A DNA stretch of 64,000 nucleotides. Origin: Tubulanus polymorphus. Its lineage: Eukaryota; Nemertea; Palaeonemertea; Tubulaniformes; Tubulanidae. The notes below the pieces were generated by a model. That model saw nothing but the letters and a program-made list of their open reading frames with translations. It did no database searches and had not been told where the DNA came from. The translations under genes were made by a program, and so were the position numbers. Location: assembly GCF_964204645.1 (NCBI RefSeq), contig NC_134026.1, positions 15,094,450-15,158,449 on the forward strand, read 5' to 3'. Positions 1 to 64,000 of this stretch are shown in pieces. Numbering within the stretch: position 1 is the stretch's first letter; the number at the start of each line of letters is the position of its first letter.

Positions 1-40
1 TGTTTGACTAAATTGATAATTAATCTCTTCCATATTTCAG

Positions 41-801
41 GGGATGTGTTTAGATGCCAGGTTTGTAATAAACCATACAAAATAATGAAGAACCTTAGGA
101 AACATTTGGTAGAAAAGCATGACTGGGATTTACCCGATGAATCTCCAAAATCGGAGAAAACTGTTGACAGTTGGCCAGCATTCAGTAGCGCGTTTATACA
201 GCTAGGTCTACTCTTACGTGACACGAATGACAGTTTCAAACATAGTAATGGTGATCGCTCTTTTCGAAATGCGAAATTTGAAATGCTCAATGCATTTCCA
301 TGTGGTCATGTCAAATACCGATTATGGCTTTGGCGTATGAATGCATATGAACTTGCCCTATTAACAGAAAAAGAAGCTTTCGAATATGAGTGGAACATAG
401 GAGTTAATCTCCGAGGAGGATACAACATCCCTAACGATAATCTGGTTGAAATAAAAGTTAAGAAAATAAAGCAGAAATTGCGTGATCAAGGAGCAAATGT
501 AACATTTAAATCAGCAAAACTTGCATTTGAATCCTGCCAAATAATTGACGAAATTGTTAACAATGTGCAAAGTTTCAGCGGTTCACCAATAAAAGGTGGC
601 TCAAAAAGTTCAGTATCTAAATTTAAGGATGTTTCGTTGATGGTAAATGAACTAGTTGCAGCTGATGTATTCAATGTGAATGCCGAACGTGATATGGGTG
701 TATTTGATAACTTTAAGAGCCCAATGGAAAGAATCAAAATTTCAGAGTTGAAAATATGGTTAAGGGATCAGAAATGTAGAGCTAAAAGGGAAATGACTTG
801 A
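41..801 (+). CDS. C-terminal exon of a DUF6589-like zinc-finger protein (partial)
   Basis: The reading frame is open from the window edge, but a pyrimidine tract ending in CAG at 38-40 looks like a splice acceptor, so the exon probably starts at 41. It begins with a C2H2 finger (CQVC, then HLVEKH). A region follows with FPCGHVKYRLWLWRMNA and a WNIGVNLRGGYNIPNDNLVE stretch, which resembles the C-terminal part of DUF6589 proteins common in invertebrate genomes, often as mobile-element genes. About 250 residues are visible and the N-terminal exons lie outside the window. No catalytic residues are recognised. The exon ends at a TGA before an AT-rich spacer. It sits back-to-back with a RecQ-like relic on the other strand, and the two could have belonged to one element. 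The family call rests on remembered sequence pattern only. Confidence 0.5.
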
Positions 802-1215
802 ATTAAACAAACTATCTTTGCGACAGGAGAGGGTTAAATGAATGTGTATTATTCATGTGCAATGTGTGTACATTTGTTGTCATTGAATCACTTATTACTT
901 CAGTAGAAAATCGTTAAAAGAACTTTCTCACAGATATAATGATTTATTACAACCATTAAATGTTGTCCTAAATACGAAATATGTTTCGACTAATCACGGG
1001 TAAGACACATTTTCTGGTGCCTAGAAATTCGTTGAAACAATGTTTCACTGTATATAGTGTACTATGAGAATGCTTTGTTAACTAGTCGTATTGACCCAAC
1101 AACAAGTTCTGGTTCGTGCTTGTCTTATAATATTGTCCTTTCTTTAAGCCGGTAATATAAGTGGATGATATATTCTAAAAATATTTTAATTCTTCATCTT
1201 TATTTCATTTTCTTT
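802..1215. other. Non-coding spacer
   Basis: AT-rich sequence after the DUF6589-like exon. I see no credible ORF, repeat or RNA gene in it. It could be the 3' untranslated region and intergenic DNA. Confidence 0.4.
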
Positions 1216-1220
1216 ATCTC

Positions 1221-1400
1221 AATCGGTAGCTCAGTGGGATAAAAGGTGTGATGTCGTTGCATTCATGATCAAGCGGGTTTGAGTCCTGTTGGCTGCTTAC
1301 AGTGTGTGCGGGCAACACTTCAAAGGCCGTGGTCCCTTCATGAGGTTGAATGAAATATCCAATTGGGTTAGTCATGGGGAACCTAGATCCAAACGACGTA
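1221..1400 (+). repeat. tRNA-derived SINE-like head
   Basis: GGTAGCTCAGTGG at 1225-1237 fits a pol III A box, and GGTTTGAGTCC at 1276-1286 fits a B box with one mismatch. Spacing is right for a tRNA-derived promoter. The 5' acceptor arm does not pair convincingly with any 3' arm, so this is a tRNA-like SINE head rather than a working tRNA gene. The SINE body and tail cannot be delimited; 1400 is an approximate end. Confidence 0.5.
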
Positions 1401-1532
1401 CAAACATGATAATGATTGAAATGCTGAACAGGCTTTCTTAAATACATAAGGTTTATAACAATAATGTAAAAAGAACAAAATGATTTATTTGAGCATTCGA
1501 AATAACAAAATCTATACATAAAAATTCACGTA

Positions 1533-3592
1533 TTATAACTCGTCGAAAATGTCTGAAATGCATTGTAAACAATAATTGGCTTGATCAAATGTCAAAACTC
1601 CACAATTGTCCAAAATATCATCTTCATCGCATATATATGGTAACTCTTTTATAATTGATTCGATGACAGAGTTTGAAAAGTTTTGCACGTCCACCGTAAT
1701 ATTATTTGTTGATGAATCACAATCATACGCCTGAAGACGATTCTTTAGTTCATCGATGTTACTTTTTGTGCAAGTACGCTGCTTTTCACGTTTGGAAGGA
1801 GGCTCTGAGACTTTAGCCGGATGAGTTGACTCGCAATCAACACTTTCACATTCACACGATTCACAACATATATCACAGCAAAAATGTTTGATTTTTTGTA
1901 TGACTTCGGCGTCATAAGATTTCATTAACTGTTCACGTCTATGTATTTATGTATTTCGTCATTAAATGGTCCACTTTTTTATTCAGTTGCCGTCCGTTAT
2001 AAATGAGTATATGATCTGACTGTTTACCATCGCGACCGGCTCGACCTAACATTTGGAGGAACATATCGACATCGTATGGTGGGCCAAAATTTACAACGTT
2101 GTGAACTCCCATTCCTGCGGCGGATGTGCAGATCAGTACTCTGATGGATCCATCAGGGTCAGACATGTCCTTTCTAATAATTTCCTTTACTGGATCTGGT
2201 GTACAGCTATGATACATATTTATGTGACGGTGTCCAACTTTGACCTCCAAATCATTATAGACCTTCGCAGTTTCCATGATCGACTGGCAGAATATAATCA
2301 CACGAGGACAATTATGTGGAAAGTCATGAATTCAATCCACCTGCCAACCAAACACAACAGAGTTCGGGTCCTTGCAGGATCTTTGTAAAAGAAAGTTATC
2401 ATAACATATAAAATATTACAAATACCACCAAATTTTCAAAGTGATCGATAGAGAGACTTCAGTAAGAACTTATTTTGTTGAAATTTTTCATTCTCTGCAA
2501 CAATTTCAAACATCAAGTCAATTACCTTTAAAACTGAAAGTTTAGCGTTTTCACGGTCCGGAGAATCAACAATTTCAATAGCGTTCGAATTGATACAGAG
2601 ATTTCTCCTTATCAGTCGCCGAGTTCTATTACTGGTGGTTGCAGTAAGGGCAATGACCGGAACACCTGTATTGAAAAATTTAAATCGAAGTCAAAGAACC
2701 TAACAGAATGCAACGAGGAATAGACAATAAAAATCTACTACTTCAGCTTACCTGGAGAAAGACTCCGTAGCTCACCGATGTGGTTGAACCATGCACGGAA
2801 GGCTTCGGTTTTACTAGAATCGCCCCTGAAAATATTGGAGAGCCAAAATATAGAAGAAAATAAATAGGCTTAATAAAAAAGAACATTTTCGGACTTCGTT
2901 TAAGAGAGACAACAACAGAGAAAAGACTGATTGACATTTTCTTACCATCCAAGGAGAGTGTGTGCCTCATCTACAACGATAGCAATTAATCGTTCTGAAT
3001 ACAACGCCGATGAAACCATGTTCCTCCAAAAACTCTTTGCCAATAGTGTCTCCGGACAACAGAACACGAACTGGTATTCACCAAGCAATATTTTCCGGTT
3101 CTCTTCTTCTGCATGTCCGATATAAGATGCAGAAAACCCAAGACTTTTCAGATATTTACACTGTTCTTCCATTATACTGATTAACGGAGATACAATTATT
3201 ACTATTGTCGACGGTGAAGTCCGGGTCGATAGTTGTTTTTTCTTCAATAAAGAGTCGAAGAGTGGCAAGGCTTGATAAGATAGAGTTTTGCCGGACCCTG
3301 TCTTCGTTGATACAAAAACGTCATTTCTATCGCGTGAAACAGTTATCAAACACAACATCTGATGACTCGATAAACTTTCCAAACCGAAACTACGACAGAT
3401 TTCTTCAAATATTTGCAGTTCGAATTTACTCAGAGACGAAACGGAATCCATATTGGAATTGATTGCCAAAGCGATTATACAACGAGCAATGTGATTGGTG
3501 CCGCCAGTTTTCGTTCGGATAGTGCGCATGTAACTGCGCACATGGTCGTTTATGGCAGGGGTTCGTGCCGTGGCTGAGTGTAGCGATGCCAT
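1533..3592 (-). pseudogene. RecQ-type DEAH helicase, multi-exon, broken
   Basis: Spliced superfamily 2 helicase on the minus strand. Exon 1 (3592-2946) has Walker A TKTGSGKT and the DEAH box VVDEAHT. It ends at a GTAAG donor that joins in phase to 2825-2752. The next exon starts at 2664 and carries the VPVIALTATT motif. Further exons run through 2301-1939, with FCQSI, the conserved STAAGMGV-like region and motif VI QMLGRAGRDG. The final part (1925-1533) has a cysteine-rich segment, CCDICCESCECESVDC, like a RecQ zinc-binding domain, and an acidic tail. Two lesions are visible: an in-frame TGA at 2331-2333, and a frameshift near 1945 between motif VI and the zinc domain. The first ATG at 3592 lies in a tRNA-like repeat, so a start further inside exon 1 is more likely. 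RecQ-like genes of this type are often multicopy in invertebrates. Confidence 0.75.
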
Positions 3593-3640
3593 CAGGTTCG
3601 AGTCCCTGCAGAGGGAGGTTGATGGGAATAGGGCCTATTG
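3560..3640 (+). repeat. Compressed tRNA-like repeat at the 5' end of the helicase
   Basis: TGGCTGAGTG at 3571-3580 resembles an A box, and GGTTCGAGTCC at 3595-3605 is a perfect B box. Their separation is too short for a tRNA, so this is a truncated SINE head or chance match. It overlaps the first ATG of the helicase ORF. Confidence 0.35.
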
Positions 3641-3644
3641 ATTG

Positions 3645-4229
3645 GGCTTATTATTTCCTGCTTTAGAATACTGAAATAAACCTAATGTTCATTCAAATAT
3701 TCAACATCGGTGCAAGTTGGATTACTGTATACATGTACTGTAGGTTTTCATGTTGTATGAATATTTTACAGTTCAAATGGGTATGATGCTAATTCCAATG
3801 TCAGACGCATGAAGTTAGATGGTCAAGGACCGTCAACACCAAGATATCTCTCTTCGACCGATGTTGTACCATAGAAGATCTGATTCTTTTAACTCAGGGA
3901 AAGTGATTCAACACGATCGACATAACACTGGAATAGGTTTGCAGTAACTAACGGTTCATTTCATTTAGTCTTATGTACTTTTTAGCCAATTTGGATTTGA
4001 TTGTAATTGAAACTCTGGAACTGTAAACAAAAGACAAGTAAGACAAGTTGAAAAAACACAAGTTATGCTTGATTCTCATGTTCAAATTTAATTCAAATTT
4101 ATTTTATTACATCATATTTACAAAGCATATCATTGGTTCATACAGTTATAAAAATTTAGGGCAGAACAAATATTATTACAGAATTTCCAAAAGGCAATGA
4201 ATTTCTATAACTAAATGAACATTATTTTT
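3645..4229. other. Non-coding spacer
   Basis: AT-rich DNA upstream of the helicase relic. No ORF or repeat unit that I can support. Confidence 0.3.
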
Positions 4230-4755
4230 AGCCCACTTGGGACTTAAGTCCCAGCGGGCTATTGCGTTCACTTTTCGTCCGTCGTCCATCCGTCCGTCGG
4301 TAGACGGAAATCATTTATTTTAGGAAGTTTTGAAGACGCTTCAATGTAATGTCTTGATATTTGGGTTACACATGTATCTACTCTAGACACATTTTCAGCC
4401 CAAAAACTGGCCCTGTCAGAATCAAGATAGCCGACTGGCAGCCATTGTTGGTTGCCAAAATCAACACTTTTTACACATTTTTGAACTTTTTGAGGGAAAT
4501 TTTGAAGATGCTTTGATCAATAACCTTGATCTTTCGGATATATGTGAATGCCCCCTGGGCCCATCGGATACGGACTCAAGATGGCCGTCCTATGACCTTT
4601 TTTAGTGCCCAAAAATGTCAATTTTGGCCCGAATTCTGAGTTTGCCATTTCTCATTGCAATTTGTGATGGGTATTCTTTGAAAAGAGATGTTTTATACCT
4701 TTGATACCTGAATTGTTAGATTGTTGAGCATTTGGAACCACTTCCCAAGTGGGCA
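4230..4755. mobile_element. Short non-autonomous element with inverted ends
   Basis: The left end reads AGCCCACTTGGGA (4230-4242). The right end, on the other strand, reads TGCCCACTTGGGAAG (4741-4754), giving imperfect terminal inverted repeats of about 12 bp. Inside are a GTCCGTC-rich stretch (4275-4305) and AT-rich filler, with no ORF. The GGGACTTAAGTCCCAGCGGG start and the GTCCGTC run look like a dispersed repeat seen in several marine invertebrate genomes. The length of about 525 bp and lack of coding sequence fit a MITE. No target-site duplication was identified with confidence. Confidence 0.5.
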
Positions 4756-4759
4756 TGGT

Positions 4760-5349
4760 GTCCCTGGACCCCTAGTTCTAATAACTCAGATCAGATGACT
4801 CTCCCGTTTATTAGGAAACACACGCAACTAGTGGAATAGGTTTGATTTACACACATGTTGCAGGTATCAATTGTTTATCGCTATAGAATTTGTAATCCAT
4901 AAAAGCCAAAATCAACATCAGCCGGAAACCCAGACCAAACCAATTCATAATTTATTGATTGAATCTACACTACAATATATGTATTTATTCAAATATTTCA
5001 ACAAAAACATTAACTTCATAAATCTATTCTAAATCCTAATACGTTCTTATCTGTGAATTTACTCAATCTATCGGCTCAGCAGGTGCTTAAGATGAGTTCT
5101 TAATAGGTCAGATCCATTTTTAAGGATGGTGATAATACAGTATCATGATGTTTAAATGCCAAAATAAATGCCTGGTCAAATAAATATATTAATATTTGTG
5201 ATTGTACGTCAGCGTATGTTCAGTTTCAAAGCTGAATCATATTTGACGTTTACACAGTGGTTGCATATTAGGTTCGAATCTGTCAATGCATTTTATTCTA
5301 TGTATCGATATTTAGATTTACTACAATTCCTATCATTCTGAATGGCTTT
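4760..5349. other. Non-coding spacer
   Basis: AT-rich sequence with no supported gene. It separates the short inverted-repeat element from the first Polinton PolB relic. Confidence 0.3.
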
Positions 5350-5350
5350 A

Positions 5351-5384
5351 CAGAAAACCCGTCATCGCTGCTTCGCAGCTATAT
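5351..5384 (-). repeat. Shared boundary motif, copy a
   Basis: On the minus strand: TATAGCTGC, then GAAGCAGCGATGACGGG, then TTTTCTG. The motif contains a small AGCTGC/GCAGC dyad. It lies exactly where the first PolB relic stops. The same motif ends the PolB relic at 13617 and the capsid gene at 63872, so it probably marks the end of another repeat family or a recurrent breakpoint. Confidence 0.55.
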
Positions 5385-7098
5385 TTCATCTTTAAACTTA
5401 CCAGGCTGCTTTTTATCATCATTGCTAAATAGTTCATGATCTTTTGGATAATTGCTAAAGTCAAAATGATGTTTTAATATTTCTAAGTCTTGTTATGTCA
5501 TTTGTCTTGATTTTTAGTATGTAAGCATCTCTATTTAAGAGGATTAATGGAAATCCACAGTTAAATGTTTCATCTTCAGTTGATAAATCATAAACATAAT
5601 CTGTTGGGTTATATATTTCAAATAAATTTCTAACTTCTTCAGTTAGTTCATTTTCTACATGCGTTAATTGAAATACATTTGGTTTATCCTTTCTAATATT
5701 AACCAACATATCAAATCCTAATGAACTGCATAGTATATTTTATCCTGATATAGCAACTTTCCCTTTTTGTATCAAAGATATAGTTTTCTGTTTTGTAAAT
5801 TTTTTAGTGCCATCTGCAGCATAGAATCCAATGAAGAACCATTTTCTTAAATTATCTTTTGCATTTAATACATAATCTGGTACTATCTTTTCTTTAGTTG
5901 AAGTATTACTTTTCACTATTGCATGAATATAGAATTCATCATTACATTTAATTGCAAAATCTTTAGTATTATTTACTTGTATATTATAAATTGCTGATGA
6001 TTTCATAAAATCTATGATTTTAAATGTTTTATTTGGGTAAACTTCTTCACAGTATTTCTTTATTCTTTCTAATAATTTCAAATCTTGATTACATAAATAC
6101 CAACAATATTGAGTTTTATTAACATGCTTATACACACCTGCTGAACCATAACCCATAAAAAGATCCTTAAATAAAATATTCTTTTTCTTCCAATGTTTCT
6201 GGTTCTATATTACAAATATTATCAATGATTTCATCAAATGACATAGGGTTTATTCTTGGATAAAATCTTTTATGTAATAATTCATCCCCAATTTTTATAT
6301 TAGTTGGTTTAATTTCATCACCATTTCGTTTAATTAAGCTATGATCTTCTGTAACATCTACAAACCCTAATTTAGTTCTAACTCTACAGATTTTCTTATT
6401 TGTTTTATGCCTAATTATATTCTTTACTTTTTTCCATCCATTTCTTGTCCAATCATCCATTAATCCATTTATTTGTATTAATTCTTTTTCACCATATGAA
6501 ATATAGAGTTCATTTTGTTTTGGAATTATTTCTGAAATTCTTCTTATTAATATTTGGTTATTGTATTTTAATAATATTGGGGTATCAGCTGTTACAGAAT
6601 CAAAATATAATATTTCAATATGCTTTTCCCCGAAAAGTGGTTGTAAAACATTATAATAAAAATCATACATTAATAATTTTGATATTTCTAAAACAGTTGA
6701 ACCAATGAATATAGGTTTATTAAATTTCATTGACGTTCTTTTTAATTTTACCGCGGTTAAATAATCTTCAAATCTTTTATTTCCTAAATGTCTAGGACTT
6801 GATTGTCTTAATCGTTCAGAATCATTTACTAATTCAATATCATTTCTATTTCTAATATTTTCACATGTTTTTCCATAAAAACTATTATTCATTAATTTGA
6901 AGAAATCTTTTTCAAAATCTGTTTTAGATATGGTTCTCTGTTGATTTTTAAAATCTATATTTTTCTAACCACTTCGATTGATTAAATTCCATATATCTAT
7001 GTACTTTCTTTAATTTCATTCCTTGTTTTAGATAAAATTTTAACATTCTATAATGACCAATATAATTAGGGTTTTCTGTTACATCACAGAAAACCCTA
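5385..7098 (-). pseudogene. Polinton-like family B DNA polymerase, C-terminal half, with intein
   Basis: Minus-strand relic of a protein-primed DNA polymerase. Recognisable pieces: the palm region HYRMLKFYLKQGMKLKK (about 7060), the KLMNNSFYGKT motif B segment (about 6900), the LLMYDFYYNVLQPLFGE stretch (about 6650) and motif C, ILYFD, at 6600. There an intein interrupts the gene, and the sequence resumes as DAYILKIKTN at 5529. Lesions are a frameshift near 6955, an intein stop and frameshift, a frameshift near 5478, and truncation at 5385 right after the PGKFKDE segment by the boundary motif. Exonuclease and motif A regions are missing; the 5' side ends near 7098 in an inverted AGGGTTTTCTGT/ACAGAAAACCCT pair. 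It is the same family as the other four PolB copies here but carries extra sequence at the active site. Confidence 0.85.
5533..6598 (-). other. Degenerate LAGLIDADG intein in PolB motif C
   Basis: Starts directly after YFD with Ser1 (codon 6598-6596) and block A SVTADTPILL. A block B-like VDVTEDHSLI follows at about 6350, with Thr and His of the usual TxxH splicing motif. The middle holds two LAGLIDADG-type helices: GLFMGYGSAG (about 6150) and FFIGFYAADG (about 5830). The first has Tyr where an acidic residue normally sits. The C-terminal block reads DYVYDLSTEDETF and ends LLN at 5535-5533, giving a terminal Asn. Total length is about 355 codons, normal for an intein with a homing endonuclease. 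It is inactive by sequence: TAA at about 6169-6167, a frameshift between 6167 and 6156, TAA at 5742-5740, and the +1 extein residue is Arg where nucleophilic Thr stands in sister copies. The intein-free PolB copies at 40.6 and 57.9 kb show an uninterrupted YFDTDSY. Confidence 0.85.
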
Positions 7099-7116
7099 TT
7101 GAGATTCGCGTGTTTC

Positions 7117-7151
<35 letters not shown>
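7117..7151. repeat. (TTA)n microsatellite
   Basis: About eleven TTA units between the PolB relic and unrelated DNA. On the minus strand it would read as a poly-Asn run, which has no meaning as protein here. Confidence 0.9.
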
Positions 7152-7159
7152 TTTTACCA

Positions 7160-8185
7160 CACATTTTTTGTCAAAAGTACATAGGCTTTTTTACATTACC
7201 GCTGTTGCCGATACAATCCGTCTAATATCATTAAGCTCAGTACGATCTACAAATACTCCGTGCGAATTTTGAAGAATCAACGTTACAAAAGCACTGTCGG
7301 GCCGTAAACATCGAAAATTGAGCCCCATTCAAAGAGCCGACATGTTTTTCTAAGTCGTCTTGCCGAAATCTACCGCACGTTTCTTGTCACATCGATTATC
7401 AATTCAAGCATAAATTAACAAATTTATTACCGAAAGATTGCACATTCTGTCGCGGTTTTTAAAAACTAATTTTAACAGTAACCCATTTTCCTCATCAAAT
7501 TATATTACTGATACACAGGAAATATACTACTTTAGATTTTAAAAGCACTGTCGAGCCGTAAACATCGACAAATCGACGTGTGTCACTACATCGTCGTTCC
7601 GGGAATCAGCTGCGAGTTTCTCCTCATTCTGAGAATCAAATCGAGTACAAATTAATTTATTACTACCAGTGATTTGGCTGCGGGCGTCAAGCAGTTAATT
7701 TAGCAATACCTATTTTTCTTTACCAAATTTACCGTGTTTTTACTAAGATAAATCATAAGTGTACCGGGGAGTCGTAGGCCTTAACTAAACACGCCGAAGA
7801 GATATAGCGGAGAAAAGCTGTTATGTCGACGAGGTATCAAAATAAAAGAATACATTACTTTATTCGGCCGCGGCCCTCTATATCAATACCATCAATACTC
7901 TATATTTCCTACAGTACATACCGATCATTGTCAAATCCACAAGGTATTTACTGAATACAAGTATATAACACACTCCTATCCGTATGCTGGACTCACACTT
8001 GACATTCGGAGTAAGCGTTCGCAGTGGGGGAAAGGAGATCGTTCGCTGTGTCGCTTGAAGTGTTTATCGAGTTTTACGCGACCTTAAAGCTTTAGTATGG
8101 TGGCTGATAAGATAAAAAAACACGAATATGCAAATAAGGGCGACATTACGACAAAACGACAAAACTAAAATAACGCGAGAAAACA
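7160..8185. other. Non-coding region with a duplicated segment
   Basis: No supported gene. A 28-bp block AAAAGCACTGTCGRGCCGTA... at 7287-7314 recurs at 7541-7568, and sequence downstream of each copy (for example AAATTAA near TTTATTAC) is loosely similar. This suggests two diverged direct repeats of about 254 bp. Confidence 0.45.
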
Positions 8186-8186
8186 A

Positions 8187-10765
8187 TGATTTTGATTTTG
8201 TCGCCCGCGACAATTCATTATTTTGGTTTTATCGCCCACGACCATTCATTACTTTGGTTTTATCGCCAGCGACAATGCATTATTTTGGTTTTGTCGCCCC
8301 CGACAATTCTTCTTTTTGGTTTTTTCGCCCGCGACAATTCATTATTTTGGTTTTATATTTTGTTTTTGTCGCCCGCGAAATTTTTCTTTTTTGGTTTTGC
8401 CGCCTGCGACAATTCAATATTTTGATTTTATCGCCCGAGACAATTCAATATTTTGGTTTTATCGCCCGCGATAATTCATTATTTTGGTTTTGTCGCCTGA
8501 GAAAATTCATTATTTTGGTTTTATCACCCGCGACAATTCACCATTTTGGTTTTGTCGCCCGCGACAATTCACCACTTTGGTTTTGTCGCCCGCGACAATT
8601 CATTATTTTGGTTTTATCGCCCGCGACAATTCATTATTTTGGTTTCATCGCCCGCGACAATTCATTATTTTGGTTTTGTCGCCCCGACAATTCTTTTTTT
8701 GGTTTTGTCGCCCGCGATAATTCATTAGTTTGGTTTTGTCGCCCGCGACAATTCAATATTTTTTTATTTTATCGCCCGCGATAATTCATTATTTTGGTTT
8801 TATCGCCCGCGACAATTCATAACTTTGGTTTTATCGCCAGCGACAATGCATTATTTTGGTTTTGTCGCCCCCGACAATTCTATTTTTGGTTTTGTCGCCC
8901 GCGATAATTCATTAGTTTGGTTTTGTCGCCCACGACAATTCAATATTTTTTTATTTTATCGCCCGCGATAATTCATTATTTTGGTTTTATCGCCCACGAC
9001 AATTCATTACTTTGGTTTTATCGCCAGCGACAATGCATTATTTTGGTTTTGTCGCCCCCGACAATTCTTCTCTTTGGTTTTTTCGCCCGCGACAATTCAT
9101 TATTTTGGTTTTATATTTTGTTTTTGTCGCCCGCGAAATTTTTCTTTTTTGGTTTTGCCGCCTGCGACAATTCAATATTTTGATTTTATCGCCCGAGACA
9201 ATTCAATATTTTGGTTTTATCGCCCGCGATAATTCATTATTTTGGTTTTGTCGCCTGAGAAAATTCATTATTTTGGTTTTATCACCCGCGACAATTCACC
9301 ATTTTGGTTTTGTCGCCTGCGACAATTCACCACTTTGGTTTTGTCGCCCGCGACAATTCATTATTTTGGTTTTATCGCCCGCGACAATTCATTATTTTGG
9401 TTTTATCGCCCGCGACAATTCATTATTTTGGTTTTATCGCCCGCGACAATTCATTATTTTGGTTTTGTCGCCCCGACAATTCTTTTTTTGGTTTTGTCGC
9501 CCGCGATAATTCATTAGTTTGGTTTTGTCGCCCGCGACAATTCAATATTTTTTTATTTTATCGCCCGCGATAATTCATTATTTTGGTTTTATCGCCCGCG
9601 ACAATTCATTATTTTGGTTTTGTCGGCCGTGGCAATTCATTATTTTAGTTTTATCGCCCGCGACAATTCATTATTTTGGTTTTATCGCCCGCGACAATTC
9701 AATATTTTGGTTTTGTCGCCCGCGACAATTCAATATTTTGGTTTTGTCGCCCGCGACAATTCACCATTTTGATTTTGTCGCCTGGACAATTCACCATTTT
9801 GGTTTTGTCGCCCGCGACAATTCATTGTTTGTGTTTTGTCCCCCGACAATTCTTTTTTTGGTTTTGTCGCCCGTGACAATTCATTAGTTTGGTTTTGTCG
9901 CCCGCGACAATTCAATATTTTGGTTTTATCGCCCACGACAATTCATTACTTTGGTTTTATCTCCAGTGACAATTCATTATTTTGGTTTTGTCGGCCGTGG
10001 CAATTCATTATTTTAGTTTTATCGCCCGCGACAATTCATTATTTTGGTTTTATCGCCCGCGACAATTCAATATTTTGGTTTTGTCGCCCGCGACAATTCA
10101 ATATTTTGGTTTTGTCGCCCGCGACAATTCACCATTTTGATTTTGTCGCCTGGACAATTCACCATTTTGGTTTTGTCGCCCGCGACAATTCATTGTTTGT
10201 GTTTTGTCCCCCCGACAATTCTTTTTTTGGTTTTGTCGCCCGTGACAATTCATTAGTTTGGTTTTGTCGCCCGCGACGATTCAATATTTTGGTTTTATCG
10301 CCCACGACAATTCATTACTTTGGTTTTATCTCCAGCGACAATTCATTATTTTGGTTTTGTCGCCCGCGACAATTCTTGTTTTTGACGCCCGCGACAATTC
10401 ATTATTTTGGTTTTATACTTTGTTTTTGTCACCTGCGACAATTTTTTTTGGTTTTGTCGCCCGCGACAATTCAATATTTTGGTTTTGTCGCCCGCGACAA
10501 TTCATTATTTTGGTTTTATCGCCCGCGACAATTCAATATTTTGGTTTTATCGCCCGCGATAATTCATTATTTTGGTTTTATCGCCCGCGACAATTCAATA
10601 TTTTGTTTTTATCGTCCGCGACAATTCATTAAAATTTTGGTTTTGTCGCCCGAGACAATTCATTATTTTGGTTTTATCACCCGCGACAATTCATTATTTT
10701 GGTTTTGTCGCCCGCGACAATTCATTATTTTGGTTTTATCGCCCGAGACAATTCATTAATTTCAT
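8187..10765 (+). repeat. 31-bp satellite with higher-order structure
   Basis: Unit is roughly ATTATTTTGGTTTTATCGCC plus CGCGACAATTC, 31 bp, repeated about 80 times with small indels. Each unit has a TCGC/GCGA dyad. Because 31 is not a multiple of 3 and the plus strand lacks stop codons in the unit, all three plus frames stay open for long stretches. The predicted proteins (up to 307 codons, repeating FWFCRPRQF-like words) are artefacts of the repeat. Higher-order duplication is visible: an odd unit with TTTATATTTTGTTTTTGTC at about 8350 recurs at about 9108 (offset 758), and a unit with GTCGCCTGGACAATTCACC at about 9776 recurs at about 10144 (offset 368). Confidence 0.95.
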
Positions 10766-10779
10766 TAATTGCTAATGAC

Positions 10780-11110
10780 TTAAGCCGGACGTAGGTCGGC
10801 TTTGCGACGGCTTGTGACTGCGACGCCATTCGCCAGCGACGATTGTGTCGCAACGACTCCTCGACCTACGCTCCCTTGCGACGGGTTGCGACTGTCAGCA
10901 ACGCCAGTCACAAGGAGTCGCACGTGTTCTGCGACGTTCTTCTTTCTGCGACGCGACACGACTGTCACAACCGACCTACACGCTCTTGCGACTGGCAGAA
11001 ACTAGTCGTACACAGTCGCTGACAATCGTATCGCAACCGACTTGCGCCGAAACTTACGATGCAACGCGAGGATCGCATCGCGACGCAAGGCCGAACTACG
11101 TCCGGCTTAA
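10780..11110. mobile_element. TTAA-flanked MITE
   Basis: Terminal inverted repeats TTAAGCCGGACGTAGGTCGG (from 10780) and the complementary GCCGAACTACGTCCGGCTTAA (to 11110) match at 20 of 21 positions. Both ends lie in TTAA (10780-10783 and 11107-11110), as expected for insertion at TTAA, the piggyBac-type target. The 331-bp interior is GC-rich and full of TTGCGAC/GTCGCAA words in both orientations. It has no real ORF. It sits at the edge of the 31-bp satellite. Confidence 0.75.
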
Positions 11111-11154
11111 GGTTACTGCGGAGCCCCAGAAATATCTTTTTTTTCGTTCATAGG

Positions 11155-11588
11155 ACCTTTCGCTTAAAAATTCTTTCGTCGGAACAAAATTTATTTCGTT
11201 CCAACAAATAATATTCTGTTCGATTGAACCAATTTGAAAAAATCGTTAGACCATCAGAACATCAAGTTTTTCGTTCGAACAAGTATATTGTCAAAAGTTT
11301 TTTCTCCAAACCAAAATTATTAAGTATTTCGTTCAATTGTACAGAATTGTTATCATTCAAACATTCATTCCAAAAAATTGTTTTTGATCAACCAAATTTT
11401 TTTAACCGGGACAAAGTTTTTCATTTCAACAATAACATAGCTTTTTATTCGAACACATTTTTTGTCAGAATGAAGAAAAGTTTTGGTTCAAACAAAAAGC
11501 GTATTGTTTGATCAAACAGAATTGTTTTCATTCGAACACGATTTTCTTGTCGGAACATTAAGTTTTTTGGTCGAACAGCGTGTGAAGG
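11155..11588. repeat. Degenerate GTTCGAAC-spaced repeat
   Basis: Recurring TTCGTTCGAACA / CATTCGAACA / GTCGGAACA words spaced about 20-45 bp apart, separated by AAATTTT-type filler. It looks like an old satellite whose units are bounded by the palindrome GTTCGAAC. Short ORFs here are incidental. Confidence 0.6.
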
Positions 11589-11785
11589 TCACGACAATTC
11601 AAGATTTTGGTTTTATCGCCCGCGACAATTCATTTTTTGGTTTTGTCGCCCGCGACAATTCAATATTTTGGTTTTATCGCCAGCGACAATTGATTATTTT
11701 GGTTTTATCGCCCACGACAATTGATTATTTTGGTTTAAACGCCCGCTTCGACAATTCATTCTTTTGGTTTTGTCGCCCACTTTAT
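11589..11785 (+). repeat. Residual units of the 31-bp satellite
   Basis: Six or so further TTTTGGTTTTATCGCC/CGACAATTC units, diverged and on the same strand as the main array. They show that the MITE and the GTTCGAAC repeat lie inside, not beside, the original satellite block. Confidence 0.85.
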
Positions 11786-11789
11786 TAGC

Positions 11790-12960
11790 TATATATCGCG
11801 ATATATCGTGTCAAGTCGACATGAATATGTCGACATATCGTGACGTTTTCACGACAAATTTCGCTTTTTTACGGAAGCGATAAAAGGCCTCGAGATGTCG
11901 CGTTCCAACTCGACAAGTCGCCATATTTATGTCGGCATACCGCGATATATCGCGTCAAGTCGACATGAATATGTCGATATATCGTGACGTTTTGACGACA
12001 ACTCGAGGCCCTTTATCGCTTCCGTACTTTTTCGCCCATTTTCCACGGGACAAGCCGTCATTTGAAGACACGTTGAAATGTAAGATGAGGACGCCAGTAA
12101 TATGGCGACTGTACGGAAGCGATGAAGGGCCTCGAGTTGTCGTGTTCAAACTCGACAAGTCGCCATATTCATGTCGATATATCGCGATATATCGCGTCAA
12201 GTCGACATGAATATGTCGACATATCGTGACGTTTTCACGACAAACTTCGCTTTTTTGCCCATTTTCCACAGGACAAGCCGTCATTTGAAGACATGTCTAA
12301 ATGTAAGATGAGGACGCCAGTGATATGACGACTGAGTTTCAAGTCGTCATGAATATGTCGACTTGTCGCGAGGAAAATGGTCATGAGAACGAAATATGTC
12401 GTCAAAACGTCACGATATGTCGACATATTGATGTTGACTTGACGCGATATATCGCGGTATGTCGACATAAATATGGCGATTTGTCGAGTTGGAACGCGAC
12501 ATCTCAAGGCCCCTTATCGCTTCCGTACGACTGAGTTTCAAGTCGTCATGAATATGTCGAATTGTTGCGAGGAATATGGTTGAGAAAACGAAATATGTCG
12601 TCAAAACGTCACAATATGTCGACATATTCATGTCGACTTGAAGCGATATATCGCGATATGTCGACATAAATATGGCGACTTTGTCGAGTTGGAACGCGAC
12701 AACTCGAGGCCCCTTATGGCTTCCGTACTTCCGTATATATGGGACCCGTACAAAACCGTCGCGACCTTTTATCACGACGAAATTATGTCGAACAAATTTG
12801 ATACATCGCGATTTATCGACATAATTAAGTCGATATATCGTGTTAATATCACGATAAATCGTTATACGGATCACGCCTTTCACCAATCTCGACGTCTGTA
12901 TCTCAACATAACCGCGTACCGTCGACATAATTATCACCCCTTTAGCTAAAATGTCGTGAT
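11790..12960. repeat. Dyad-symmetric GTCGACAT satellite
   Basis: Blocks built from CGCGATATATCGCG, GTCGACATGAATATGTCGAC, ATCGTGACGTTTT and CTCGAGGCCCTTTATCGCTTCC. Copies run forward at about 11800-12290 and in reverse complement at about 12390-12740. For example, the forward TCGACAAGTCGCCATATTTATG (11918-11939) matches the reverse-complement CATAAATATGGCGATTTGTCGA (12466-12487). The array is therefore itself arranged as a large inverted repeat. ORFs in it read ISRQVDMNMST-like words from the repeat and are not genes. Confidence 0.85.
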
Positions 12961-13489
12961 ACGTATGGCAATTTATTGAGACAATATCGCAAAAAATTCG
13001 ACATAAAAATCACGACATTTTAAATAAGGTCTTCCTAGTTACATCGATATATTGAGATAGTTAACATAATTTCAATAAGGGGACGCATACTTAATGATGT
13101 TTAATGTTAGATGAATATGAAAGAAGAAATGAAGTTGGCAGAAAAATTAAAATGACTTTATCATCACCAGAATCTGGTGGACATATTGAATGTTGGGGTT
13201 CAGGTAGAATACCCCAAATGCTGGGGCACAATAATAGTGTTCGGTACATGGTCAATGAACTAAATAGGTCATTCGCATCAATACTTTGTCACAATTGATT
13301 TGCGGTATATTTTGGATTACTGTGTATGTCATTTGTCAGGACATGAAACAGTAGAAGACTTAGGATACTACCTAGCGTGACTCCACTACTTAGAACTTAT
13401 TCCAAGATGAGGCGTTCCGTTGATTTTGGCTATTTTGGTTTTCGTTCAGAGATAACTGCTGAGCCATTTGGGCGACCTATCATTGATAC
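12961..13489. other. Spacer with one unrecognised small ORF
   Basis: A 64-codon plus-strand ORF (13104-13298) contains SGGHIECWGSGRIPQM but matches no family I know, and no promoter or partner supports it. The rest is AT-rich and featureless. Confidence 0.25.
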
Positions 13490-13583
13490 TGTTTCCTAAT
13501 AGCCTGTTTAGTTAGTAATGGCTGATGTTGTGCCTTATCAAATGCTTTGTCGAAATCCACCGATGAACAGGATTCTAAGACAG
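13490..13583 (-). pseudogene. Reverse transcriptase fragment
   Basis: A short minus-strand open stretch reads SVDFDKAFDKAQHQPLL, which fits RT motif A and following residues of a non-LTR retrotransposon (FxDxxKAFDxxxHxxLL). It directly abuts the boundary motif at 13584. If the motif belongs to the same element as this fragment, the boundary could be the end of a truncated LINE. Confidence 0.4.
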
Positions 13584-13617
13584 CAGAAAACCCGTTATCG
13601 CTGCTTTGCAGCTATAT
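13584..13617 (-). repeat. Shared boundary motif, copy b
   Basis: Minus strand: ATATAGCTGC, AAAGCAGCGATAACGGG, TTTTCTG. It matches copy a (5351-5384) with two differences and ends the second PolB relic. Confidence 0.55.
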
Positions 13618-16600
13618 TTGTATTTATTATTTTGAGTAAGTATTAATTTTTCTGTATAAACATGATCTTTCGGTTTTATTTTCTTCTGGTATTCACTTAA
13701 ATAACTATCATCAACGGCTAAATGTTCTGGGCAATATGGTAAGTTTCTTGTTTTAAACTTTATGTTATCAGGATATTCTTAATCAACTACAAAGAAATTA
13801 CCAATTGTTGCTTCATCTTCTAAACTCATAATTGCGCTTTTCCAATTCGTTTTATCATCATTTTCAACTTCTGCTAATATAAAATTTTTGTATGGTTGAG
13901 GTTGCATCATTTGCCCAACCATATAAATTATTGGCATCAATATATAATAATTTATATTCATCATTTGCTTTAAAATGTCTATCTCCCATAACACCACTAA
14001 TTCCACCTCTAATTGATTTTTCAAATAATAAAACCATGTCTGGTTCTTTTAATAAATCTAATTCTACATTTGTATATTTTAAACCACATTGCCAAGTTAA
14101 ACCAGGACTTGAATAACAAAAGCAGGGATCAACATTAAAATGATTCAAATTAACTTCTCTAAATTTTTCAAATATGTCAGTCAATATCATAACATCTGAT
14201 TCCAAGTATAAATCTACTAATTCACCATGATTTTCTATCATAAAATGATTCCAAATATTCAATGTTCTATTAGAAACTTCATCTTTCACATACTCCTCTT
14301 TTAATTGATCATAAAATTGTTCTTTTAATAATTCTGTTACATTAAAATCATCATGTGTTTTATAAAACGAATAAGGAATTGCGCCTTTATATCTCAATAA
14401 TTTAAAATCTTGTTCATTTGGATAATAATGTCGAGTTATTATAAAATCATTATCAACTAAATTTTTGCTAAATTATCTAATGAACTTGCTAGAAATCTAT
14501 AAGAATCTAAAAATCTAATGCAACCAAATTGAAATGAAATATAATTTTCAGATGTCTTAGCTAATAGTTTAAAATCATATTTTCTTACATTTGCTTCATT
14601 CATAGCATTATATTCTTCTATTTCTTGATTAATTGCGCCCAATTTTCCTGATAATTGTTTTATAAATAGATGGGTATCATAGCCTGATAATTTATGAAAT
14701 AATATTGGTACGAAATTAGCTTTCTTAGCTTGTAAATTGCAATCTTCATGAGCAGCGCCACGGTATTTTGAATTTAAATGATCGTGATCTCTAACTTTTT
14801 TATCAAATGAATAAAAACGTTTTTCACAGTAACAACAATGAGTTGCATAATCAAAATCAATTTCATCTTCTTTTTTCATAACTATTCTTTTATTTTTGTT
14901 TAATAATTGTGCGAAATCACTTTCTAATTCAATTATTTTGTTACAAAAATCATTAACTACATCTTCACCTCTAAAAGAAATATATTAACTTTCATATAAT
15001 TCAGGATAATTTGATTTTATATAAATTCCATAAGCAGCAGCTCTTTGATGAACTTTTTAAATTGTATTTATAATTGGTGGGTCTTGAATTATATCTTCAT
15101 TTAGTTCATTTTCTTTATCCATTGATTTTAAAAATAGTTTTTTGTTATATATTTCTTTTCTATCTTGATCAGTTAATTCTTTATTCAACGATTCAAAATC
15201 CCCATAAATTACAAATGGAACAATATTTTTAAATTTATGATTAGTAAATTTCAACTTACAATCTTTTTTTGTTGGCATTATTAATTTACAAAAATCTTTA
15301 TTATCACATAATTCTTTATGTTTTAGTAACGCATTTTCTGTCATAAATTTAGATAAACATTTTCTACGTAGATAAATTTTATTATGATGGTCACTTTCTT
15401 TTCTAAAGAATAAATCAATTTGTTTTAACCACATATAATGTTCATTTTCATCTTTTTTGTAATATAACAAATCTATAACATTTTCATCATCATAATATTC
15501 TGTTAAATATAAAGCTTCTAATGTATAATCTTTAATATTTTCACCTTTTGTATCTGGTAATTGCATTAATTCGAATACATTTATTTTTAAATTATTAACT
15601 TTTTCTATTTTAGGAATAATTTTTATAGTTACTGGATATTGATCAATTTTATATAATGTTTCATATTTCCGGTAATTTGTTTTTCTACAAACATGTTCTT
15701 CTGTTGCGTGTAAGCAACTAATAATTGACCATAGAAACATTTACTATCTTCATTTTGAACATTTATTACTGCTTTTGTTGTAAATGGATGCGTTAATATC
15801 CTTTTCTGTTGTAAAGTTTGAATCATTTTTAAACATTTTATTACTTTTTGATGTTTTATTTCTTTTTGTATTATAAACATTCAAATATAAAAATATAATT
15901 TCATTTAATGATAAGCCAGAACCCTCAAAATATCTTTCCTCAATATGACGTTTAAATTCATTAAATATTTTTTCTAATTTCGCTTTTATTTGTGTTTTTG
16001 ATATTGTTTCTTCACAGTGTGTTTGAATATTATAATCCATTTTTTCTTCTGATTTTACAAAACTTACTTTCCCAGAGATACTAATTTTTGGATATTCAAC
16101 ATCTGTAATAAAGTCCATTATTTTTTCCATGATTTCAATAAATTTACTATAATCTTCTATTGTTGCTCCTTTAAAAAATCTAAATATAATAGCTGCTGGT
16201 CCAATATTACTACGTAATGTTTCTAAAATTTCAATTGTATCTTTTATTTCTAGTGAATCGATATAATTTCTTACATTTTCCATGTAAGGTTTATTTGAAA
16301 TAGATTTAGTTTTTGAAACTGGTTTTTTTACTTGTTGAGGTTTATTATCAAAATAATCTGTTCCTAAAACATTATTACTTAAATTTTGTTTGTGTTTTTG
16401 CGATTCGAGATGTCTTTTATAATTCCTTTTTGCTATAAATTCATTACAAACTTCACATTTTATTTCATCCATATTCATATTTTCTAATTGTTCTTTTCTT
16501 TCATTGGAATTTTCTGGAGTTTCAAAATCTATAACATTTTTTATATGATTTGCAGTTTTTTCATGTCGTGCTTTATGAGATTTATCAATGTATTTTTTAC

Positions 16601-16662
16601 AACATGTACAATAATATTGATTTTCATTAACATCATTGTTTTCTGTCTGGTACTCACTATCT
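13618..16662 (-). pseudogene. Polinton-like PolB, N-terminal two-thirds (copy 2)
   Basis: From the 5' side: a CCxxC zinc motif (about 16610), a second C2H2 finger CEVCNEF...HLESQKH (about 16450), then the conserved SNKPYMENVRNYIDSL region. Next come Exo I FVIYGDFESLN (about 15200), an endonuclease VII-like zinc/HNH insert (CCYCEKRF, VRDHDHLNSKYRGAAHEDC, about 14800), Exo II LSGYDTHLF (about 14680) and Exo III SDVMILTDIF (about 14180). Motif A is YIDANNLYGWA (about 13930). The expected initiator ATG, present in copy 3, is ATT here. Several frameshifts and stops break the frame (near 15740, 15058, 14985, 14457 and 13910). The gene is cut off past motif A by the boundary motif at 13617. It lies about 90 bp from the element terminus at 16752. 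Confidence 0.85.
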
Positions 16663-16752
16663 CCAATTTATTAGGGAAAAAAATTACCCGTGGTGATGAG
16701 TGGTGTGTCGCCCTCTCGCCCTCTGGTCTGAAACCCTGATATTCCAATTACT
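16663..16752 (-). repeat. Polinton-like terminus next to PolB copy 2
   Basis: Read inward from 16752: AGTAATTGGAATATCAGG, GTTTCAGACCAGAG, the doubled GGCGAGAGGGCGA word, then CACTCATCACCAC. The same order of words occurs beside PolB copy 3 (40315) and at 53011, and more loosely at 54169. Ends starting with AG are usual for Polintons. Confidence 0.65.
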
Positions 16753-17016
16753 GGTACATTGTATATTCTTTTGGTCTTTTTAATTTATCTCACCTAAATC
16801 TATTCAATCCGTTTGTGTAAGCCTACAGTATTAGTACACTGTTGGGACAAATGGAAAACATGGCATAATAACGAAATTGGCATTATAAAGAATGGAACTT
16901 TCATCAAATTTGGGTTAGATTGGGCAAATTTGTTCTCTGAAATGGCATTTAGTGAGCAATGGCAATAAAAAGGATCGCATTATAATGAACTTTGAATTTA
17001 ATAACTATAAGGAAGA

Positions 17017-18331
17017 GGGCCTACCTGATTCATTAACTACTGCAGCGGCTGATGTCCAACGATGTGAATTTGCATTTACTGTTGAAATGTAGGTCGTGTC
17101 AGTACCTTGAAGAACACTGCCAGCATACTGTTGAATACACGTATGCAATTGAATGAAATTTGTTAAACAATGATCAATAATATTGAAATTAAACAAATCA
17201 ATCCTACCAAAATAGTCAGCATGCCACAACTATGCCCATCAAGTTGTTTCTGGTGAGGCGGTTCAATTATGGACCATTCAATATCATCAATGTCATGTCT
17301 AACAAGGGCTGTGGCTCAGTAAGTCAAGTAAGACCTTCTATTGAGATGAGCAACAGTTTGGAAATTATACATACAGTAATACATTGACATCGATAGAGAA
17401 TGAATAACGCAGTTTTCATAATGATTTCTTACTTAATATTCTTCAGTGCTTGAGCTTTTTGAAAATCAGATGCTCCAAATGGATCAAGGTAGACGATTTC
17501 ATAATTTGTGGGCTTGATCATCTAATATGAATAAAAAATGCATAATTTCTAAATACTTAATATTTGACAAATAAAAACCGAAATTATCAAATAATTATAA
17601 TCCTACTTACTACCAGAACCCAATGATTACCATCCTTGTTATAGCCGCCAATGATCATATCTTTGTTTTCAAAATTTATCTAGTTATCAAATAGATTTTA
17701 TGAAAGACAGCTCAAGAGTAAATGAAAAACAAGAAAAGTTATCGAAATACTACATACTTTCTTGAATAGACTATATTTGTATCGTGACAATCGGGGTTAT
17801 TATATAAGAATCAACAACCATACAGTCATACATACTTTTTCAGCTTCAAGGGCTAGAGCCATGTTTATCACCTGAAAAAAGAGTAAAACATATTGATATA
17901 AAGTTCAATGAAAAAATGCACATGGGATGATTTATTAGCCAGTAACAATACATGTTGTCTAGAACTGTATGAGATACTAATACAAACAAGAGTTTTAAGA
18001 TCTTCCAAAACAACACACAACTTACCTCACTAGTAACATAGGAATTTAATTTCAAGGACCGCAATCCCTCATCGGTCAAGAGATGACTTATAAGTTTTTT
18101 AAGTATTTTGTTATTTTCCTGTTACGTGTTTCCACTGTATCCAAATGTAAAATAAATACTATACCTGCATATGCTATAGGACAGTTTCAGACAATTCGGT
18201 GGGATCATATGAGCTAGTTTTCGCTGGAAAAGGTGGTGGTAGTCATTCCGTGGACATCCAGAAATCGTGCTCAAAGCCCGAACTGCATTCGCTTTGCTGG
18301 GACTTTTTTTTCTTGGTGGTCGATCAAACAC
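17017..18331 (-). CDS. C48 (Ulp1/SENP-type) cysteine protease, multi-exon, partial
   Basis: Minus-strand exons with good GT-AG borders join in phase. They end or start about 18331-18167 (KANAVRALSTISGCPRNDYH), 18080-18027 (LLTDEGLRSLKLNSYVTSE), 17870-17835 (VINMALALEAEK), 17682-17612, 17521-17435, 17308-17216 and 17135-17019. Catalytic residues of clan CE appear in order: His in DGNHWVLV, Asp in VYLDPFG, Gln in PPHQKQLD and Cys in GHSCGML. C48 proteases cleave SUMO-like tails, and the same family is carried by several DNA transposons. Neither end is complete: the first coding exon and the C-terminal exons are not resolved. It has no stop in the joined exons, so it could be functional. A HECT-like relic lies divergently upstream, which hints at an element-borne pair. 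Confidence 0.65.
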
Positions 18332-18565
18332 TCAGAAGTTAGATTCCAAGTACCTAGATTCGTTCCTTGCCAATTTTACTGGCAAAGAAATACATGACAC
18401 TCTTGAGTAAGGACAATCATATTCTGTTGCGTCCTACTTGGATGAACAGTGGACATCAGTGCCAAGAATTTACATGCATACAAAGGTAATCAAGTCTGAA
18501 TTATTTACTTAACTCCATACTTTCAGTTTTAGCATAGGAATATGGTATCTTATATCTTATTCCAG

Positions 18566-19160
18566 GTGCGCATGGATGGTGAAGAAGTGACCGCAGAAAC
18601 TGCACAGGCCAGTGTCATTGAGACCATTGAGCACGTGGTTGGAGCAAACGCCATTATTGAAAGCTCTAGGCAACTTGATGCCTTAAGTACTGGGAACATT
18701 TTTGAAAGAATTGACCAATCCGGTGTGGCTGAAACTACAGGAAGACTAAGCAACGACAGAAACGTTTCTCGCAACTGAGTATCTAGCTTCTGGTAACTTG
18801 GAGCAGCCTGATACGCCCACTATATCATTCCGGGTACCAGTATCAACTACTTACCATGAACCCCTATTGCCAGATGAGTTACCAGATCTTCCCTCATCAG
18901 ACGAGTTACCAGATATTCCCTCTGTGGATTTTCAGGGTGTTCCAGATTACACTATTCTAATCCGTAGAGCGGCGGTATTAAATGATATGTTAATTGCCTT
19001 TTCTGATCATGATATCCTTGGCAAGAATGTTGTTGCTCGCCTGATATAACCGAATGGGGATTTGGAAATGGGTGAAGGGAATGGAGTGTTTGCGGATGTC
19101 CTCAGTGATTTTTGGGATGAGCTCAAAAAACAAATGGGTGGCAATGTCGAGAACAAGTGA
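18566..19160 (+). pseudogene. HECT-like / G2E3-like relic
   Basis: An exon starts after TTATTCCAG (ends 18565). An acidic stretch has repeated PDELPDLPSSDELPDIPS, and the end reads GDLEMGEGNGVFADVLSDFW, which resembles the region leading into HECT-like domains of element-associated G2E3-like proteins in invertebrates. A frameshift near 18760 separates the two halves, and an in-frame TAA lies at 19047-19049. The HECT catalytic Cys region is absent. The family call is tentative. Confidence 0.4.
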
Positions 19161-19164
19161 GAAA

Positions 19165-19530
19165 AATTGAGAATTGAGTTCTAACGAACAACGTAATTAC
19201 ATTTATTTACACTACACTTTACGGATTTACATATGCTCTGCTCGCAAGAGCTGCAAAACGACAATTGCCGTACATATACCATACAGTCGATCATGCGCAC
19301 TAGTCGCGGCGCGAAAACCTTGGCGGGAAAATATTCCCGACATACTCCCGGCCCAAACAGGTTGTACAAATAGACAGAAAACGAATTCCATCTAGATTAC
19401 GCCTGGTTAGATTGAAGTTACAAACTACAAATTACAAAACATGTGTGAACATAATTAATTATTACAATCGCGATAATTACGGTATCGTCGAATACACAGT
19501 TCATTGTGTCGAATTCAAACTATTCATTTC
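19165..19530 (-). repeat. Probable 3' LTR of a BEL/Pao element
   Basis: Follows the BEL/Pao integrase tail on the minus strand. It contains AATAAA (about 19200) just before the end and finishes with TTCTCA. Limits are approximate because no second LTR is in the window. It lies a few bases after the HECT-like relic. Confidence 0.45.
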
Positions 19531-19599
19531 ACGGATATTTTTACGTGCGATCCGCGCAGCACAGCGCTGCGGCCGGGCTGAGTGCAACTCCGAACCGAG

Positions 19600-20233
19600 T
19601 TCCGGACCACGTTCGACTGTCCGTTGATTCACCTCCGAAGGACCGGCATTTACCTCTAGCGGATAGAGTTTTGTTAACGGTCTACTAGTCGTTCCTGTTG
19701 TGGTTTTAAGTAACGCTGAACGCACGACGTTGTCCCGGCCGAAATTTAAACCGTTGACTCTCCCAAGCCTGCAGTCGACTCGCGGTCCATCATTATGAAT
19801 TAGGACGACGTCCCCAACGCGAACGCTTTAACTCCGACTTCAGGAATTAACGCAAACGAGTCTCACGCAAAGCTGTAAGTTAGACATGTTGCCATCTTTT
19901 CACGAAATGCTGATACAGGTGAGCTCGGTGCTTAGCTCTGTATTGAATAGCTGTCTCTTTGAACTCCGGATTGCGCAGATTATCGACGTTTACGACGGAA
20001 TACGGTACGGTTGATTTACGGCGTCCCTGAAACAATTGGGACGGTGTTATCGGATCAGGGTCGTTTAAATCACTGGACACGTACGTCAACGACCTATCAT
20101 TTAACACCGCTTCGATTTCGGTCACTATGGTTGCATGTTCGCCTCGATCGAGTTTGTTACGATGTAGAACTTTTCTCAGTAGCCGTTTGGTCATTCCAAT
20201 TAACCTTCCCCATAGACCCCCGAACCAAGGAGC
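19600..20233 (-). pseudogene. BEL/Pao integrase C-terminus and DUF5641, truncated
   Basis: The frame begins at APWFGGLWGRLIGMTKRLL, the conserved integrase C-terminal segment of BEL/Pao retrotransposons (PWWGGFWERLV type). It continues with EIEAVLNDRSLTYVSSDLND and DPITPSQLFQGRR, then the DUF5641-like tail ending RPLTKLYPLEVN (about 19650). A TAA and a frameshift occur near 19870. The 5' part of the element is missing, because the PLE 3' end abuts the APW codons at 20233. Downstream is the presumed LTR. Confidence 0.75.
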
Positions 20234-20234
20234 T

Positions 20235-20255
20235 AGGGTTAGGGTTAGGGTTAGG
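20235..20255 (+). repeat. Telomere-like (TTAGGG)3 at a PLE 3' end
   Basis: Three TTAGGG units followed by TTAGGTTTAGAG. The other PLE 3' ends (30718, 36981) have only CTAAGGTTAGG before the same GTTTAGAG, so the extra units are specific to this insertion. Confidence 0.8.
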
Positions 20256-20369
20256 TTTAGAGATAGAGGTTAGGGGACCAAACCGAAGGTTTGGAGACCC
20301 CACTAGTGCACGGGCAGCGGGTTATCCCTGTAAAAAAGTAGTGAGAGTTAATTGTTGTAGTGAGGCGGT

Positions 20370-22548
20370 CTACGGGACGTTCATGCCTCGGGGTGTGTTC
20401 GTGTCGAGTCGTCGTATCCAGTCTTGTTCGGCTGCTTCGCGGATCGGTCTCGTGGAGCCTGGTAGGTGTTGGAGACCGTACACCCGAAAGTGTTCGCGGG
20501 TGTGGTCGGCTTGGTTGAAGTGGTCCGAGACTGGAGTCGAATTCTTCGTTCTGATGCGTGAGACGTGATGAGTGACGCGTTCTCGTAGAGACATTCCGGT
20601 TTGGCCGACGTACAGCATGTTGCACTTGGTGCATTCGATGCAGTATACAATTTCACGGGTCGCGCAATTAATTGTGCTGCGGATCGCGTGCATTTTGTTG
20701 TGGCTGCGGCAAACGGTTGTTTCTCGGACGAGTGGACACGTACGACATCTCGGTGTTCTGCATTTCTTGGTGCCTCGACGTCGGGTTGACGGAGTTCTTT
20801 GAGTAGACCTGGAAATAGAAGAATTGGAAACAACGGAAGTATTTCTGTTACGATGCGGTGAAGAGGGGACTCGGGGAGGGGGTGGCTCCGTGGGTTTGAG
20901 CTGCGACGAAGTTAGGAGATCTTTGAGACTCTTGTGCTTGGTGTAGGCGGTGACCGTGGTTACCTCGTCAGACCGGCCGGTGGCCGTAGCCAGTTCCGTA
21001 AATCTGGTTTGATTTTATTTTGATGTGTCGCAGTTCGCGGTCTTTGTAGCCACGACCTCTGAGTACTTTAAGGACGGTTCCGGACGCTGCGTGTAAGTCC
21101 GAATCGTTATTGCAGATGCGCCGGAACCGGAGAATTTGACTTTTAACTATACCGGAAAATGTGTGTTTAGGGTGAAACGAGGATCGATGTAGTAATTGAT
21201 GCGAATCGGTTGGTTTGAAGTAGACTTTGGTGTCTACTGTGCCACTTGTCTCGAATTGCGGGCCTTTGAAAGTGGTTACGTCCAGGAAGTTGACGCTGGT
21301 GTCGCTGATTTCGAACTTGAGTTTGATGGATCGGCTCACTGTTTGTAGGACGTCGATGAATTGCATCAACGTTTCGCGGCCGTGTTCCCAAACTATGTAG
21401 ATGTTGTCGATGAACCGAGCGTATAGCGATGGTTGGAGTTCGCTTCTGGACAGACCTTCTTTTTCCCATTCGGCTACAAAGATATTGGCATAAGAAGGAG
21501 CAAAACGCTTACCCATTGCGGTACCTTTTACCTGTAAATATGTGTTTTCGTTAAAGTTAAAGTCGTTTTTCTTCAGGCTGATTTCGAGTAGTTTCAGCAG
21601 CTCGGCATCCGGGCGTCCCGGGTTTGGGTTATCTCGGAGAGCTTGTCGGATGCTGGCGATACCCTCTTCGTGGGGGATGTTGGTGTAGAGCGAATCGATG
21701 TCCATGGTGACGAGTAACGCATCGGCGCTAAATTGTTTACCGGCCAAAATATCTAGAAAGTGGTTGGTATCTTTGACGTACGACGGGTGACCGCGGGCGA
21801 TCGGCTGCAAATAGTAGTCGATCCATTCCGAAATTTCGTAGGTTTCGGAGCCGCAGTCGGAGACGATCGGTCTCCCCGGCGGTACGCGATCGGGTACCGT
21901 CCACTTCTCGCGTTCTTTATGGATTTTGGGAAGCAGATAGAACTGCCTCTGTTTCGGATTATCGGGCGGTAATAGATATTCGGCGGTTTTTAGCGGGATG
22001 ATTTTTCGTCGAGCCATATTTTCGATGATTTCGCGAATTTCTTCCCCGGTCTGTTCGAAGATCGGTTGCTGCAGCGGCTGATAATACTCGAGATCGGCTA
22101 GTTGGAGCATGGCTTCGTGGACGTAGTCGTCGCGGTCCATGATAACCGTAGCGGAACCCTTATCGGCGGCTTTGATGACAATATTAGTGTTGTCACGCAG
22201 CTGCTGGAGGGCTTCGCGTTCCTGTTTAGTGAGGTTATCATTTACGCGACGCGTATCCCTGGTTTGTTGAGCCAATTCGTGCGCGTCGTTGCAGAACCCG
22301 GCGATTACTGGTTCTATTTCATCCGGAGCCCAACTGCTGGGCAGACGGAAACGCGGAGCCTCGCGGTCCGGTTTGTCTCGGAAGTGATGGTCGAGTTTCA
22401 CTAGCCGGTTGAATCGGCACACTCCCTTGGTGCGCTCGGTCGCGGCGGCATCAGAACCGATTTTTGGAGTCGGGCAATAAGTGAGGCCCTTTCGGAGTAG
22501 CTGATGTTGCGCCGGACTTAGGCGGAGTGAACGTGTGAGGTTGACCAC
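20370..22548 (-). pseudogene. PLE reverse transcriptase / GIY-YIG (ORF2), copy B, inactivated
   Basis: RT domain with RPIVSDCGSE, MDIDSLYTNIPHEEG (motif A), VKGTAMGKRFAPSYAN (motif B) and motif C, which reads FIDNI instead of FIDDI, so a catalytic Asp is lost. About 130 bp after the HIK residues (position about 21015) is replaced by about 10 bp relative to copy A. This shifts the frame and ends the ORF at 20968. The C-terminal GIY-YIG region continues in another frame (20693-20370, CTKCNMLYVGQTG). It cannot make a full protein. Confidence 0.9.
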
Positions 22549-22703
22549 CGGGCTCCCGAGAGCGGTGACCGGATCGCGTCGCGCTTGGTTTGGTGCCGGT
22601 TCTTCGTGTTCGTCGGACCTGGAAATGGAAGAAATCAGAGAAGCATTGGTTAATTCCGGTTGATTTAACTCACCAATAGTGGACCCGTTGGTCTCACTAA
22701 TAC

Positions 22704-24263
22704 TTAGTTTAAACCACTGAGCCAGTGGTCCAGCAGGGTGTTAGCTGTACCACGGTTCCAGTGGATCCCGTCTCCAACAACTCTGAAGCGTCGATCATCG
22801 ATGGGTGGTATCGCGGTGACGTCGTCGTGATTCTCGAGGAATTCGTTGAACTTCCGGGCGAACTGCTGGTGTTCGCGGGTCGTGTTGAGTTGAACGAAGT
22901 GGACGAACGAGTGCTGATACTTCTTGACTGCGGCGTTGATCAGGCGCTGTGTGGTCTTCCTGGCGGTCGCTTCGAAGTTGTTGTCGCGGTTGTTGATTCC
23001 GACGCTGATGATCACCGTATCCGGGCGATCTCGGCGCTCCGGTACAGCATCGATCAGGTCGGCGAGATGAGCTATCTTGCAGCCGGGGAAGCTCTCGATC
23101 TGGACGTCATCCGGACGGCGGCTTGATGTGATGTTACTCAGATTTGAGTCACCAATCACCAGAATGGGTCGCCGGGTTGGTGGCAGACTCCAATCCTGTT
23201 TCTTCCGACCCGTATTCGGATGACGGCGAACTTCCTGGGGCGCCATCGGTCTCGGTGTTGGCGTCGGACTTCGCGCTGGCAGTAGGCGCCCTGGTGACCT
23301 GTAATGAGACGGAGAGCTGGAAAGAGAAGAAGAGAGAGACGGCGTCGGACTGCTGGTTGGTGCGGTCGGCGTTCTCTGCGGCGGCGGCGGCGTCGGGTTT
23401 CGAGGCGGCGGCGTCGGACTTCTCGGTGGCGTCGGACTTCTTGGTGGCGGCGGCGGCGTCGGCATCGGACTTCTCGGTGGTGGCGCCATTCTGGTTGGTG
23501 GCGTCCTGGTGACATCCGCGTAGCTTCTCGGTGACCTGGAATCAGAAAAAGAAGGAGGCGCTGTGGGCGCGGCGGGCGCGGCTGCGGTTGGTGCAGGCGT
23601 CCTCGGCGTCGCGGGCTTTCGAATCTTCCGGCTCGGTCTCGGCGGCGGACGAATCTTCGGCTCCGTGGGTGCCTCCTGGTGGTGTGACCTGAAATGAGAA
23701 GGGGAAGAAGGTGGGTTAGATAGGACATTTCTGAGTTTGTCAGACAGAGCCTGACCGCGGAATTTCGACCGCAAATCCAGCGCGATGTTGAAAAGCCGGA
23801 TCGTTCCGGGGCTCAGACGGGAGCCGAAATTCCTCCGGGCCCATGTCAGGGCGACATCCTGTGCTGATAGACAGTCCGGCAGAGGATCACCCATTAGCTC
23901 AACAAATGTGGCAGCGTAATGGATGGTCAGCTCTTTCGAAACTGTCTCCATCCAGACGTCCGCGGCAGCGTGCAGCTGCACCGTTACTGCTTCGGTGCAA
24001 GCCGCCGGCCGCAGGAACATCTTCAGATGGTCCTTCTTCCTCCGAATCGCTTTCGGACCAGAGCTCAACTGGGCAAGGTGGTGCGCCACTTGAAGAGCTC
24101 TATAATAGGTTTTCGGCGACATCCCGGGTTGCTGGTGTCGCTCAGGGCGTCCTCCGCCCTTGCTGGTCTTCTCAGCTGGTGGTCGTTTCTTCTTTCGAGT
24201 AGATCGCTCCATTGACAGATATTTCGGCGAGGTTGCCTTCGTCAGTGTCAGTGCAGGAATCAT
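22704..24263 (-). CDS. PLE ORF1, SGNH-hydrolase-like protein, copy B
   Basis: An open 519-codon frame. The N-terminal 170 residues are basic with no family I recognise. A Pro/Ser/Arg-rich middle (about residues 190-350) has repeated RSPTPPP words. The C-terminal 150 residues show SGNH/GDSL blocks: GDSN (block I), VGIN (block III) and DGIHWN (block V). It differs from copy A by a few substitutions and about ten extra residues in the Pro-rich part. Block III reads GINN here and GIND in copy A. The frame is intact while ORF2 beside it is broken, so the element can be active only with help. Confidence 0.75.
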   Translation of the reverse strand: MIPALTLTKATSPKYLSMERSTRKKKRPPAEKTSKGGGRPERHQQPGMSPKTYYRALQVAHHLAQLSSGPKAIRRKKDHLKMFLRPAACTEAVTVQLHAAADVWMETVSKELTIHYAATFVELMGDPLPDCLSAQDVALTWARRNFGSRLSPGTIRLFNIALDLRSKFRGQALSDKLRNVLSNPPSSPSHFRSHHQEAPTEPKIRPPPRPSRKIRKPATPRTPAPTAAAPAAPTAPPSFSDSRSPRSYADVTRTPPTRMAPPPRSPMPTPPPPPRSPTPPRSPTPPPRNPTPPPPQRTPTAPTSSPTPSLSSSLSSSPSHYRSPGRLLPARSPTPTPRPMAPQEVRRHPNTGRKKQDWSLPPTRRPILVIGDSNLSNITSSRRPDDVQIESFPGCKIAHLADLIDAVPERRDRPDTVIISVGINNRDNNFEATARKTTQRLINAAVKKYQHSFVHFVQLNTTREHQQFARKFNEFLENHDDVTAIPPIDDRRFRVVGDGIHWNRGTANTLLDHWLSGLN

Positions 24264-24579
24264 GCTGAACTAGCAGCAGCAGCAGATAAAAAAGACAAAC
24301 GCGCGGAGCGCGTTTTTAATGCTCGAGAGTGGTGGCCACTCTCCTACATTCAGGACGCGTAGGTGCATGATTATTTGCTTGATATGATGATAGGTATATG
24401 AGTTGAACTATTATGAGATGAACTAAGGGGGATGTGGGTGGTGTGATATTTGTGTGAGTGTGAAGGTACTGGTGGAAGGATTCAAACAAAGGTACATACA
24501 GAACGGACAGTTTTTATTTTTTAGGCGTTTTTGTTTGGTTCGGTCCTTATCAGGAGTTTGTTAGTGATTAGTTATAATA
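24264..24579. other. Leader between PLE copy B and the LINE 3' end, with two hairpins
   Basis: No gene. Palindromes at 24297-24315 (AAACGCGC, loop, GCGCGTTT) and 24325-24343 (GAGAGTGG/CCACTCTC). On the minus strand near 24560, CTCCTGATAAGGACCGAA resembles the core start of a hammerhead ribozyme but is too diverged to call. Confidence 0.4.
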
Positions 24580-27500
24580 TTTTTTTTTTTTTTTTTTTTT
24601 TTTTCTATAAATAGTGATTAATATAATACGTATATATCACAAGAGTCTATGATATAATATATGGTAGATATATATGTATATAATATGATACACAAAAATA
24701 GTGATTTTCCTCCGTTAAGGGGAGTCGCGATATAGTTAGAATACTTTGTCAATTACTATATACAAAACTTATAATTTCTTAGAAATGTTAATAAGAGTAT
24801 ATAGTTCTACTGCATATAGTTCGGTTCACGTGATGTGTTGTGTAAGGAGTAGCGACCTAGATACGGGCTACCTATATAGTTCTTGTAACACAAAGAAATC
24901 TTCCATTCAATTCTCCGACTACGCGGGTGTCGGTTCGTAGTAGAGTACACGCTATAGAGTTATAGAATTGACTTAAACGCTTCCACGATGTCTGAAGACG
25001 GCCATGGACTCGAAATATCGTAAAAGACACTCCTTAGTATCGGGTTATTTCGGTTGGAATTTAGGTAATTTTTCGTTAAGAGTTTAAAGCGCTGTTCCAC
25101 AGTTTCTATTCGAGCTTGCTTATGTAGGTCTGCCGTTCTTGTATAGCGCGGTTGGCCTAGAATGATTCGTAAGCATTTATTTTGGTGTATTTGAAGGCGG
25201 TCTAACTGACTACATGGGCAAGTTACCAGTATCGGAGCTCCGTATTCATAGATTGATCGAATGAGTAATTTAAAAGCAGTGAGTATGTATTCCATTTTTA
25301 CGCGGTTTCGTTTCAAAATAGCTAGTATTCCAATTCTTTTATTTGCCTTAATTAATCTCTCTGTTATTTCCAGATTCCAGCGTAAATTAGACGAAAAAGT
25401 AATTCCGAGGAATTTGGTAGAATTTGATAGCGGTATTTGTTGGCCGTGAACAGTGTGCTCAGTGTATGGGTCGGTATTTATTAGGCGACTAAAGTGTATA
25501 CTAACACATTTAAGCGCGTTTACTTTTAGCCTCCACATGTCACTCCATTGAGTTAGTTTGTCTATCGATTTTTGATGGAGATTTTCGATTGTTTTAGTTT
25601 TTACATTGTGCGTGTTCCATAGACTCATATCGTCTGCGAACAATGACGATTGACTATAATGACTAGCTTTAATTGTATCCGAGGGAAAATCGTTTATATA
25701 GATGATAAAAAGTGTCGGCGAGAAAATCCCTCCTTGAGGGACTCCAGCGTTTATTTGCCTTGGCTGGCTAATACACCCTTCATTAGCGACTTTAAAAGTT
25801 CGACCCTGTAGATAGTTTTTAAGTAAGAGCTTAAAGTTGGTTGGAATAGATAAATGATTAATTTTGTAGATAATTCCGTCGTGCCAAAGTTTATCGAACG
25901 CTTTCTCTAGGTCGAAAAATGTAGCACGCGTGCATTGCCGACGTTTTAGGCCTTTAGCGATATCATGAGACATTTTTAATATTTGATCTATGGTCGAATG
26001 TCCTTTTCGAAAACCAGCTTGTATTTCGGTAAAGAAGTTGGTATTTTCTAAGTAATCTGTTAATTTATTGTTCATGATTTTTTCGAAAATTTTGCCGATC
26101 GAGTTGGTTAAACTGATAGGACGCAAATTTTTGCAAAGTGTAGCATCTTTGCCGGCTTTTGGAATCATAGTAATTTTCGCAGACTTCCAGAATGATATAT
26201 AGTAGCCATTTCTTTGGCAGTAGTTAAAAATGTGACATAGGTGGGTTAAAAATATCGAAGGACAATTTTTAATAATCGCGTTCGTGATTCTATTTTCTCC
26301 GGGTGCTTTATTAAGTTTCAACCGTTTGATATAGCGTTTTATGTCTAGTTCAGTAATTGTTTCGTTTAATATATGACCCGTGTCTTCTTCAGTATTTTCG
26401 TATACGAAGTTTCTATTGGATTCTTCTACGAAACGTTTATGTTGATCGCTGAAGTTTGGATTAGTAGGCGTTTGAAAAACGTCGAATAAAAAGTCGGCGT
26501 ATAGTTCGACGATATCTTTATCGTTACTCGCGGTTTGATCGTTATAAGCTAAATTCGAAATAATGTTTTTTTTTATCAACGTTACGTTAATGTTTTTAAT
26601 ACCTCGCCAGAATTTACTCGAGTTCGGATTCGATGTATTTATGTCATCTAGTAGTTTTTTAGTCTTGTTATTTTTGTTGTCTCGCATAAGTTTTCTAATT
26701 TCAAGAGTTAATCTATTATATTGTGATTTTAAATAAGGATGACGCGTTTTAACGTATTCTCGTTTTAAATAACGTCGTCGTTTAATTATTAATTCTATAT
26801 TACGAGGTAAGCGGTCAACTCGTTTCGATCTTTTATTATTTTCCATGTTATTTTGTCTTTTAATTTCGTTAATTATTTCTAATTCTATTTTGCTGTAAAT
26901 ATTTTCCACCTGCTCGTTAGTAGTTAGATTTGTTGTATCGATCGCTGAGAGCTTGTCAGATACGTTGTCGTGGAATTTTGACCAGTCGATATTTCTCGTA
27001 GACAGTAAGTCGGTATATAGTTCGCGTTCGATGACTTTCGGACGCGTAGAAATATTTATTAAAATTGGTCGGTGATCACTATCGACGCTATCGCAAACAT
27101 GAAAAGAGTTTACTTTAGGGAATATGTGCGAACTACAAAGCGCTCTATCTAGAATATCAGTGTGTCCTCTCACGCGGTAATCATAATAGGTATGGTCTTT
27201 TGTATTTAATGAAATGAGACCGTGCGTATTAATAATGTTCGTTAGATTAATTCCGGCTGTATTAGTCGTACGGTTACCGAGTATCGGGTGTTTAGCGTTC
27301 AAATCACCCAAAATGAAAAAATTTTGATTCGATCGTTCAATGACTTCTACAAATTGTTGTTCGAGAATTTTTGCAGGTGGGCAATAAACCCCTATGACAT
27401 TGAAAGTACTGTTATCGTTATTTTTCACCGATAAAGCTATATATTCAGTTGAGTCGCTGTTAAAATTAAGAGTCAGTTGTTCGATAAACAGGTCACGGTT

Positions 27501-28509
27501 GTACAGAGCCATTAAACCCCCTCAGGATTTCCCTGTCCTCGGCTTATGGATTTTCTTATAATTTTTCGGATTAAAATTTATCGTTTTGCATTTAGTTTCT
27601 GCTACGAAAAGAATATCGATATTTTTATTCAAAAGTAATTCAGTTACTTCTGGCAATTTTTGCTTCACGCCGTTTATGTTTAAATAACATATATTCAGAG
27701 TAGACTTAGCCATGAGGAAAAGTTAGACAATTGTTTAAAAGAAAGTTAATGTGTTAGATTAAAATCAGTACATCGCTTACGATTTTATTTAGCTAGATTT
27801 GTGTCGCTAGCAGATAACGGTCTCGTTATTTTTATCTTACTCAGCCGGTGTGAGTTTTTCCCGACGGTATGTTCGTATATATCTTTACCGCTGATTTTTA
27901 AGTTAGTATGATCTAATGTGCTTTCGCTTATCCTCGCACAGATGTCGGATAGGCTATTTTCTTTGTTCATACGTACTCTGTAAATTATGTCTGCAATTAG
28001 CGATAGAAATGATGTTTCGTTTAGTATAATGATATTATTCGGTGGAGGGCTTTCTTTCGGTTTATCTAGTGAACTTCTACGTTTCGGTATAGGTCTTTGG
28101 TTTTTATTTTGTTCCGATGAAAAGGGTTTCTCGGATACAGATTGTTTTTTCTCAGATACTGTTTTTTTCTTTCGTGGTGTTGGTATCGGTTTCCTACGCT
28201 CTTTCGTTTCACTCGGTCTAGAGTTGGATTTCGACCTCGACCTCGACCTAGATCTCTCTCGTTGTTTCTTTTTAATTTCTTCCTGCACAAATGTGCAGGC
28301 TTTGTCGAAACTGCGGTGTTCTCCACCGCAGTTCGAACAAACGTAATTTTCTTTTATTTTACACTCATAGGTTTGGTGAAAGTGGGCGCACTTCGCGCAA
28401 ATTGCTTTGTCTTCTGTGCAGTTATATTGATTATGCCCAAACATCTGGCATTTCCTACATTGGAGTAGTGTTGGGCTGCGTCTATAAGCTACGCATTTCT
28501 TCCTCACAT
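24580..28509 (-). mobile_element. 5'-truncated Jockey-like non-LTR retrotransposon
   Basis: Minus-strand LINE: ORF1 tail with zinc knuckles, ORF2 with endonuclease and RT, an AT-rich 3' UTR (24605-24959) and a poly-A tail of about 25 (T-run 24580-24604 on the plus strand). The 5' end at 28509 fuses directly to the PLE repeat at the ATGAT of its ORF1 start. Confidence 0.8.
24960..27713 (-). pseudogene. LINE ORF2: endonuclease and reverse transcriptase, one premature stop
   Basis: About 917 codons. The apurinic-type endonuclease has LNINGVKQK at the start, GDLNAKHP and the catalytic DSDHRPI. The RT has FFDLEKAFDKLWH (motif A), AGVPQGGIFSPTLF (motif B) and SLFADDMSLW (motif C). The thumb/C-terminal region continues to FLGITFSSNLRWN and beyond. 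Only one lesion is visible, an in-frame TGA at 27524-27522 inside the endonuclease. Otherwise the frame is continuous, so the copy is young. The motifs fit the Jockey superfamily; the exact clade cannot be fixed by eye. Confidence 0.85.
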
Positions 28510-28511
28510 CA
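27785..28511 (-). CDS. LINE ORF1 tail with three CCHC zinc knuckles
   Basis: Gag-like nucleic-acid chaperone of the LINE, 5'-truncated. Knuckles: CRKCQMFGHNQYNC, CAKCAHFHQTYEC and CSNCGGEHRSFDKAC. An RS-rich basic stretch (RERSRSRSRSKSNSR) and a Lys/Pro-rich tail follow. The frame stays open into the adjoining PLE repeat up to 28546, but the LINE portion begins at the ATGATG at 28512. ORF1 and ORF2 are separated by about 70 bp. Confidence 0.75.
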
Positions 28512-30717
28512 TGCTGAACTAGGATTAGACACGGGTTTTTATACACGCAGCGCGCAACAAGTGAACAGTATTTGAGTTAGAAGTTAAGTGACCATATGAG
28601 ACCTTGTGATCTAGACTAATTGTACTTCTGTGATCAAGCTAATAGACAAACTAGGGGTCTGACTAATTATGCCTTTGATCCAGAGTGACTAGAAAACAGC
28701 ACTAATTATGGCCCTTGATCTAGCTGTTGAATAGTTTGCTTTGATGTATAGTTCTAAAGATCTAAAGAACGGCGTGTCTAATATAGAATTGAAAAGTTTA
28801 TTTCGATATAACCTGATAAATACTCAAAGTGTTTTCTATAAAGAGAAATCTAGAATATGTATTATTAATATACGTGAACCGGAATGTTCGAAATATGTCC
28901 GAGTTCAGTTTCAAAATTGCTTAATTCCTAATTAGTTTAGATGCGTTAATTAGCGGTGCGCGGCCGAGGCGTATTCCGATATACGCGTGTATACTAAATA
29001 GTCGTAAATGGTGAAATCCGGTTCTTAGTTAATCAAGTTTTCTCCGTATTCTAAAGCTTTTAAGAGCGGATTTTGAAATATCTACGCGGTATTCTACCGA
29101 AAATTGGATGAATTAGACAGCGCGGCGTCGGCGATTTAGTAGGAAGTTATAACCCGTAAGATCTAAATTACTGAGTGAGCGCGGGTGGTTAATTAGCCCT
29201 AATTATGGGTGACGAGTTTTGATAGAAATGTCTTACTAATACGTCTGTTTTAATTCTAAGTTCTTAAATATAATTCTATTAGATAAACTACGCTTATTTA
29301 GAGTTATTAGGATCGAGTAAAGCTATGTGAACTTGAACATGTGACAAATATATTCAGACCGGAGCGCGGGTATTCAGTAAATCGGTTTAAGCTTGCGTAG
29401 TTTGAGTGGTTCAAAAACACTATGATCTCTTCTTTAATCCGAAGGTTGAAATATATACGTGATATAAAACTCTTTTTGAATCGGGAATATTGGGCTGTGT
29501 TCTTTGAAAAAAAAAAACTGATGAGTTTGAAGGCGTCGTAACTGCGATTTTGTATAGAATTGAGTCGGATAATTAGTCAAGAGGCGCAGGTGGCCGATCG
29601 GTCACTAATTATGAGTGACTCGTAAACAGTGATTGATGTCCGTGGACTATTATTTATCCTATAAACTTCTTATACTTCTACAACCTATAGTGCGGTTTTT
29701 GAATATAGCTACTAATACTTTTGAGCGATCTCATTAGAATTGTTATGCGAAAATAAACTGTCTGTTTTAGAGAAATTTGAAACTTGACACCCGGGTCTAT
29801 ATAGAGTATGTTCCAAGAGTTGGCGCGTAGATACGATAATAGTTAATTAGGACGTAGCGGGTTAGGTCCCCGACCGAACGTTATAGATTAAACGGAGGTT
29901 AATTAGGGTGCCGCGGGTTCGAGTCCCGACCAGGCGCCGTTTAGTAATTGAATAGTTCTATTCTAAATGTTTTTTACCTATTCTGGATTCCTTTTAATTC
30001 TGAATCTTTGACGGATACAATAGTACTTTTCAGATGTTTCTACGATATAATCTTAGTGCCGACGCATATTTTCAAAATAAATAAGAGCGGTGGACAGGTT
30101 ACCGGTATCTAACGCGGGGCACCGGCAACCTGTCAGTACTAGCGGTTAATTTCGGAGCGGCGGGTACGGTTCCCGAGTATTCTCCGGAGCTTAATTCGGG
30201 TGCCGCGGGTTCGAGTCCCGATCAGGCGCGCCGTTTTAGTAATTGAGTATATTCTTACCTATTCTAGATTCCCTTTCTTTCTAAATTTATAATAGATTAA
30301 TTAATACTTTTCGGGTGTTTCTATGATATAATCACAGTGCTGACGCATATTTTCGAAATAGATAATAGCGGTGGACTGGTTACCGGTTTCTATCGTCCTG
30401 GGACAGGCAACCAGTCTGTACTAGCGGTTACGGTTCGGTTCCCGATATCGCGCTTTTGTTTATTTTTCTAACTGTTTCTGATATTTGGTCTGTCTTCTTA
30501 CTTACTGAATTTCGATTGAGTTTTCAAAGTAAAGCAGAGAGAACTAATTAAAAGATAAAAGGTTGATGATTCCTGTGGAGCTTGTGATCTTGGAGTTTGT
30601 TTTGTACTCTGTCTCTGAGCGGGTTTCTGCTTCAGGCGACGGAGGATGATTCTGCAAATAGATTGATGATTAATAATTAATCAGTTAAGATAATTTACGA
30701 GGGAAACCTGGCACGGG
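28508..30717 (-). repeat. PLE pseudo-LTR, copy 1
   Basis: A 2.2-kb non-coding sequence nearly identical to 34826-36980. On the minus strand it lies downstream of the 3' end of PLE copy A, that is, as the 5' region of a following tandem copy. Its end at 28508 is the exact point where ORF1 would begin, but LINE sequence replaces ORF1. The interior holds several GC-rich T-arm-like modules (see findings) and two to three diverged repeats of about 290 bp (for example GACGCATATTTTC at about 30063 and 30342). Small ORFs here have no support. Confidence 0.8.
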
Positions 30718-30842
30718 CTAAGGTTAGGTTTAGAGATAGAGGTTAGGGGACCAAACCGAAGGTTTGGAGACCCCACTAGTGCACGGGCAGCGGGTTATCC
30801 CTGTAAAAAAGTAGTGAGAGTTAATTGTTGTAGTGAGGCGGT

Positions 30843-33143
30843 CTACGGGACGTTCATGCCTCGGGGCGTGTTCGTGTCGAGTCGTCGTATCCAGTCTTGT
30901 TCGGCTGCTTCGCGGATCGGTCTCGTGGAGCCTGGTAGGTGTTGGAGACCGTACACCCGAAAGTGTTCGCGGGTGTGGTCGACTTGGTTGAAGTGGTCCG
31001 AGACTGGAGTCGAATTCTTCGTTCTGATGCGTGAGACGTGATGAGTGACGCGTTCTCGTAGAGACATTCCGGTTTGGCCGACGTACAGCATGTTGCACTT
31101 GGTGCATTCGATGCAGTATACAATTTCACGGGCCGCGCAATTAATTGTGCTGCGGATCGCGTGCATTTTGTTGTGGCTGCGGCAAACGGTTGTTTCTCGG
31201 ACGAGTGGACACGTACGACATCTCGGTGTTCTGCATTTCTTGGTGCCTCGACGTCGGGTTGACGGAGTTCTTTGAGTAGACCTGGAAATAGAAGAATTGG
31301 AAACAACGGAAGTATTTCTGTTACGATGCGGTGAAGAGGGGACTCGGGGAGGGGGTGGCTCCGTGGGTTTGAGCTGCGACGAAGTTAGGAGATCTTTGAG
31401 ACTCTTGTGCTTGGTGTAGGCGGTGACCGTGGTTACCTCGTCAGACCGGCCGGTGGCCGTAGCCAGTTCCGTAAATCTGGTTCGGATGTTACGGGCTAGG
31501 GTTCGGTTGGCTTCGGAGTGAGGTAAGATAAGCGGTAAACGCTTTTTCGGCGGTTCGTCGGCCCGTTGTTGTTCTCGTAGATCTCGTTCGGCGTGGTGCC
31601 GTAGAGCTTGGCTTTTGATGTGTCGCAGTTCGCGGTCTTTGTAGCCACGACCTCTGAGTACTTTAAGGACGGTTCCGGACGCTGCGTGTAAGTCCGAATC
31701 GTTATTGCAGATGCGCCGGAACCGGAGAATTTGACTTTTAACTATACCGGAAAATGTGTGTTTAGGGTGAAACGAGGATCGATGTAGTAATTGATGCGAA
31801 TCGGTTGGTTTGAAGTAGACTTTGGTGTCTACTGTGCCACTTGTCTCGAATCGCGGGCCTTTGAAAGTGGTTACGTCCAGGAAGTTGACGCTGGTGTCGC
31901 TGATTTCGAACTTGAGTTTGATGGATCGGCTCACTGTTTGTAGGACGTCGATGAATTGCATCAACGTTTCGCGGCCGTGTTCCCAAACTATGTAGATGTC
32001 GTCGATGAACCGAGCGTATAGCGATGGTTGGAGTTCGCTTCTGGACAGACCTTCTTTTTCCCATTCGGCTACAAAGATATTGGCATAAGAAGGAGCAAAA
32101 CGCTTACCCATTGCGGTACCTTTTACCTGTAAATATGTGTTTTCGTTAAAGTTAAAGTCGTTTTTCTTCAGGCTGATTTCGAGTAGTTTCAGCAGCTCGG
32201 CACCCGGGCGTCCCGGGTTTGGGTTATCTCGGAGAGCTTGTCGGATGCTGGCGATACCCTCTTCGTGGGGGATGTTGGTGTAGAGCGAATCGATGTCCAT
32301 GGTGACGAGTAACGCATCGGCGCTAAATTGTTTACCGGCCAAAATATCTAGAAAGTGGTTGGTATCTTTGACGTACGACGGGTGACCGCGGGCGATCGGC
32401 TGCAAATAGTAGTCGATCCATTCCGAAATTTCGTAGGTTTCGGAGCCGCAGTCGGAGACGATCGGTCTCCCCGGCGGTACGCGATCGGGTACCGTCCACT
32501 TCTCGCGTTCTTTATGGATTTTGGGAAGCAGATAGAACTGCCTCTGTTTCGGATTATCGGGCAGTAATAGATATTCGGCGGTTTTTAGCGGGATGATTTT
32601 TCGTCGAGCCATATTTTCGATGATTTCGCGAATTTCTTCCCCGGTCTGTTCGAAGATCGGTTGCTGCAGCGGCTGATAATACTCGAGATCGGCTAGTTGG
32701 CGCATGGCTTCGTGGACGTAGTCGTCGCGGTCCATGATAACCGTGGCGGAACCCTTATCGGCGGCTTTGATGACAACATTAGTGTTGTCACGCAGCTGCT
32801 GGAGGGCTTCGCGTTCCTGTTTAGTGAGGTTATCATTTACGCGACGCGTATCCCTGGTCTGTTGAGCCAATTCGTGCGCGTCGTTGCAGAACCCGGCGAT
32901 TACTGGTTCTATTTCATCCGGAGCCCAACTGCTGGGCAGACGGAAACGCGGAGCCTCGCGGTCCGGTTTGTCTCGGAAGTGATGGTCGAGTTTCACTAGC
33001 CGGTTGAATCGGCACACTCCCTTGGTGCGCTCGGTCGCGGCGGCATCAGAACCGATTTTTGGAGTCGGGCAATAAGTGAGGCCCTTTCGGAGTAGCTGAT
33101 GTTGCGCCGGACTTAGGCGGAGTGAACGTGTGAGGTTGACCAC
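30843..33143 (-). CDS. PLE ORF2: reverse transcriptase with C-terminal GIY-YIG endonuclease
   Basis: An intact 766-codon frame. The RT fingers and palm show RPIVSDCGSE, MDIDSLYTNIPHEEG (motif A), VKGTAMGKRFAPSYAN (motif B), FIDDIYIVWEHG (motif C with both Asp) and FLDVTTF (motif D). After a basic linker rich in Pro and Ser come CRTPRCRTCPLV, a zinc-type motif, and the GIY-YIG domain CIECTKCNMLYVGQTG with downstream RERVTHH. This domain order defines EN+ Penelope-like elements. It copies element RNA and cuts target DNA in the nucleus. An open stretch with TTTCCAG just before it (33213) suggests the coding region may start upstream of this ATG by splicing from ORF1. Confidence 0.93.
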   Translation of the reverse strand: MVNLTRSLRLSPAQHQLLRKGLTYCPTPKIGSDAAATERTKGVCRFNRLVKLDHHFRDKPDREAPRFRLPSSWAPDEIEPVIAGFCNDAHELAQQTRDTRRVNDNLTKQEREALQQLRDNTNVVIKAADKGSATVIMDRDDYVHEAMRQLADLEYYQPLQQPIFEQTGEEIREIIENMARRKIIPLKTAEYLLLPDNPKQRQFYLLPKIHKEREKWTVPDRVPPGRPIVSDCGSETYEISEWIDYYLQPIARGHPSYVKDTNHFLDILAGKQFSADALLVTMDIDSLYTNIPHEEGIASIRQALRDNPNPGRPGAELLKLLEISLKKNDFNFNENTYLQVKGTAMGKRFAPSYANIFVAEWEKEGLSRSELQPSLYARFIDDIYIVWEHGRETLMQFIDVLQTVSRSIKLKFEISDTSVNFLDVTTFKGPRFETSGTVDTKVYFKPTDSHQLLHRSSFHPKHTFSGIVKSQILRFRRICNNDSDLHAASGTVLKVLRGRGYKDRELRHIKSQALRHHAERDLREQQRADEPPKKRLPLILPHSEANRTLARNIRTRFTELATATGRSDEVTTVTAYTKHKSLKDLLTSSQLKPTEPPPPRVPSSPHRNRNTSVVSNSSISRSTQRTPSTRRRGTKKCRTPRCRTCPLVRETTVCRSHNKMHAIRSTINCAAREIVYCIECTKCNMLYVGQTGMSLRERVTHHVSRIRTKNSTPVSDHFNQVDHTREHFRVYGLQHLPGSTRPIREAAEQDWIRRLDTNTPRGMNVP

Positions 33144-33298
33144 CGGGCTCCCGAGAGCGGTGACCGGATCGCGTCGCGCTTGGTTTGGTGCCGGTTCTTC
33201 GTGTTCGTCGGACCTGGAAATGGAAGAAATCAGAGAAGCATTGGTTAATTCCGGTTGATTTAACTCACCAATAGTGGACCCGTTGGTCTCACTAATAC

Positions 33299-34828
33299 TT
33301 AGTTTAAACCACTGAGCCAGTGGTCCAGCAGGGTGTTAGCTGTACCACGGTTCCAGTGGATCCCGTCTCCAACAACTCTGAAGCGTCGATCATCGATGGG
33401 TGGTATCGCGGTGACGTCGTCGTGATTCTCGAGGAGTTCGTTGAACTTCCGGGCGAACTGCTGGTGTTCGCGGGTCGTGTTGAGTTGAACGAAGTGGACG
33501 AACGAGTGCTGATACTTTTTGACTGCGGCGTTGATCAGGCGCTGTGTAGTCTTCCTGGTGGTCGCTTCGAAGTTGTTGTCGCGGTCGTTGATTCCGACGG
33601 TGATGATCACCGTATCCGGGCGATCTCGGCGCTCCGGTACAGCATCGATCAGGTCGGCGAGATGAGCTATCTTGCAGCCGGGGATGCTCTCGATCTGGAC
33701 GTCATCCGGACGGCGGCTTGATGTGATGTTACTCAGATTTGAGTCACCAATCACCAGAATGGGTCGCCGGGTTGGTGGCAGACTCCAATCCTGTTTCTTC
33801 CGACCCGTATTCGGATGACGGCGAACTTCCTGGGGCGCCATCGGTCTCGGTGTTGGCGTCGGACTTCGCGCTGGCAGTAGGCGCCCTGGTGACCTGTAAT
33901 GAGACGGAGAGCTGGAAAGAAAAGAAGAGAGAGACGGCGTCGGACTGCTGGTTGGTGCGGTCGGCGTTCTCTGCGGCGGTGGCGTCGGACTTCTCGGTGG
34001 CGTCGGACTTCTTGGTGGCGGCGGCGGCGTCGGCATCGGACTTCTCGGTGGTGGCGCCATTCTGGTTGGTGGCGTCCTGGTGACATCCGCGTAGCTTCTC
34101 GGTGACCTGGAATTAGAAAAAGAAGGAGGCGCTGTGGGCGCGGCGGGCGCGGCTGCGGTTGGTGCAGGCGTCCTCGGCGTCGCGGGCTTTCGAATCTTCC
34201 GGCTCGGTCTCGGCGGCGGACGAATCTTCGGCTCCGTGGGTGCCTCCTGGTGGTGTGACCTGAAATGAGAAGGGGAAGAGGGTGGGTTAGATAGGACATT
34301 TCTGAGTTTGTCAGACAGAGCCTGACCGCGGAATTTCGACCGCAAATCCAGCGCGATGTTGAAAAGCCGGATCATTCCGGGGCTCAGACGGGAGCCGAAA
34401 TTCCTCCGGGCCCATGTCAGGGCGACATCCTGTGCTGATAGACAGTCCGGCAAAGGATCACCCATTAGCTCAACAAATGTGGCAGCATAATGGATGGTCA
34501 GCTCTTTCGAAACTGTCTCCATCCAGACGTCCGCGGCAGCGTGCAGCTGCACCGTTACTGCTTCGGTGCAAGCCGCCGGCCGCAGGAACATCTTCAGATG
34601 GTCCTTCTTCCTCCGAATCGCTTTCGGACCAGAGCTCAACTGGGCAAGGTGGTGCGCCACTTGAAGGGCCCTGTAGTAGCTTTTCGGCGACATCCCGGGT
34701 TGCTGGTGTCGCTCAGGGCGTCCTCCGCCCTTGCTGGTCTTCTCAGCTGGTGGTCGTTTCTTCTTAGATCGCTCCATTGACAGATATTTCGGCGAGGTTG
34801 CCTTCGTCAGTGTCAGTGCAGGAATCAT
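33299..34828 (-). CDS. PLE ORF1: SGNH-hydrolase-like protein
   Basis: A 509-codon open frame upstream of the RT. The basic N-terminus includes PPAEKTSKGGGRPERH. A conserved-looking helical region of about 100 residues (YRALQVAHHLAQL to FNIALDLRSKF) matches nothing I know. A Pro/Arg/Ser-rich middle follows, then an SGNH fold signature: ILVIGDSNLSN (nucleophile Ser), VGINDRDNN (oxyanion-hole Asn) and GDGIHWN (Asp-His pair). Comparable esterase domains occur in ORF1 proteins of some CR1-type LINEs, but I do not know of one as a separate ORF in a PLE. It is separated from ORF2 by 155 bp. The function is inferred only. Confidence 0.8.
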   Translation of the reverse strand: MIPALTLTKATSPKYLSMERSKKKRPPAEKTSKGGGRPERHQQPGMSPKSYYRALQVAHHLAQLSSGPKAIRRKKDHLKMFLRPAACTEAVTVQLHAAADVWMETVSKELTIHYAATFVELMGDPLPDCLSAQDVALTWARRNFGSRLSPGMIRLFNIALDLRSKFRGQALSDKLRNVLSNPPSSPSHFRSHHQEAPTEPKIRPPPRPSRKIRKPATPRTPAPTAAAPAAPTAPPSFSNSRSPRSYADVTRTPPTRMAPPPRSPMPTPPPPPRSPTPPRSPTPPPQRTPTAPTSSPTPSLSSFLSSSPSHYRSPGRLLPARSPTPTPRPMAPQEVRRHPNTGRKKQDWSLPPTRRPILVIGDSNLSNITSSRRPDDVQIESIPGCKIAHLADLIDAVPERRDRPDTVIITVGINDRDNNFEATTRKTTQRLINAAVKKYQHSFVHFVQLNTTREHQQFARKFNELLENHDDVTAIPPIDDRRFRVVGDGIHWNRGTANTLLDHWLSGLN

Positions 34829-36980
34829 GCTGAACTAGGATTAGACACGGGTTTTTATACACGCAGCGCGCAACAAGTGAACAGTATTTGAGTTAGAAGT
34901 TAAGTGACCATATGAGACCTTGTGATCTAGACTAATTGTACTTCTGTGATCAAGCTAATAGACAAACTAGGGGTTTGACTAATTATGCCTTTGATCCAGA
35001 GTGACTAGAAAACAGCACTAATTATGGCCCTTGATCTAGCTGTTGAATAGTTTATTTCGATATAACTTAATAAATACTCAAAGTGTTTTCTATAAAGAGA
35101 AATCTAGAATATGTATTATTAATATACGTGAACCGGAAAGTTCGAAATATGTCCGAATTCAGTTTCAAAATTGCTTAATTCCTAATTAGTTTAGATGCGT
35201 TAATTAGCGGTGCGCGGCCGAGGCGTTTTCCGATATACGCGTGTTTACTAAATAGTCGTAAATGGTGAAATCCGGTTATTAGTTAATCAAGTTTTCTCCC
35301 TATCTAAAGCTTTTAAGAGCGGATTTTGAAATATCTACGCGGTATTCTACCGAAAATTGGATGAATTAGACAGCGCGGCGTCGGCGATTTAGTAGGAAGT
35401 TATAACCCGTAAGATCTAAATTACTGAGTGAGCGCGGGTGGGTAATTAGCCCTAATTACGGGTGACGAGTTTTGATAGAAAAGTCTTACTAATACGTCTG
35501 TTTTAATTCTAAGTTCTTAAATATAATTCTATTAGATGAACTACGCTTATTTAGAGTTATTAGGATCGAGTAAAGCTATGTATAGGGGAGCCGATCTTGA
35601 ACATGTGTCAAATATATTCAGACCGGAGCGCGGGTATTCAGTAAATCGGTTTAAGCTTGCGTAGTTTGAGTGGTTCAAAAACACTATGATCTCTTCTTTA
35701 ATCCGAAGGTTGAAATATATACGTGATATAAGACTCTTTTTGAATCGGGAATATTGTGCCGTGTTCTTTGATACAAACTGATGAGTTTGAAGGCGTCGTA
35801 ACTGCGATTTTGTATAGAATTGAGTCGGATAATTATAAATTAGTCAAGAGGCGCAGGTGGCCGATCGGTCACTAATTATGAGTGACTTGTAAACAGTGAT
35901 TGATGTCCGTGGACTATTATTTATCCTCTAAACTTCTTATACTTCTACAACCTATAGTGCGGTTTTAGAATATAGCTACTAATACTTTTAAGCGATGTCA
36001 TTAGAATTGTTATCCGAAAATAAACTGTCTGTTTTAGAGAAATTTGAAACTTGACACCCGGGTCTTTATAGAGTATGTTCCAAGAGTTGGCGCGTAGATA
36101 CGATAATAGTTAATTAGGACGTAGCGGGTTAGGTCCCCGACCGAACGTTATAGATTAAACGGAGGTTAATTAGGGTGCCGCGGGTTCGAGTCCCGACCAG
36201 GCGCCGTTTAGTAATTGAATAGTTCTATTCTAAATGTTTTTACCTATTCTGGATTCCTTTTAATTCTGAATCTTTAACGGATACAATAGTACTTTTCAGA
36301 TGTTTCTACGATATAATCTTGGTGATACGCATATTTTCAAAATAAATAAGAGCGGAGGACTGGTTACCGGTATCTAACGCGGGGCACCGGCAACCGGTCA
36401 GTACTAGCGGTTAATTTCGGAGCGGCGGGTATGGTTCCCGAGTATTCTCCGGAGCTTAATTCGGGTGCCGCGGGTTCGAGTCCCGATCAGGCGCGCCGTT
36501 TTAGTAATTGAGTATATTCTTACCTATTCTAGATTCCCTTTATTTCTAAATTTATAATAGATTAATTAATACTTTTCGGGTGTTTCTATGATATAATCTC
36601 AGTGCTGACGCATATTTTCGAAATAGATAATAGCGGTGGACTGGTTACTGGTTTCTATCGTCCTGGGACAGGCAACCAGTCTGTACTAGCGGCGGGTTCG
36701 GTTCCCGATATCGCGCTTTTGTTTATTTTTCTAACTGTTTCTGATATTTGGTCTGTCTTCTTACTTACTGAATTTCGATTGAGTTTTCAAAGTAAAGCAG
36801 AGAGAACTAATTAAAAGATAAAAGGTTGATGATTCCTGTGGAGCTTGTGATCTTGGAGTTTGTTTTGTACTCTGTCTCTGAGCGGGTTTCTGCTTCAGGC
36901 GACGGAGGATGATTCTGCAAATAAATTGATGATTAATAATTAATCAGTTAAGATAATTTACGAGGGAAACCTGGCACGGG
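34826..36980 (-). repeat. PLE pseudo-LTR, copy 2 (5' region of copy A)
   Basis: Matches 28508-30717 with scattered substitutions and small indels (for example a 50-60 bp deletion near 35050 and an extra block near 35581). It precedes the PLE ORFs on the minus strand and should hold the promoter. Repeated modules GCCGCGGGTTCGAGTCCCGA occur at about 36177 and 36466. Confidence 0.8.
35770..35815 (+). ncRNA. Hammerhead-like motif in the PLE repeat (tentative)
   Basis: GATACAAA (35770-35777) can pair with TTTTGTAT (35808-35815). Between them are CTGATGAG (35778-35785) and CGTAAC (35797-35802), one base from the hammerhead core CGAAAC. PLEs are known to carry hammerhead ribozymes in their repeats. 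Stem II pairs poorly and the motif is on the strand opposite to the ORFs, so it may be a relic or a coincidence. The copy at about 29505 has lost the 5' arm to a poly-A run. Confidence 0.25.
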
Positions 36981-37284
36981 CTAAGGTTAGGTTTAGAGAT
37001 AGAGGTTAGGGGACCAAACCGAAGGTTTGGAGACCCCACTAGTGCACGGGCAGCGGGTTATCCCTGTAAAAAAGTAGTAAGAGTTAATTGTTGTAGTGAG
37101 GCGGTCTACGGGACGTTCATGCCTCGGGGCGTGTTCGTGTCGAGTCGTCGTATCCAGTCTTGTTCGGCTGCTTCGCGGATCGGTCTCGTGAAGCCTGGTA
37201 GGTGTTGGAGACCGTACACCCGAAAGTGTTCGCGGGTGTGGTCGACTTGGTTGAAGTGGTCCGAGACTGGAGTCGAATTCTTCG
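36981..37284 (-). pseudogene. 5'-truncated PLE 3' fragment (GIY-YIG end)
   Basis: Encodes the last part of the PLE endonuclease (KNSTPVSDHFNQVDHT to the end) and its 3' UTR. At 37284 it fuses to PolB copy 3, so a chimeric ORF spans the junction. It is the upstream member of the PLE tandem. The truncation inside the endonuclease is typical of incomplete reverse transcription. Confidence 0.85.
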
Positions 37285-40234
37285 CAGTTAAATGTTCTGG
37301 GCAATAAGGTAAGTTTCTTGTTTTAAACTTTATATTTTCAGGATATTCTAAATCAACTACAAAGAAATAACCAATTGGTGCTTCATCTTTTAAACTCGCA
37401 ATTGCGCTTTCCCAATCAATTTTATCATCATTTTCAACTTCTGTTAATATAAAATTTTTATATGGTTGAGGTTGCATCATTGCCCAACCATATAAATTAT
37501 TGGCGTCAATATATAATAATTTATATTCATCATTTGCTTTAAAATATCTATCTCCCATAACACCACTAATTCCACCTCTAATTGATTTTTCAAATAATAA
37601 AACCATGTCTGGTTCTTTTAATAAATCTAATTCTACATTTGTATATTTTAAACCACATTGCCAGGTTAAACCGGGGCTTGAATAACAATAACAAGGATCA
37701 ACATTAAAATGATTCAAGTTAACTTCTCTAAATTTTTCAAATATGTCAGCCAATATCATAACATCTGATTTTAATAAATCAACTAATTCACCATGATTTT
37801 TCATCTTAAAATGGTTCCAAATATTTAATGTTCTATTAAACATGATCATAAAATTGTTCTTTTAATAATTCTGTTACATTAAAATCATCATGTGTTTTAT
37901 AAAATGAATAAGGAATTGCGCCTTTATATCTCAATAATTTAAAATCTTGTTCATTTGGATAATAATATCGAGTTATTATAAAATCATTATCAACTAAACT
38001 TTTTGATAAATTATCTAATGAACTTGCTAGAAATCTATAAGAATCTAAAAATCTAATGCAACCAAATTGAAATGAAATATAATTTTCGGATGTTTTAGCT
38101 AATAGTTTAAAATCATATTTTCTTACATTTACACCATTCATAGCATTATATTCTTCTATTTCTTGATTAATTGCACCCAATTTTCCTGATTATTGTTTTA
38201 TAAATAGATGGGTATCATAGCCCGATAAATTATGAAATAATATTGGTACGAAATTAACTTTCTTAGCTTGTAAATTACAATCTTCATGAGCAGCTCCACG
38301 ATATTTTGAATTTAAATGATCATGATCTCTAACTTTTTTATCAAATGAATAAAAACGTTTTTCACAATAACAACAATGAGTTGCATAATTAAAATCAATT
38401 TCATCTTCTTTTTTCATAACTATTCTTTTATTTTTGTTTAATAATTTTGCAAAATCACTTTCTAATTCAATTATTTTATTACAAAAATCATTAACTACAT
38501 TTTCACCTCTAAAAGAAATATATTGACTTTCATATAATTCAGGATAATTTGATTTTATATAAATTCCATAAGCAGCAGCTCTTTGATGAAATTTTTTAAT
38601 TGTATTTATAATTGGTGGGTCTTGAATTATATCTTCATTTAGTTCATTTCCTTTATCCATTGATTTTAAAAATTGCTTTTTGTTATATATTTCTTTTCTA
38701 TCTTGATCAGTTAATTCTTTATTCAACGATTCAAAATCCCCATAAATTACAAATGGAACAATATTCTTAAATTTATGATTAGTAAAATTCAATTTATAAT
38801 CTTTTTCTGTTGGCATTATTAATTTACAAAAATCTTTATTATCACATAATTCTTTATGTTTTAATAATGTATTCTCAGTCATAAATTCAGATAAACATTT
38901 TCTACATAGATATATTTTATTATGGTGATCACTTTCTGTTCCAAAGAATAAATCAATTTGTTTTAACCACATATAATGTTCATTTTCATCTTTTTGGTAA
39001 TATAACAAATCTATAGCATTTTCATCATCATAATATTCTGTTAAATATAAAGCTTCCAATGTATAATCTTTAATATTTTCACCTTTTGTCTTTGGTAATT
39101 GCATTAATTCGAATACATTTATTTTTAAATTATTAACTTTTTCTATTTTAGGAATCATTTTTATAGTTACTGGATATTGATCAATTTTATATAATGTTTC
39201 ATATTTCCGGTAATTTGTTATTCTAGAACTATGTTTAATATCTTCTGTTGGATGTAAACAATGTAAACTAATAATTGACCATAGAAAACATTCATTATCT
39301 TCATTTTGAATATTTATTACTGCTTTTGTCGTAAATGGTAATTTAATATAATTGATGCTTTAATATCCTTTTCTGTTGTAAAGTTTGAGTCATTTTTAAA
39401 CATTGTTTTAGTTTTTGATGTTTCATTCCTTTTTGTATTATAAACATTTAAATCTAAAAATATAATTCGATTCAATGTTAAACCAGAACCCTCAAAATAT
39501 CTTTCTTTAATATGACGTTTAAATTCATTAAATATTTTTTCTAACTTCTCTTTTATTTGTGTTTTTGAAATTATTTCTTCAGAGAGTGTTTGAATATTAT
39601 AATACATTTTTTCTCCTGACTTTATAAAACTTACTTTCCCAGAGATACTAATTTTTGGATATTCAATATCTGTTATCAAATCTAGTATTTTTTCTATTAT
39701 TTCATTAAATTTACTATAATCTTCTATTGTTGTACCTTTAAAAAATCTAAATATAATAGCTGCAGGTCCAATTTTACTATGTAATGTTTCTAAAATTTCA
39801 ATTGTATCTTTTATTTCTAGTGAATCAATATAATTTCTAACATTTTCCATGTAGGGTTTATTTGAAATGGATTTAGTTTTTGAAGTTGGTTTTTTTACTT
39901 TTTGAGGTTTATCATCGAAATAATCTTTTCCTAAAACATTATTACTCAAATTTTGATGGTGTTTTTGTGATTCGAGATGTCTATTATAATTCTTTTTTAC
40001 TATAAATTCATTACAAACTTCACATTTTATTTCATCCACATTCATATTTTCTAATCACTCTTTTCTTTCATTGGAATTTTCTGAAGTTTCAAAATCTATA
40101 ACATTTTTTATATGATTTGAAGATTTTTCATGTTTAGATTTATTAGATTTATCGATGTATTTTTTACAATATGGGCAATAATATTGATTTGTATTAACAT
40201 TATTGTTTTCTGGCTGGTGTTCATTCTCCCCCAT
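37285..40234 (-). pseudogene. Polinton-like PolB, N-terminal two-thirds (copy 3)
   Basis: Has the start lost in copy 2: ATG at 40234 in the context TATAAATG. Zinc motif YYCPYCKKYID, C2H2 finger CEVCNEF, Exo I FVIYGDFESLN (about 38740), endonuclease VII-like CCYCEKRF and VRDHDHLNSKYRGAAHEDC (about 38350), Exo II NLSGYDTHLF (about 38220), Exo III SDVMILADIF (about 37760) and motif A YIDANNLYGWAM (about 37500). The gene is cut at 37284 by the PLE after LPYCPEHLTA. Lesions: TGA near 40057, a frameshift near 39317, TAA at 38190, and a deletion near 37845. It is very similar to copy 2. Confidence 0.9.
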
Positions 40235-40239
40235 TTATA

Positions 40240-40315
40240 AGGAAAAAAAATTACTTGTGGTGATGAGAGCTAGTACTCTCGTACTCTGGTATGAAAGCCT
40301 ACTTTTCCAATTACT
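40240..40315 (-). repeat. Polinton-like terminus next to PolB copy 3
   Basis: Read inward from 40315: AGTAATTGGAAAAGTAGG, CTTTCATACCAGAG, TACGAGAGTAC, then CTCATCACCAC. It has the same word order as 16752-16663. PolB coding sequence of another copy begins immediately outside it at 40316. Confidence 0.65.
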
Positions 40316-41130
40316 GGTAAGACTTGTGAAAATATCAGAAATAGAAATGATATTGAGTTAGTTAGCAATGGTAAAAGAATTAGACATTTACAAACATATC
40401 CTAAATTCATTGGTAACAGAATATTTGATGGAAATTTAGCTGCAGTTAAAATGAGAACTTCTATGAAATTTAATAAGCCAATTTATGTTGGTGCTTCAGT
40501 TTTAGAAATATCAAAGTTATTAATTTATGAATTCTATTATAACGTATTACAACCTCATTTTGGAGAAAAACATATAGAAATCTTATATTTTGATACTGAC
40601 AGTTACATATTGAAGATAAAAACTAGTAACACAACAGATGATTTAAAAACATTAAAACATCATTTCGGTTTTAGTAATTATCCGAAAGATCATGAATTGT
40701 TTAGCAATGATAATAAAAAGGTGCCCGGGAAGTTTAAGGATGAATTAGGAGGTGAAGAAATGATAGAGTTCATTGGAATTCGAAAAATATAAAAATGTAT
40801 TCATATAAAACTAAAACTCATGAAGCTAAAAAGTTAAAAGGAATTACTAAAATTGTAGTAGAAAAGAATATTCATTTTAAAGATTACATCAATTGTATAT
40901 TTAATGAAGAAGTTAGAAAACATAAGATGAAATGTTTAAGATCAGAAGATCATGAAATGTTTATTGAAGAGATAGAGAAGATAAGTTTGAATCCTTTCGA
41001 TGATAAAAGATATATTTTGGATGATGGAATTCATACAGTCGCGTATGGTTGCAATTTAGAAGAATACTTAAAATTTAAAAGAGAAGAAGAGAAAGAAAAG
41101 GAAATAATGAACAGGATTATAACGTGTTAA
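40316..41130 (+). pseudogene. Polinton-like PolB, C-terminal third (copy 4)
   Basis: Begins inside motif B (GKTCENIRNRNDIEL), with upstream parts missing. Carries the NVLQPHFGEKHIEILY stretch, motif C YFDTDSYILK (about 40590, no intein), KVPGKFKDELGGEEMIEF, and the conserved HEAKKLKGITK end, finishing at TAA 41128-41130. One frameshift sits near 40792. It runs opposite to copy 3 and joins it head-to-head at the terminus. Confidence 0.9.
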
Positions 41131-41148
41131 TAAAAATATGTATCATAA

Positions 41149-41840
41149 ATGGAAAGTACACAATCACAAACTATCAATATTACAAACAATAATGTGAATT
41201 GAAAAAACAACTCTCGGAATATTATAATAATTATAAAACGATGGTAAGCAAAGTTATTGTAGAACTTGTGTTAAAGAAATGAATAAGCAATACCGAGCAA
41301 ATAATCCAGATTATCAAAAGGAATGACGAAATGATAATCCAGAATATTTAAGAGATTGGAAAAAAGATAATAGAGAACATTATAATGAGTATCAAAATAA
41401 TTACCAAAAGAAAGATATAAAACGGATCTTAATTTTAAATTGAAACAATGTTTAAGTTCTAGATTAACAAAATTATTCAGTAAAGAAACCCATTCAGCCA
41501 CACTATCTAATTTATTGGGGTGTTCAGATGAATTTCTCAATTCATGGATAATATATCAATTCGACGATAAAATGAATGCAAAAAACTATGGTGAATACTT
41601 TAATGTTGATCATGTGTTACCAATATCTAAATTCAACATGAATGATGAACACAATCAGAAATTAATCTGGAGCTGAAAAACGTAAGACCTTTAGAGAAAG
41701 TTGAAAATATTAGGAAAGGTAACAAACTAGAAATTAAAGTATATTTAGATCAACTGGTTAAAGCAAAGACATTTGTTGAATTATGGAACTCAACACATAA
41801 TGAAAAATACGTTGAATATAAACGTTTAGAAAACCGGTAA
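41149..41840 (+). pseudogene. HNH endonuclease-like protein of the Polinton-like element
   Basis: ATG in the context ATAAATGG, 19 bp after PolB. The first half is rich in Asn/Tyr/Lys repeats (NNPDYQK, DNPEYLRDW). The second half reads LLGCSDEFLNSWIIYQF, then GEYFNVDHVLPISKF and LKNVRPLEKVENIRKGNK, a typical HNH homing-type nuclease (DHV-P, then NLRPL-like). Several frameshifts break it (near 41200, 41325, 41410, 41676). Free-standing HNH genes of this kind are common in large DNA viruses. Confidence 0.65.
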
Positions 41841-42900
41841 CTCTCGATGTATGTCAAACTGCCTATGCAATTATACTAGCATCTGTGTAGCGTATTATAA
41901 ATTCAGTTGAATGGGGAGTAGTACCTCATTTGAATATTGATCGAACGTGCTATTTCTGTTGAAAAGAATTAATTAACTTCATCATAAAAGAACACCTGTT
42001 GCTCAGACAGACAGTGTTTGGCTGGTGAATAACTGGCAGTTATAAGCGCGCAGTGCATAAGCATAGGAACGCATAGGATTTCTCTCTAGAAACACAATTA
42101 GCAGTTTACAGTTCTAAATGTAATTACTGTTTTTGTTGTTATTAAGACGCCGGGAAACGTTAAACATGTTTAAGTGTATTAATCTATATTTGACAACTAC
42201 AACTTCAAGTTAGTTTTATTCTACGCTAGATATTTATCTTTTAGATAACAAAAGGCTACGCGTAACATGAAGACCATTGCTATTTGAGTCATGAAAGTGA
42301 ATATGGAAGGATGTGAAATCAGAAATTACGGATATTTCAATTCATGAGACTGTAGCAGTTTAGCCATACTGTATAGACTTTCAATGCATTACGTTTGCCG
42401 GAATTTCAATTGCGTCATTCAGTCGTTGTTAATGGTTACAGTGACAGATGTTGTATTATACTTTATTGATTTCCGCATTCCGCTCCTCTCAAAATACATG
42501 TGTTTATGAAATAGTAATTCCACCAGTCGTTTCTTTGAATTGATTTTCAGCTTCAGGATTTATTATCGAGAATCCGAAATGACTTATCTGGACAGTTATA
42601 GTTACTGCTCCTAATAGATAGACAAAAGTAGTGAGATATGTTAAATCCTAAGTATTAAAAATTACATATCTTTAACTAGCTAGTGAATTCTATTATATTT
42701 TTATTCAAAATCTAATATTTCTTTTCAAATGAAGAATACTTTATATTTTGATAAGATTTGAATAAAAAGTACATAACTTTAACTAGCTAGCCAATTAAGT
42801 ATCAACCTAAAGAGTTACTAGTATTAACCTAAAGAGTTATTAGTATCATTTGAAGAATAAGTATAATATTTTTTTTCGCTTTTTTCTCATGACATCTTAT
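41841..42900. other. Non-coding gap inside the Polinton-like copy
   Basis: About 1 kb with no supported ORF. The GC level is slightly higher than the flanking viral-type genes until about 42640. After that come AT-rich direct repeats with TTTAACTAGCTAG (42672, 42778) and CAACCTAAAGAGTTA (42805, 42826). It may be an insertion. Confidence 0.35.
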
Positions 42901-42902
42901 AA

Positions 42903-43478
42903 ATGTCAAAGAAATCTAATAAGAATAGTATTGATATTGAAAAAACCTTAGATGATTTGGGCATTAGTGATAATAAGGATATTCCAACCAAAATTGAAAA
43001 TAATATTGATTATAATATTGATTTTGAATACTATTTAACATGTAAGCACCATCTTGAGTTATTAATTGCTTGCGGCAAATGTAATGAGTTTATTGGCAAA
43101 ACTATAACTTTTCAAGAATTAGATGCCATGAAACCGGATAAAGTAATCAAACATTTCAAAATATATGAAGAAGCTAGATTAGCTAGAATAAATGACTCTA
43201 TTCGTGATGGAATAGTTAAATGTTACTATAAATTATGTAACCGGATTATACCAATTGATTATGAAAATAAATTATATAGCGATTTAAAAAATGATTATTT
43301 AGTTATGACAGAATTACAGAAATGGGTTGGATACGCTTCATTTCAATTAGGAGGAATAATGACATTGATTTCTACTGGAGTTATAACATTTTCTAACATC
43401 AAACCTATAGAATACAAAGATAAAAATAAATCAGAAGATATTGAATCAGAAAAAAAATTAACTAAAATAAATGAGTGA
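42903..43478 (+). CDS. Unrecognised Polinton-like protein, 191 aa
   Basis: An intact frame starting in TTATAAATG. Highly charged N-terminus, two Cys/His positions (CKHHLELLIACGKC) that could form a zinc site, and one hydrophobic segment near the end (GGIMTLISTGVITF) that could be a membrane helix. Its last codons overlap the next gene by 8 bp. I do not recognise the family. Context suggests a structural or packaging-related gene. Confidence 0.6.
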   Translation: MSKKSNKNSIDIEKTLDDLGISDNKDIPTKIENNIDYNIDFEYYLTCKHHLELLIACGKCNEFIGKTITFQELDAMKPDKVIKHFKIYEEARLARINDSIRDGIVKCYYKLCNRIIPIDYENKLYSDLKNDYLVMTELQKWVGYASFQLGGIMTLISTGVITFSNIKPIEYKDKNKSEDIESEKKLTKINE

Positions 43479-43829
43479 TGATATTAAGAAGAAACCTAGA
43501 TCCGAAAAACAAATTAAATGGGCAAGGGAATTGGGTAAAAGATCTGCAGAATTGAAAAGAGCCAAGAAAAAGAAATTAACTAATATAAATGAATCACAGA
43601 AATTATCTGTTGTTGATTCGAATGATAATCCATCTGATTCTTCTAATGCTGGAAGTAATAATAAATCATATATTAAAATTGGATTAGTAACAGTTATTAT
43701 ATTCTCATAATATATGAATATAAATTCAAATCTAATAATAATGATTCCGATGATAAACCTATTACACCAGAAAATAAATCAAATGATAAAACCAATGAAA
43801 ATAAACCAAGATTATTATTAATGGATTAA
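43471..43829 (+). pseudogene. Small basic membrane protein of the Polinton-like element
   Basis: ATG in AATAAATG, overlapping the previous gene. Conserved-looking basic N-terminus (RSEKQIKWARELGKRSAELK), then a hydrophobic segment (IKIGLVTVIIF). A frameshift or stop at 43708 separates an acidic tail ending at 43829. The basic/transmembrane plan looks like minor virion proteins found in related elements. Confidence 0.55.
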
Positions 43830-43835
43830 AAAAAG

Positions 43836-45668
43836 ATGAAAAAAGAACAATATTTAAGAGATTTATATTATAACCCAGAGAGTGAAGTATCATATTCTAG
43901 TGTTTCAGAATTATGGGATGAAATAAAATTTGATAAAGAAAATATAAAATATAGTGAATTAAAATTATGGTTACAAAACCACTCCACATATCATATCCAC
44001 AAGAAAATGGTTAAGAATTATTTAACGAGAAAAGTAATGGTTTCATATATTGATCAACAATGGCAAGCAGATTTAATTGACATGAAGAAATGTTATAAAG
44101 GTCGCGCATGATTATGGCAGCACCAAGGCAAAGCTCCAGTAATGTTGGATTTTAAGAGTGTTTCTTAGCTAAGACTCGGGATATTTTCTGGACTACATTT
44201 TGGATAAAAACTCAAGGAATCGTTTTCTGTGTGAGTAAATTGGAATTAACTTTTTAAAACTGCTATCTGGTGATTTTGATGTGAAAATTTCTGAGTACTA
44301 ACAATTACAACAAGATGGCGACACGTACATTATGGCATTCTATGAGACTTGGAATCATAGAACTTTGCACTCGTTCACCCAGGATATCCAGCAAGCTATA
44401 TGACAAACTATGTGCATTGGGAATACAGAAAACTACCAAGCGTGGCTGTAGATCAGGATCTAAATTGCTTAAACATATGAGAAGTAATAACTCAAACTAT
44501 GTCAGTTGTGCACCTGTGTTTACAACACCTGTTCTTTACAACCATAACAGGGCAATTAAGTGTGAAGTTAAAGCCGTGGATTTTTTTGGTGTTCCTCAAG
44601 GTTCAGTTTTAGGACCTAAACTTTTCAATATGTATATGAAACCCTTGTCGGAAATAATAGCTTCTCATGGACTTGACTTTCATATGTATGCTAACGACAC
44701 CCAACTTTATGTGTTCTTTTAAAAGAATTCAACTGCACAGCAGTTTGCTGCTATTAAGCGTCTTGAAAGTTGCCTGATTGATATTGAATGTTGGCTTAAA
44801 GGATAATATGTTGAAACAAAATTGTGACAAAACCGAGTCTTTGTTTTTCTGTTTTCCTCGTTATGTACCACCTACTGATGTACAACTGCATGTTGGTTCA
44901 GTTTCTGTAGTACCTGCTCACTCAGTACGGAATCTAGGTGCTATTTTTGATAGATCCATGAATCATCTGTCATAAAATCCTGTTATTTCCATATGAGAAA
45001 CATTGGTCGTATTCGTAAGTATCTAACTAGGGATTCTACCAAGTCAATTATTCATGCTTTGGTTACATCCAGGCTAAACTATTGTAATTCTTTGTTATCT
45101 AATATCCCGGCGACACAGATTTACAGATTACAAAAGGTACAAAATGTGGCAGCTAGAATAGTTACCCTCACTAAACGAAGTGAACACATTTCTCCTGTTT
45201 TAGCAGACCTTCATTGGCTGCCAGTCCGCTTTAGAATAGATTTTAAAATCTGTGTTTTGATATTTTCTATCCTTAAAAATGAGGCTCCTCATTATCTCTG
45301 TGACATGATTAGTTTTTATAGACCATCGCGAAATCTTAGATCTGTTAATTTTAATTCACTTTTTATTCCAAGTCTTTTAGAGTCTATGGCCCAAAAACTT
45401 GGAATGCCTTGCCTAGTCATCTTAAATGCAGTAAGTCTATTGAGTGTTTTAAAAAGAATTTAAAAGCACATTATTTTAGAATAACCTTCAATTGAAATTG
45501 TCTTACTGAATGTTCACTGTTTTTAAATTCAATATTGTAATGTTTTTATCACCATATTTTATTGTACGTCGTATTTCTTTATTTGTAAGTGCTCTGGAGC
45601 AGTTTCATTAATCTGGACAGGGCACTAAAACATGTATAATAATAATAATTCTAATAATAATATATATA

Positions 45669-45711
<43 letters not shown>

Positions 45712-46359
45712 GATACAATTCGATGAAGGTAATGAATTCTATAATAAACATTTCAAAAAATTATTATCTGAAAACGATGTAGAATATAAGAAGGGTTTAA
45801 TAAAACATTGAAAACAAGAATGTGGAAATACTTAACTGCTAATGAAACATATAAATATATCGATGTGTTAGATGATTTAGTGAAAGGTTATAATAATTCT
45901 AAACATTCAAGTATTAGTATGAAACCTATATAAGCTAGAAAAGAAGATAATTCAGAAATAGTTTGGAATAATTTATATGGTGCGTTTGTTACACATGATT
46001 TTGGAGAACCTAAATTTAAAATTGGAAAACACGTTAGAATATCTAAATATCAAAAAACATTTTATAAAGGTTATACTCCAAATTTTACTGAAGAAATATT
46101 TAAGATTAAAAAGACAATATTAACTAAACCTTTTGTTTATAAATTAGAAGATTTAAAAGATGAAGAAATATTAGGTTATTTTTACGAACAAGAATTATCA
46201 CTTGTGCCAAACCCAGATGAAATAGAATATAAAATAGAAAAAGTATTGAAAACAAAAAAACTTAAAGGAAAAAAATATTCTCTGGTGAAATATAAAGGGT
46301 ATGATGATAAATTTAATGAATGGATTTTATCAAGTAAAATTAAAAGAATAAATGAATAA
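43836..46359 (+). pseudogene. Polinton-like retroviral-type integrase, split by a LINE
   Basis: N-terminal piece (43836-44100) ends at WQADLIDM, which carries the first catalytic Asp of the DDE integrase core. After the LINE, the gene resumes near 45712 with the IQFDEGNEFYNKHF segment (second Asp). It continues to LDDLVKGYNNSKHSSI, GKHVRISKYQKTFYKGYTPNF and a C-terminal chromodomain (IEKVLKTKK...YLVKYKGY-like, NEWILSS, about 46220-46350). A stretch between the two parts is missing, and a TAA lies near 45932. The gene overlaps the ATPase start by 8 bp. Integrase with chromodomain is a Polinton hallmark. Confidence 0.85.
44101..45710 (+). mobile_element. CR1-like LINE, internally deleted, with AT microsatellite tail
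   Basis: Inserted in the integrase gene on the same strand. Open pieces: 44315-44722 joins an ORF2 upstream region ([18 protein letters not shown]) directly to RT motif [17 protein letters not shown], and motif [12 protein letters not shown]. That order implies an internal deletion. Motif C has Asn where Asp is usual. The later pieces (44778-45463) match the thumb and C-terminal region (SVRNLGAIFD, SRLNYCNSLL, LADLHWLPVRFRIDFK). It ends with AATAATAAT and (AT)n at about 45632-45707. It is a dead copy. Confidence 0.8.
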
Positions 46360-46612
46360 AGATTTATTTATATTTGAACCGCATAATATGGTAGTTACTG
46401 GAGTAAAAAATTGTGGTAAAACACATTTTGTATTAGATTTGTTCGAAACTATTTATAAGAATCATTTTGATAATATAACATTATTCTGTCCTACTTATAA
46501 AATGAATAAAACACATAATAGAGATATAGTTCAGATAAAAAAGTTTATTATATTTATCAAATATTATATTTATACTCGTATCATTCTTCCAATTCGTATG
46601 TTTAGAAGTTAA
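46352..46612 (+). pseudogene. Polinton-like packaging ATPase, truncated
   Basis: Starts in AATAAATG and shows a Walker A, GVKNCGKTHFVLDLF, then FDNITLFCPTYKMN, as in FtsK/HerA-type genome packaging ATPases of Polintons and related DNA viruses. Homology ends at about 46530 (THNRDI). The remaining ORF is AT-rich filler, and the Walker B region is missing. Confidence 0.7.
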
Positions 46613-46689
46613 ATATATATATTATTACACTCGTCCACTCGTACCATTCTTCCAATTCGTCCACTCGTCCATCAATATGTAAATAGAAA

Positions 46690-47728
46690 TTAATCTTTTT
46701 CATTTTCATATTTTTCTTAAAGCTTATTATATTCTAACAATATATTCCTTTTCATTGGCATTGTTATAATTCCTGATTGATTCCCGAGTTTATATTTATA
46801 GAATGTTTCTCTTGAAAATATTTGTGGAATATAATTTTCGATTTCATTTTTAGATGGATGTTTATTTTAAAATTCTCTAAAATCATCATATTTAAGTTCA
46901 AATTAGTTCATTGCATAAGTTACATTTGGTTTAGAGTTATTTAACTTTTTCAATATGTCCTCTTTATCATTACTCGAGAAATAATTTATAAATGTTTTAA
47001 TATACCACCGATAATCTAATATATTCATTTTAATAAATTTCGGATTTATAATTAATGGATTTTCTATTACATTATCTGTACCAATATGTTTAATTGAGTA
47101 TCTATGATTCAATTGTTTATCATATATTACATATTCTTTACATTTTTCACACCAAGATTTAAATACCTGTATTGCATGGGCTGAATCATTTCCACCTTTA
47201 GTTTTTAATTTATAATGTTTTGACCAATTAGTCTTTGTTATACATTCATTACAGAAGGCACAATAATTTAGTTCTTCTTTGCATTTATCTTTATATATAT
47301 TAGCATATGTTTTTACTAATTGTAAAATATGTTCATCTTTTTTATGTGCAATAAATAATCATTATAATTATCAAAATCTTCTTCCCAATATGTGCATCTA
47401 ATGATATCTTTTGGTTTAACATTTGATTTTTCTATTTTATAGATAGAGGTAGATTCTGTTACATCTTCTTTTTTTGTTTCAATATTATCTTCTTTTTTTG
47501 TTTAATATTATCTTCTTTTTTAGTTTCGATATTATCTTCTTTTTTAGGTTCATTATTATCTTCTATTTTAGATTCAACATTATTTTCTATTTTTGTTTCA
47601 ATATTATCTTCCAATTTATGTTCAATATTCTTTTCTCTTTTACTTATTCTATATTTGAATTGATTAAAGTATTCTCCAAAATACTTACTATATTCATCAT
47701 AAGGTATTATATAATATATATCTGACAT
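46690..47728 (-). pseudogene. Zinc-binding acidic-repeat protein of the Polinton-like element
   Basis: Minus strand, begins MSDIYYIIPYDEYSKYF. It then runs through a repeated EDNIE(T/P)K(K/I)EDN block (47640-47470) encoded by a 27- to 30-bp minisatellite. Further on are YCAFCNECITKTNWSKH and WCEKCKEYV...LNHR, two zinc-finger-like sites. Frameshifts occur at about 47460-47500 and 47360, and stops at about 46898 and 46870. It lies just beyond the major capsid gene on the same strand. No family recognised. Confidence 0.5.
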
Positions 47729-47801
47729 TATTTCACTTGGACTTTGTATTTCATATATCCTCCTTCCATTTATTATAGAATTTTTTATTAAAACTAAAAT
47801 T

Positions 47802-49054
47802 TTAATACATAACACTATTCAATTGAGAATTTACAATATTTAATTGCGCGTCAGATGTAATATAAATGTGCATTTTGTAATTTAAACCTCCTTTATTCTT
47901 TTTCATGAATAATTGTATTCCATCTTTATTGTTCTGTAGGTAGTTTTTTCCCAGATCCATGTAATTATAGTTATCTTCAGTTGTTGTAAAATCTAACCAT
48001 AATGCATATTCATTGCCGGTTTAATAATCAATTTGATTAATATTACAATTTTCAGATGATTTTACTTTTTCATTCATAAATTGTTTTCTTATTTCTGGCC
48101 ACTGATCTATCATTCTCATTCCTTGACAAAATATTTTATTTGCTATACCTTCAATAAGTATTTCTACTTTTGTTATTTCAGTATTATAATAATTATCAAC
48201 CTGTATTGCGCCATTTGAATATGTTGCAATTGTAAAAAATATTAATACACCTTTAATAGATCATCTTGGGAATTTAATTTTCTCATTAATTATTTCATCA
48301 TTTGCATTAATAGTTACAGATTTAAATTTATCAATATAATCATATAATAATGAAAATCCTTGATTGTATTGAGTTTGAATTATGCTTGAAATATTTTCAT
48401 CAGTTACTGTATCATATTCTAAACATATATTCGATAATTTATATCCCATATCTTTAACAACGCTAGATAGCACAATTTCATTAACAGGAGCTAATATTAT
48501 TTCGAATATGATATCTTCTTGAATTGCGTATTTATACAAATTGCATTATTATTCATCAATTCGAAGTCTAATCGAATTTTATATTTGCTTCCATAAATCT
48601 TTTTAATCAAATTATCTGCGGTACGAGTTGCTATTGCGTCATTAGCTCCTGGTCTTAATTTATTATGGTTTTCTGATTGGATGCCTTGAAATATCATATT
48701 ATTTCTATTTTCTTTTGTTAACCATAAATCTTTATAATGCATAAATAAATTATAATCATCTCATGAAAAAACTTTTTCTTGTCCAATCTTTATAGTTAAT
48801 TTTTTAATCAAATATCTTCCAACATTATCAACAACATAATGATTATCATGGCCAGTTACTTTTATATCAGCTGATAAATAAATACTATTTGGAACATAAA
48901 AAGTATTTTGTGTTAATCGAGGAATTCTAACATATAAAGTTTCATCCGGATTAATATTTGAAGGATTATGACTAATTATATGATGAGATCTCTCTGCTTT
49001 AATAGCATTAGATATTCTAGAATTCTTAGAAGGATTTATATAACTCCCACTAAT
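47802..49054 (-). pseudogene. Major capsid protein of the Polinton-like element (copy 4)
   Basis: The beginning SGSYINPSKNSRISNAIKA is preceded by ATT where an ATG in TAAATG is expected. Next come DETLYVRIPRLTQNTFYVPN, VTGHDNHYVVDNVGRYL and DDYNLFMHYKDLWLTKENRN. The C-terminal part reads GKNYLQNNKDGIQLF and ends AQLNIVNSQLNSVMY. Length (about 415 codons) and these segments fit the double-jelly-roll capsid proteins of Polinton-like elements. Breaks: TGA near 48760, a frameshift near 48540, a stop near 48258 and another near 48020. Confidence 0.7.
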
Positions 49055-49074
49055 TTATTTAACAAAAAAATTAA

Positions 49075-49262
49075 TTATTTATTTTTTATCATATTCACTA
49101 ACCCAAAAATAATAGCTAAACCAATTGTTGTAAATAACATAGTTACAGCTGTTAGAATTGAAAGAATTGTTATACCTTCTAACTTAAATGATAATCTTAT
49201 TCTATCTTTCAATGATATATTAGAATCTGGTTTTATCAATAAATCTTTAAAAATAACTTTTT
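49075..49262 (-). pseudogene. C-terminal membrane segment of a Polinton-like protein
   Basis: Open minus-strand stretch KVIFKDLLIKPDSNISLKD, then a long hydrophobic helix (ILSILTAVTMLFTTIGLAII) and a basic end, MIKNK. It stops just before the capsid gene. In the 54-64 kb copy the gene just before the capsid gene (62529-63487) lacks this tail, and a deletion joins it directly to the capsid gene. I infer that this is the missing tail. Confidence 0.5.
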
Positions 49263-49343
49263 AATCTATTAATATTATAATCATATGATTTTAATAATAA
49301 TATAATTTCTTCTTTCTGTAATTATATGTTATATTCTAAATCA

Positions 49344-49454
<111 letters not shown>

Positions 49455-49624
49455 AAGTCTAGTAAGTAAAATCTAGTATGAAATTTTGGCAGAACCAATT
49501 AGATTTTGCTGTTTATTGTGCAACAACTGGCTGTGGTATAAGTTGGAATAATCATTTAAATAACTTAGATAAAAATTTGAATTATTCTGATTTAAAATTA
49601 ATTCACACAATATTTAGATTTCAT

Positions 49625-49697
<73 letters not shown>

Positions 49698-49911
49698 ATT
49701 CATCTCGAGTAAAAGTAACTTCATATGTATTAAATATATTTTCCATTTTAGAAATAAAAAACTGTTTCAGTAACTTTCTAAATTTCTAAATTTCTAAATT
49801 AACTAATGAGTTAAAAACTAAATTTTTATATGAAATATTTCTATTAAAATCTATTGCTGGAATATTATATTTGATTGATTTATTATATTGGGAAGCTTTT
49901 GGAAACCCCAT
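49455..49911 (-). pseudogene. Copy 4 of the 460-residue conserved Polinton-like protein, rearranged
   Basis: Minus strand 49911-49700 encodes the N-terminus (MGFPKASQYNKSIKYNIPA...). The next part of the same protein ([20 protein letters not shown], 49478-49626) lies on the plus strand between two AT arrays. The homologous intact order is at 61124-61500. Everything after IFRFHRY is missing. Confidence 0.75.
49627..49694. repeat. (AT)n microsatellite
   Basis: About 34 AT units on the right of the inverted fragment. Together with 49344-49451 it brackets the inversion. Confidence 0.95.
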
Positions 49912-49927
49912 TTATATAATTAAAAAA

Positions 49928-50361
49928 TTAATAATTTATTAATTCTTTTAATAATTTATCCTGCTCTTCAATTGTTATGTTACCATTTAAACTTATTATA
50001 TAATCTAGTGTATTTTTTAATCCGTTAATTTCTTTTATATTGGATTTTATTTTTTCTTTATTACTTTTTATATTTACTTTTGAACTTATGCCGGTTAATA
50101 CACTTGATGATAATCCTAGTGCACCAATTGATATAGCTAAAGGTGTTAATGGTGAGAATATGCTAGAAATGTTATTACAGAACTAATTGTAACTGAACCA
50201 CTAATAATAAGATGATATATAATTTTACTTTTTAAATATTTTTTCTTTTTTATCTTTAAGTCATTTTCAAATTATAATATTTGTTTTTCCAAATATAATT
50301 TTAATTTAGTTTTATTTATATCATGAGGAATAATATCAATATTATCAACTTTATCATCCAT
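49928..50361 (-). pseudogene. Coiled-coil/membrane protein of the Polinton-like element (copy 4)
   Basis: Starts in AATAAATGG with MDDKVDNIDIIPHDINKTK. A charged helix, KQIL...FENDLKIKKKKYLK, is followed by a hydrophobic region and a C-terminal helix ending EQDKLLKELINY. Breaks include a TAA near 50273 and frameshifts near 50170-50200. Its homologue is at 60674-61107. Function unknown. Confidence 0.55.
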
Positions 50362-50386
50362 TTATTTAGCAAAAAATAATATATAA

Positions 50387-50737
50387 TTAATTAGTAAGTT
50401 TATAAGCAACAAATAATACAATATCTGTTCCACCTAAAATCCAAATTACGATTTGTTACTGTGTTATATACTCATAGCTTCATCGACTGATTGAAAATCT
50501 CTATGTGTAATTTTCTGATTATGTAATTCTTTATTAATATAATCCATATTATTTTGTCTTTTTTCTCTATATTCTTCCTCTGCTTTATATAATTTTACTA
50601 ACGCTGAATTATGCCTTTTCTGTTCAGTTAATGATCAATTTTTGTACGTCAATATGTTTAAATAAATAACCACCACCAGTAAATGCCAAAACGTAAAAAA
50701 TTGCTGACCCTATAATAGTTATATTTGCAGATGCCAT
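50387..50737 (-). pseudogene. Membrane protein with N- and C-terminal hydrophobic helices (copy 4)
   Basis: Begins in AATAAATGG, MASANITIIGSAI, followed by a Gly-rich hydrophobic stretch (LAFTGGGYLF). A charged middle aligns with EKYSKAAEEYREERQN of the other copy. The C-terminal anchor IVIWILGG-like region ends AYKLTN. Internal frameshifts near 50630 and 50470. Homologue at 60225-60654. Confidence 0.55.
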
Positions 50738-50762
50738 TTATTTAGTAAACAAAATTACGCAT

Positions 50763-50984
50763 TTATATAGGAGGAATATATTTTTGTTTTTCCAAATAAT
50801 CAATATTTAAATTAGATAAAGTAACTGCTAACGTTAATTTTGAAATATCATTGATATCAAATCTATCAACATTAACACTTCCCATTTTAAATACTTTTTT
50901 TAATACCATTGAATAACCAACAGTTCCAACTGATAGTAATGCTCCATTATATAATCCAGTTATTATCCACTTATTATCACTCAT
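50763..50984 (-). CDS. Small conserved Polinton-like protein, 73 aa
   Basis: Intact frame, start in AATAAATGAG. Reads MSDNKWIITGLYNGALLSVG, a hydrophobic N-terminal part, then VDRFDINDISKLTLAVTL and a KYIPPI end. The copy at 59982 is frameshifted, which shows the protein was once under selection in the family. Possibly membrane-associated. No family name. Confidence 0.65.
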   Translation of the reverse strand: MSDNKWIITGLYNGALLSVGTVGYSMVLKKVFKMGSVNVDRFDINDISKLTLAVTLSNLNIDYLEKQKYIPPI

Positions 50985-50999
50985 TTATTTATCAAAAAA

Positions 51000-51324
51000 T
51001 TATTATCTTCAAAATATTTAGTTATCTTATTTATGATTATTTTAACATTTATTTCATTACTACTTTTATGATTATCATATATTTCAGTTAATATGTTTTT
51101 AATATCATCAATAATTCCATCTTCATTTAATTCATAATATTCTAAGGGTGTTTTAATTAAATCAATTACTTTTTCTATATTATAATTTTCTTTATCAATT
51201 ATTGATGCATAGTAAAATGATTTACTTTTATATCAGTAATTACATCATTAAGTTTAATTCTCATTTCTTTACCATGTTTAAAATCAAACCCAAAACATAT
51301 ACTCGGTCCAACAGTTATATTCAT
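51000..51324 (-). pseudogene. Small Polinton-like protein starting MNITVGPSICFGF (copy 4)
   Basis: Start in TATATAAATG. It shares MNITVGPSICFGFDFK with the 83-codon ORF at 59626-59877 but goes out of frame after about 30 residues (near 51225). Acidic and helical in the intact copy. Function unknown. Confidence 0.5.
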
Positions 51325-52098
51325 TTATATATCAAAAAAAAATATTCTTTACATCTTATAACTAATTCATAAATTACAGGAAAGTTATTCAAATCAATTA
51401 AGTATCCATTGTGATTTCTAATATCTAATCTACAATTATTAAATTGAGGAATGCATGGTTTGAAATCACACTCGGCTAAATTGTAATTTATTTGCGTTCC
51501 AAATTCTTTTACATTCTTCAACGGTAAAATATTCAATAAACCAGAATCACATATTGTATCTTTAGTTGCTTCAAATGTTTTTGTAGGATCAATTAAATTG
51601 CAATAAATATAAAAGTGTGTAAAGGGTATTAAGTTTGGTGTAGCATCAGCATTACATATCCTTACATCTGGAGTTATTCCTAAAATTTTAGCTAAAGGTT
51701 TTTTAACTAGAAATTGATGTTGATCTTCATTGCCTATTTTTATTCTTACTTTATCAGAGCTATCACTTTTAATAAGTCTAAATCTAATCCAGCAGATGCG
51801 CCCATTTTTGAGCGTGCTCTTTTATTAATTTCTTGAGCTAATATTTCTAAATTATATAATCCAGTTTAAGATAAAGATGAAACCATCTATTCTTATTTCT
51901 GTCATGATTTAAAAAGACTCCATGTTCAATACTTTTATCCGATATATTATAAAAAGAATTACATAAACTTACATTTACTAATTTTAAATCAACACAATTC
52001 TTAAATTCTCTATCTAATTGTACTAGTAAATTATGTGATTTATAATTTGTCAGTCTTCTAGAATCAACAAATATTCTGTATTCTTTTAATTCTACCAT
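51321..52098 (-). pseudogene. Penton-like minor capsid protein (copy 4)
   Basis: N-terminus MVELKEYRIFVDSRRLTNYK, then CVDLKLVNVSLCNSFYNISD, and the end RLDIRNHNGYLIDLNNFPVIYELVI. The intact-looking homologous segments at 58843-59609 include LFLKPGLYNLETLAQEINRK. The PGLYNLETLAQEI and IRNHNGYLIDLNNFP patterns resemble Polinton penton/minor capsid proteins. Frameshifts near 51850 and in the middle part. Confidence 0.65.
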
Positions 52099-52112
52099 TT
52101 ATTTTACATATT

Positions 52113-52499
52113 TTATTCGAAATCTATTTCATGGTGTCCTTTTTCATTCTTACCCTTATGTATGAAATAGAAATCACCTGTACATAATTCTTCTAAATCT
52201 TCACTTGATATTCTATAAAATCTATCTGGTAAATATGTTCTGAATTTATATTTGTTACCTTTTAATCCTTCATATTCTAAGTGAATAACTAATTTATCAC
52301 CATACCTATTAGTAAGTGTTTCAATATTTGTAATGAAATATTTCTTATGAATTGTTAATTCTGTTAACTTTTTGAATTTATAATCTACTGATTTAGCATT
52401 TGTGATATCTTTTATTCTGTCTAGAAATGATTTGTTGTTCTCACTGTGTACTTGATTACTCTCCACTTTAATATCAAATTTTTTACTAAAATTGAACAT
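52113..52499 (-). CDS. Conserved 117-128 aa Polinton-like protein downstream of PolB
   Basis: Intact frame. Mixed charge with LTELTIHKKYFITNIETLTN, DKLVIHLEYEGLKG, YKFRTYLPDRFYRI and GDFYFIHKG, a beta-rich pattern. Its homologue at 58473 starts at the equivalent of MESNQVHSEN, suggesting that the true start is internal (about 52466). It looks like a small single-domain DNA-binding or OB-like protein, but that is only an impression of strand pattern. Confidence 0.65.
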   Translation of the reverse strand: MFNFSKKFDIKVESNQVHSENNKSFLDRIKDITNAKSVDYKFKKLTELTIHKKYFITNIETLTNRYGDKLVIHLEYEGLKGNKYKFRTYLPDRFYRISSEDLEELCTGDFYFIHKGKNEKGHHEIDFE

Positions 52500-52711
52500 A
52501 ACACTTGTTGAGGCTTGTAAATTATGAGGCTTGTGATTGGCTAGTGTAATAGGGAATACTCAACTGTGATTGGATAGAGTAATATTCAACTGTGATTGGC
52601 TAGTGTAGTTTTCTAGAACCATCCTCCAACTAGAACCATCTAGAATCAACATGTATTACGCAATACTCAGCGTGTTGAGACTTGTAAATTATGAGACTTG
52701 TGATTAGATAG
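52500..52711. repeat. Short imperfect direct repeats
   Basis: CAACTGTGATTGG(A/C)TAG-type units recur at 52561, 52590 and nearby. GGCTTGTGATTGG-like variants sit on each side. This replaces the PolB gene expected next to the conserved small protein. Confidence 0.5.
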
Positions 52712-52833
52712 AGTAATAGGGAATAAGTTATTTCTTATCAAAGGTTGAAAGGTCGAAAAATAAATTCGAGTGTGCGAGAATTTATTTTTCGACCTTTCGA
52801 CCTTTGGTATGAAACAACTTATTCCCTATTACT
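52712..52833. repeat. Hairpin terminus of the Polinton-like family
   Basis: A near-perfect 122-bp palindrome: AGTAATAGGGAATAAGTT at the left and AACTTATTCCCTATTACT at the right. Between them are the inverted GGTCGAAAAATAAATTC and GAATTTATTTTTCGACC arms around a loop of about 10 bases. A few mismatches only. Word order (AGTAAT, AAAGGTCGAAAGGTCGA) matches the element termini. Confidence 0.8.
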
Positions 52834-52836
52834 GCT

Positions 52837-52948
52837 CTCGACCGTTCTCGTTAGTGCCTGCCGCATCAATCTATCCGAGCACAGCTAGTACACAATCACT
52901 GTACTACTGTAATAGCACAACGCTGTCGACCGTTCTCGTTAGTGCCTA
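52837..52948 (+). repeat. Direct repeat beside the terminus
   Basis: CGACCGTTCTCGTTAGTGCCT occurs at about 52838 and again at about 52928, 90 bp apart. Confidence 0.8.
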
Positions 52949-52949
52949 G

Positions 52950-53011
52950 CCGTGATGAGTGATATGTCGACCTCTCGACCTCTGATCTGAAACCCACATT
53001 TTCCAATTACT
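52950..53011 (-). repeat. Polinton-like terminus, right end of copy 4
   Basis: From 53011 inward: AGTAATTGGAAAATGTGGG, TTTCAGATCAGAGG, TCGAGAGGTCGAC, then ATCACTCATCACGG. It is the best preserved of the single termini. Confidence 0.65.
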
Positions 53012-54168
53012 TTAGCCTGTAACGACGTGCACATTTCACTCGCGTGAACGTGCGTATCGGTACCAACATGCGAAACTTGTCAAACTTTTGCGTTCAAGAC
53101 GCTTAGACTGAACATAAAAGAAGATATCATATCATATGATATCATATATATGAAATAGATGGAATGATAATGTAGTAGTTTTAAATGTTTCGTAGCTGCT
53201 GTCCATTGACCGCAGAACAAAGTTAATCCCCTGATATGAAATATATATATTGGTTATAGTGATGTAGTAGTTCAGTGAGAATTCAAACTTATGGTTAATT
53301 TCGAGTGATCACAACGCTGACCAATAGAGAAAGCTGTAAGGCCTAAGAAAAGATGCATTAAGTATAACATATCGTTCAATATAATGAAGAAGTATTCAAC
53401 TGGCCATCTGATCACAACAATTGTTTGACTTATCTTATTGAAAAATACCGGAGAGTTAATGGGAGATCCCTGAATTCGAAACAATTACACACTCAATCGA
53501 TATGTTGAAAACACAATTTGCAATTGGTGGAGATGCATATTTTGCACCAAAAGCATGAAGTATATTATCTCTTCTTAGGCTGCTTCGTATTAGCAGAAAG
53601 TTGCTAATTATTGATTTTATACAAAATAATCATAAGTACCATGAGACTCCATAGAATATCGTTTTTCAATCATATGTACACGAATTATCGCGATATAAAG
53701 ACAGATAGTACTTCTATATTTCAATACTCTATACTCTTTACGTCTTATACTGTATATTTCTTTAGCAGTGTAAGTAAAGAGTGGATCAGCAGGCCACCTG
53801 AGACCATTCCATGATCTAAGGTCAGTTGCCAAAAGTTAGTACGTTTTCCAGTTAATAGTTAACATTTATAATGACAATTAAAACTTGCTAACCATTGCTA
53901 AAATAACTTTATACTTGTAGAATAGTCACACTCAAATGCGGAGAATTGATAATACGATAATACGATACGAAAACTCACTGTGTACAAATTCAAAAAGATG
54001 ATCTCGAGTGAGAGATCGAACGTTGTGTCGTAATTTTCTGATGATAAAACTTGGTTTGAAATTTGAAGTGTGTACATAGTGGATCTTTTTCATATTAATT
54101 GTGTATTTGGTCATGTATAATGGTTAATTTAAACTAACCTTTGAGAAACTGGTCCCGGAGCAGTTGTA
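53012..54168. other. Intergenic DNA between two Polinton-like copies
   Basis: About 1.15 kb with no credible gene. It has a palindromic GATATCATATCATATGATATC run near 53126. The small ORFs share no features with known families. Confidence 0.4.
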
Positions 54169-54320
54169 AGTAATTGGTAATGTCTTGTTTCAAGCCAAAG
54201 GTCGAGAGGTCGAGCTCATAAAAAAATGAAAGTAAATTCTCGCACGCTCGAATTTATTTTCATTTTTCTACTCACTCGCCCCCTCAACCTTTGACTTGAA
54301 ACAAGACATTACCAATTACT
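54169..54320. repeat. Palindromic terminus of Polinton-like copy 5
   Basis: AGTAATTGGTAATGTCTTG at 54169 is repeated inverted as CAAGACATTACCAATTACT at 54302-54320. Inner arms GTTTCAAGCCAAAGGTCGAG and CTCAACCTTTGACTTGAAAC (one gap) surround AAATTCTCGCAC/GCTCGAATTT, the same centre as in 52712-52833. PolB starts 80 bp further on. Confidence 0.8.
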
Positions 54321-54399
54321 GTAATAATATTCATATAAATGAATATTTTATATATGAATAACTTTTAAAATCAATTTTAATAAGAAATTTGATATTAAC

Positions 54400-57300
54400 A
54401 TGGAAGCAAATAAGAAGTACTACTGTTCAACATGTAAATTAATATAGATAAATCTCAAAAAGCAAGACACAATAAAACTAAAACACATTTAGCGAATAAA
54501 TTAAAGTTAAAATATAAAGATGATATATTAGAAACTAAATTGGATGAATTAAAGAATGAAAAAGAAATATATAAATGTGATACATTTAATCAATCATTCA
54601 GTAACAAAAGATATTATAAAGAATATTTAAAATCTAAAAGTCATATTACAAATATCAATAATGATTTTTTAGGTGAAGATTATTTTGATAATGATAATAA
54701 CGATAAGAAACAAAGCATAATTAAAATAATAAAAAATAAATTAAACAATAAAAGACCATACATGGAAGATGTTAGAAATTATATTAATTCATTAGATAAT
54801 AAAAAAGAAATAGAGATAACTGAAGCATTTAAAAGTGATATTGGCCCAGCAGCTATCGAGTTTAAATTTCATAAAGGTAAAACATTAGAAGAAAATAAAA
54901 AATATATAGAAAATATGAAAAGTATTATAAAAATAATTACAGACGTAGAATACCCTAAAATTAGCATATCGGTTTAAGTAAGATTTTTGAAGATGAACCA
55001 ATTTATAATATAAATTCACATTCACAACATATTATTTCAAAACAGCATATAGATGATAAATTAGATAAATGTTATGATGAAATAAAAAGTAAAATAGAAG
55101 AGAAATATTTTGGAGGATCAGGTTTAACATTTGATGAAATAATATTTACATGTATACAATACAAAATATAATAAATTAACTAAATCAAAACCAATTGATG
55201 AAAGTAATTTATCATATAATAAAGATGATAATATAAATGGATCAAGTTACATTAAACTACCATTCAAAACTAGTGCTGTGATAAATGTACAAAATGAAGA
55301 GGATAAATGTTTTCTATGGTCAATAATTACATCCAGTTGAAGATTATAAACACAATAGTTTTAGATTAACACATTATAAACCATTTGAAAATAATTATAA
55401 GATAGATAATTATCCTGTTAGAATTAAAAATATCCCAAAAATAGAAAGAGATAATAATCTAAAGATAAATGTATTCGATTTAATCAAATTACCAAAAACA
55501 AAAGGTAACAATATAAAACATTATACATTAGAACCTTTATACCTATCAACAGATTATGATTCAAATGGTCTTATAGATATATTATATTATGAGAATCATT
55601 ATACGTCGATTAAAAGAATTGATTTATTTTTCATTCAGAAAATGATTTTGATAATAAAATATATCTATGTAGAAAATGTTTACATAAATTCAGTAATGAA
55701 AAAGCATTATTAAATCATAAACAATCATGTGAAAATCATGATTATTGTAAAATTATTTTACCAAATGAAAAATATAAAATATTAGAATTCAAAAAATATG
55801 ATTACAAAAAAAAGTACCATTTGCAATATATGGGGATTTTGAATCATTAAATAATGAATTAACTGACCAAGATAGAAAAGAAATATATTATAAATGAAAG
55901 AAATTAAATTCTAATTAAAATGATGTAATTGATTATTCAGATCCTATTAAACTAATAACAAATACTATTAAAAAGATTCATCAATCAGCTACAGCTTTCG
56001 GGTTATATGTAAAATCAGATTATCCAGAATTAATTAAAAGTGAATATTATCATTATAGAAATGAAAATGTATCAATCATTTTTGTGACTTATTAATTGAA
56101 TATGAAATAAAATTTAATGAAAAGTTAAATGAAAATAAAGAAATCATAATGACAAAAGACGATAAAGAAGAATTTGAGTTTGCTGATAAATGTTTTTATT
56201 GTGAAAAGACATTTAATATAAAAGATAAAAAAGTAAGAGATCATAATCATTTGAATGGTAAATTTAGAGGTGCGGCGCATGAGAATTGTAACTTACAAGC
56301 TAAAAAAATTAATTATGTTCCAGTAATATTTCATAATTTATCAGGGTATGATACTCATTTATTTACCAAAAAGCTATGTCATAAAATAGGAGAAATCAAT
56401 AATGAAATAGAAAGATTAAATTCAAATAAATCAAAAGATAAAATACCAACTTATAAATTTAAAATGTTAGCTAAAACATCTGAAAATTATATATCGTTCC
56501 AATTTGGGTGTTTAAGATTTATAGATTCATATAGATTTTTAAGTAGTTCATTAGATAATTTATCAAAATCATTAGTTGATGATGAATTAAAAATATTGAA
56601 GCAACACTATCCAAATAATGATGATTTTCAATTAATGAGATATAAAGGAGCAATTCCATATTCATTTTATAAAAATCATTATGATTTTAATATAACTGAA
56701 TTATTTAAAGAACAATTCTATGATGAATTAAAAAATGAATATGCTAAAGATGAAGTATATAATAGAACAATGAATATTTGGAATCATTTTGGAATAAAAA
56801 ATCATGGTGAATTAGTAGATTTATATTTAAAATCAGATGTAATATTATTAACTGATATATTTGAAAGGTTTAGAGATGTACATCTAAAATATTTTGATAT
56901 CGATCCTTGCCACTGTTATTCTAGTCTAGGTTTAACTTGGGACTGTGGTTTAAGATTTACAGATATAAAAATGGATTTCTTAACAAATATAGATCAATTA
57001 TTATTATTTGAAAAATCTATAAGAGGAGGAGTTGCAGGTGTATTAGGTGATAGATATTTCAATGTAAATGATAATCCTGTATATAAGTTATTATATATAG
57101 ACGCAGATAATCTATATGGTTGGGCAATGATGGAACCTCAGCCAAATGGAGTATTTCAAATAACTGAAGTTTTACAGTATGAAAATAATGATAAATTTGA
57201 TTGGAAGAAAAGAATTCTAGATATTGCAGATGATTCAGATACTAGTTAATTGTTTCTTGTAGATTTAGAATACCCTGATCATATTAAATTTAAATCTAGA

Positions 57301-58433
57301 AATCTAGCATACTGTCCAGAACATAAAACTGTAACACATGAAGAATTATCAAATTATCGAAAAAGAATTAAACCTGATAATCATATTCATACAGAAAAGT
57401 TTATGGTAACTCAGGAAGATAAATATAATTATGTAGTACATTATAGAATTTTAAAATTCTATTTGAATCAAGGAATGATTCTAAAAAAAGTACATAGATA
57501 TATTTCATTCAGTCAATCTAAATGGTTAGAAAAATATATAGATTTTAACACCAAACAGAGAACTAAAGCTAAAACTGATTTTGAGAACGATTTTTTCAAA
57601 CTAATGAATAATTCATTCTATGGTAAGACTTGTGAAAATATTAGAAATAGAAATGATATTGAGTTAGTTAGTAATGGTAAAAGAATTAGACATTTACAAA
57701 CATATCCTAAATTTATTGGTGACAGAATATTTGATGAAAGTTGTTAAAATGAGAAGAACTTCTATGAAGTTCAATAAACCAATTTATGTTGGAGCAACAG
57801 TTTCAGAAATATCAAAATTATTAATGTATGAATTTTATTATAACGTATTACAACCACATTTTGGAAAAAAATATATAGAAATCTTATACTTTGATACCGA
57901 CAGTTACATATTAACATTTACATAGATTAAAACTAATAATATAACAGATGATTTAAAAACATTAAAACATCATTTCGACTTCAGTGATTATCCTAAAAAT
58001 CATGAATTAAATAGCAATGATAATAGAAAGGTTCCTGGGAAGTTAAAGGATGAATTAGGAGGTGAAGAAATGATAGAATTTATAGGTATTAGATCTAAAA
58101 TCTGTTCATATAAAACTAATACTCATGAAGCTAAAAAGTTAAAAGGAATTACAAAAAGCGTTGTTGAAAAAAATATTCATTTCAAAGATTACATCAATTG
58201 TATATTCAATGAAAAAGTTAGAAAACATAAGATGAAATGTTTAAGATCTGAAGATCATGAAATGTTTATTGAAGAGATAGAGAATATAAGTTTGAATCCA
58301 TTTGATGATAAAACATGTTTTAGATGATGGTATACACACAGTCGCTTATGATTGCAATTTAGATGAATACTTAAAATTTAAAAGAGAAGAAACAAAAGAG
58401 AATGAGATTATGAAAAGGATTCTAACATGTTAA
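54400..58433 (+). pseudogene. Full-length Polinton-like family B DNA polymerase (copy 5)
   Basis: About 1,340 codons from ATG 54400 to TAA 58433, the only copy spanning the whole gene. Order: zinc motif YYCSTCK (54420), degraded C2H2 finger, KRPYMEDVRNYINSL, Exo I YGDFESLN (about 55830), endonuclease VII-like insert CFYCEKTF and VRDHNHLNGKFRGAAHENC (56190-56300), Exo II NLSGYDTHLF (56335), Exo III SDVILLTDIF (56835), motif A YIDADNLYGWAM (57096), motif B LMNNSFYGKT (57600), motif C YFDTDSY (57889, no intein), and the HEAKKLKGITK C-terminus. This is protein-primed replication machinery. Breaks include a TAA at 54448, a TAA at 54976, stops near 55910, TAA at 57247-57249, and frameshifts near 55170, 57745 and 57920. 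Confidence 0.92.
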
Positions 58434-58472
58434 TCGGCTTTAATTCAATTTTGATAAAAATATGTATAATAA

Positions 58473-58826
58473 ATGGAGAGTAATCAAGTACACAGTGAGA
58501 ACAAAAAATCATTTCTAGATGGAATAAAAGATATCACAAATGCAAAATCACTAGATTATAAATTTAAGAAGTTAAATGAACTAACAATTCGTAAGAAATA
58601 TTTAATTACTAATATTGAAACAATTACTGATATATATGGAGATGAATTAGTTATTCACTTAGAATATGAAGGATTAAAAGGAAAAAAATATAAATTCAGA
58701 AAATATTTACCACATAGATTTCATAGATTATCAAGTGAAGATCTAGAAGAATTGTGTCCAGGTGATTTCTATTTCATATATAAAGGTAAGAATGAAAAAG
58801 GGCACCATTATATAGATTTCGAATAA
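58473..58826 (+). CDS. Conserved 117-aa Polinton-like protein (copy 5)
   Basis: Intact, start in ATAATAAATGG 40 bp after PolB. Homologous along its length to 52113-52466 (KKSFLDGIKDITNAKS, ELVIHLEYEGLKG, GDFYFIYKG). Function unknown; it always lies next to PolB or in its place. Confidence 0.65.
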   Translation: MESNQVHSENKKSFLDGIKDITNAKSLDYKFKKLNELTIRKKYLITNIETITDIYGDELVIHLEYEGLKGKKYKFRKYLPHRFHRLSSEDLEELCPGDFYFIYKGKNEKGHHYIDFE

Positions 58827-58842
58827 AAAATATGTAAAATAA

Positions 58843-59609
58843 ATGCAAAATAAATTGAAAGAATACAGAATATTTGTTGATTTAGAAGGCTTACAAATTA
58901 AAAATCACATAATTTACTAGTTCAATTAGATAGGGAATTTTAGAATTGTGTAGATTTAAAATTAGTAAATATAAGTTTATGTAACTCTTTTTATGATGTA
59001 TCGGATAAAAGTCTTGATCATAATGCTTTTATGATTCATGTTAGGAGAAATAATAAATGGTATAATCTATTTCTAAAACCAGGATTATATAATTTAGAGA
59101 CTTTAGCGCAAGAAATTAATAGAAAGTCTAAGACAAAAATGGGCGCAGCTGCTGGATTTGGAATTGAATTTATTAAAAGTGATATTAATAATGAATTAAG
59201 AATGAAGTTAGCTAATGAAAAACAGCATAAATTTATAGTGAGAAAACCATTAGCTAAAATTTTAGGAATTGCACCAAATAAACTTCATGCAAATGTTGAT
59301 GGTATAGCAAATATAATGCCTTTTACACACTTTTGTATTTATTGCAATTTAATTGATCCTACAAAGACATTTGAAGCAACTAAAGATACAATTTGTAATT
59401 CTAGTATATTAAATATTTTACCAATAAAAAATGTTAAACAATTTCGAACGCAAATAAATTATAATTTACATTTTTCTGAATGTGATTTCAAACCATGCAT
59501 TCCAAAATTTAATAATTTTAGATTAGAAATTAGAAATCATAATGGATACTTAATTGATTTAAATAACTTTCCTGTAATTTATGAATTAGTTATAAGATGT
59601 AGAGAGTAA
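58843..59609 (+). pseudogene. Penton-like minor capsid protein (copy 5)
   Basis: ATG in AAATAAATGC, 16 bp after the previous gene. The long open part (59031-59609) has LFLKPGLYNLETLAQEINRK, PLAKILGIAPNKLH, IYCNLIDPTKTFEAT and a C-terminal IRNHNGYLIDLNNFPVIYEL. These match the capsid-associated penton proteins of Polintons in style and position. The first 60 residues are broken by stops near 58918-58944 and a frameshift. Confidence 0.7.
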
Positions 59610-59625
59610 TTTTTTCACTATATAA

Positions 59626-59877
59626 ATGAATATAACAGTAGGACCGAGCATATGTTTTGGATTTGATTTTAAACGTGAGAAAGAAATTAAATTTGATATT
59701 AATGATGTAATAACACTTATCAAGAATATTGCATTTTTTAATGAAACAACATTTGAATATGAAAAAACAATAGATAAAGAAATTTTGAATATAGAAAAGA
59801 TTACTGATTTAATTAAAGAATCTTTAAGATTTTATGAATTTGATGAAGATTTTATTATCTATGATATCAAAAAATAA
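59626..59877 (+). CDS. Small acidic Polinton-like protein, 83 aa
   Basis: Intact, start in TATATAAATG, 17 bp after the penton-like gene. MNITVGPSICFGFDFK, then a helical acidic region with many Glu/Asp/Lys. Homologue at 51324 is frameshifted. No family recognised. Confidence 0.6.
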   Translation: MNITVGPSICFGFDFKREKEIKFDINDVITLIKNIAFFNETTFEYEKTIDKEILNIEKITDLIKESLRFYEFDEDFIIYDIKK

Positions 59878-59981
59878 TGACTGAAATATATACAAATAAA
59901 ACTAATAATATTATAAATATTGAAATAATTATAACTAAGTTTACTAAATATTTTGAAGATAGTATTTTTTTGATAAATAAA

Positions 59982-60200
59982 TGAGCGATAATAAGTGGAT
60001 AATAACTGGTTTATATAATGGAGCATTATTATCAGTGGAAACTGTTGGTTACAATTGTATTAAAAAAAGTATTTAGAATGGGAAATATTAATGTTGATAG
60101 ATTTGATATCAATGATATTTTGAAATTAACATTAGCAGTTACTTTATCTAATTCAACTATTGATTATTTAGAAAAACAAAAATATATTCCTCCTATATAA
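59982..60200 (+). pseudogene. Small conserved protein, copy 5, frameshifted
   Basis: Start in AATAAATGAG. Matches the intact 73-residue protein at 50984 except for a frameshift near 60044 that moves the second half into another frame (NVDRFDINDILKLTLAV). Confidence 0.65.
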
Positions 60201-60224
60201 ATGCGTAATTTTCTTTCTAAATAA

Positions 60225-60654
60225 ATGGCTTCTGCAATTATAACTATTATAGGATCAGCAATTGTTAACGCTTTAGCATTTACAGGTGGTGGTTATTTAT
60301 TTAAGCATATAGATAAAAATGGTTCATTAGCAGAACAAAGAAGACATAACTTAGCATTAGAAAAATACAGTAAAGCAGCAGAAGAATATAGAGAAGAGAG
60401 ACAAAACTGTATGGATTATATTAATAAAGAATTATATGATCAGAAAATTACACATTTTTTCAAGAGATTTTCAATCAGTTGATGAAGCTATGAGTTTATA
60501 TAACGCAGTAACAAATAAAGAAAAATTACATCTATATAAACCTAAATTATCAGATTATTATACCCCAAGTAAAGACCAACAGAAATATGAAATAATTTGG
60601 ATTTTAGGTGGAACAGTTATTGTTATATTTATAGCATATAAATTTACTAATTAG
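60225..60654 (+). pseudogene. Two-helix membrane protein (copy 5)
   Basis: Start in AATAAATGG. N-terminal hydrophobic MASAIITIIGSAIVNALAFT, charged RHNLALEKYSKAAEEYREER, and in the next frame FQSVDEAMSLYNAVTNKEKL. The C-terminal anchor is IIWILGGTVIVIFIAYKFT. A one-base frameshift near 60455 separates the halves. The layout (Gly-rich anchor, coiled middle, terminal anchor) suggests a minor virion membrane protein. Confidence 0.6.
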
Positions 60655-60673
60655 TAATTTCTTTTCTAAATAA

Positions 60674-61107
60674 ATGGATGATAACGTATATTAATATTGA
60701 TATTATTCCTCATGATATCAGTAAAACTAAATTAAAATTATATTTTGAAAAACAAATATTAGAATTTGAAAATGATTTAAAAGTTAAAAAGAAAGAATAT
60801 TTAAAAAGCAATATTATATATCCTTTTTATTATTAGTGGTTCAGTTACTATTAGTTCGATGATAACATTTTTAGCAATATTCTCACCATTAACACCTTTA
60901 GCTATCTCAATTGGCGTGCAAGGTAAGTTCAAGTGTTTTTACCGGAATAAGTTCAAAATTAAATATAAAAGGTAATAAAGAAAAAATAAAATCTAATATA
61001 AAGAATTAAATAAATTAAAAAATACATTAGATTATATAATAAGTTTAAATGGTAATATAACAATTCAAGAGCAGGATAAATTATTAAAAGAATTAATAAA
61101 TTATTAA
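60674..61107 (+). pseudogene. Coiled-coil/membrane protein (copy 5)
   Basis: Start in AATAAATGG. Homologue of 49928-50361, with IDIIPHDISKTKLKLYFEKQ, FSPLTPLAISIG and EQDKLLKELINY. At least four frameshifts (near 60690, 60825, 60925, 61000). Confidence 0.55.
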
Positions 61108-61123
61108 TTTTTTTGTAATATAA

Positions 61124-62509
61124 ATGGTAGATAGTTTTCCAAAAGCTTTCCAATATAATAAATCAATTGAATATAATATTCCTGCAATAGATTTTGATAA
61201 AGATATTTCATATAGAAATGAAGTTTTTAATTCATTAATTAATTTAGATATTTATGTTACTGAAACTAATAATTTTAATGTTAAAATGGAAAATATATCT
61301 CATGTATATTTGATTAATTTTATAAAATTGAAAGATGAAAAACAATGGTTATTAACATCTAATATGAAGTATTGGCAGAACCAATTAAATTTTGCAGTTT
61401 ATTGTGCAACAACAGGATGTGGAATAAGTTGGAATGATCATTTGAATAATTCTAAATATGAATTAATTCAAAGTTTATTTAGATTTCATACTTATTTTCA
61501 AATAAGATTAATATTAAATGAATTAGAGACCCCTTTGCCAGGATCTAGATATTTTAAAGAATTAGATAATAATATTAATTTATCAAAGTTTTATAAAATT
61601 TGTAATGAATTTAATATAGATGTAAATAATTCTGATTTTAGAACAAAAATTGGACCAAAAAGATCACTTCCTTGCGCTAAAAAGATTGCAGAATATTGTG
61701 CACTTCCCATGCCAATTAATAGTTATTACAATATCTATAATGATAAATTAGGTTATGGTAAAATAGAAAATACGGATTTAGAAACATTAAATTTCAGTAA
61801 ATTACCGAAATTTTATGATAATTTAAAACAAGAAAACAATAATGGTTGGGTTTATTTTATTTTAGAAAATAGTGAAGGATTTACAAAAGCTGGTATATAA
61901 AGAATAAATCAATCAATTAGAACTTATTTGATATGTATTCTAGGATCACAGGTTGAAACAAGATCCCCAATAATTGGAAATTTAAATACATCATTTGATA
62001 CACAAAAACAATCCAAAGTATTATTTGAAGATTCCATTCATAATGATAAAAATAGATCGATTCCAGAAAATATAGTTAGGTACCAAAATTATTTAGATAA
62101 ATCTCGTATAAGATTAGATTATTGTATAGGGCCCAATTTATTAATTATTTCTGATGATTTAATATTAAAGATGGGAAATATAATTGGTTATAATAATTTA
62201 ATGAAGACTGCAACAATAAATAATTCATTTGGATTAAATGATATAAATAAAAGGATTATTACTGCTCCAAAACCAATGGAAGGTGAAACAATTAAAAAAC
62301 ATATTCAATCAACAGAAACTAAAACAAAAAATATTAAATTGGATAATGATTCTAAAATAAAAGATTACAATACTACAGAAAGTATAGAAACTGATATTAT
62401 TCAACATGATATAATTAGAACTAATAATGATAATAAATCCCATGAAAATACTTAATTAGCTATAACTTGTATAGGAATTGTAATTGGAGGAATATTATAT
62501 TTCAAATTT
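61124..62509 (+). pseudogene. Conserved 460-residue Polinton-like protein
   Basis: Start in ATATAAATGG. One reading frame throughout, broken by an in-frame TAA at 61898-61900 and another at 62453-62455, after which a C-terminal membrane helix is encoded (AITCIGIVIGGILYF). Contains FAVYCATTGCGISWNDHLN with paired cysteines, RFHTYFQIRLILNELETPLP and RKRSLPCAKK-like words. The best conserved non-replication gene here besides the capsid genes. Anchored protein of the virion is a guess from the tail anchor. Confidence 0.65.
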
Positions 62510-62528
62510 TAATTTTTGTAAGATATAA

Positions 62529-63487
62529 ATGGAAGTAGGTGGAGAAGCTTATGAAATGGGAGAAATGGGAAATAATAATGATGGATTCATACCTGATGAA
62601 CCACAAACTGATTTTAATGAAACTAATATTGATAATGATGATGGATCAGCATATAGTTCTAATTTAGCAGATAGTGGTTCTAAAGCCCCTTCAACAGACG
62701 AGTTTGATAAAAAAAAACTAGATCGAGAATAAATGCTGAAAACGAAAATCCAGATTTAGTAAAACAAAATTTAGAAAATAATGAATTCATATATAATTTC
62801 CAACCTATATCTGAAAGATCTGGATATAATATAAATAATAAAGGTGCTAGACCTTTAGTACAAGAACTAAAATCGTTAGATGGTGAATATTATTATCATT
62901 TGGAAGATGATTATTATATTAATATCACTTGTAAAAATTTAAAAAAAATATTAGCAGTATCAACTTTGAGTAATTTACAACCATCTAGAATTAAAAGAAT
63001 AAGTAATAGTAATGAAATAGAAAATGTTACCGACACAGAAATAAATCAAAATAAAAGAGTATTTAAAGAAAGAATTAATGAATTATTTGAAACAATCAAT
63101 AATAATTTAGAAACAGAAACAACTTCTGAACAGAATATGACATCCAAAACTAGTAAACTTAAATCAAATAAAGTTCCAATTGAAAAACTTTTACCGAATG
63201 GATTAAAAGATGCAACGGATCAACAATTAGAAGATTTAAATATATTTTCTGATGAAGCATTTAGAGAAATTATAAGTATACGAAATAAAGATGATAAATT
63301 TGCACATGACAAAAGTATAAGAGATTTTAAAATTAGAACTTTAGAAAAAGATAGAACTGATAAAATTAAAGAAATAGAACAATCAAAATTAGATGGAGAT
63401 AATAAATTTATTGAAGAAATTGAATTTAAAAAAAGGAATGCATATTTAGACAAAGAAAAAGATGATTTAGAATATAAATCCTTCTAA
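62529..63487 (+). pseudogene. Acidic, coiled-coil Polinton-like protein, 3' end lost
   Basis: Start in AGATATAAATGG. The acidic N-terminus (MEVGGEAYEMGEMGNNNDGF) runs to 62732, where a poly-A run causes a frameshift. It then continues through ARPLVQELKSLDGEYYYHL and a Lys/Glu-rich helix to DLEYK. At 63475 it joins directly to the capsid gene, lacking the membrane tail seen at 49262-49075. Confidence 0.55.
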
Positions 63488-63871
63488 GAATTCAAGAATA
63501 TCTAATGCTATTAAAGCAGAAGGATCTCATCATATAATTACTCATAATCCTTCTAATATTAATCCTGATGAAACCTTATATGTTAGAATTCCTTGATTAA
63601 CACAAAATACTTTTTAACACAAAATACTTTTTATGTTCCAAATAGTATTTATTTATCAGCTGATATAAAAGTAACTGGTCATGATAATAATTATGTTGTT
63701 GATAATGTTGGAAGATATTAAATTGAAAAATTAATTGTAAAGATTGGAACAGAAACAGTTTTCTCATTAGATGATTATAATTTATTTATGCATTACAAAG
63801 ATTTATGGTTAACAAAAGAAAATAGAAATAATATGATATTTCAAGGCATCCAATCAGAAAATCAAAATAAA
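63476..63871 (+). pseudogene. Major capsid protein, N-terminal third (copy 5)
   Basis: Matches the capsid gene at 49054 from the INPSKNSR segment to NMIFQGIQSENQNK. Broken by TGA at 63594, an 18-bp tandem duplication (TAACACAAAATACTTTTT, about 63597-63632), further stops, and truncation at the boundary motif. Confidence 0.75.
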
Positions 63872-63903
63872 ATATAGCTGCAAGCAGCGATAACGGGTTT
63901 CTG
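63872..63903 (+). repeat. Shared boundary motif, copy c
   Basis: ATATAGCTGC, AAGCAGCGATAACGGG, TTTCTG. Same orientation relative to the cut gene as copies a and b. The sequence after it, to the window end, has no recognised feature. Confidence 0.6.
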
Positions 63904-64000
63904 CCTTTCTGGGTAGAATGTCGTTCAGGGATGTGAGTAAAGATTTCACCCAAAATCAGTTCGTTACATACCGTTTTTTTGAAAGAGTGCCACCAAGGGG

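What the first reader, a model, noticed from the sequence alone, without database searches (positions are those of the whole stretch)
5533..6598. Intein in the catalytic YFD-TDS site of an animal Polinton-like DNA polymerase
The sequence shows Hedgehog/intein blocks (SVTADTPILL, VTEDHSLI, DYVYDLSTED, terminal Asn) and two LAGLIDADG-type helices placed exactly at PolB motif C. Family knowledge: inteins at this PolB site occur in archaea and giant viruses; I do not recall one in metazoan Polinton-like elements. Two sister PolB copies in this window (40.59 and 57.89 kb) have empty sites, as expected for a homing parasite. It is decayed (two stops, one frameshift, Arg at +1), so it is a fossil of past mobility.
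Basis: partly seen in the sequence, partly recalled or inferred. Interest (0 to 1): 0.9.

Follow-up and report, generated by a model that had tools for sequence, protein, structure and literature searches.

The report
Mobile intein in animal Polinton polymerase
A protein-splicing parasite (an intein) sits in the catalytic site of the DNA polymerase of a virus-like element that is present in well over a hundred copies in an animal genome, a kind of genome in which published papers say inteins do not occur.

Summary
On the minus strand, 6598-5533 is an intein in polymerase motif C (YFD|TDS), with intein and LAGLIDADG profile support. Two sister polymerases in the window have the site empty. This copy is dead: two stops, a frameshift, Arg at +1, a lost LAGLIDADG Asp. 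'Fossil' is wrong for the genome: 144 scored places carry the junction, 11 of them in open frames of 1686-1690 aa. The host is an animal (39 Wnt matches, 0 of 14 controls). One carrier copy followed end to end is a Polinton (terminal repeats, 6-bp duplication, rve integrase, A32-like ATPase). Inteins of DNA_pol_B_2 polymerases form one clade (quick tree, SH-aLRT 99), but polymerases that carry them do not (AU p 5.5e-5), so the intein has moved between polymerase lineages. Inside the host, intein distances are unlinked from the polymerase stretches beside it, though other modules are mosaic too. Two papers state that metazoan genomes lack inteins (passages). Splicing and cutting were not tested.

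The parts
5533..6598 (-). Intein (355 codons in unbroken copies; 1066 bases here), at PolB motif C between YFD and TDS
6569..6598 (-). N-terminal splice block A (SVTADTPILL), Ser1
   Evidence: Ser1 in 26 of 26 host copies
6332..6355 (-). Block B (VTEDHSLI), Thr83 and His86
6136..6165 (-). First LAGLIDADG-type helix; catalytic Asp150 changed to Tyr here
   Evidence: 24 of 25 readable host copies keep Asp; the window is the exception
5809..5829 (-). Second LAGLIDADG-type helix (GFYAADG), Asp262 kept
5533..5535 (-). C-terminal Asn355
5530..5532 (-). +1 codon of the C-extein: AGA (Arg) where 18 of 19 readable copies have Thr
6599..7067 (-). PolB N-extein next to the intein
13613..16752 (-). Earlier part of the same PolB copy up to the element's end (terminal repeat region)
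   Evidence: 92-93% DNA identity to an unbroken copy
7068..13612 (.). Other DNA that splits the PolB copy, with a 31-bp tandem array
5382..5532 (-). PolB C-extein, cut short at 5382
40316..40783 (+). Sister PolB (intein-free family) with the empty site at 40594|40595
57698..58312 (+). Third PolB family with the empty site at 57895|57896

Best explanation
It is a full-length class-1-type intein: a Hint splicing domain with a two-motif LAGLIDADG homing endonuclease. It sits in the catalytic motif C of the family-B DNA polymerase of a Polinton, a virus-like element that lives in many copies in the chromosomes of an animal. Inferred working: the polymerase is made as a precursor; Ser1, the block B Thr/His, Asn355 and Thr+1 carry out protein splicing, which is the only way to restore the YFD-TDS catalytic site; the endonuclease part cuts empty motif C sites and repair copies the intein in, together with some flanking polymerase sequence. 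It spreads by two routes: passively with transposition or infection of the Polinton, and actively from one polymerase copy to another. Shown: sequence anatomy, unbroken frames, kept catalytic residues, signs of purifying selection, patchy distribution in the polymerase tree, segment swaps. Inferred: splicing, cutting, present-day activity. The copy in the window is a dead member.
For: Intein profile over cut-off; LAGLIDADG_3 over cut-off in an unbroken copy; PI-PkoII in the PDB. The same site (an Asp, the intein, then TDS) in the 45 relatives whose junctions were printed, of 120 listed. 144 host places with the junction, 11 with 1686-1690 aa frames. Key residues in 26 host copies: Ser1, Thr83, His86 26 of 26; Asp150 24 of 25 readable; Asp262 25 of 25; Asn355 19 of 19; Thr+1 18 of 19. 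dN/dS within the intein 0.24, 0.29 and 0.11 for its N, middle and C parts, 45 pairs of 10 copies chosen for open frames. Polinton hallmarks of one copy: C3:13163647-13181400, terminal repeats 175 bp at 98.9%, ends AG...CT, 6-bp duplication, rve and Pox_A32 over cut-off. Animal host: Wnt. Horizontal movement: inteins one clade (99, quick tree) but upstream polymerase parts not (at least 6 changes on 38 rows; AU p 5.5e-5); intein 47% identical to that of P0004, whose polymerase gives no BLAST match.
Against: No splicing, cutting or expression data. Pfam Intein_splicing stays under its curated cut-off. The residue before Asn355 is Lys in 21 of 25 readable copies, not His, though most PF00136-type relatives printed have Lys there too. 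133 of the 144 listed frames are shorter than full length. Segment swaps also affect other modules of the element, above all a capsid-side gene at 7000-7800 of the aligned stretch, and intein distances do show a weak correlation with the stretch 8000-8800 (r 0.33, p 0.008), so the swaps need not be driven by the nuclease.
Confidence: 0.88

Rival explanations
1. Passenger only: the intein entered this Polinton lineage once, long ago, and has since multiplied only because the Polinton multiplies. Homing plays no part in this host, and the swapped segments come from ordinary recombination between related elements.
For: All 144 scored places of this family carry the junction (the query contained it, so empty members of the family would have been missed), and the 150 empty places found belong to another polymerase family. 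Other modules of the element are mosaic as well.
Against: Nearly identical copies differ over the intein and its flanks (pair L030-L031: 10-19 of 200 positions per window from 3601 to 5200, with one window at 2, against 0-4 in the windows of 401-3600, with one at 10). Polymerase stretches on both sides of the intein agree with each other (r 0.84) but not with the intein (r 0.07 and -0.02). Nuclease residues and a dN/dS of 0.29 in the nuclease part suggest it is still selected.
Confidence: 0.35
2. Non-splicing or regulatory Hint domain: the insert cleaves or merely interrupts the polymerase, so the copies are non-functional or separately regulated.
For: The penultimate residue is not His, and the third residue of motif C after the intein is Ala instead of Ser in 10 of 19 readable host copies.
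Against: Ser1, block B, Asn355 and Thr+1 are kept. The polymerase next to the intein shows very low dN/dS (0.03 and 0.08), expected only if the spliced polymerase matters.
Confidence: 0.07
3. Fossil: all that is left of a once mobile intein.
For: The window copy has two stops, a frameshift, Arg at +1 and no Asp150.
Against: 11 of 144 scored copies have unbroken 1686-1690 aa frames.
Confidence: 0.03
4. Contamination or assembly artefact from a protist or giant virus.
Against: Most copies lie inside 11-32 Mb contigs (C1-C12), six of which also carry Wnt exons; the C3 copy has its own target-site duplication in flanking DNA.
Confidence: 0.02

Closest known systems
DNA polymerase inteins of large eukaryotic DNA viruses (Phycodnaviridae, Iridoviridae, Mimiviridae in the table of Green et al. 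2018, PMC5784728, passages read); archaeal PolB motif C inteins (recalled)
   Same: Relatives with PF00136 polymerases share the insertion point, Ser1, block B, the LAGLIDADG part and the Asn/Thr junction; 34-42% identity over the intein. Iridoviruses include viruses of invertebrates, so inteins in viruses of animals are not new.
   Different: The polymerase around it is the DNA_pol_B_2 kind of a Polinton (protein-primed by family knowledge, not tested), and the copies are part of animal chromosomes.
P0001 (database protein, 1693 aa) and P0002 (1537 aa, 136 members in its cluster)
   Same: Same polymerase architecture and allelic intein: 63% and 49% identity.
   Different: Host unknown; their polymerases sit on other branches of the polymerase tree, next to empty ones.
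Homing endonuclease insertions in Polinton pPolB (Jeong et al. 2023, nematodes; not held, known only through a sentence in PMC11071308, passage read)
   Same: Homing nucleases inserted in Polinton polymerases; the citing preprint suggests intein invasion.
   Different: The passage names endonuclease domains at various positions; whether a Hint domain is present there I could not read.
Hedgehog/Hog Hint domains of animals
   Same: Hint relatives occur in animals (PMC2362128, passages read).
   Different: Recalled: they cleave rather than splice and carry no LAGLIDADG; this one has both intein ends and the nuclease.

Membership tests
Intein (class 1) | Ser or Cys at position 1 and Hint N-terminal profile | tested here: met
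   Ser1 26 of 26; TIGR01445 over cut-off
Intein (class 1) | Block B Thr-x-x-His | tested here: met
   26 of 26
Intein (class 1) | C-terminal Asn and Cys/Ser/Thr at +1 | tested here: met
   Asn 19 of 19 readable, Thr 18 of 19; the window copy has Arg
Intein (class 1) | In-frame insertion at a conserved site, absent in homologues | tested here: met
   YFD|TDS; the 150 listed places of the sister family (1710 candidates, 150 scored) align through the site without interruption
Intein (class 1) | Protein splicing | not testable with these tools
   needs a bench assay
Intein (class 1) | Curated Pfam splicing-domain cut-off (PF14890) | tested here: not met
   17.2 and 22.4 bits against 35.8. Relatives with the same architecture carry a precomputed PF14890, so I read this as lack of sensitivity, not as failure of kind
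LAGLIDADG homing endonuclease | Two LAGLIDADG helices with acidic residues | tested here: met
   PF14528 over cut-off in an unbroken copy; Asp150 24 of 25, Asp262 25 of 25
LAGLIDADG homing endonuclease | Site-specific cutting of the empty allele | not testable with these tools
   only indirect signs
Polinton/Maverick | Terminal inverted repeats starting AG and 6-bp target-site duplication | tested here: met
   one copy examined end to end; the hallmark itself is recalled
Polinton/Maverick | PolB, rve integrase, packaging ATPase | tested here: met
   PF03175 in polymerase pieces of the window; rve and Pox_A32 over cut-off, Chromo under it
Polinton/Maverick | Double jelly-roll major capsid protein | tested here: inconclusive
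   Capsid_N E 0.0018 and 0.038 for two cuts of the same protein, under cut-off
Polinton/Maverick | Cysteine protease (Ulp1-like) | not tested
   no match seen among the ORFs scanned, but not all ORFs were scanned
Animal host | Gene families confined to animals (Wnt; confinement recalled) | tested here: met
   39 Wnt matches over cut-off, in several places as successive exons; 0 of 14 control genomes

The most novel reading that the evidence does not exclude
Animal chromosomes host a living, mobile intein: in this animal the intein is still homing between Polinton polymerase copies, replacing itself and a few hundred bases of flank in otherwise near-identical elements, and Polintons are the vehicle that carries inteins between giant-virus-type polymerases and animal genomes.
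Probability: 0.4. Interest if true: 0.9.

Novelty: new member of a known kind. Interest (0 to 1): 0.76.

Why it matters
Two papers state that inteins are absent from metazoan genomes, and one calls this an unexplained puzzle (PMC5784728 and PMC6805012, passages read). Here an animal genome carries one at 144 or more places, inside an endogenous virus-like element that brings its own polymerase. This gives a route (virus-like mobile element plus homing) and a system in which intein persistence, splicing in animal cells and spread between polymerase types can be measured. [quoted passage not shown]

Tried and rejected
Viral contigs: close searches with the window piece and with P0001 found no relative; a search with a five-sequence alignment found two contigs, both with the site empty. 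Idea that silent diversity at the site reflects recoding to escape the nuclease: with 14 full frames both families showed a peak, but with 26 and 25 copies the gradient was strong only in the intein family and mild in the intein-free one, and other modules are just as diverse, so I do not claim it. Small contig C77 (15.6 kb, first 4 kb read) was looked at as a possible mitochondrial genome; it was not recognisable as one. A cytochrome oxidase search of the genome did not complete. The retrotransposon search for a named host gave no names. Rfam gave nothing in the window. Paper searches that bear on novelty; judged from the listings, and from passages of PMC11071308, PMC12220804, PMC3671162, PMC5718144, PMC10120064, PMC2362128, PMC7765530, PMC5784728 and PMC6805012, none reports a complete intein in an animal genome; no paper was read whole. 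Jeong et al. 2023 is not held.

Full report
What is there. On the minus strand of the window, 6598-5533 encodes an intein. Its first residue follows YFD of the polymerase motif C, and after its last Asn the polymerase goes on with RDAYILK, where unbroken copies read TDSYILK or TDAYILK. Comparison with an unbroken genome copy fixes the borders to the base. NCBIfam's intein N-terminal model matches over its cut-off (E 2.5e-7). Pfam's Intein_splicing is under its cut-off both in the window piece (E 0.0046) and in an unbroken copy (E 1.2e-4), while LAGLIDADG_3 is over its cut-off in the unbroken copy (E 6.7e-7) and not significant in the broken window piece (E 0.2). By sequence the best PDB relative is the archaeal PI-PkoII (E 1.9e-6). 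The window copy is dead: two in-frame stops, one frameshift, Arg at +1 and Asp150 to Tyr. It is one polymerase copy that begins at 16752, is split at 13613/7067 by about 6.5 kb of other DNA, and stops at 5382.

It is not only a fossil. A search of the window's own genome (267.8 Mb, 77 contigs) with the piece that spans the N junction scored 144 of 1380 candidates, and all 144 matched across the junction at 89-100% identity. The query contained the junction, so empty members of the same family would not show. Eleven of the 144 lie in open frames of 1686-1690 aa; the other 133 are shorter. In 26 copies read in detail (the 20 loci that fetched, the window copy among them, and six more chosen for open frames), Ser1, Thr83 and His86 are kept in 26, Asp150 in 24 of 25 readable, Asp262 in 25 of 25, Asn355 in 19 of 19 and Thr+1 in 18 of 19; the window copy is the exception in two of these. 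Among ten unbroken copies dN/dS is 0.24, 0.29 and 0.11 in the N, middle and C parts of the intein and 0.03-0.37 in the parts of the polymerase. The ten were chosen for having open frames, so this describes the functional class, not all copies.

The carrier. One copy was followed end to end in separate stretches: C3:13163647-13181400, 17,754 bp, terminal inverted repeats of 175 bp at 98.9% identity that begin with AG, and the same six bases (ctggtt) on both sides. It encodes the polymerase with intein, an integrase with rve over its cut-off (E 2.5e-10) and Chromo under it (E 8e-4), an A32-like ATPase (E 2.7e-13) and a protein with a weak Capsid_N match. These are Polinton hallmarks; the capsid call is weak and a protease was not found among the ORFs scanned. 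The polymerase is zinc-finger, endonuclease VII-like and family B in its parts, the DNA_pol_B_2 matches coming from sister and fragment copies in the window.

The host is an animal. Wnt, which I know as a family confined to animals, gives 39 matches over cut-off on six contigs (C1, C3, C4, C5, C7, C9), in several places as successive exons, and rings in 0 of 14 control genomes. A stretch of C3 taken without regard to its content also held exons of an RPE65/BCO-type oxygenase. I could not name the species. The Polinton copies lie mostly in the contigs C1-C12, which are 11-32 Mb long.

Empty sites. The sister at 40.59 kb belongs to a second polymerase family without intein; the 150 places listed for it (150 of 1710 candidates scored) align straight through the site, and the four members fetched whole have frames of 1356-1357 aa. 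The sister at 57.89 kb is of a third family. The genome also holds a further polymerase type, related to the polymerase of P0004, with frames of 753-1309 aa in the ten places listed and no intein match there.

Relatives. 279 database proteins match the intein; 120 were listed. The 45 whose junctions I printed have the same site, an Asp, the intein, then TDS. Identity of intein against polymerase: P0001 63 against 54-59%, P0002 49 against 43-44%, P0009 42 against 39-52%, P0004 47 against no detectable match, polymerases with PF00136 34-42 against no detectable match. In a quick tree of 114 inteins (four host, 110 of the 120 listed; five of the 120 did not meet the boundary rule and five more were outside the length limits) the inteins of DNA_pol_B_2 polymerases form one clade of nine rows (SH-aLRT 99) in a larger set of PF00136-type polymerase inteins, and P0004 falls inside it (92). 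Of 4449 polymerase relatives the best 120 were listed. By motif search 66 of these have the site empty, four carry the intein start (P0001, P0002 and two that end inside it), and 50 fit neither pattern; of these 50 I looked at 11, of which nine read DCDS at the site and two end before it, so the other 39 are unchecked. In a quick tree of the polymerase upstream part alone (38 rows: six host, six intein-bearing database proteins, two viral contigs and 24 that I picked from the 116 listed rows without an intein start), intein presence changes at least six times, and a tree that holds the nine carriers together is rejected (AU p 5.5e-5). The host's intein family is sister to P0121-P0123 and the host's own intein-free family, all empty. 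One inherited intein with many losses could give such a pattern in principle, but P0004's unrelated polymerase argues for transfer.

Movement inside the host. Ten copies were aligned over 10 kb. Pairs that are nearly identical elsewhere in the gene differ over the intein and its flanks: L030 and L031 differ at 0-4 of 200 positions in the windows from 401 to 3600 (one window at 10), at 10-19 of 200 from 3601 to 5200 (one window at 2), and at 0-2 from 5201 to 6000. Distances in stretches on both sides of the intein agree (r 0.84, p 0.001), but neither agrees with the intein (r 0.07 and -0.02). Against reading this as homing alone: stretches at 1901-3400, 6001-6900 and 7000-7800 are largely unlinked too, 7000-7800 is more diverse than the intein, and the intein shows a weak correlation with 8000-8800 (r 0.33, p 0.008). 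Third-position diversity in the 60 codons before the site is roughly ten times that of the zone 121-195 codons upstream in the intein family, and roughly twice in the intein-free family; single bins farther off are high as well. Next to the site, members of the two families share identical 45-base stretches of two kinds, while mean best cross-family identity falls to 71% at 181-225 bases upstream but is back at 93% at 361-405; conservation of the protein explains part of this.

Known and new. Inteins at this motif are known in archaeal polymerases (recalled) and polymerase inteins in large DNA viruses, iridoviruses of invertebrates among them. Two papers state that metazoan genomes have none (PMC5784728, PMC6805012; [quoted passage not shown] A preprint remarks that Polinton polymerases contain diverse homing endonuclease domains that may reflect intein invasion (PMC11071308, passages read), citing work on nematodes that is not held here. 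So the general idea has been voiced; a complete intein with unbroken frames in an animal genome was not found in the searches made (listings). By kind it is a new member of a known intein family; by place it is unexpected.

Noticed in passing
window 7068-13612: Other DNA inside the polymerase copy, with a 31-bp tandem array (8189-10762, about 80 units like ATTTTGGTTTTGTCGCCCGCGACAATTCATT). A related end sequence (CAGAAAACCCGT.ATCGCTGC) stands near 5351 and 13584, and its first ten bases near 7087, so the same kind of element may have hit the copy more than once.
   Followed up: partly
window 37287-40315 and 40315-41050: A truncated N-terminal part of an intein-family Polinton abuts, at 40315, a polymerase of the intein-free family on the other strand.
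   Followed up: partly
window 54606-63874: An element whose polymerase is only 71-78% identical to the intein family while its capsid-side stretches are about 86-87% identical, that is, modules are exchanged between Polinton families.
   Followed up: partly
window 20968-24269 and 30843-34834: Two stretches with a similar reverse transcriptase, the second with a GIY-YIG match just under its cut-off, as in Penelope-like elements.
   Followed up: no
window 24960-27521: Non-LTR retrotransposon with endonuclease and reverse transcriptase.
   Followed up: partly
host copies L008, L012, L017, L018 (C-terminal junction): The last intein codons are an A-run (CAAAAAAAT); these four of the 19 copies L002-L020 are one base short there, so frames break right at the splice junction.
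   Followed up: no
P0132, P0136, P0138 and six others: Nine of the eleven 'neither' relatives printed have DCDS instead of DTDS at motif C, that is, Cys at the residue that would be +1 of the intein.
   Followed up: no
host copies, third residue after the intein: Motif C reads TDA instead of TDS in 10 of 19 readable intein copies; the intein-free family uses both AGT and TCT codons for the same Ser.
   Followed up: no
G000, ten places: A further polymerase type (33-40% identical to P0004's polymerase) with frames up to 1309 aa and no intein match lives in the same genome; a possible partner for intein transfer between polymerase types.
   Followed up: no
aligned stretch 7000-7800 of L023-L032: A capsid-side gene of 252 aa is far more diverse between otherwise similar copies than the polymerase or intein (up to 56 of 200 positions in the pairs shown).
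   Followed up: no
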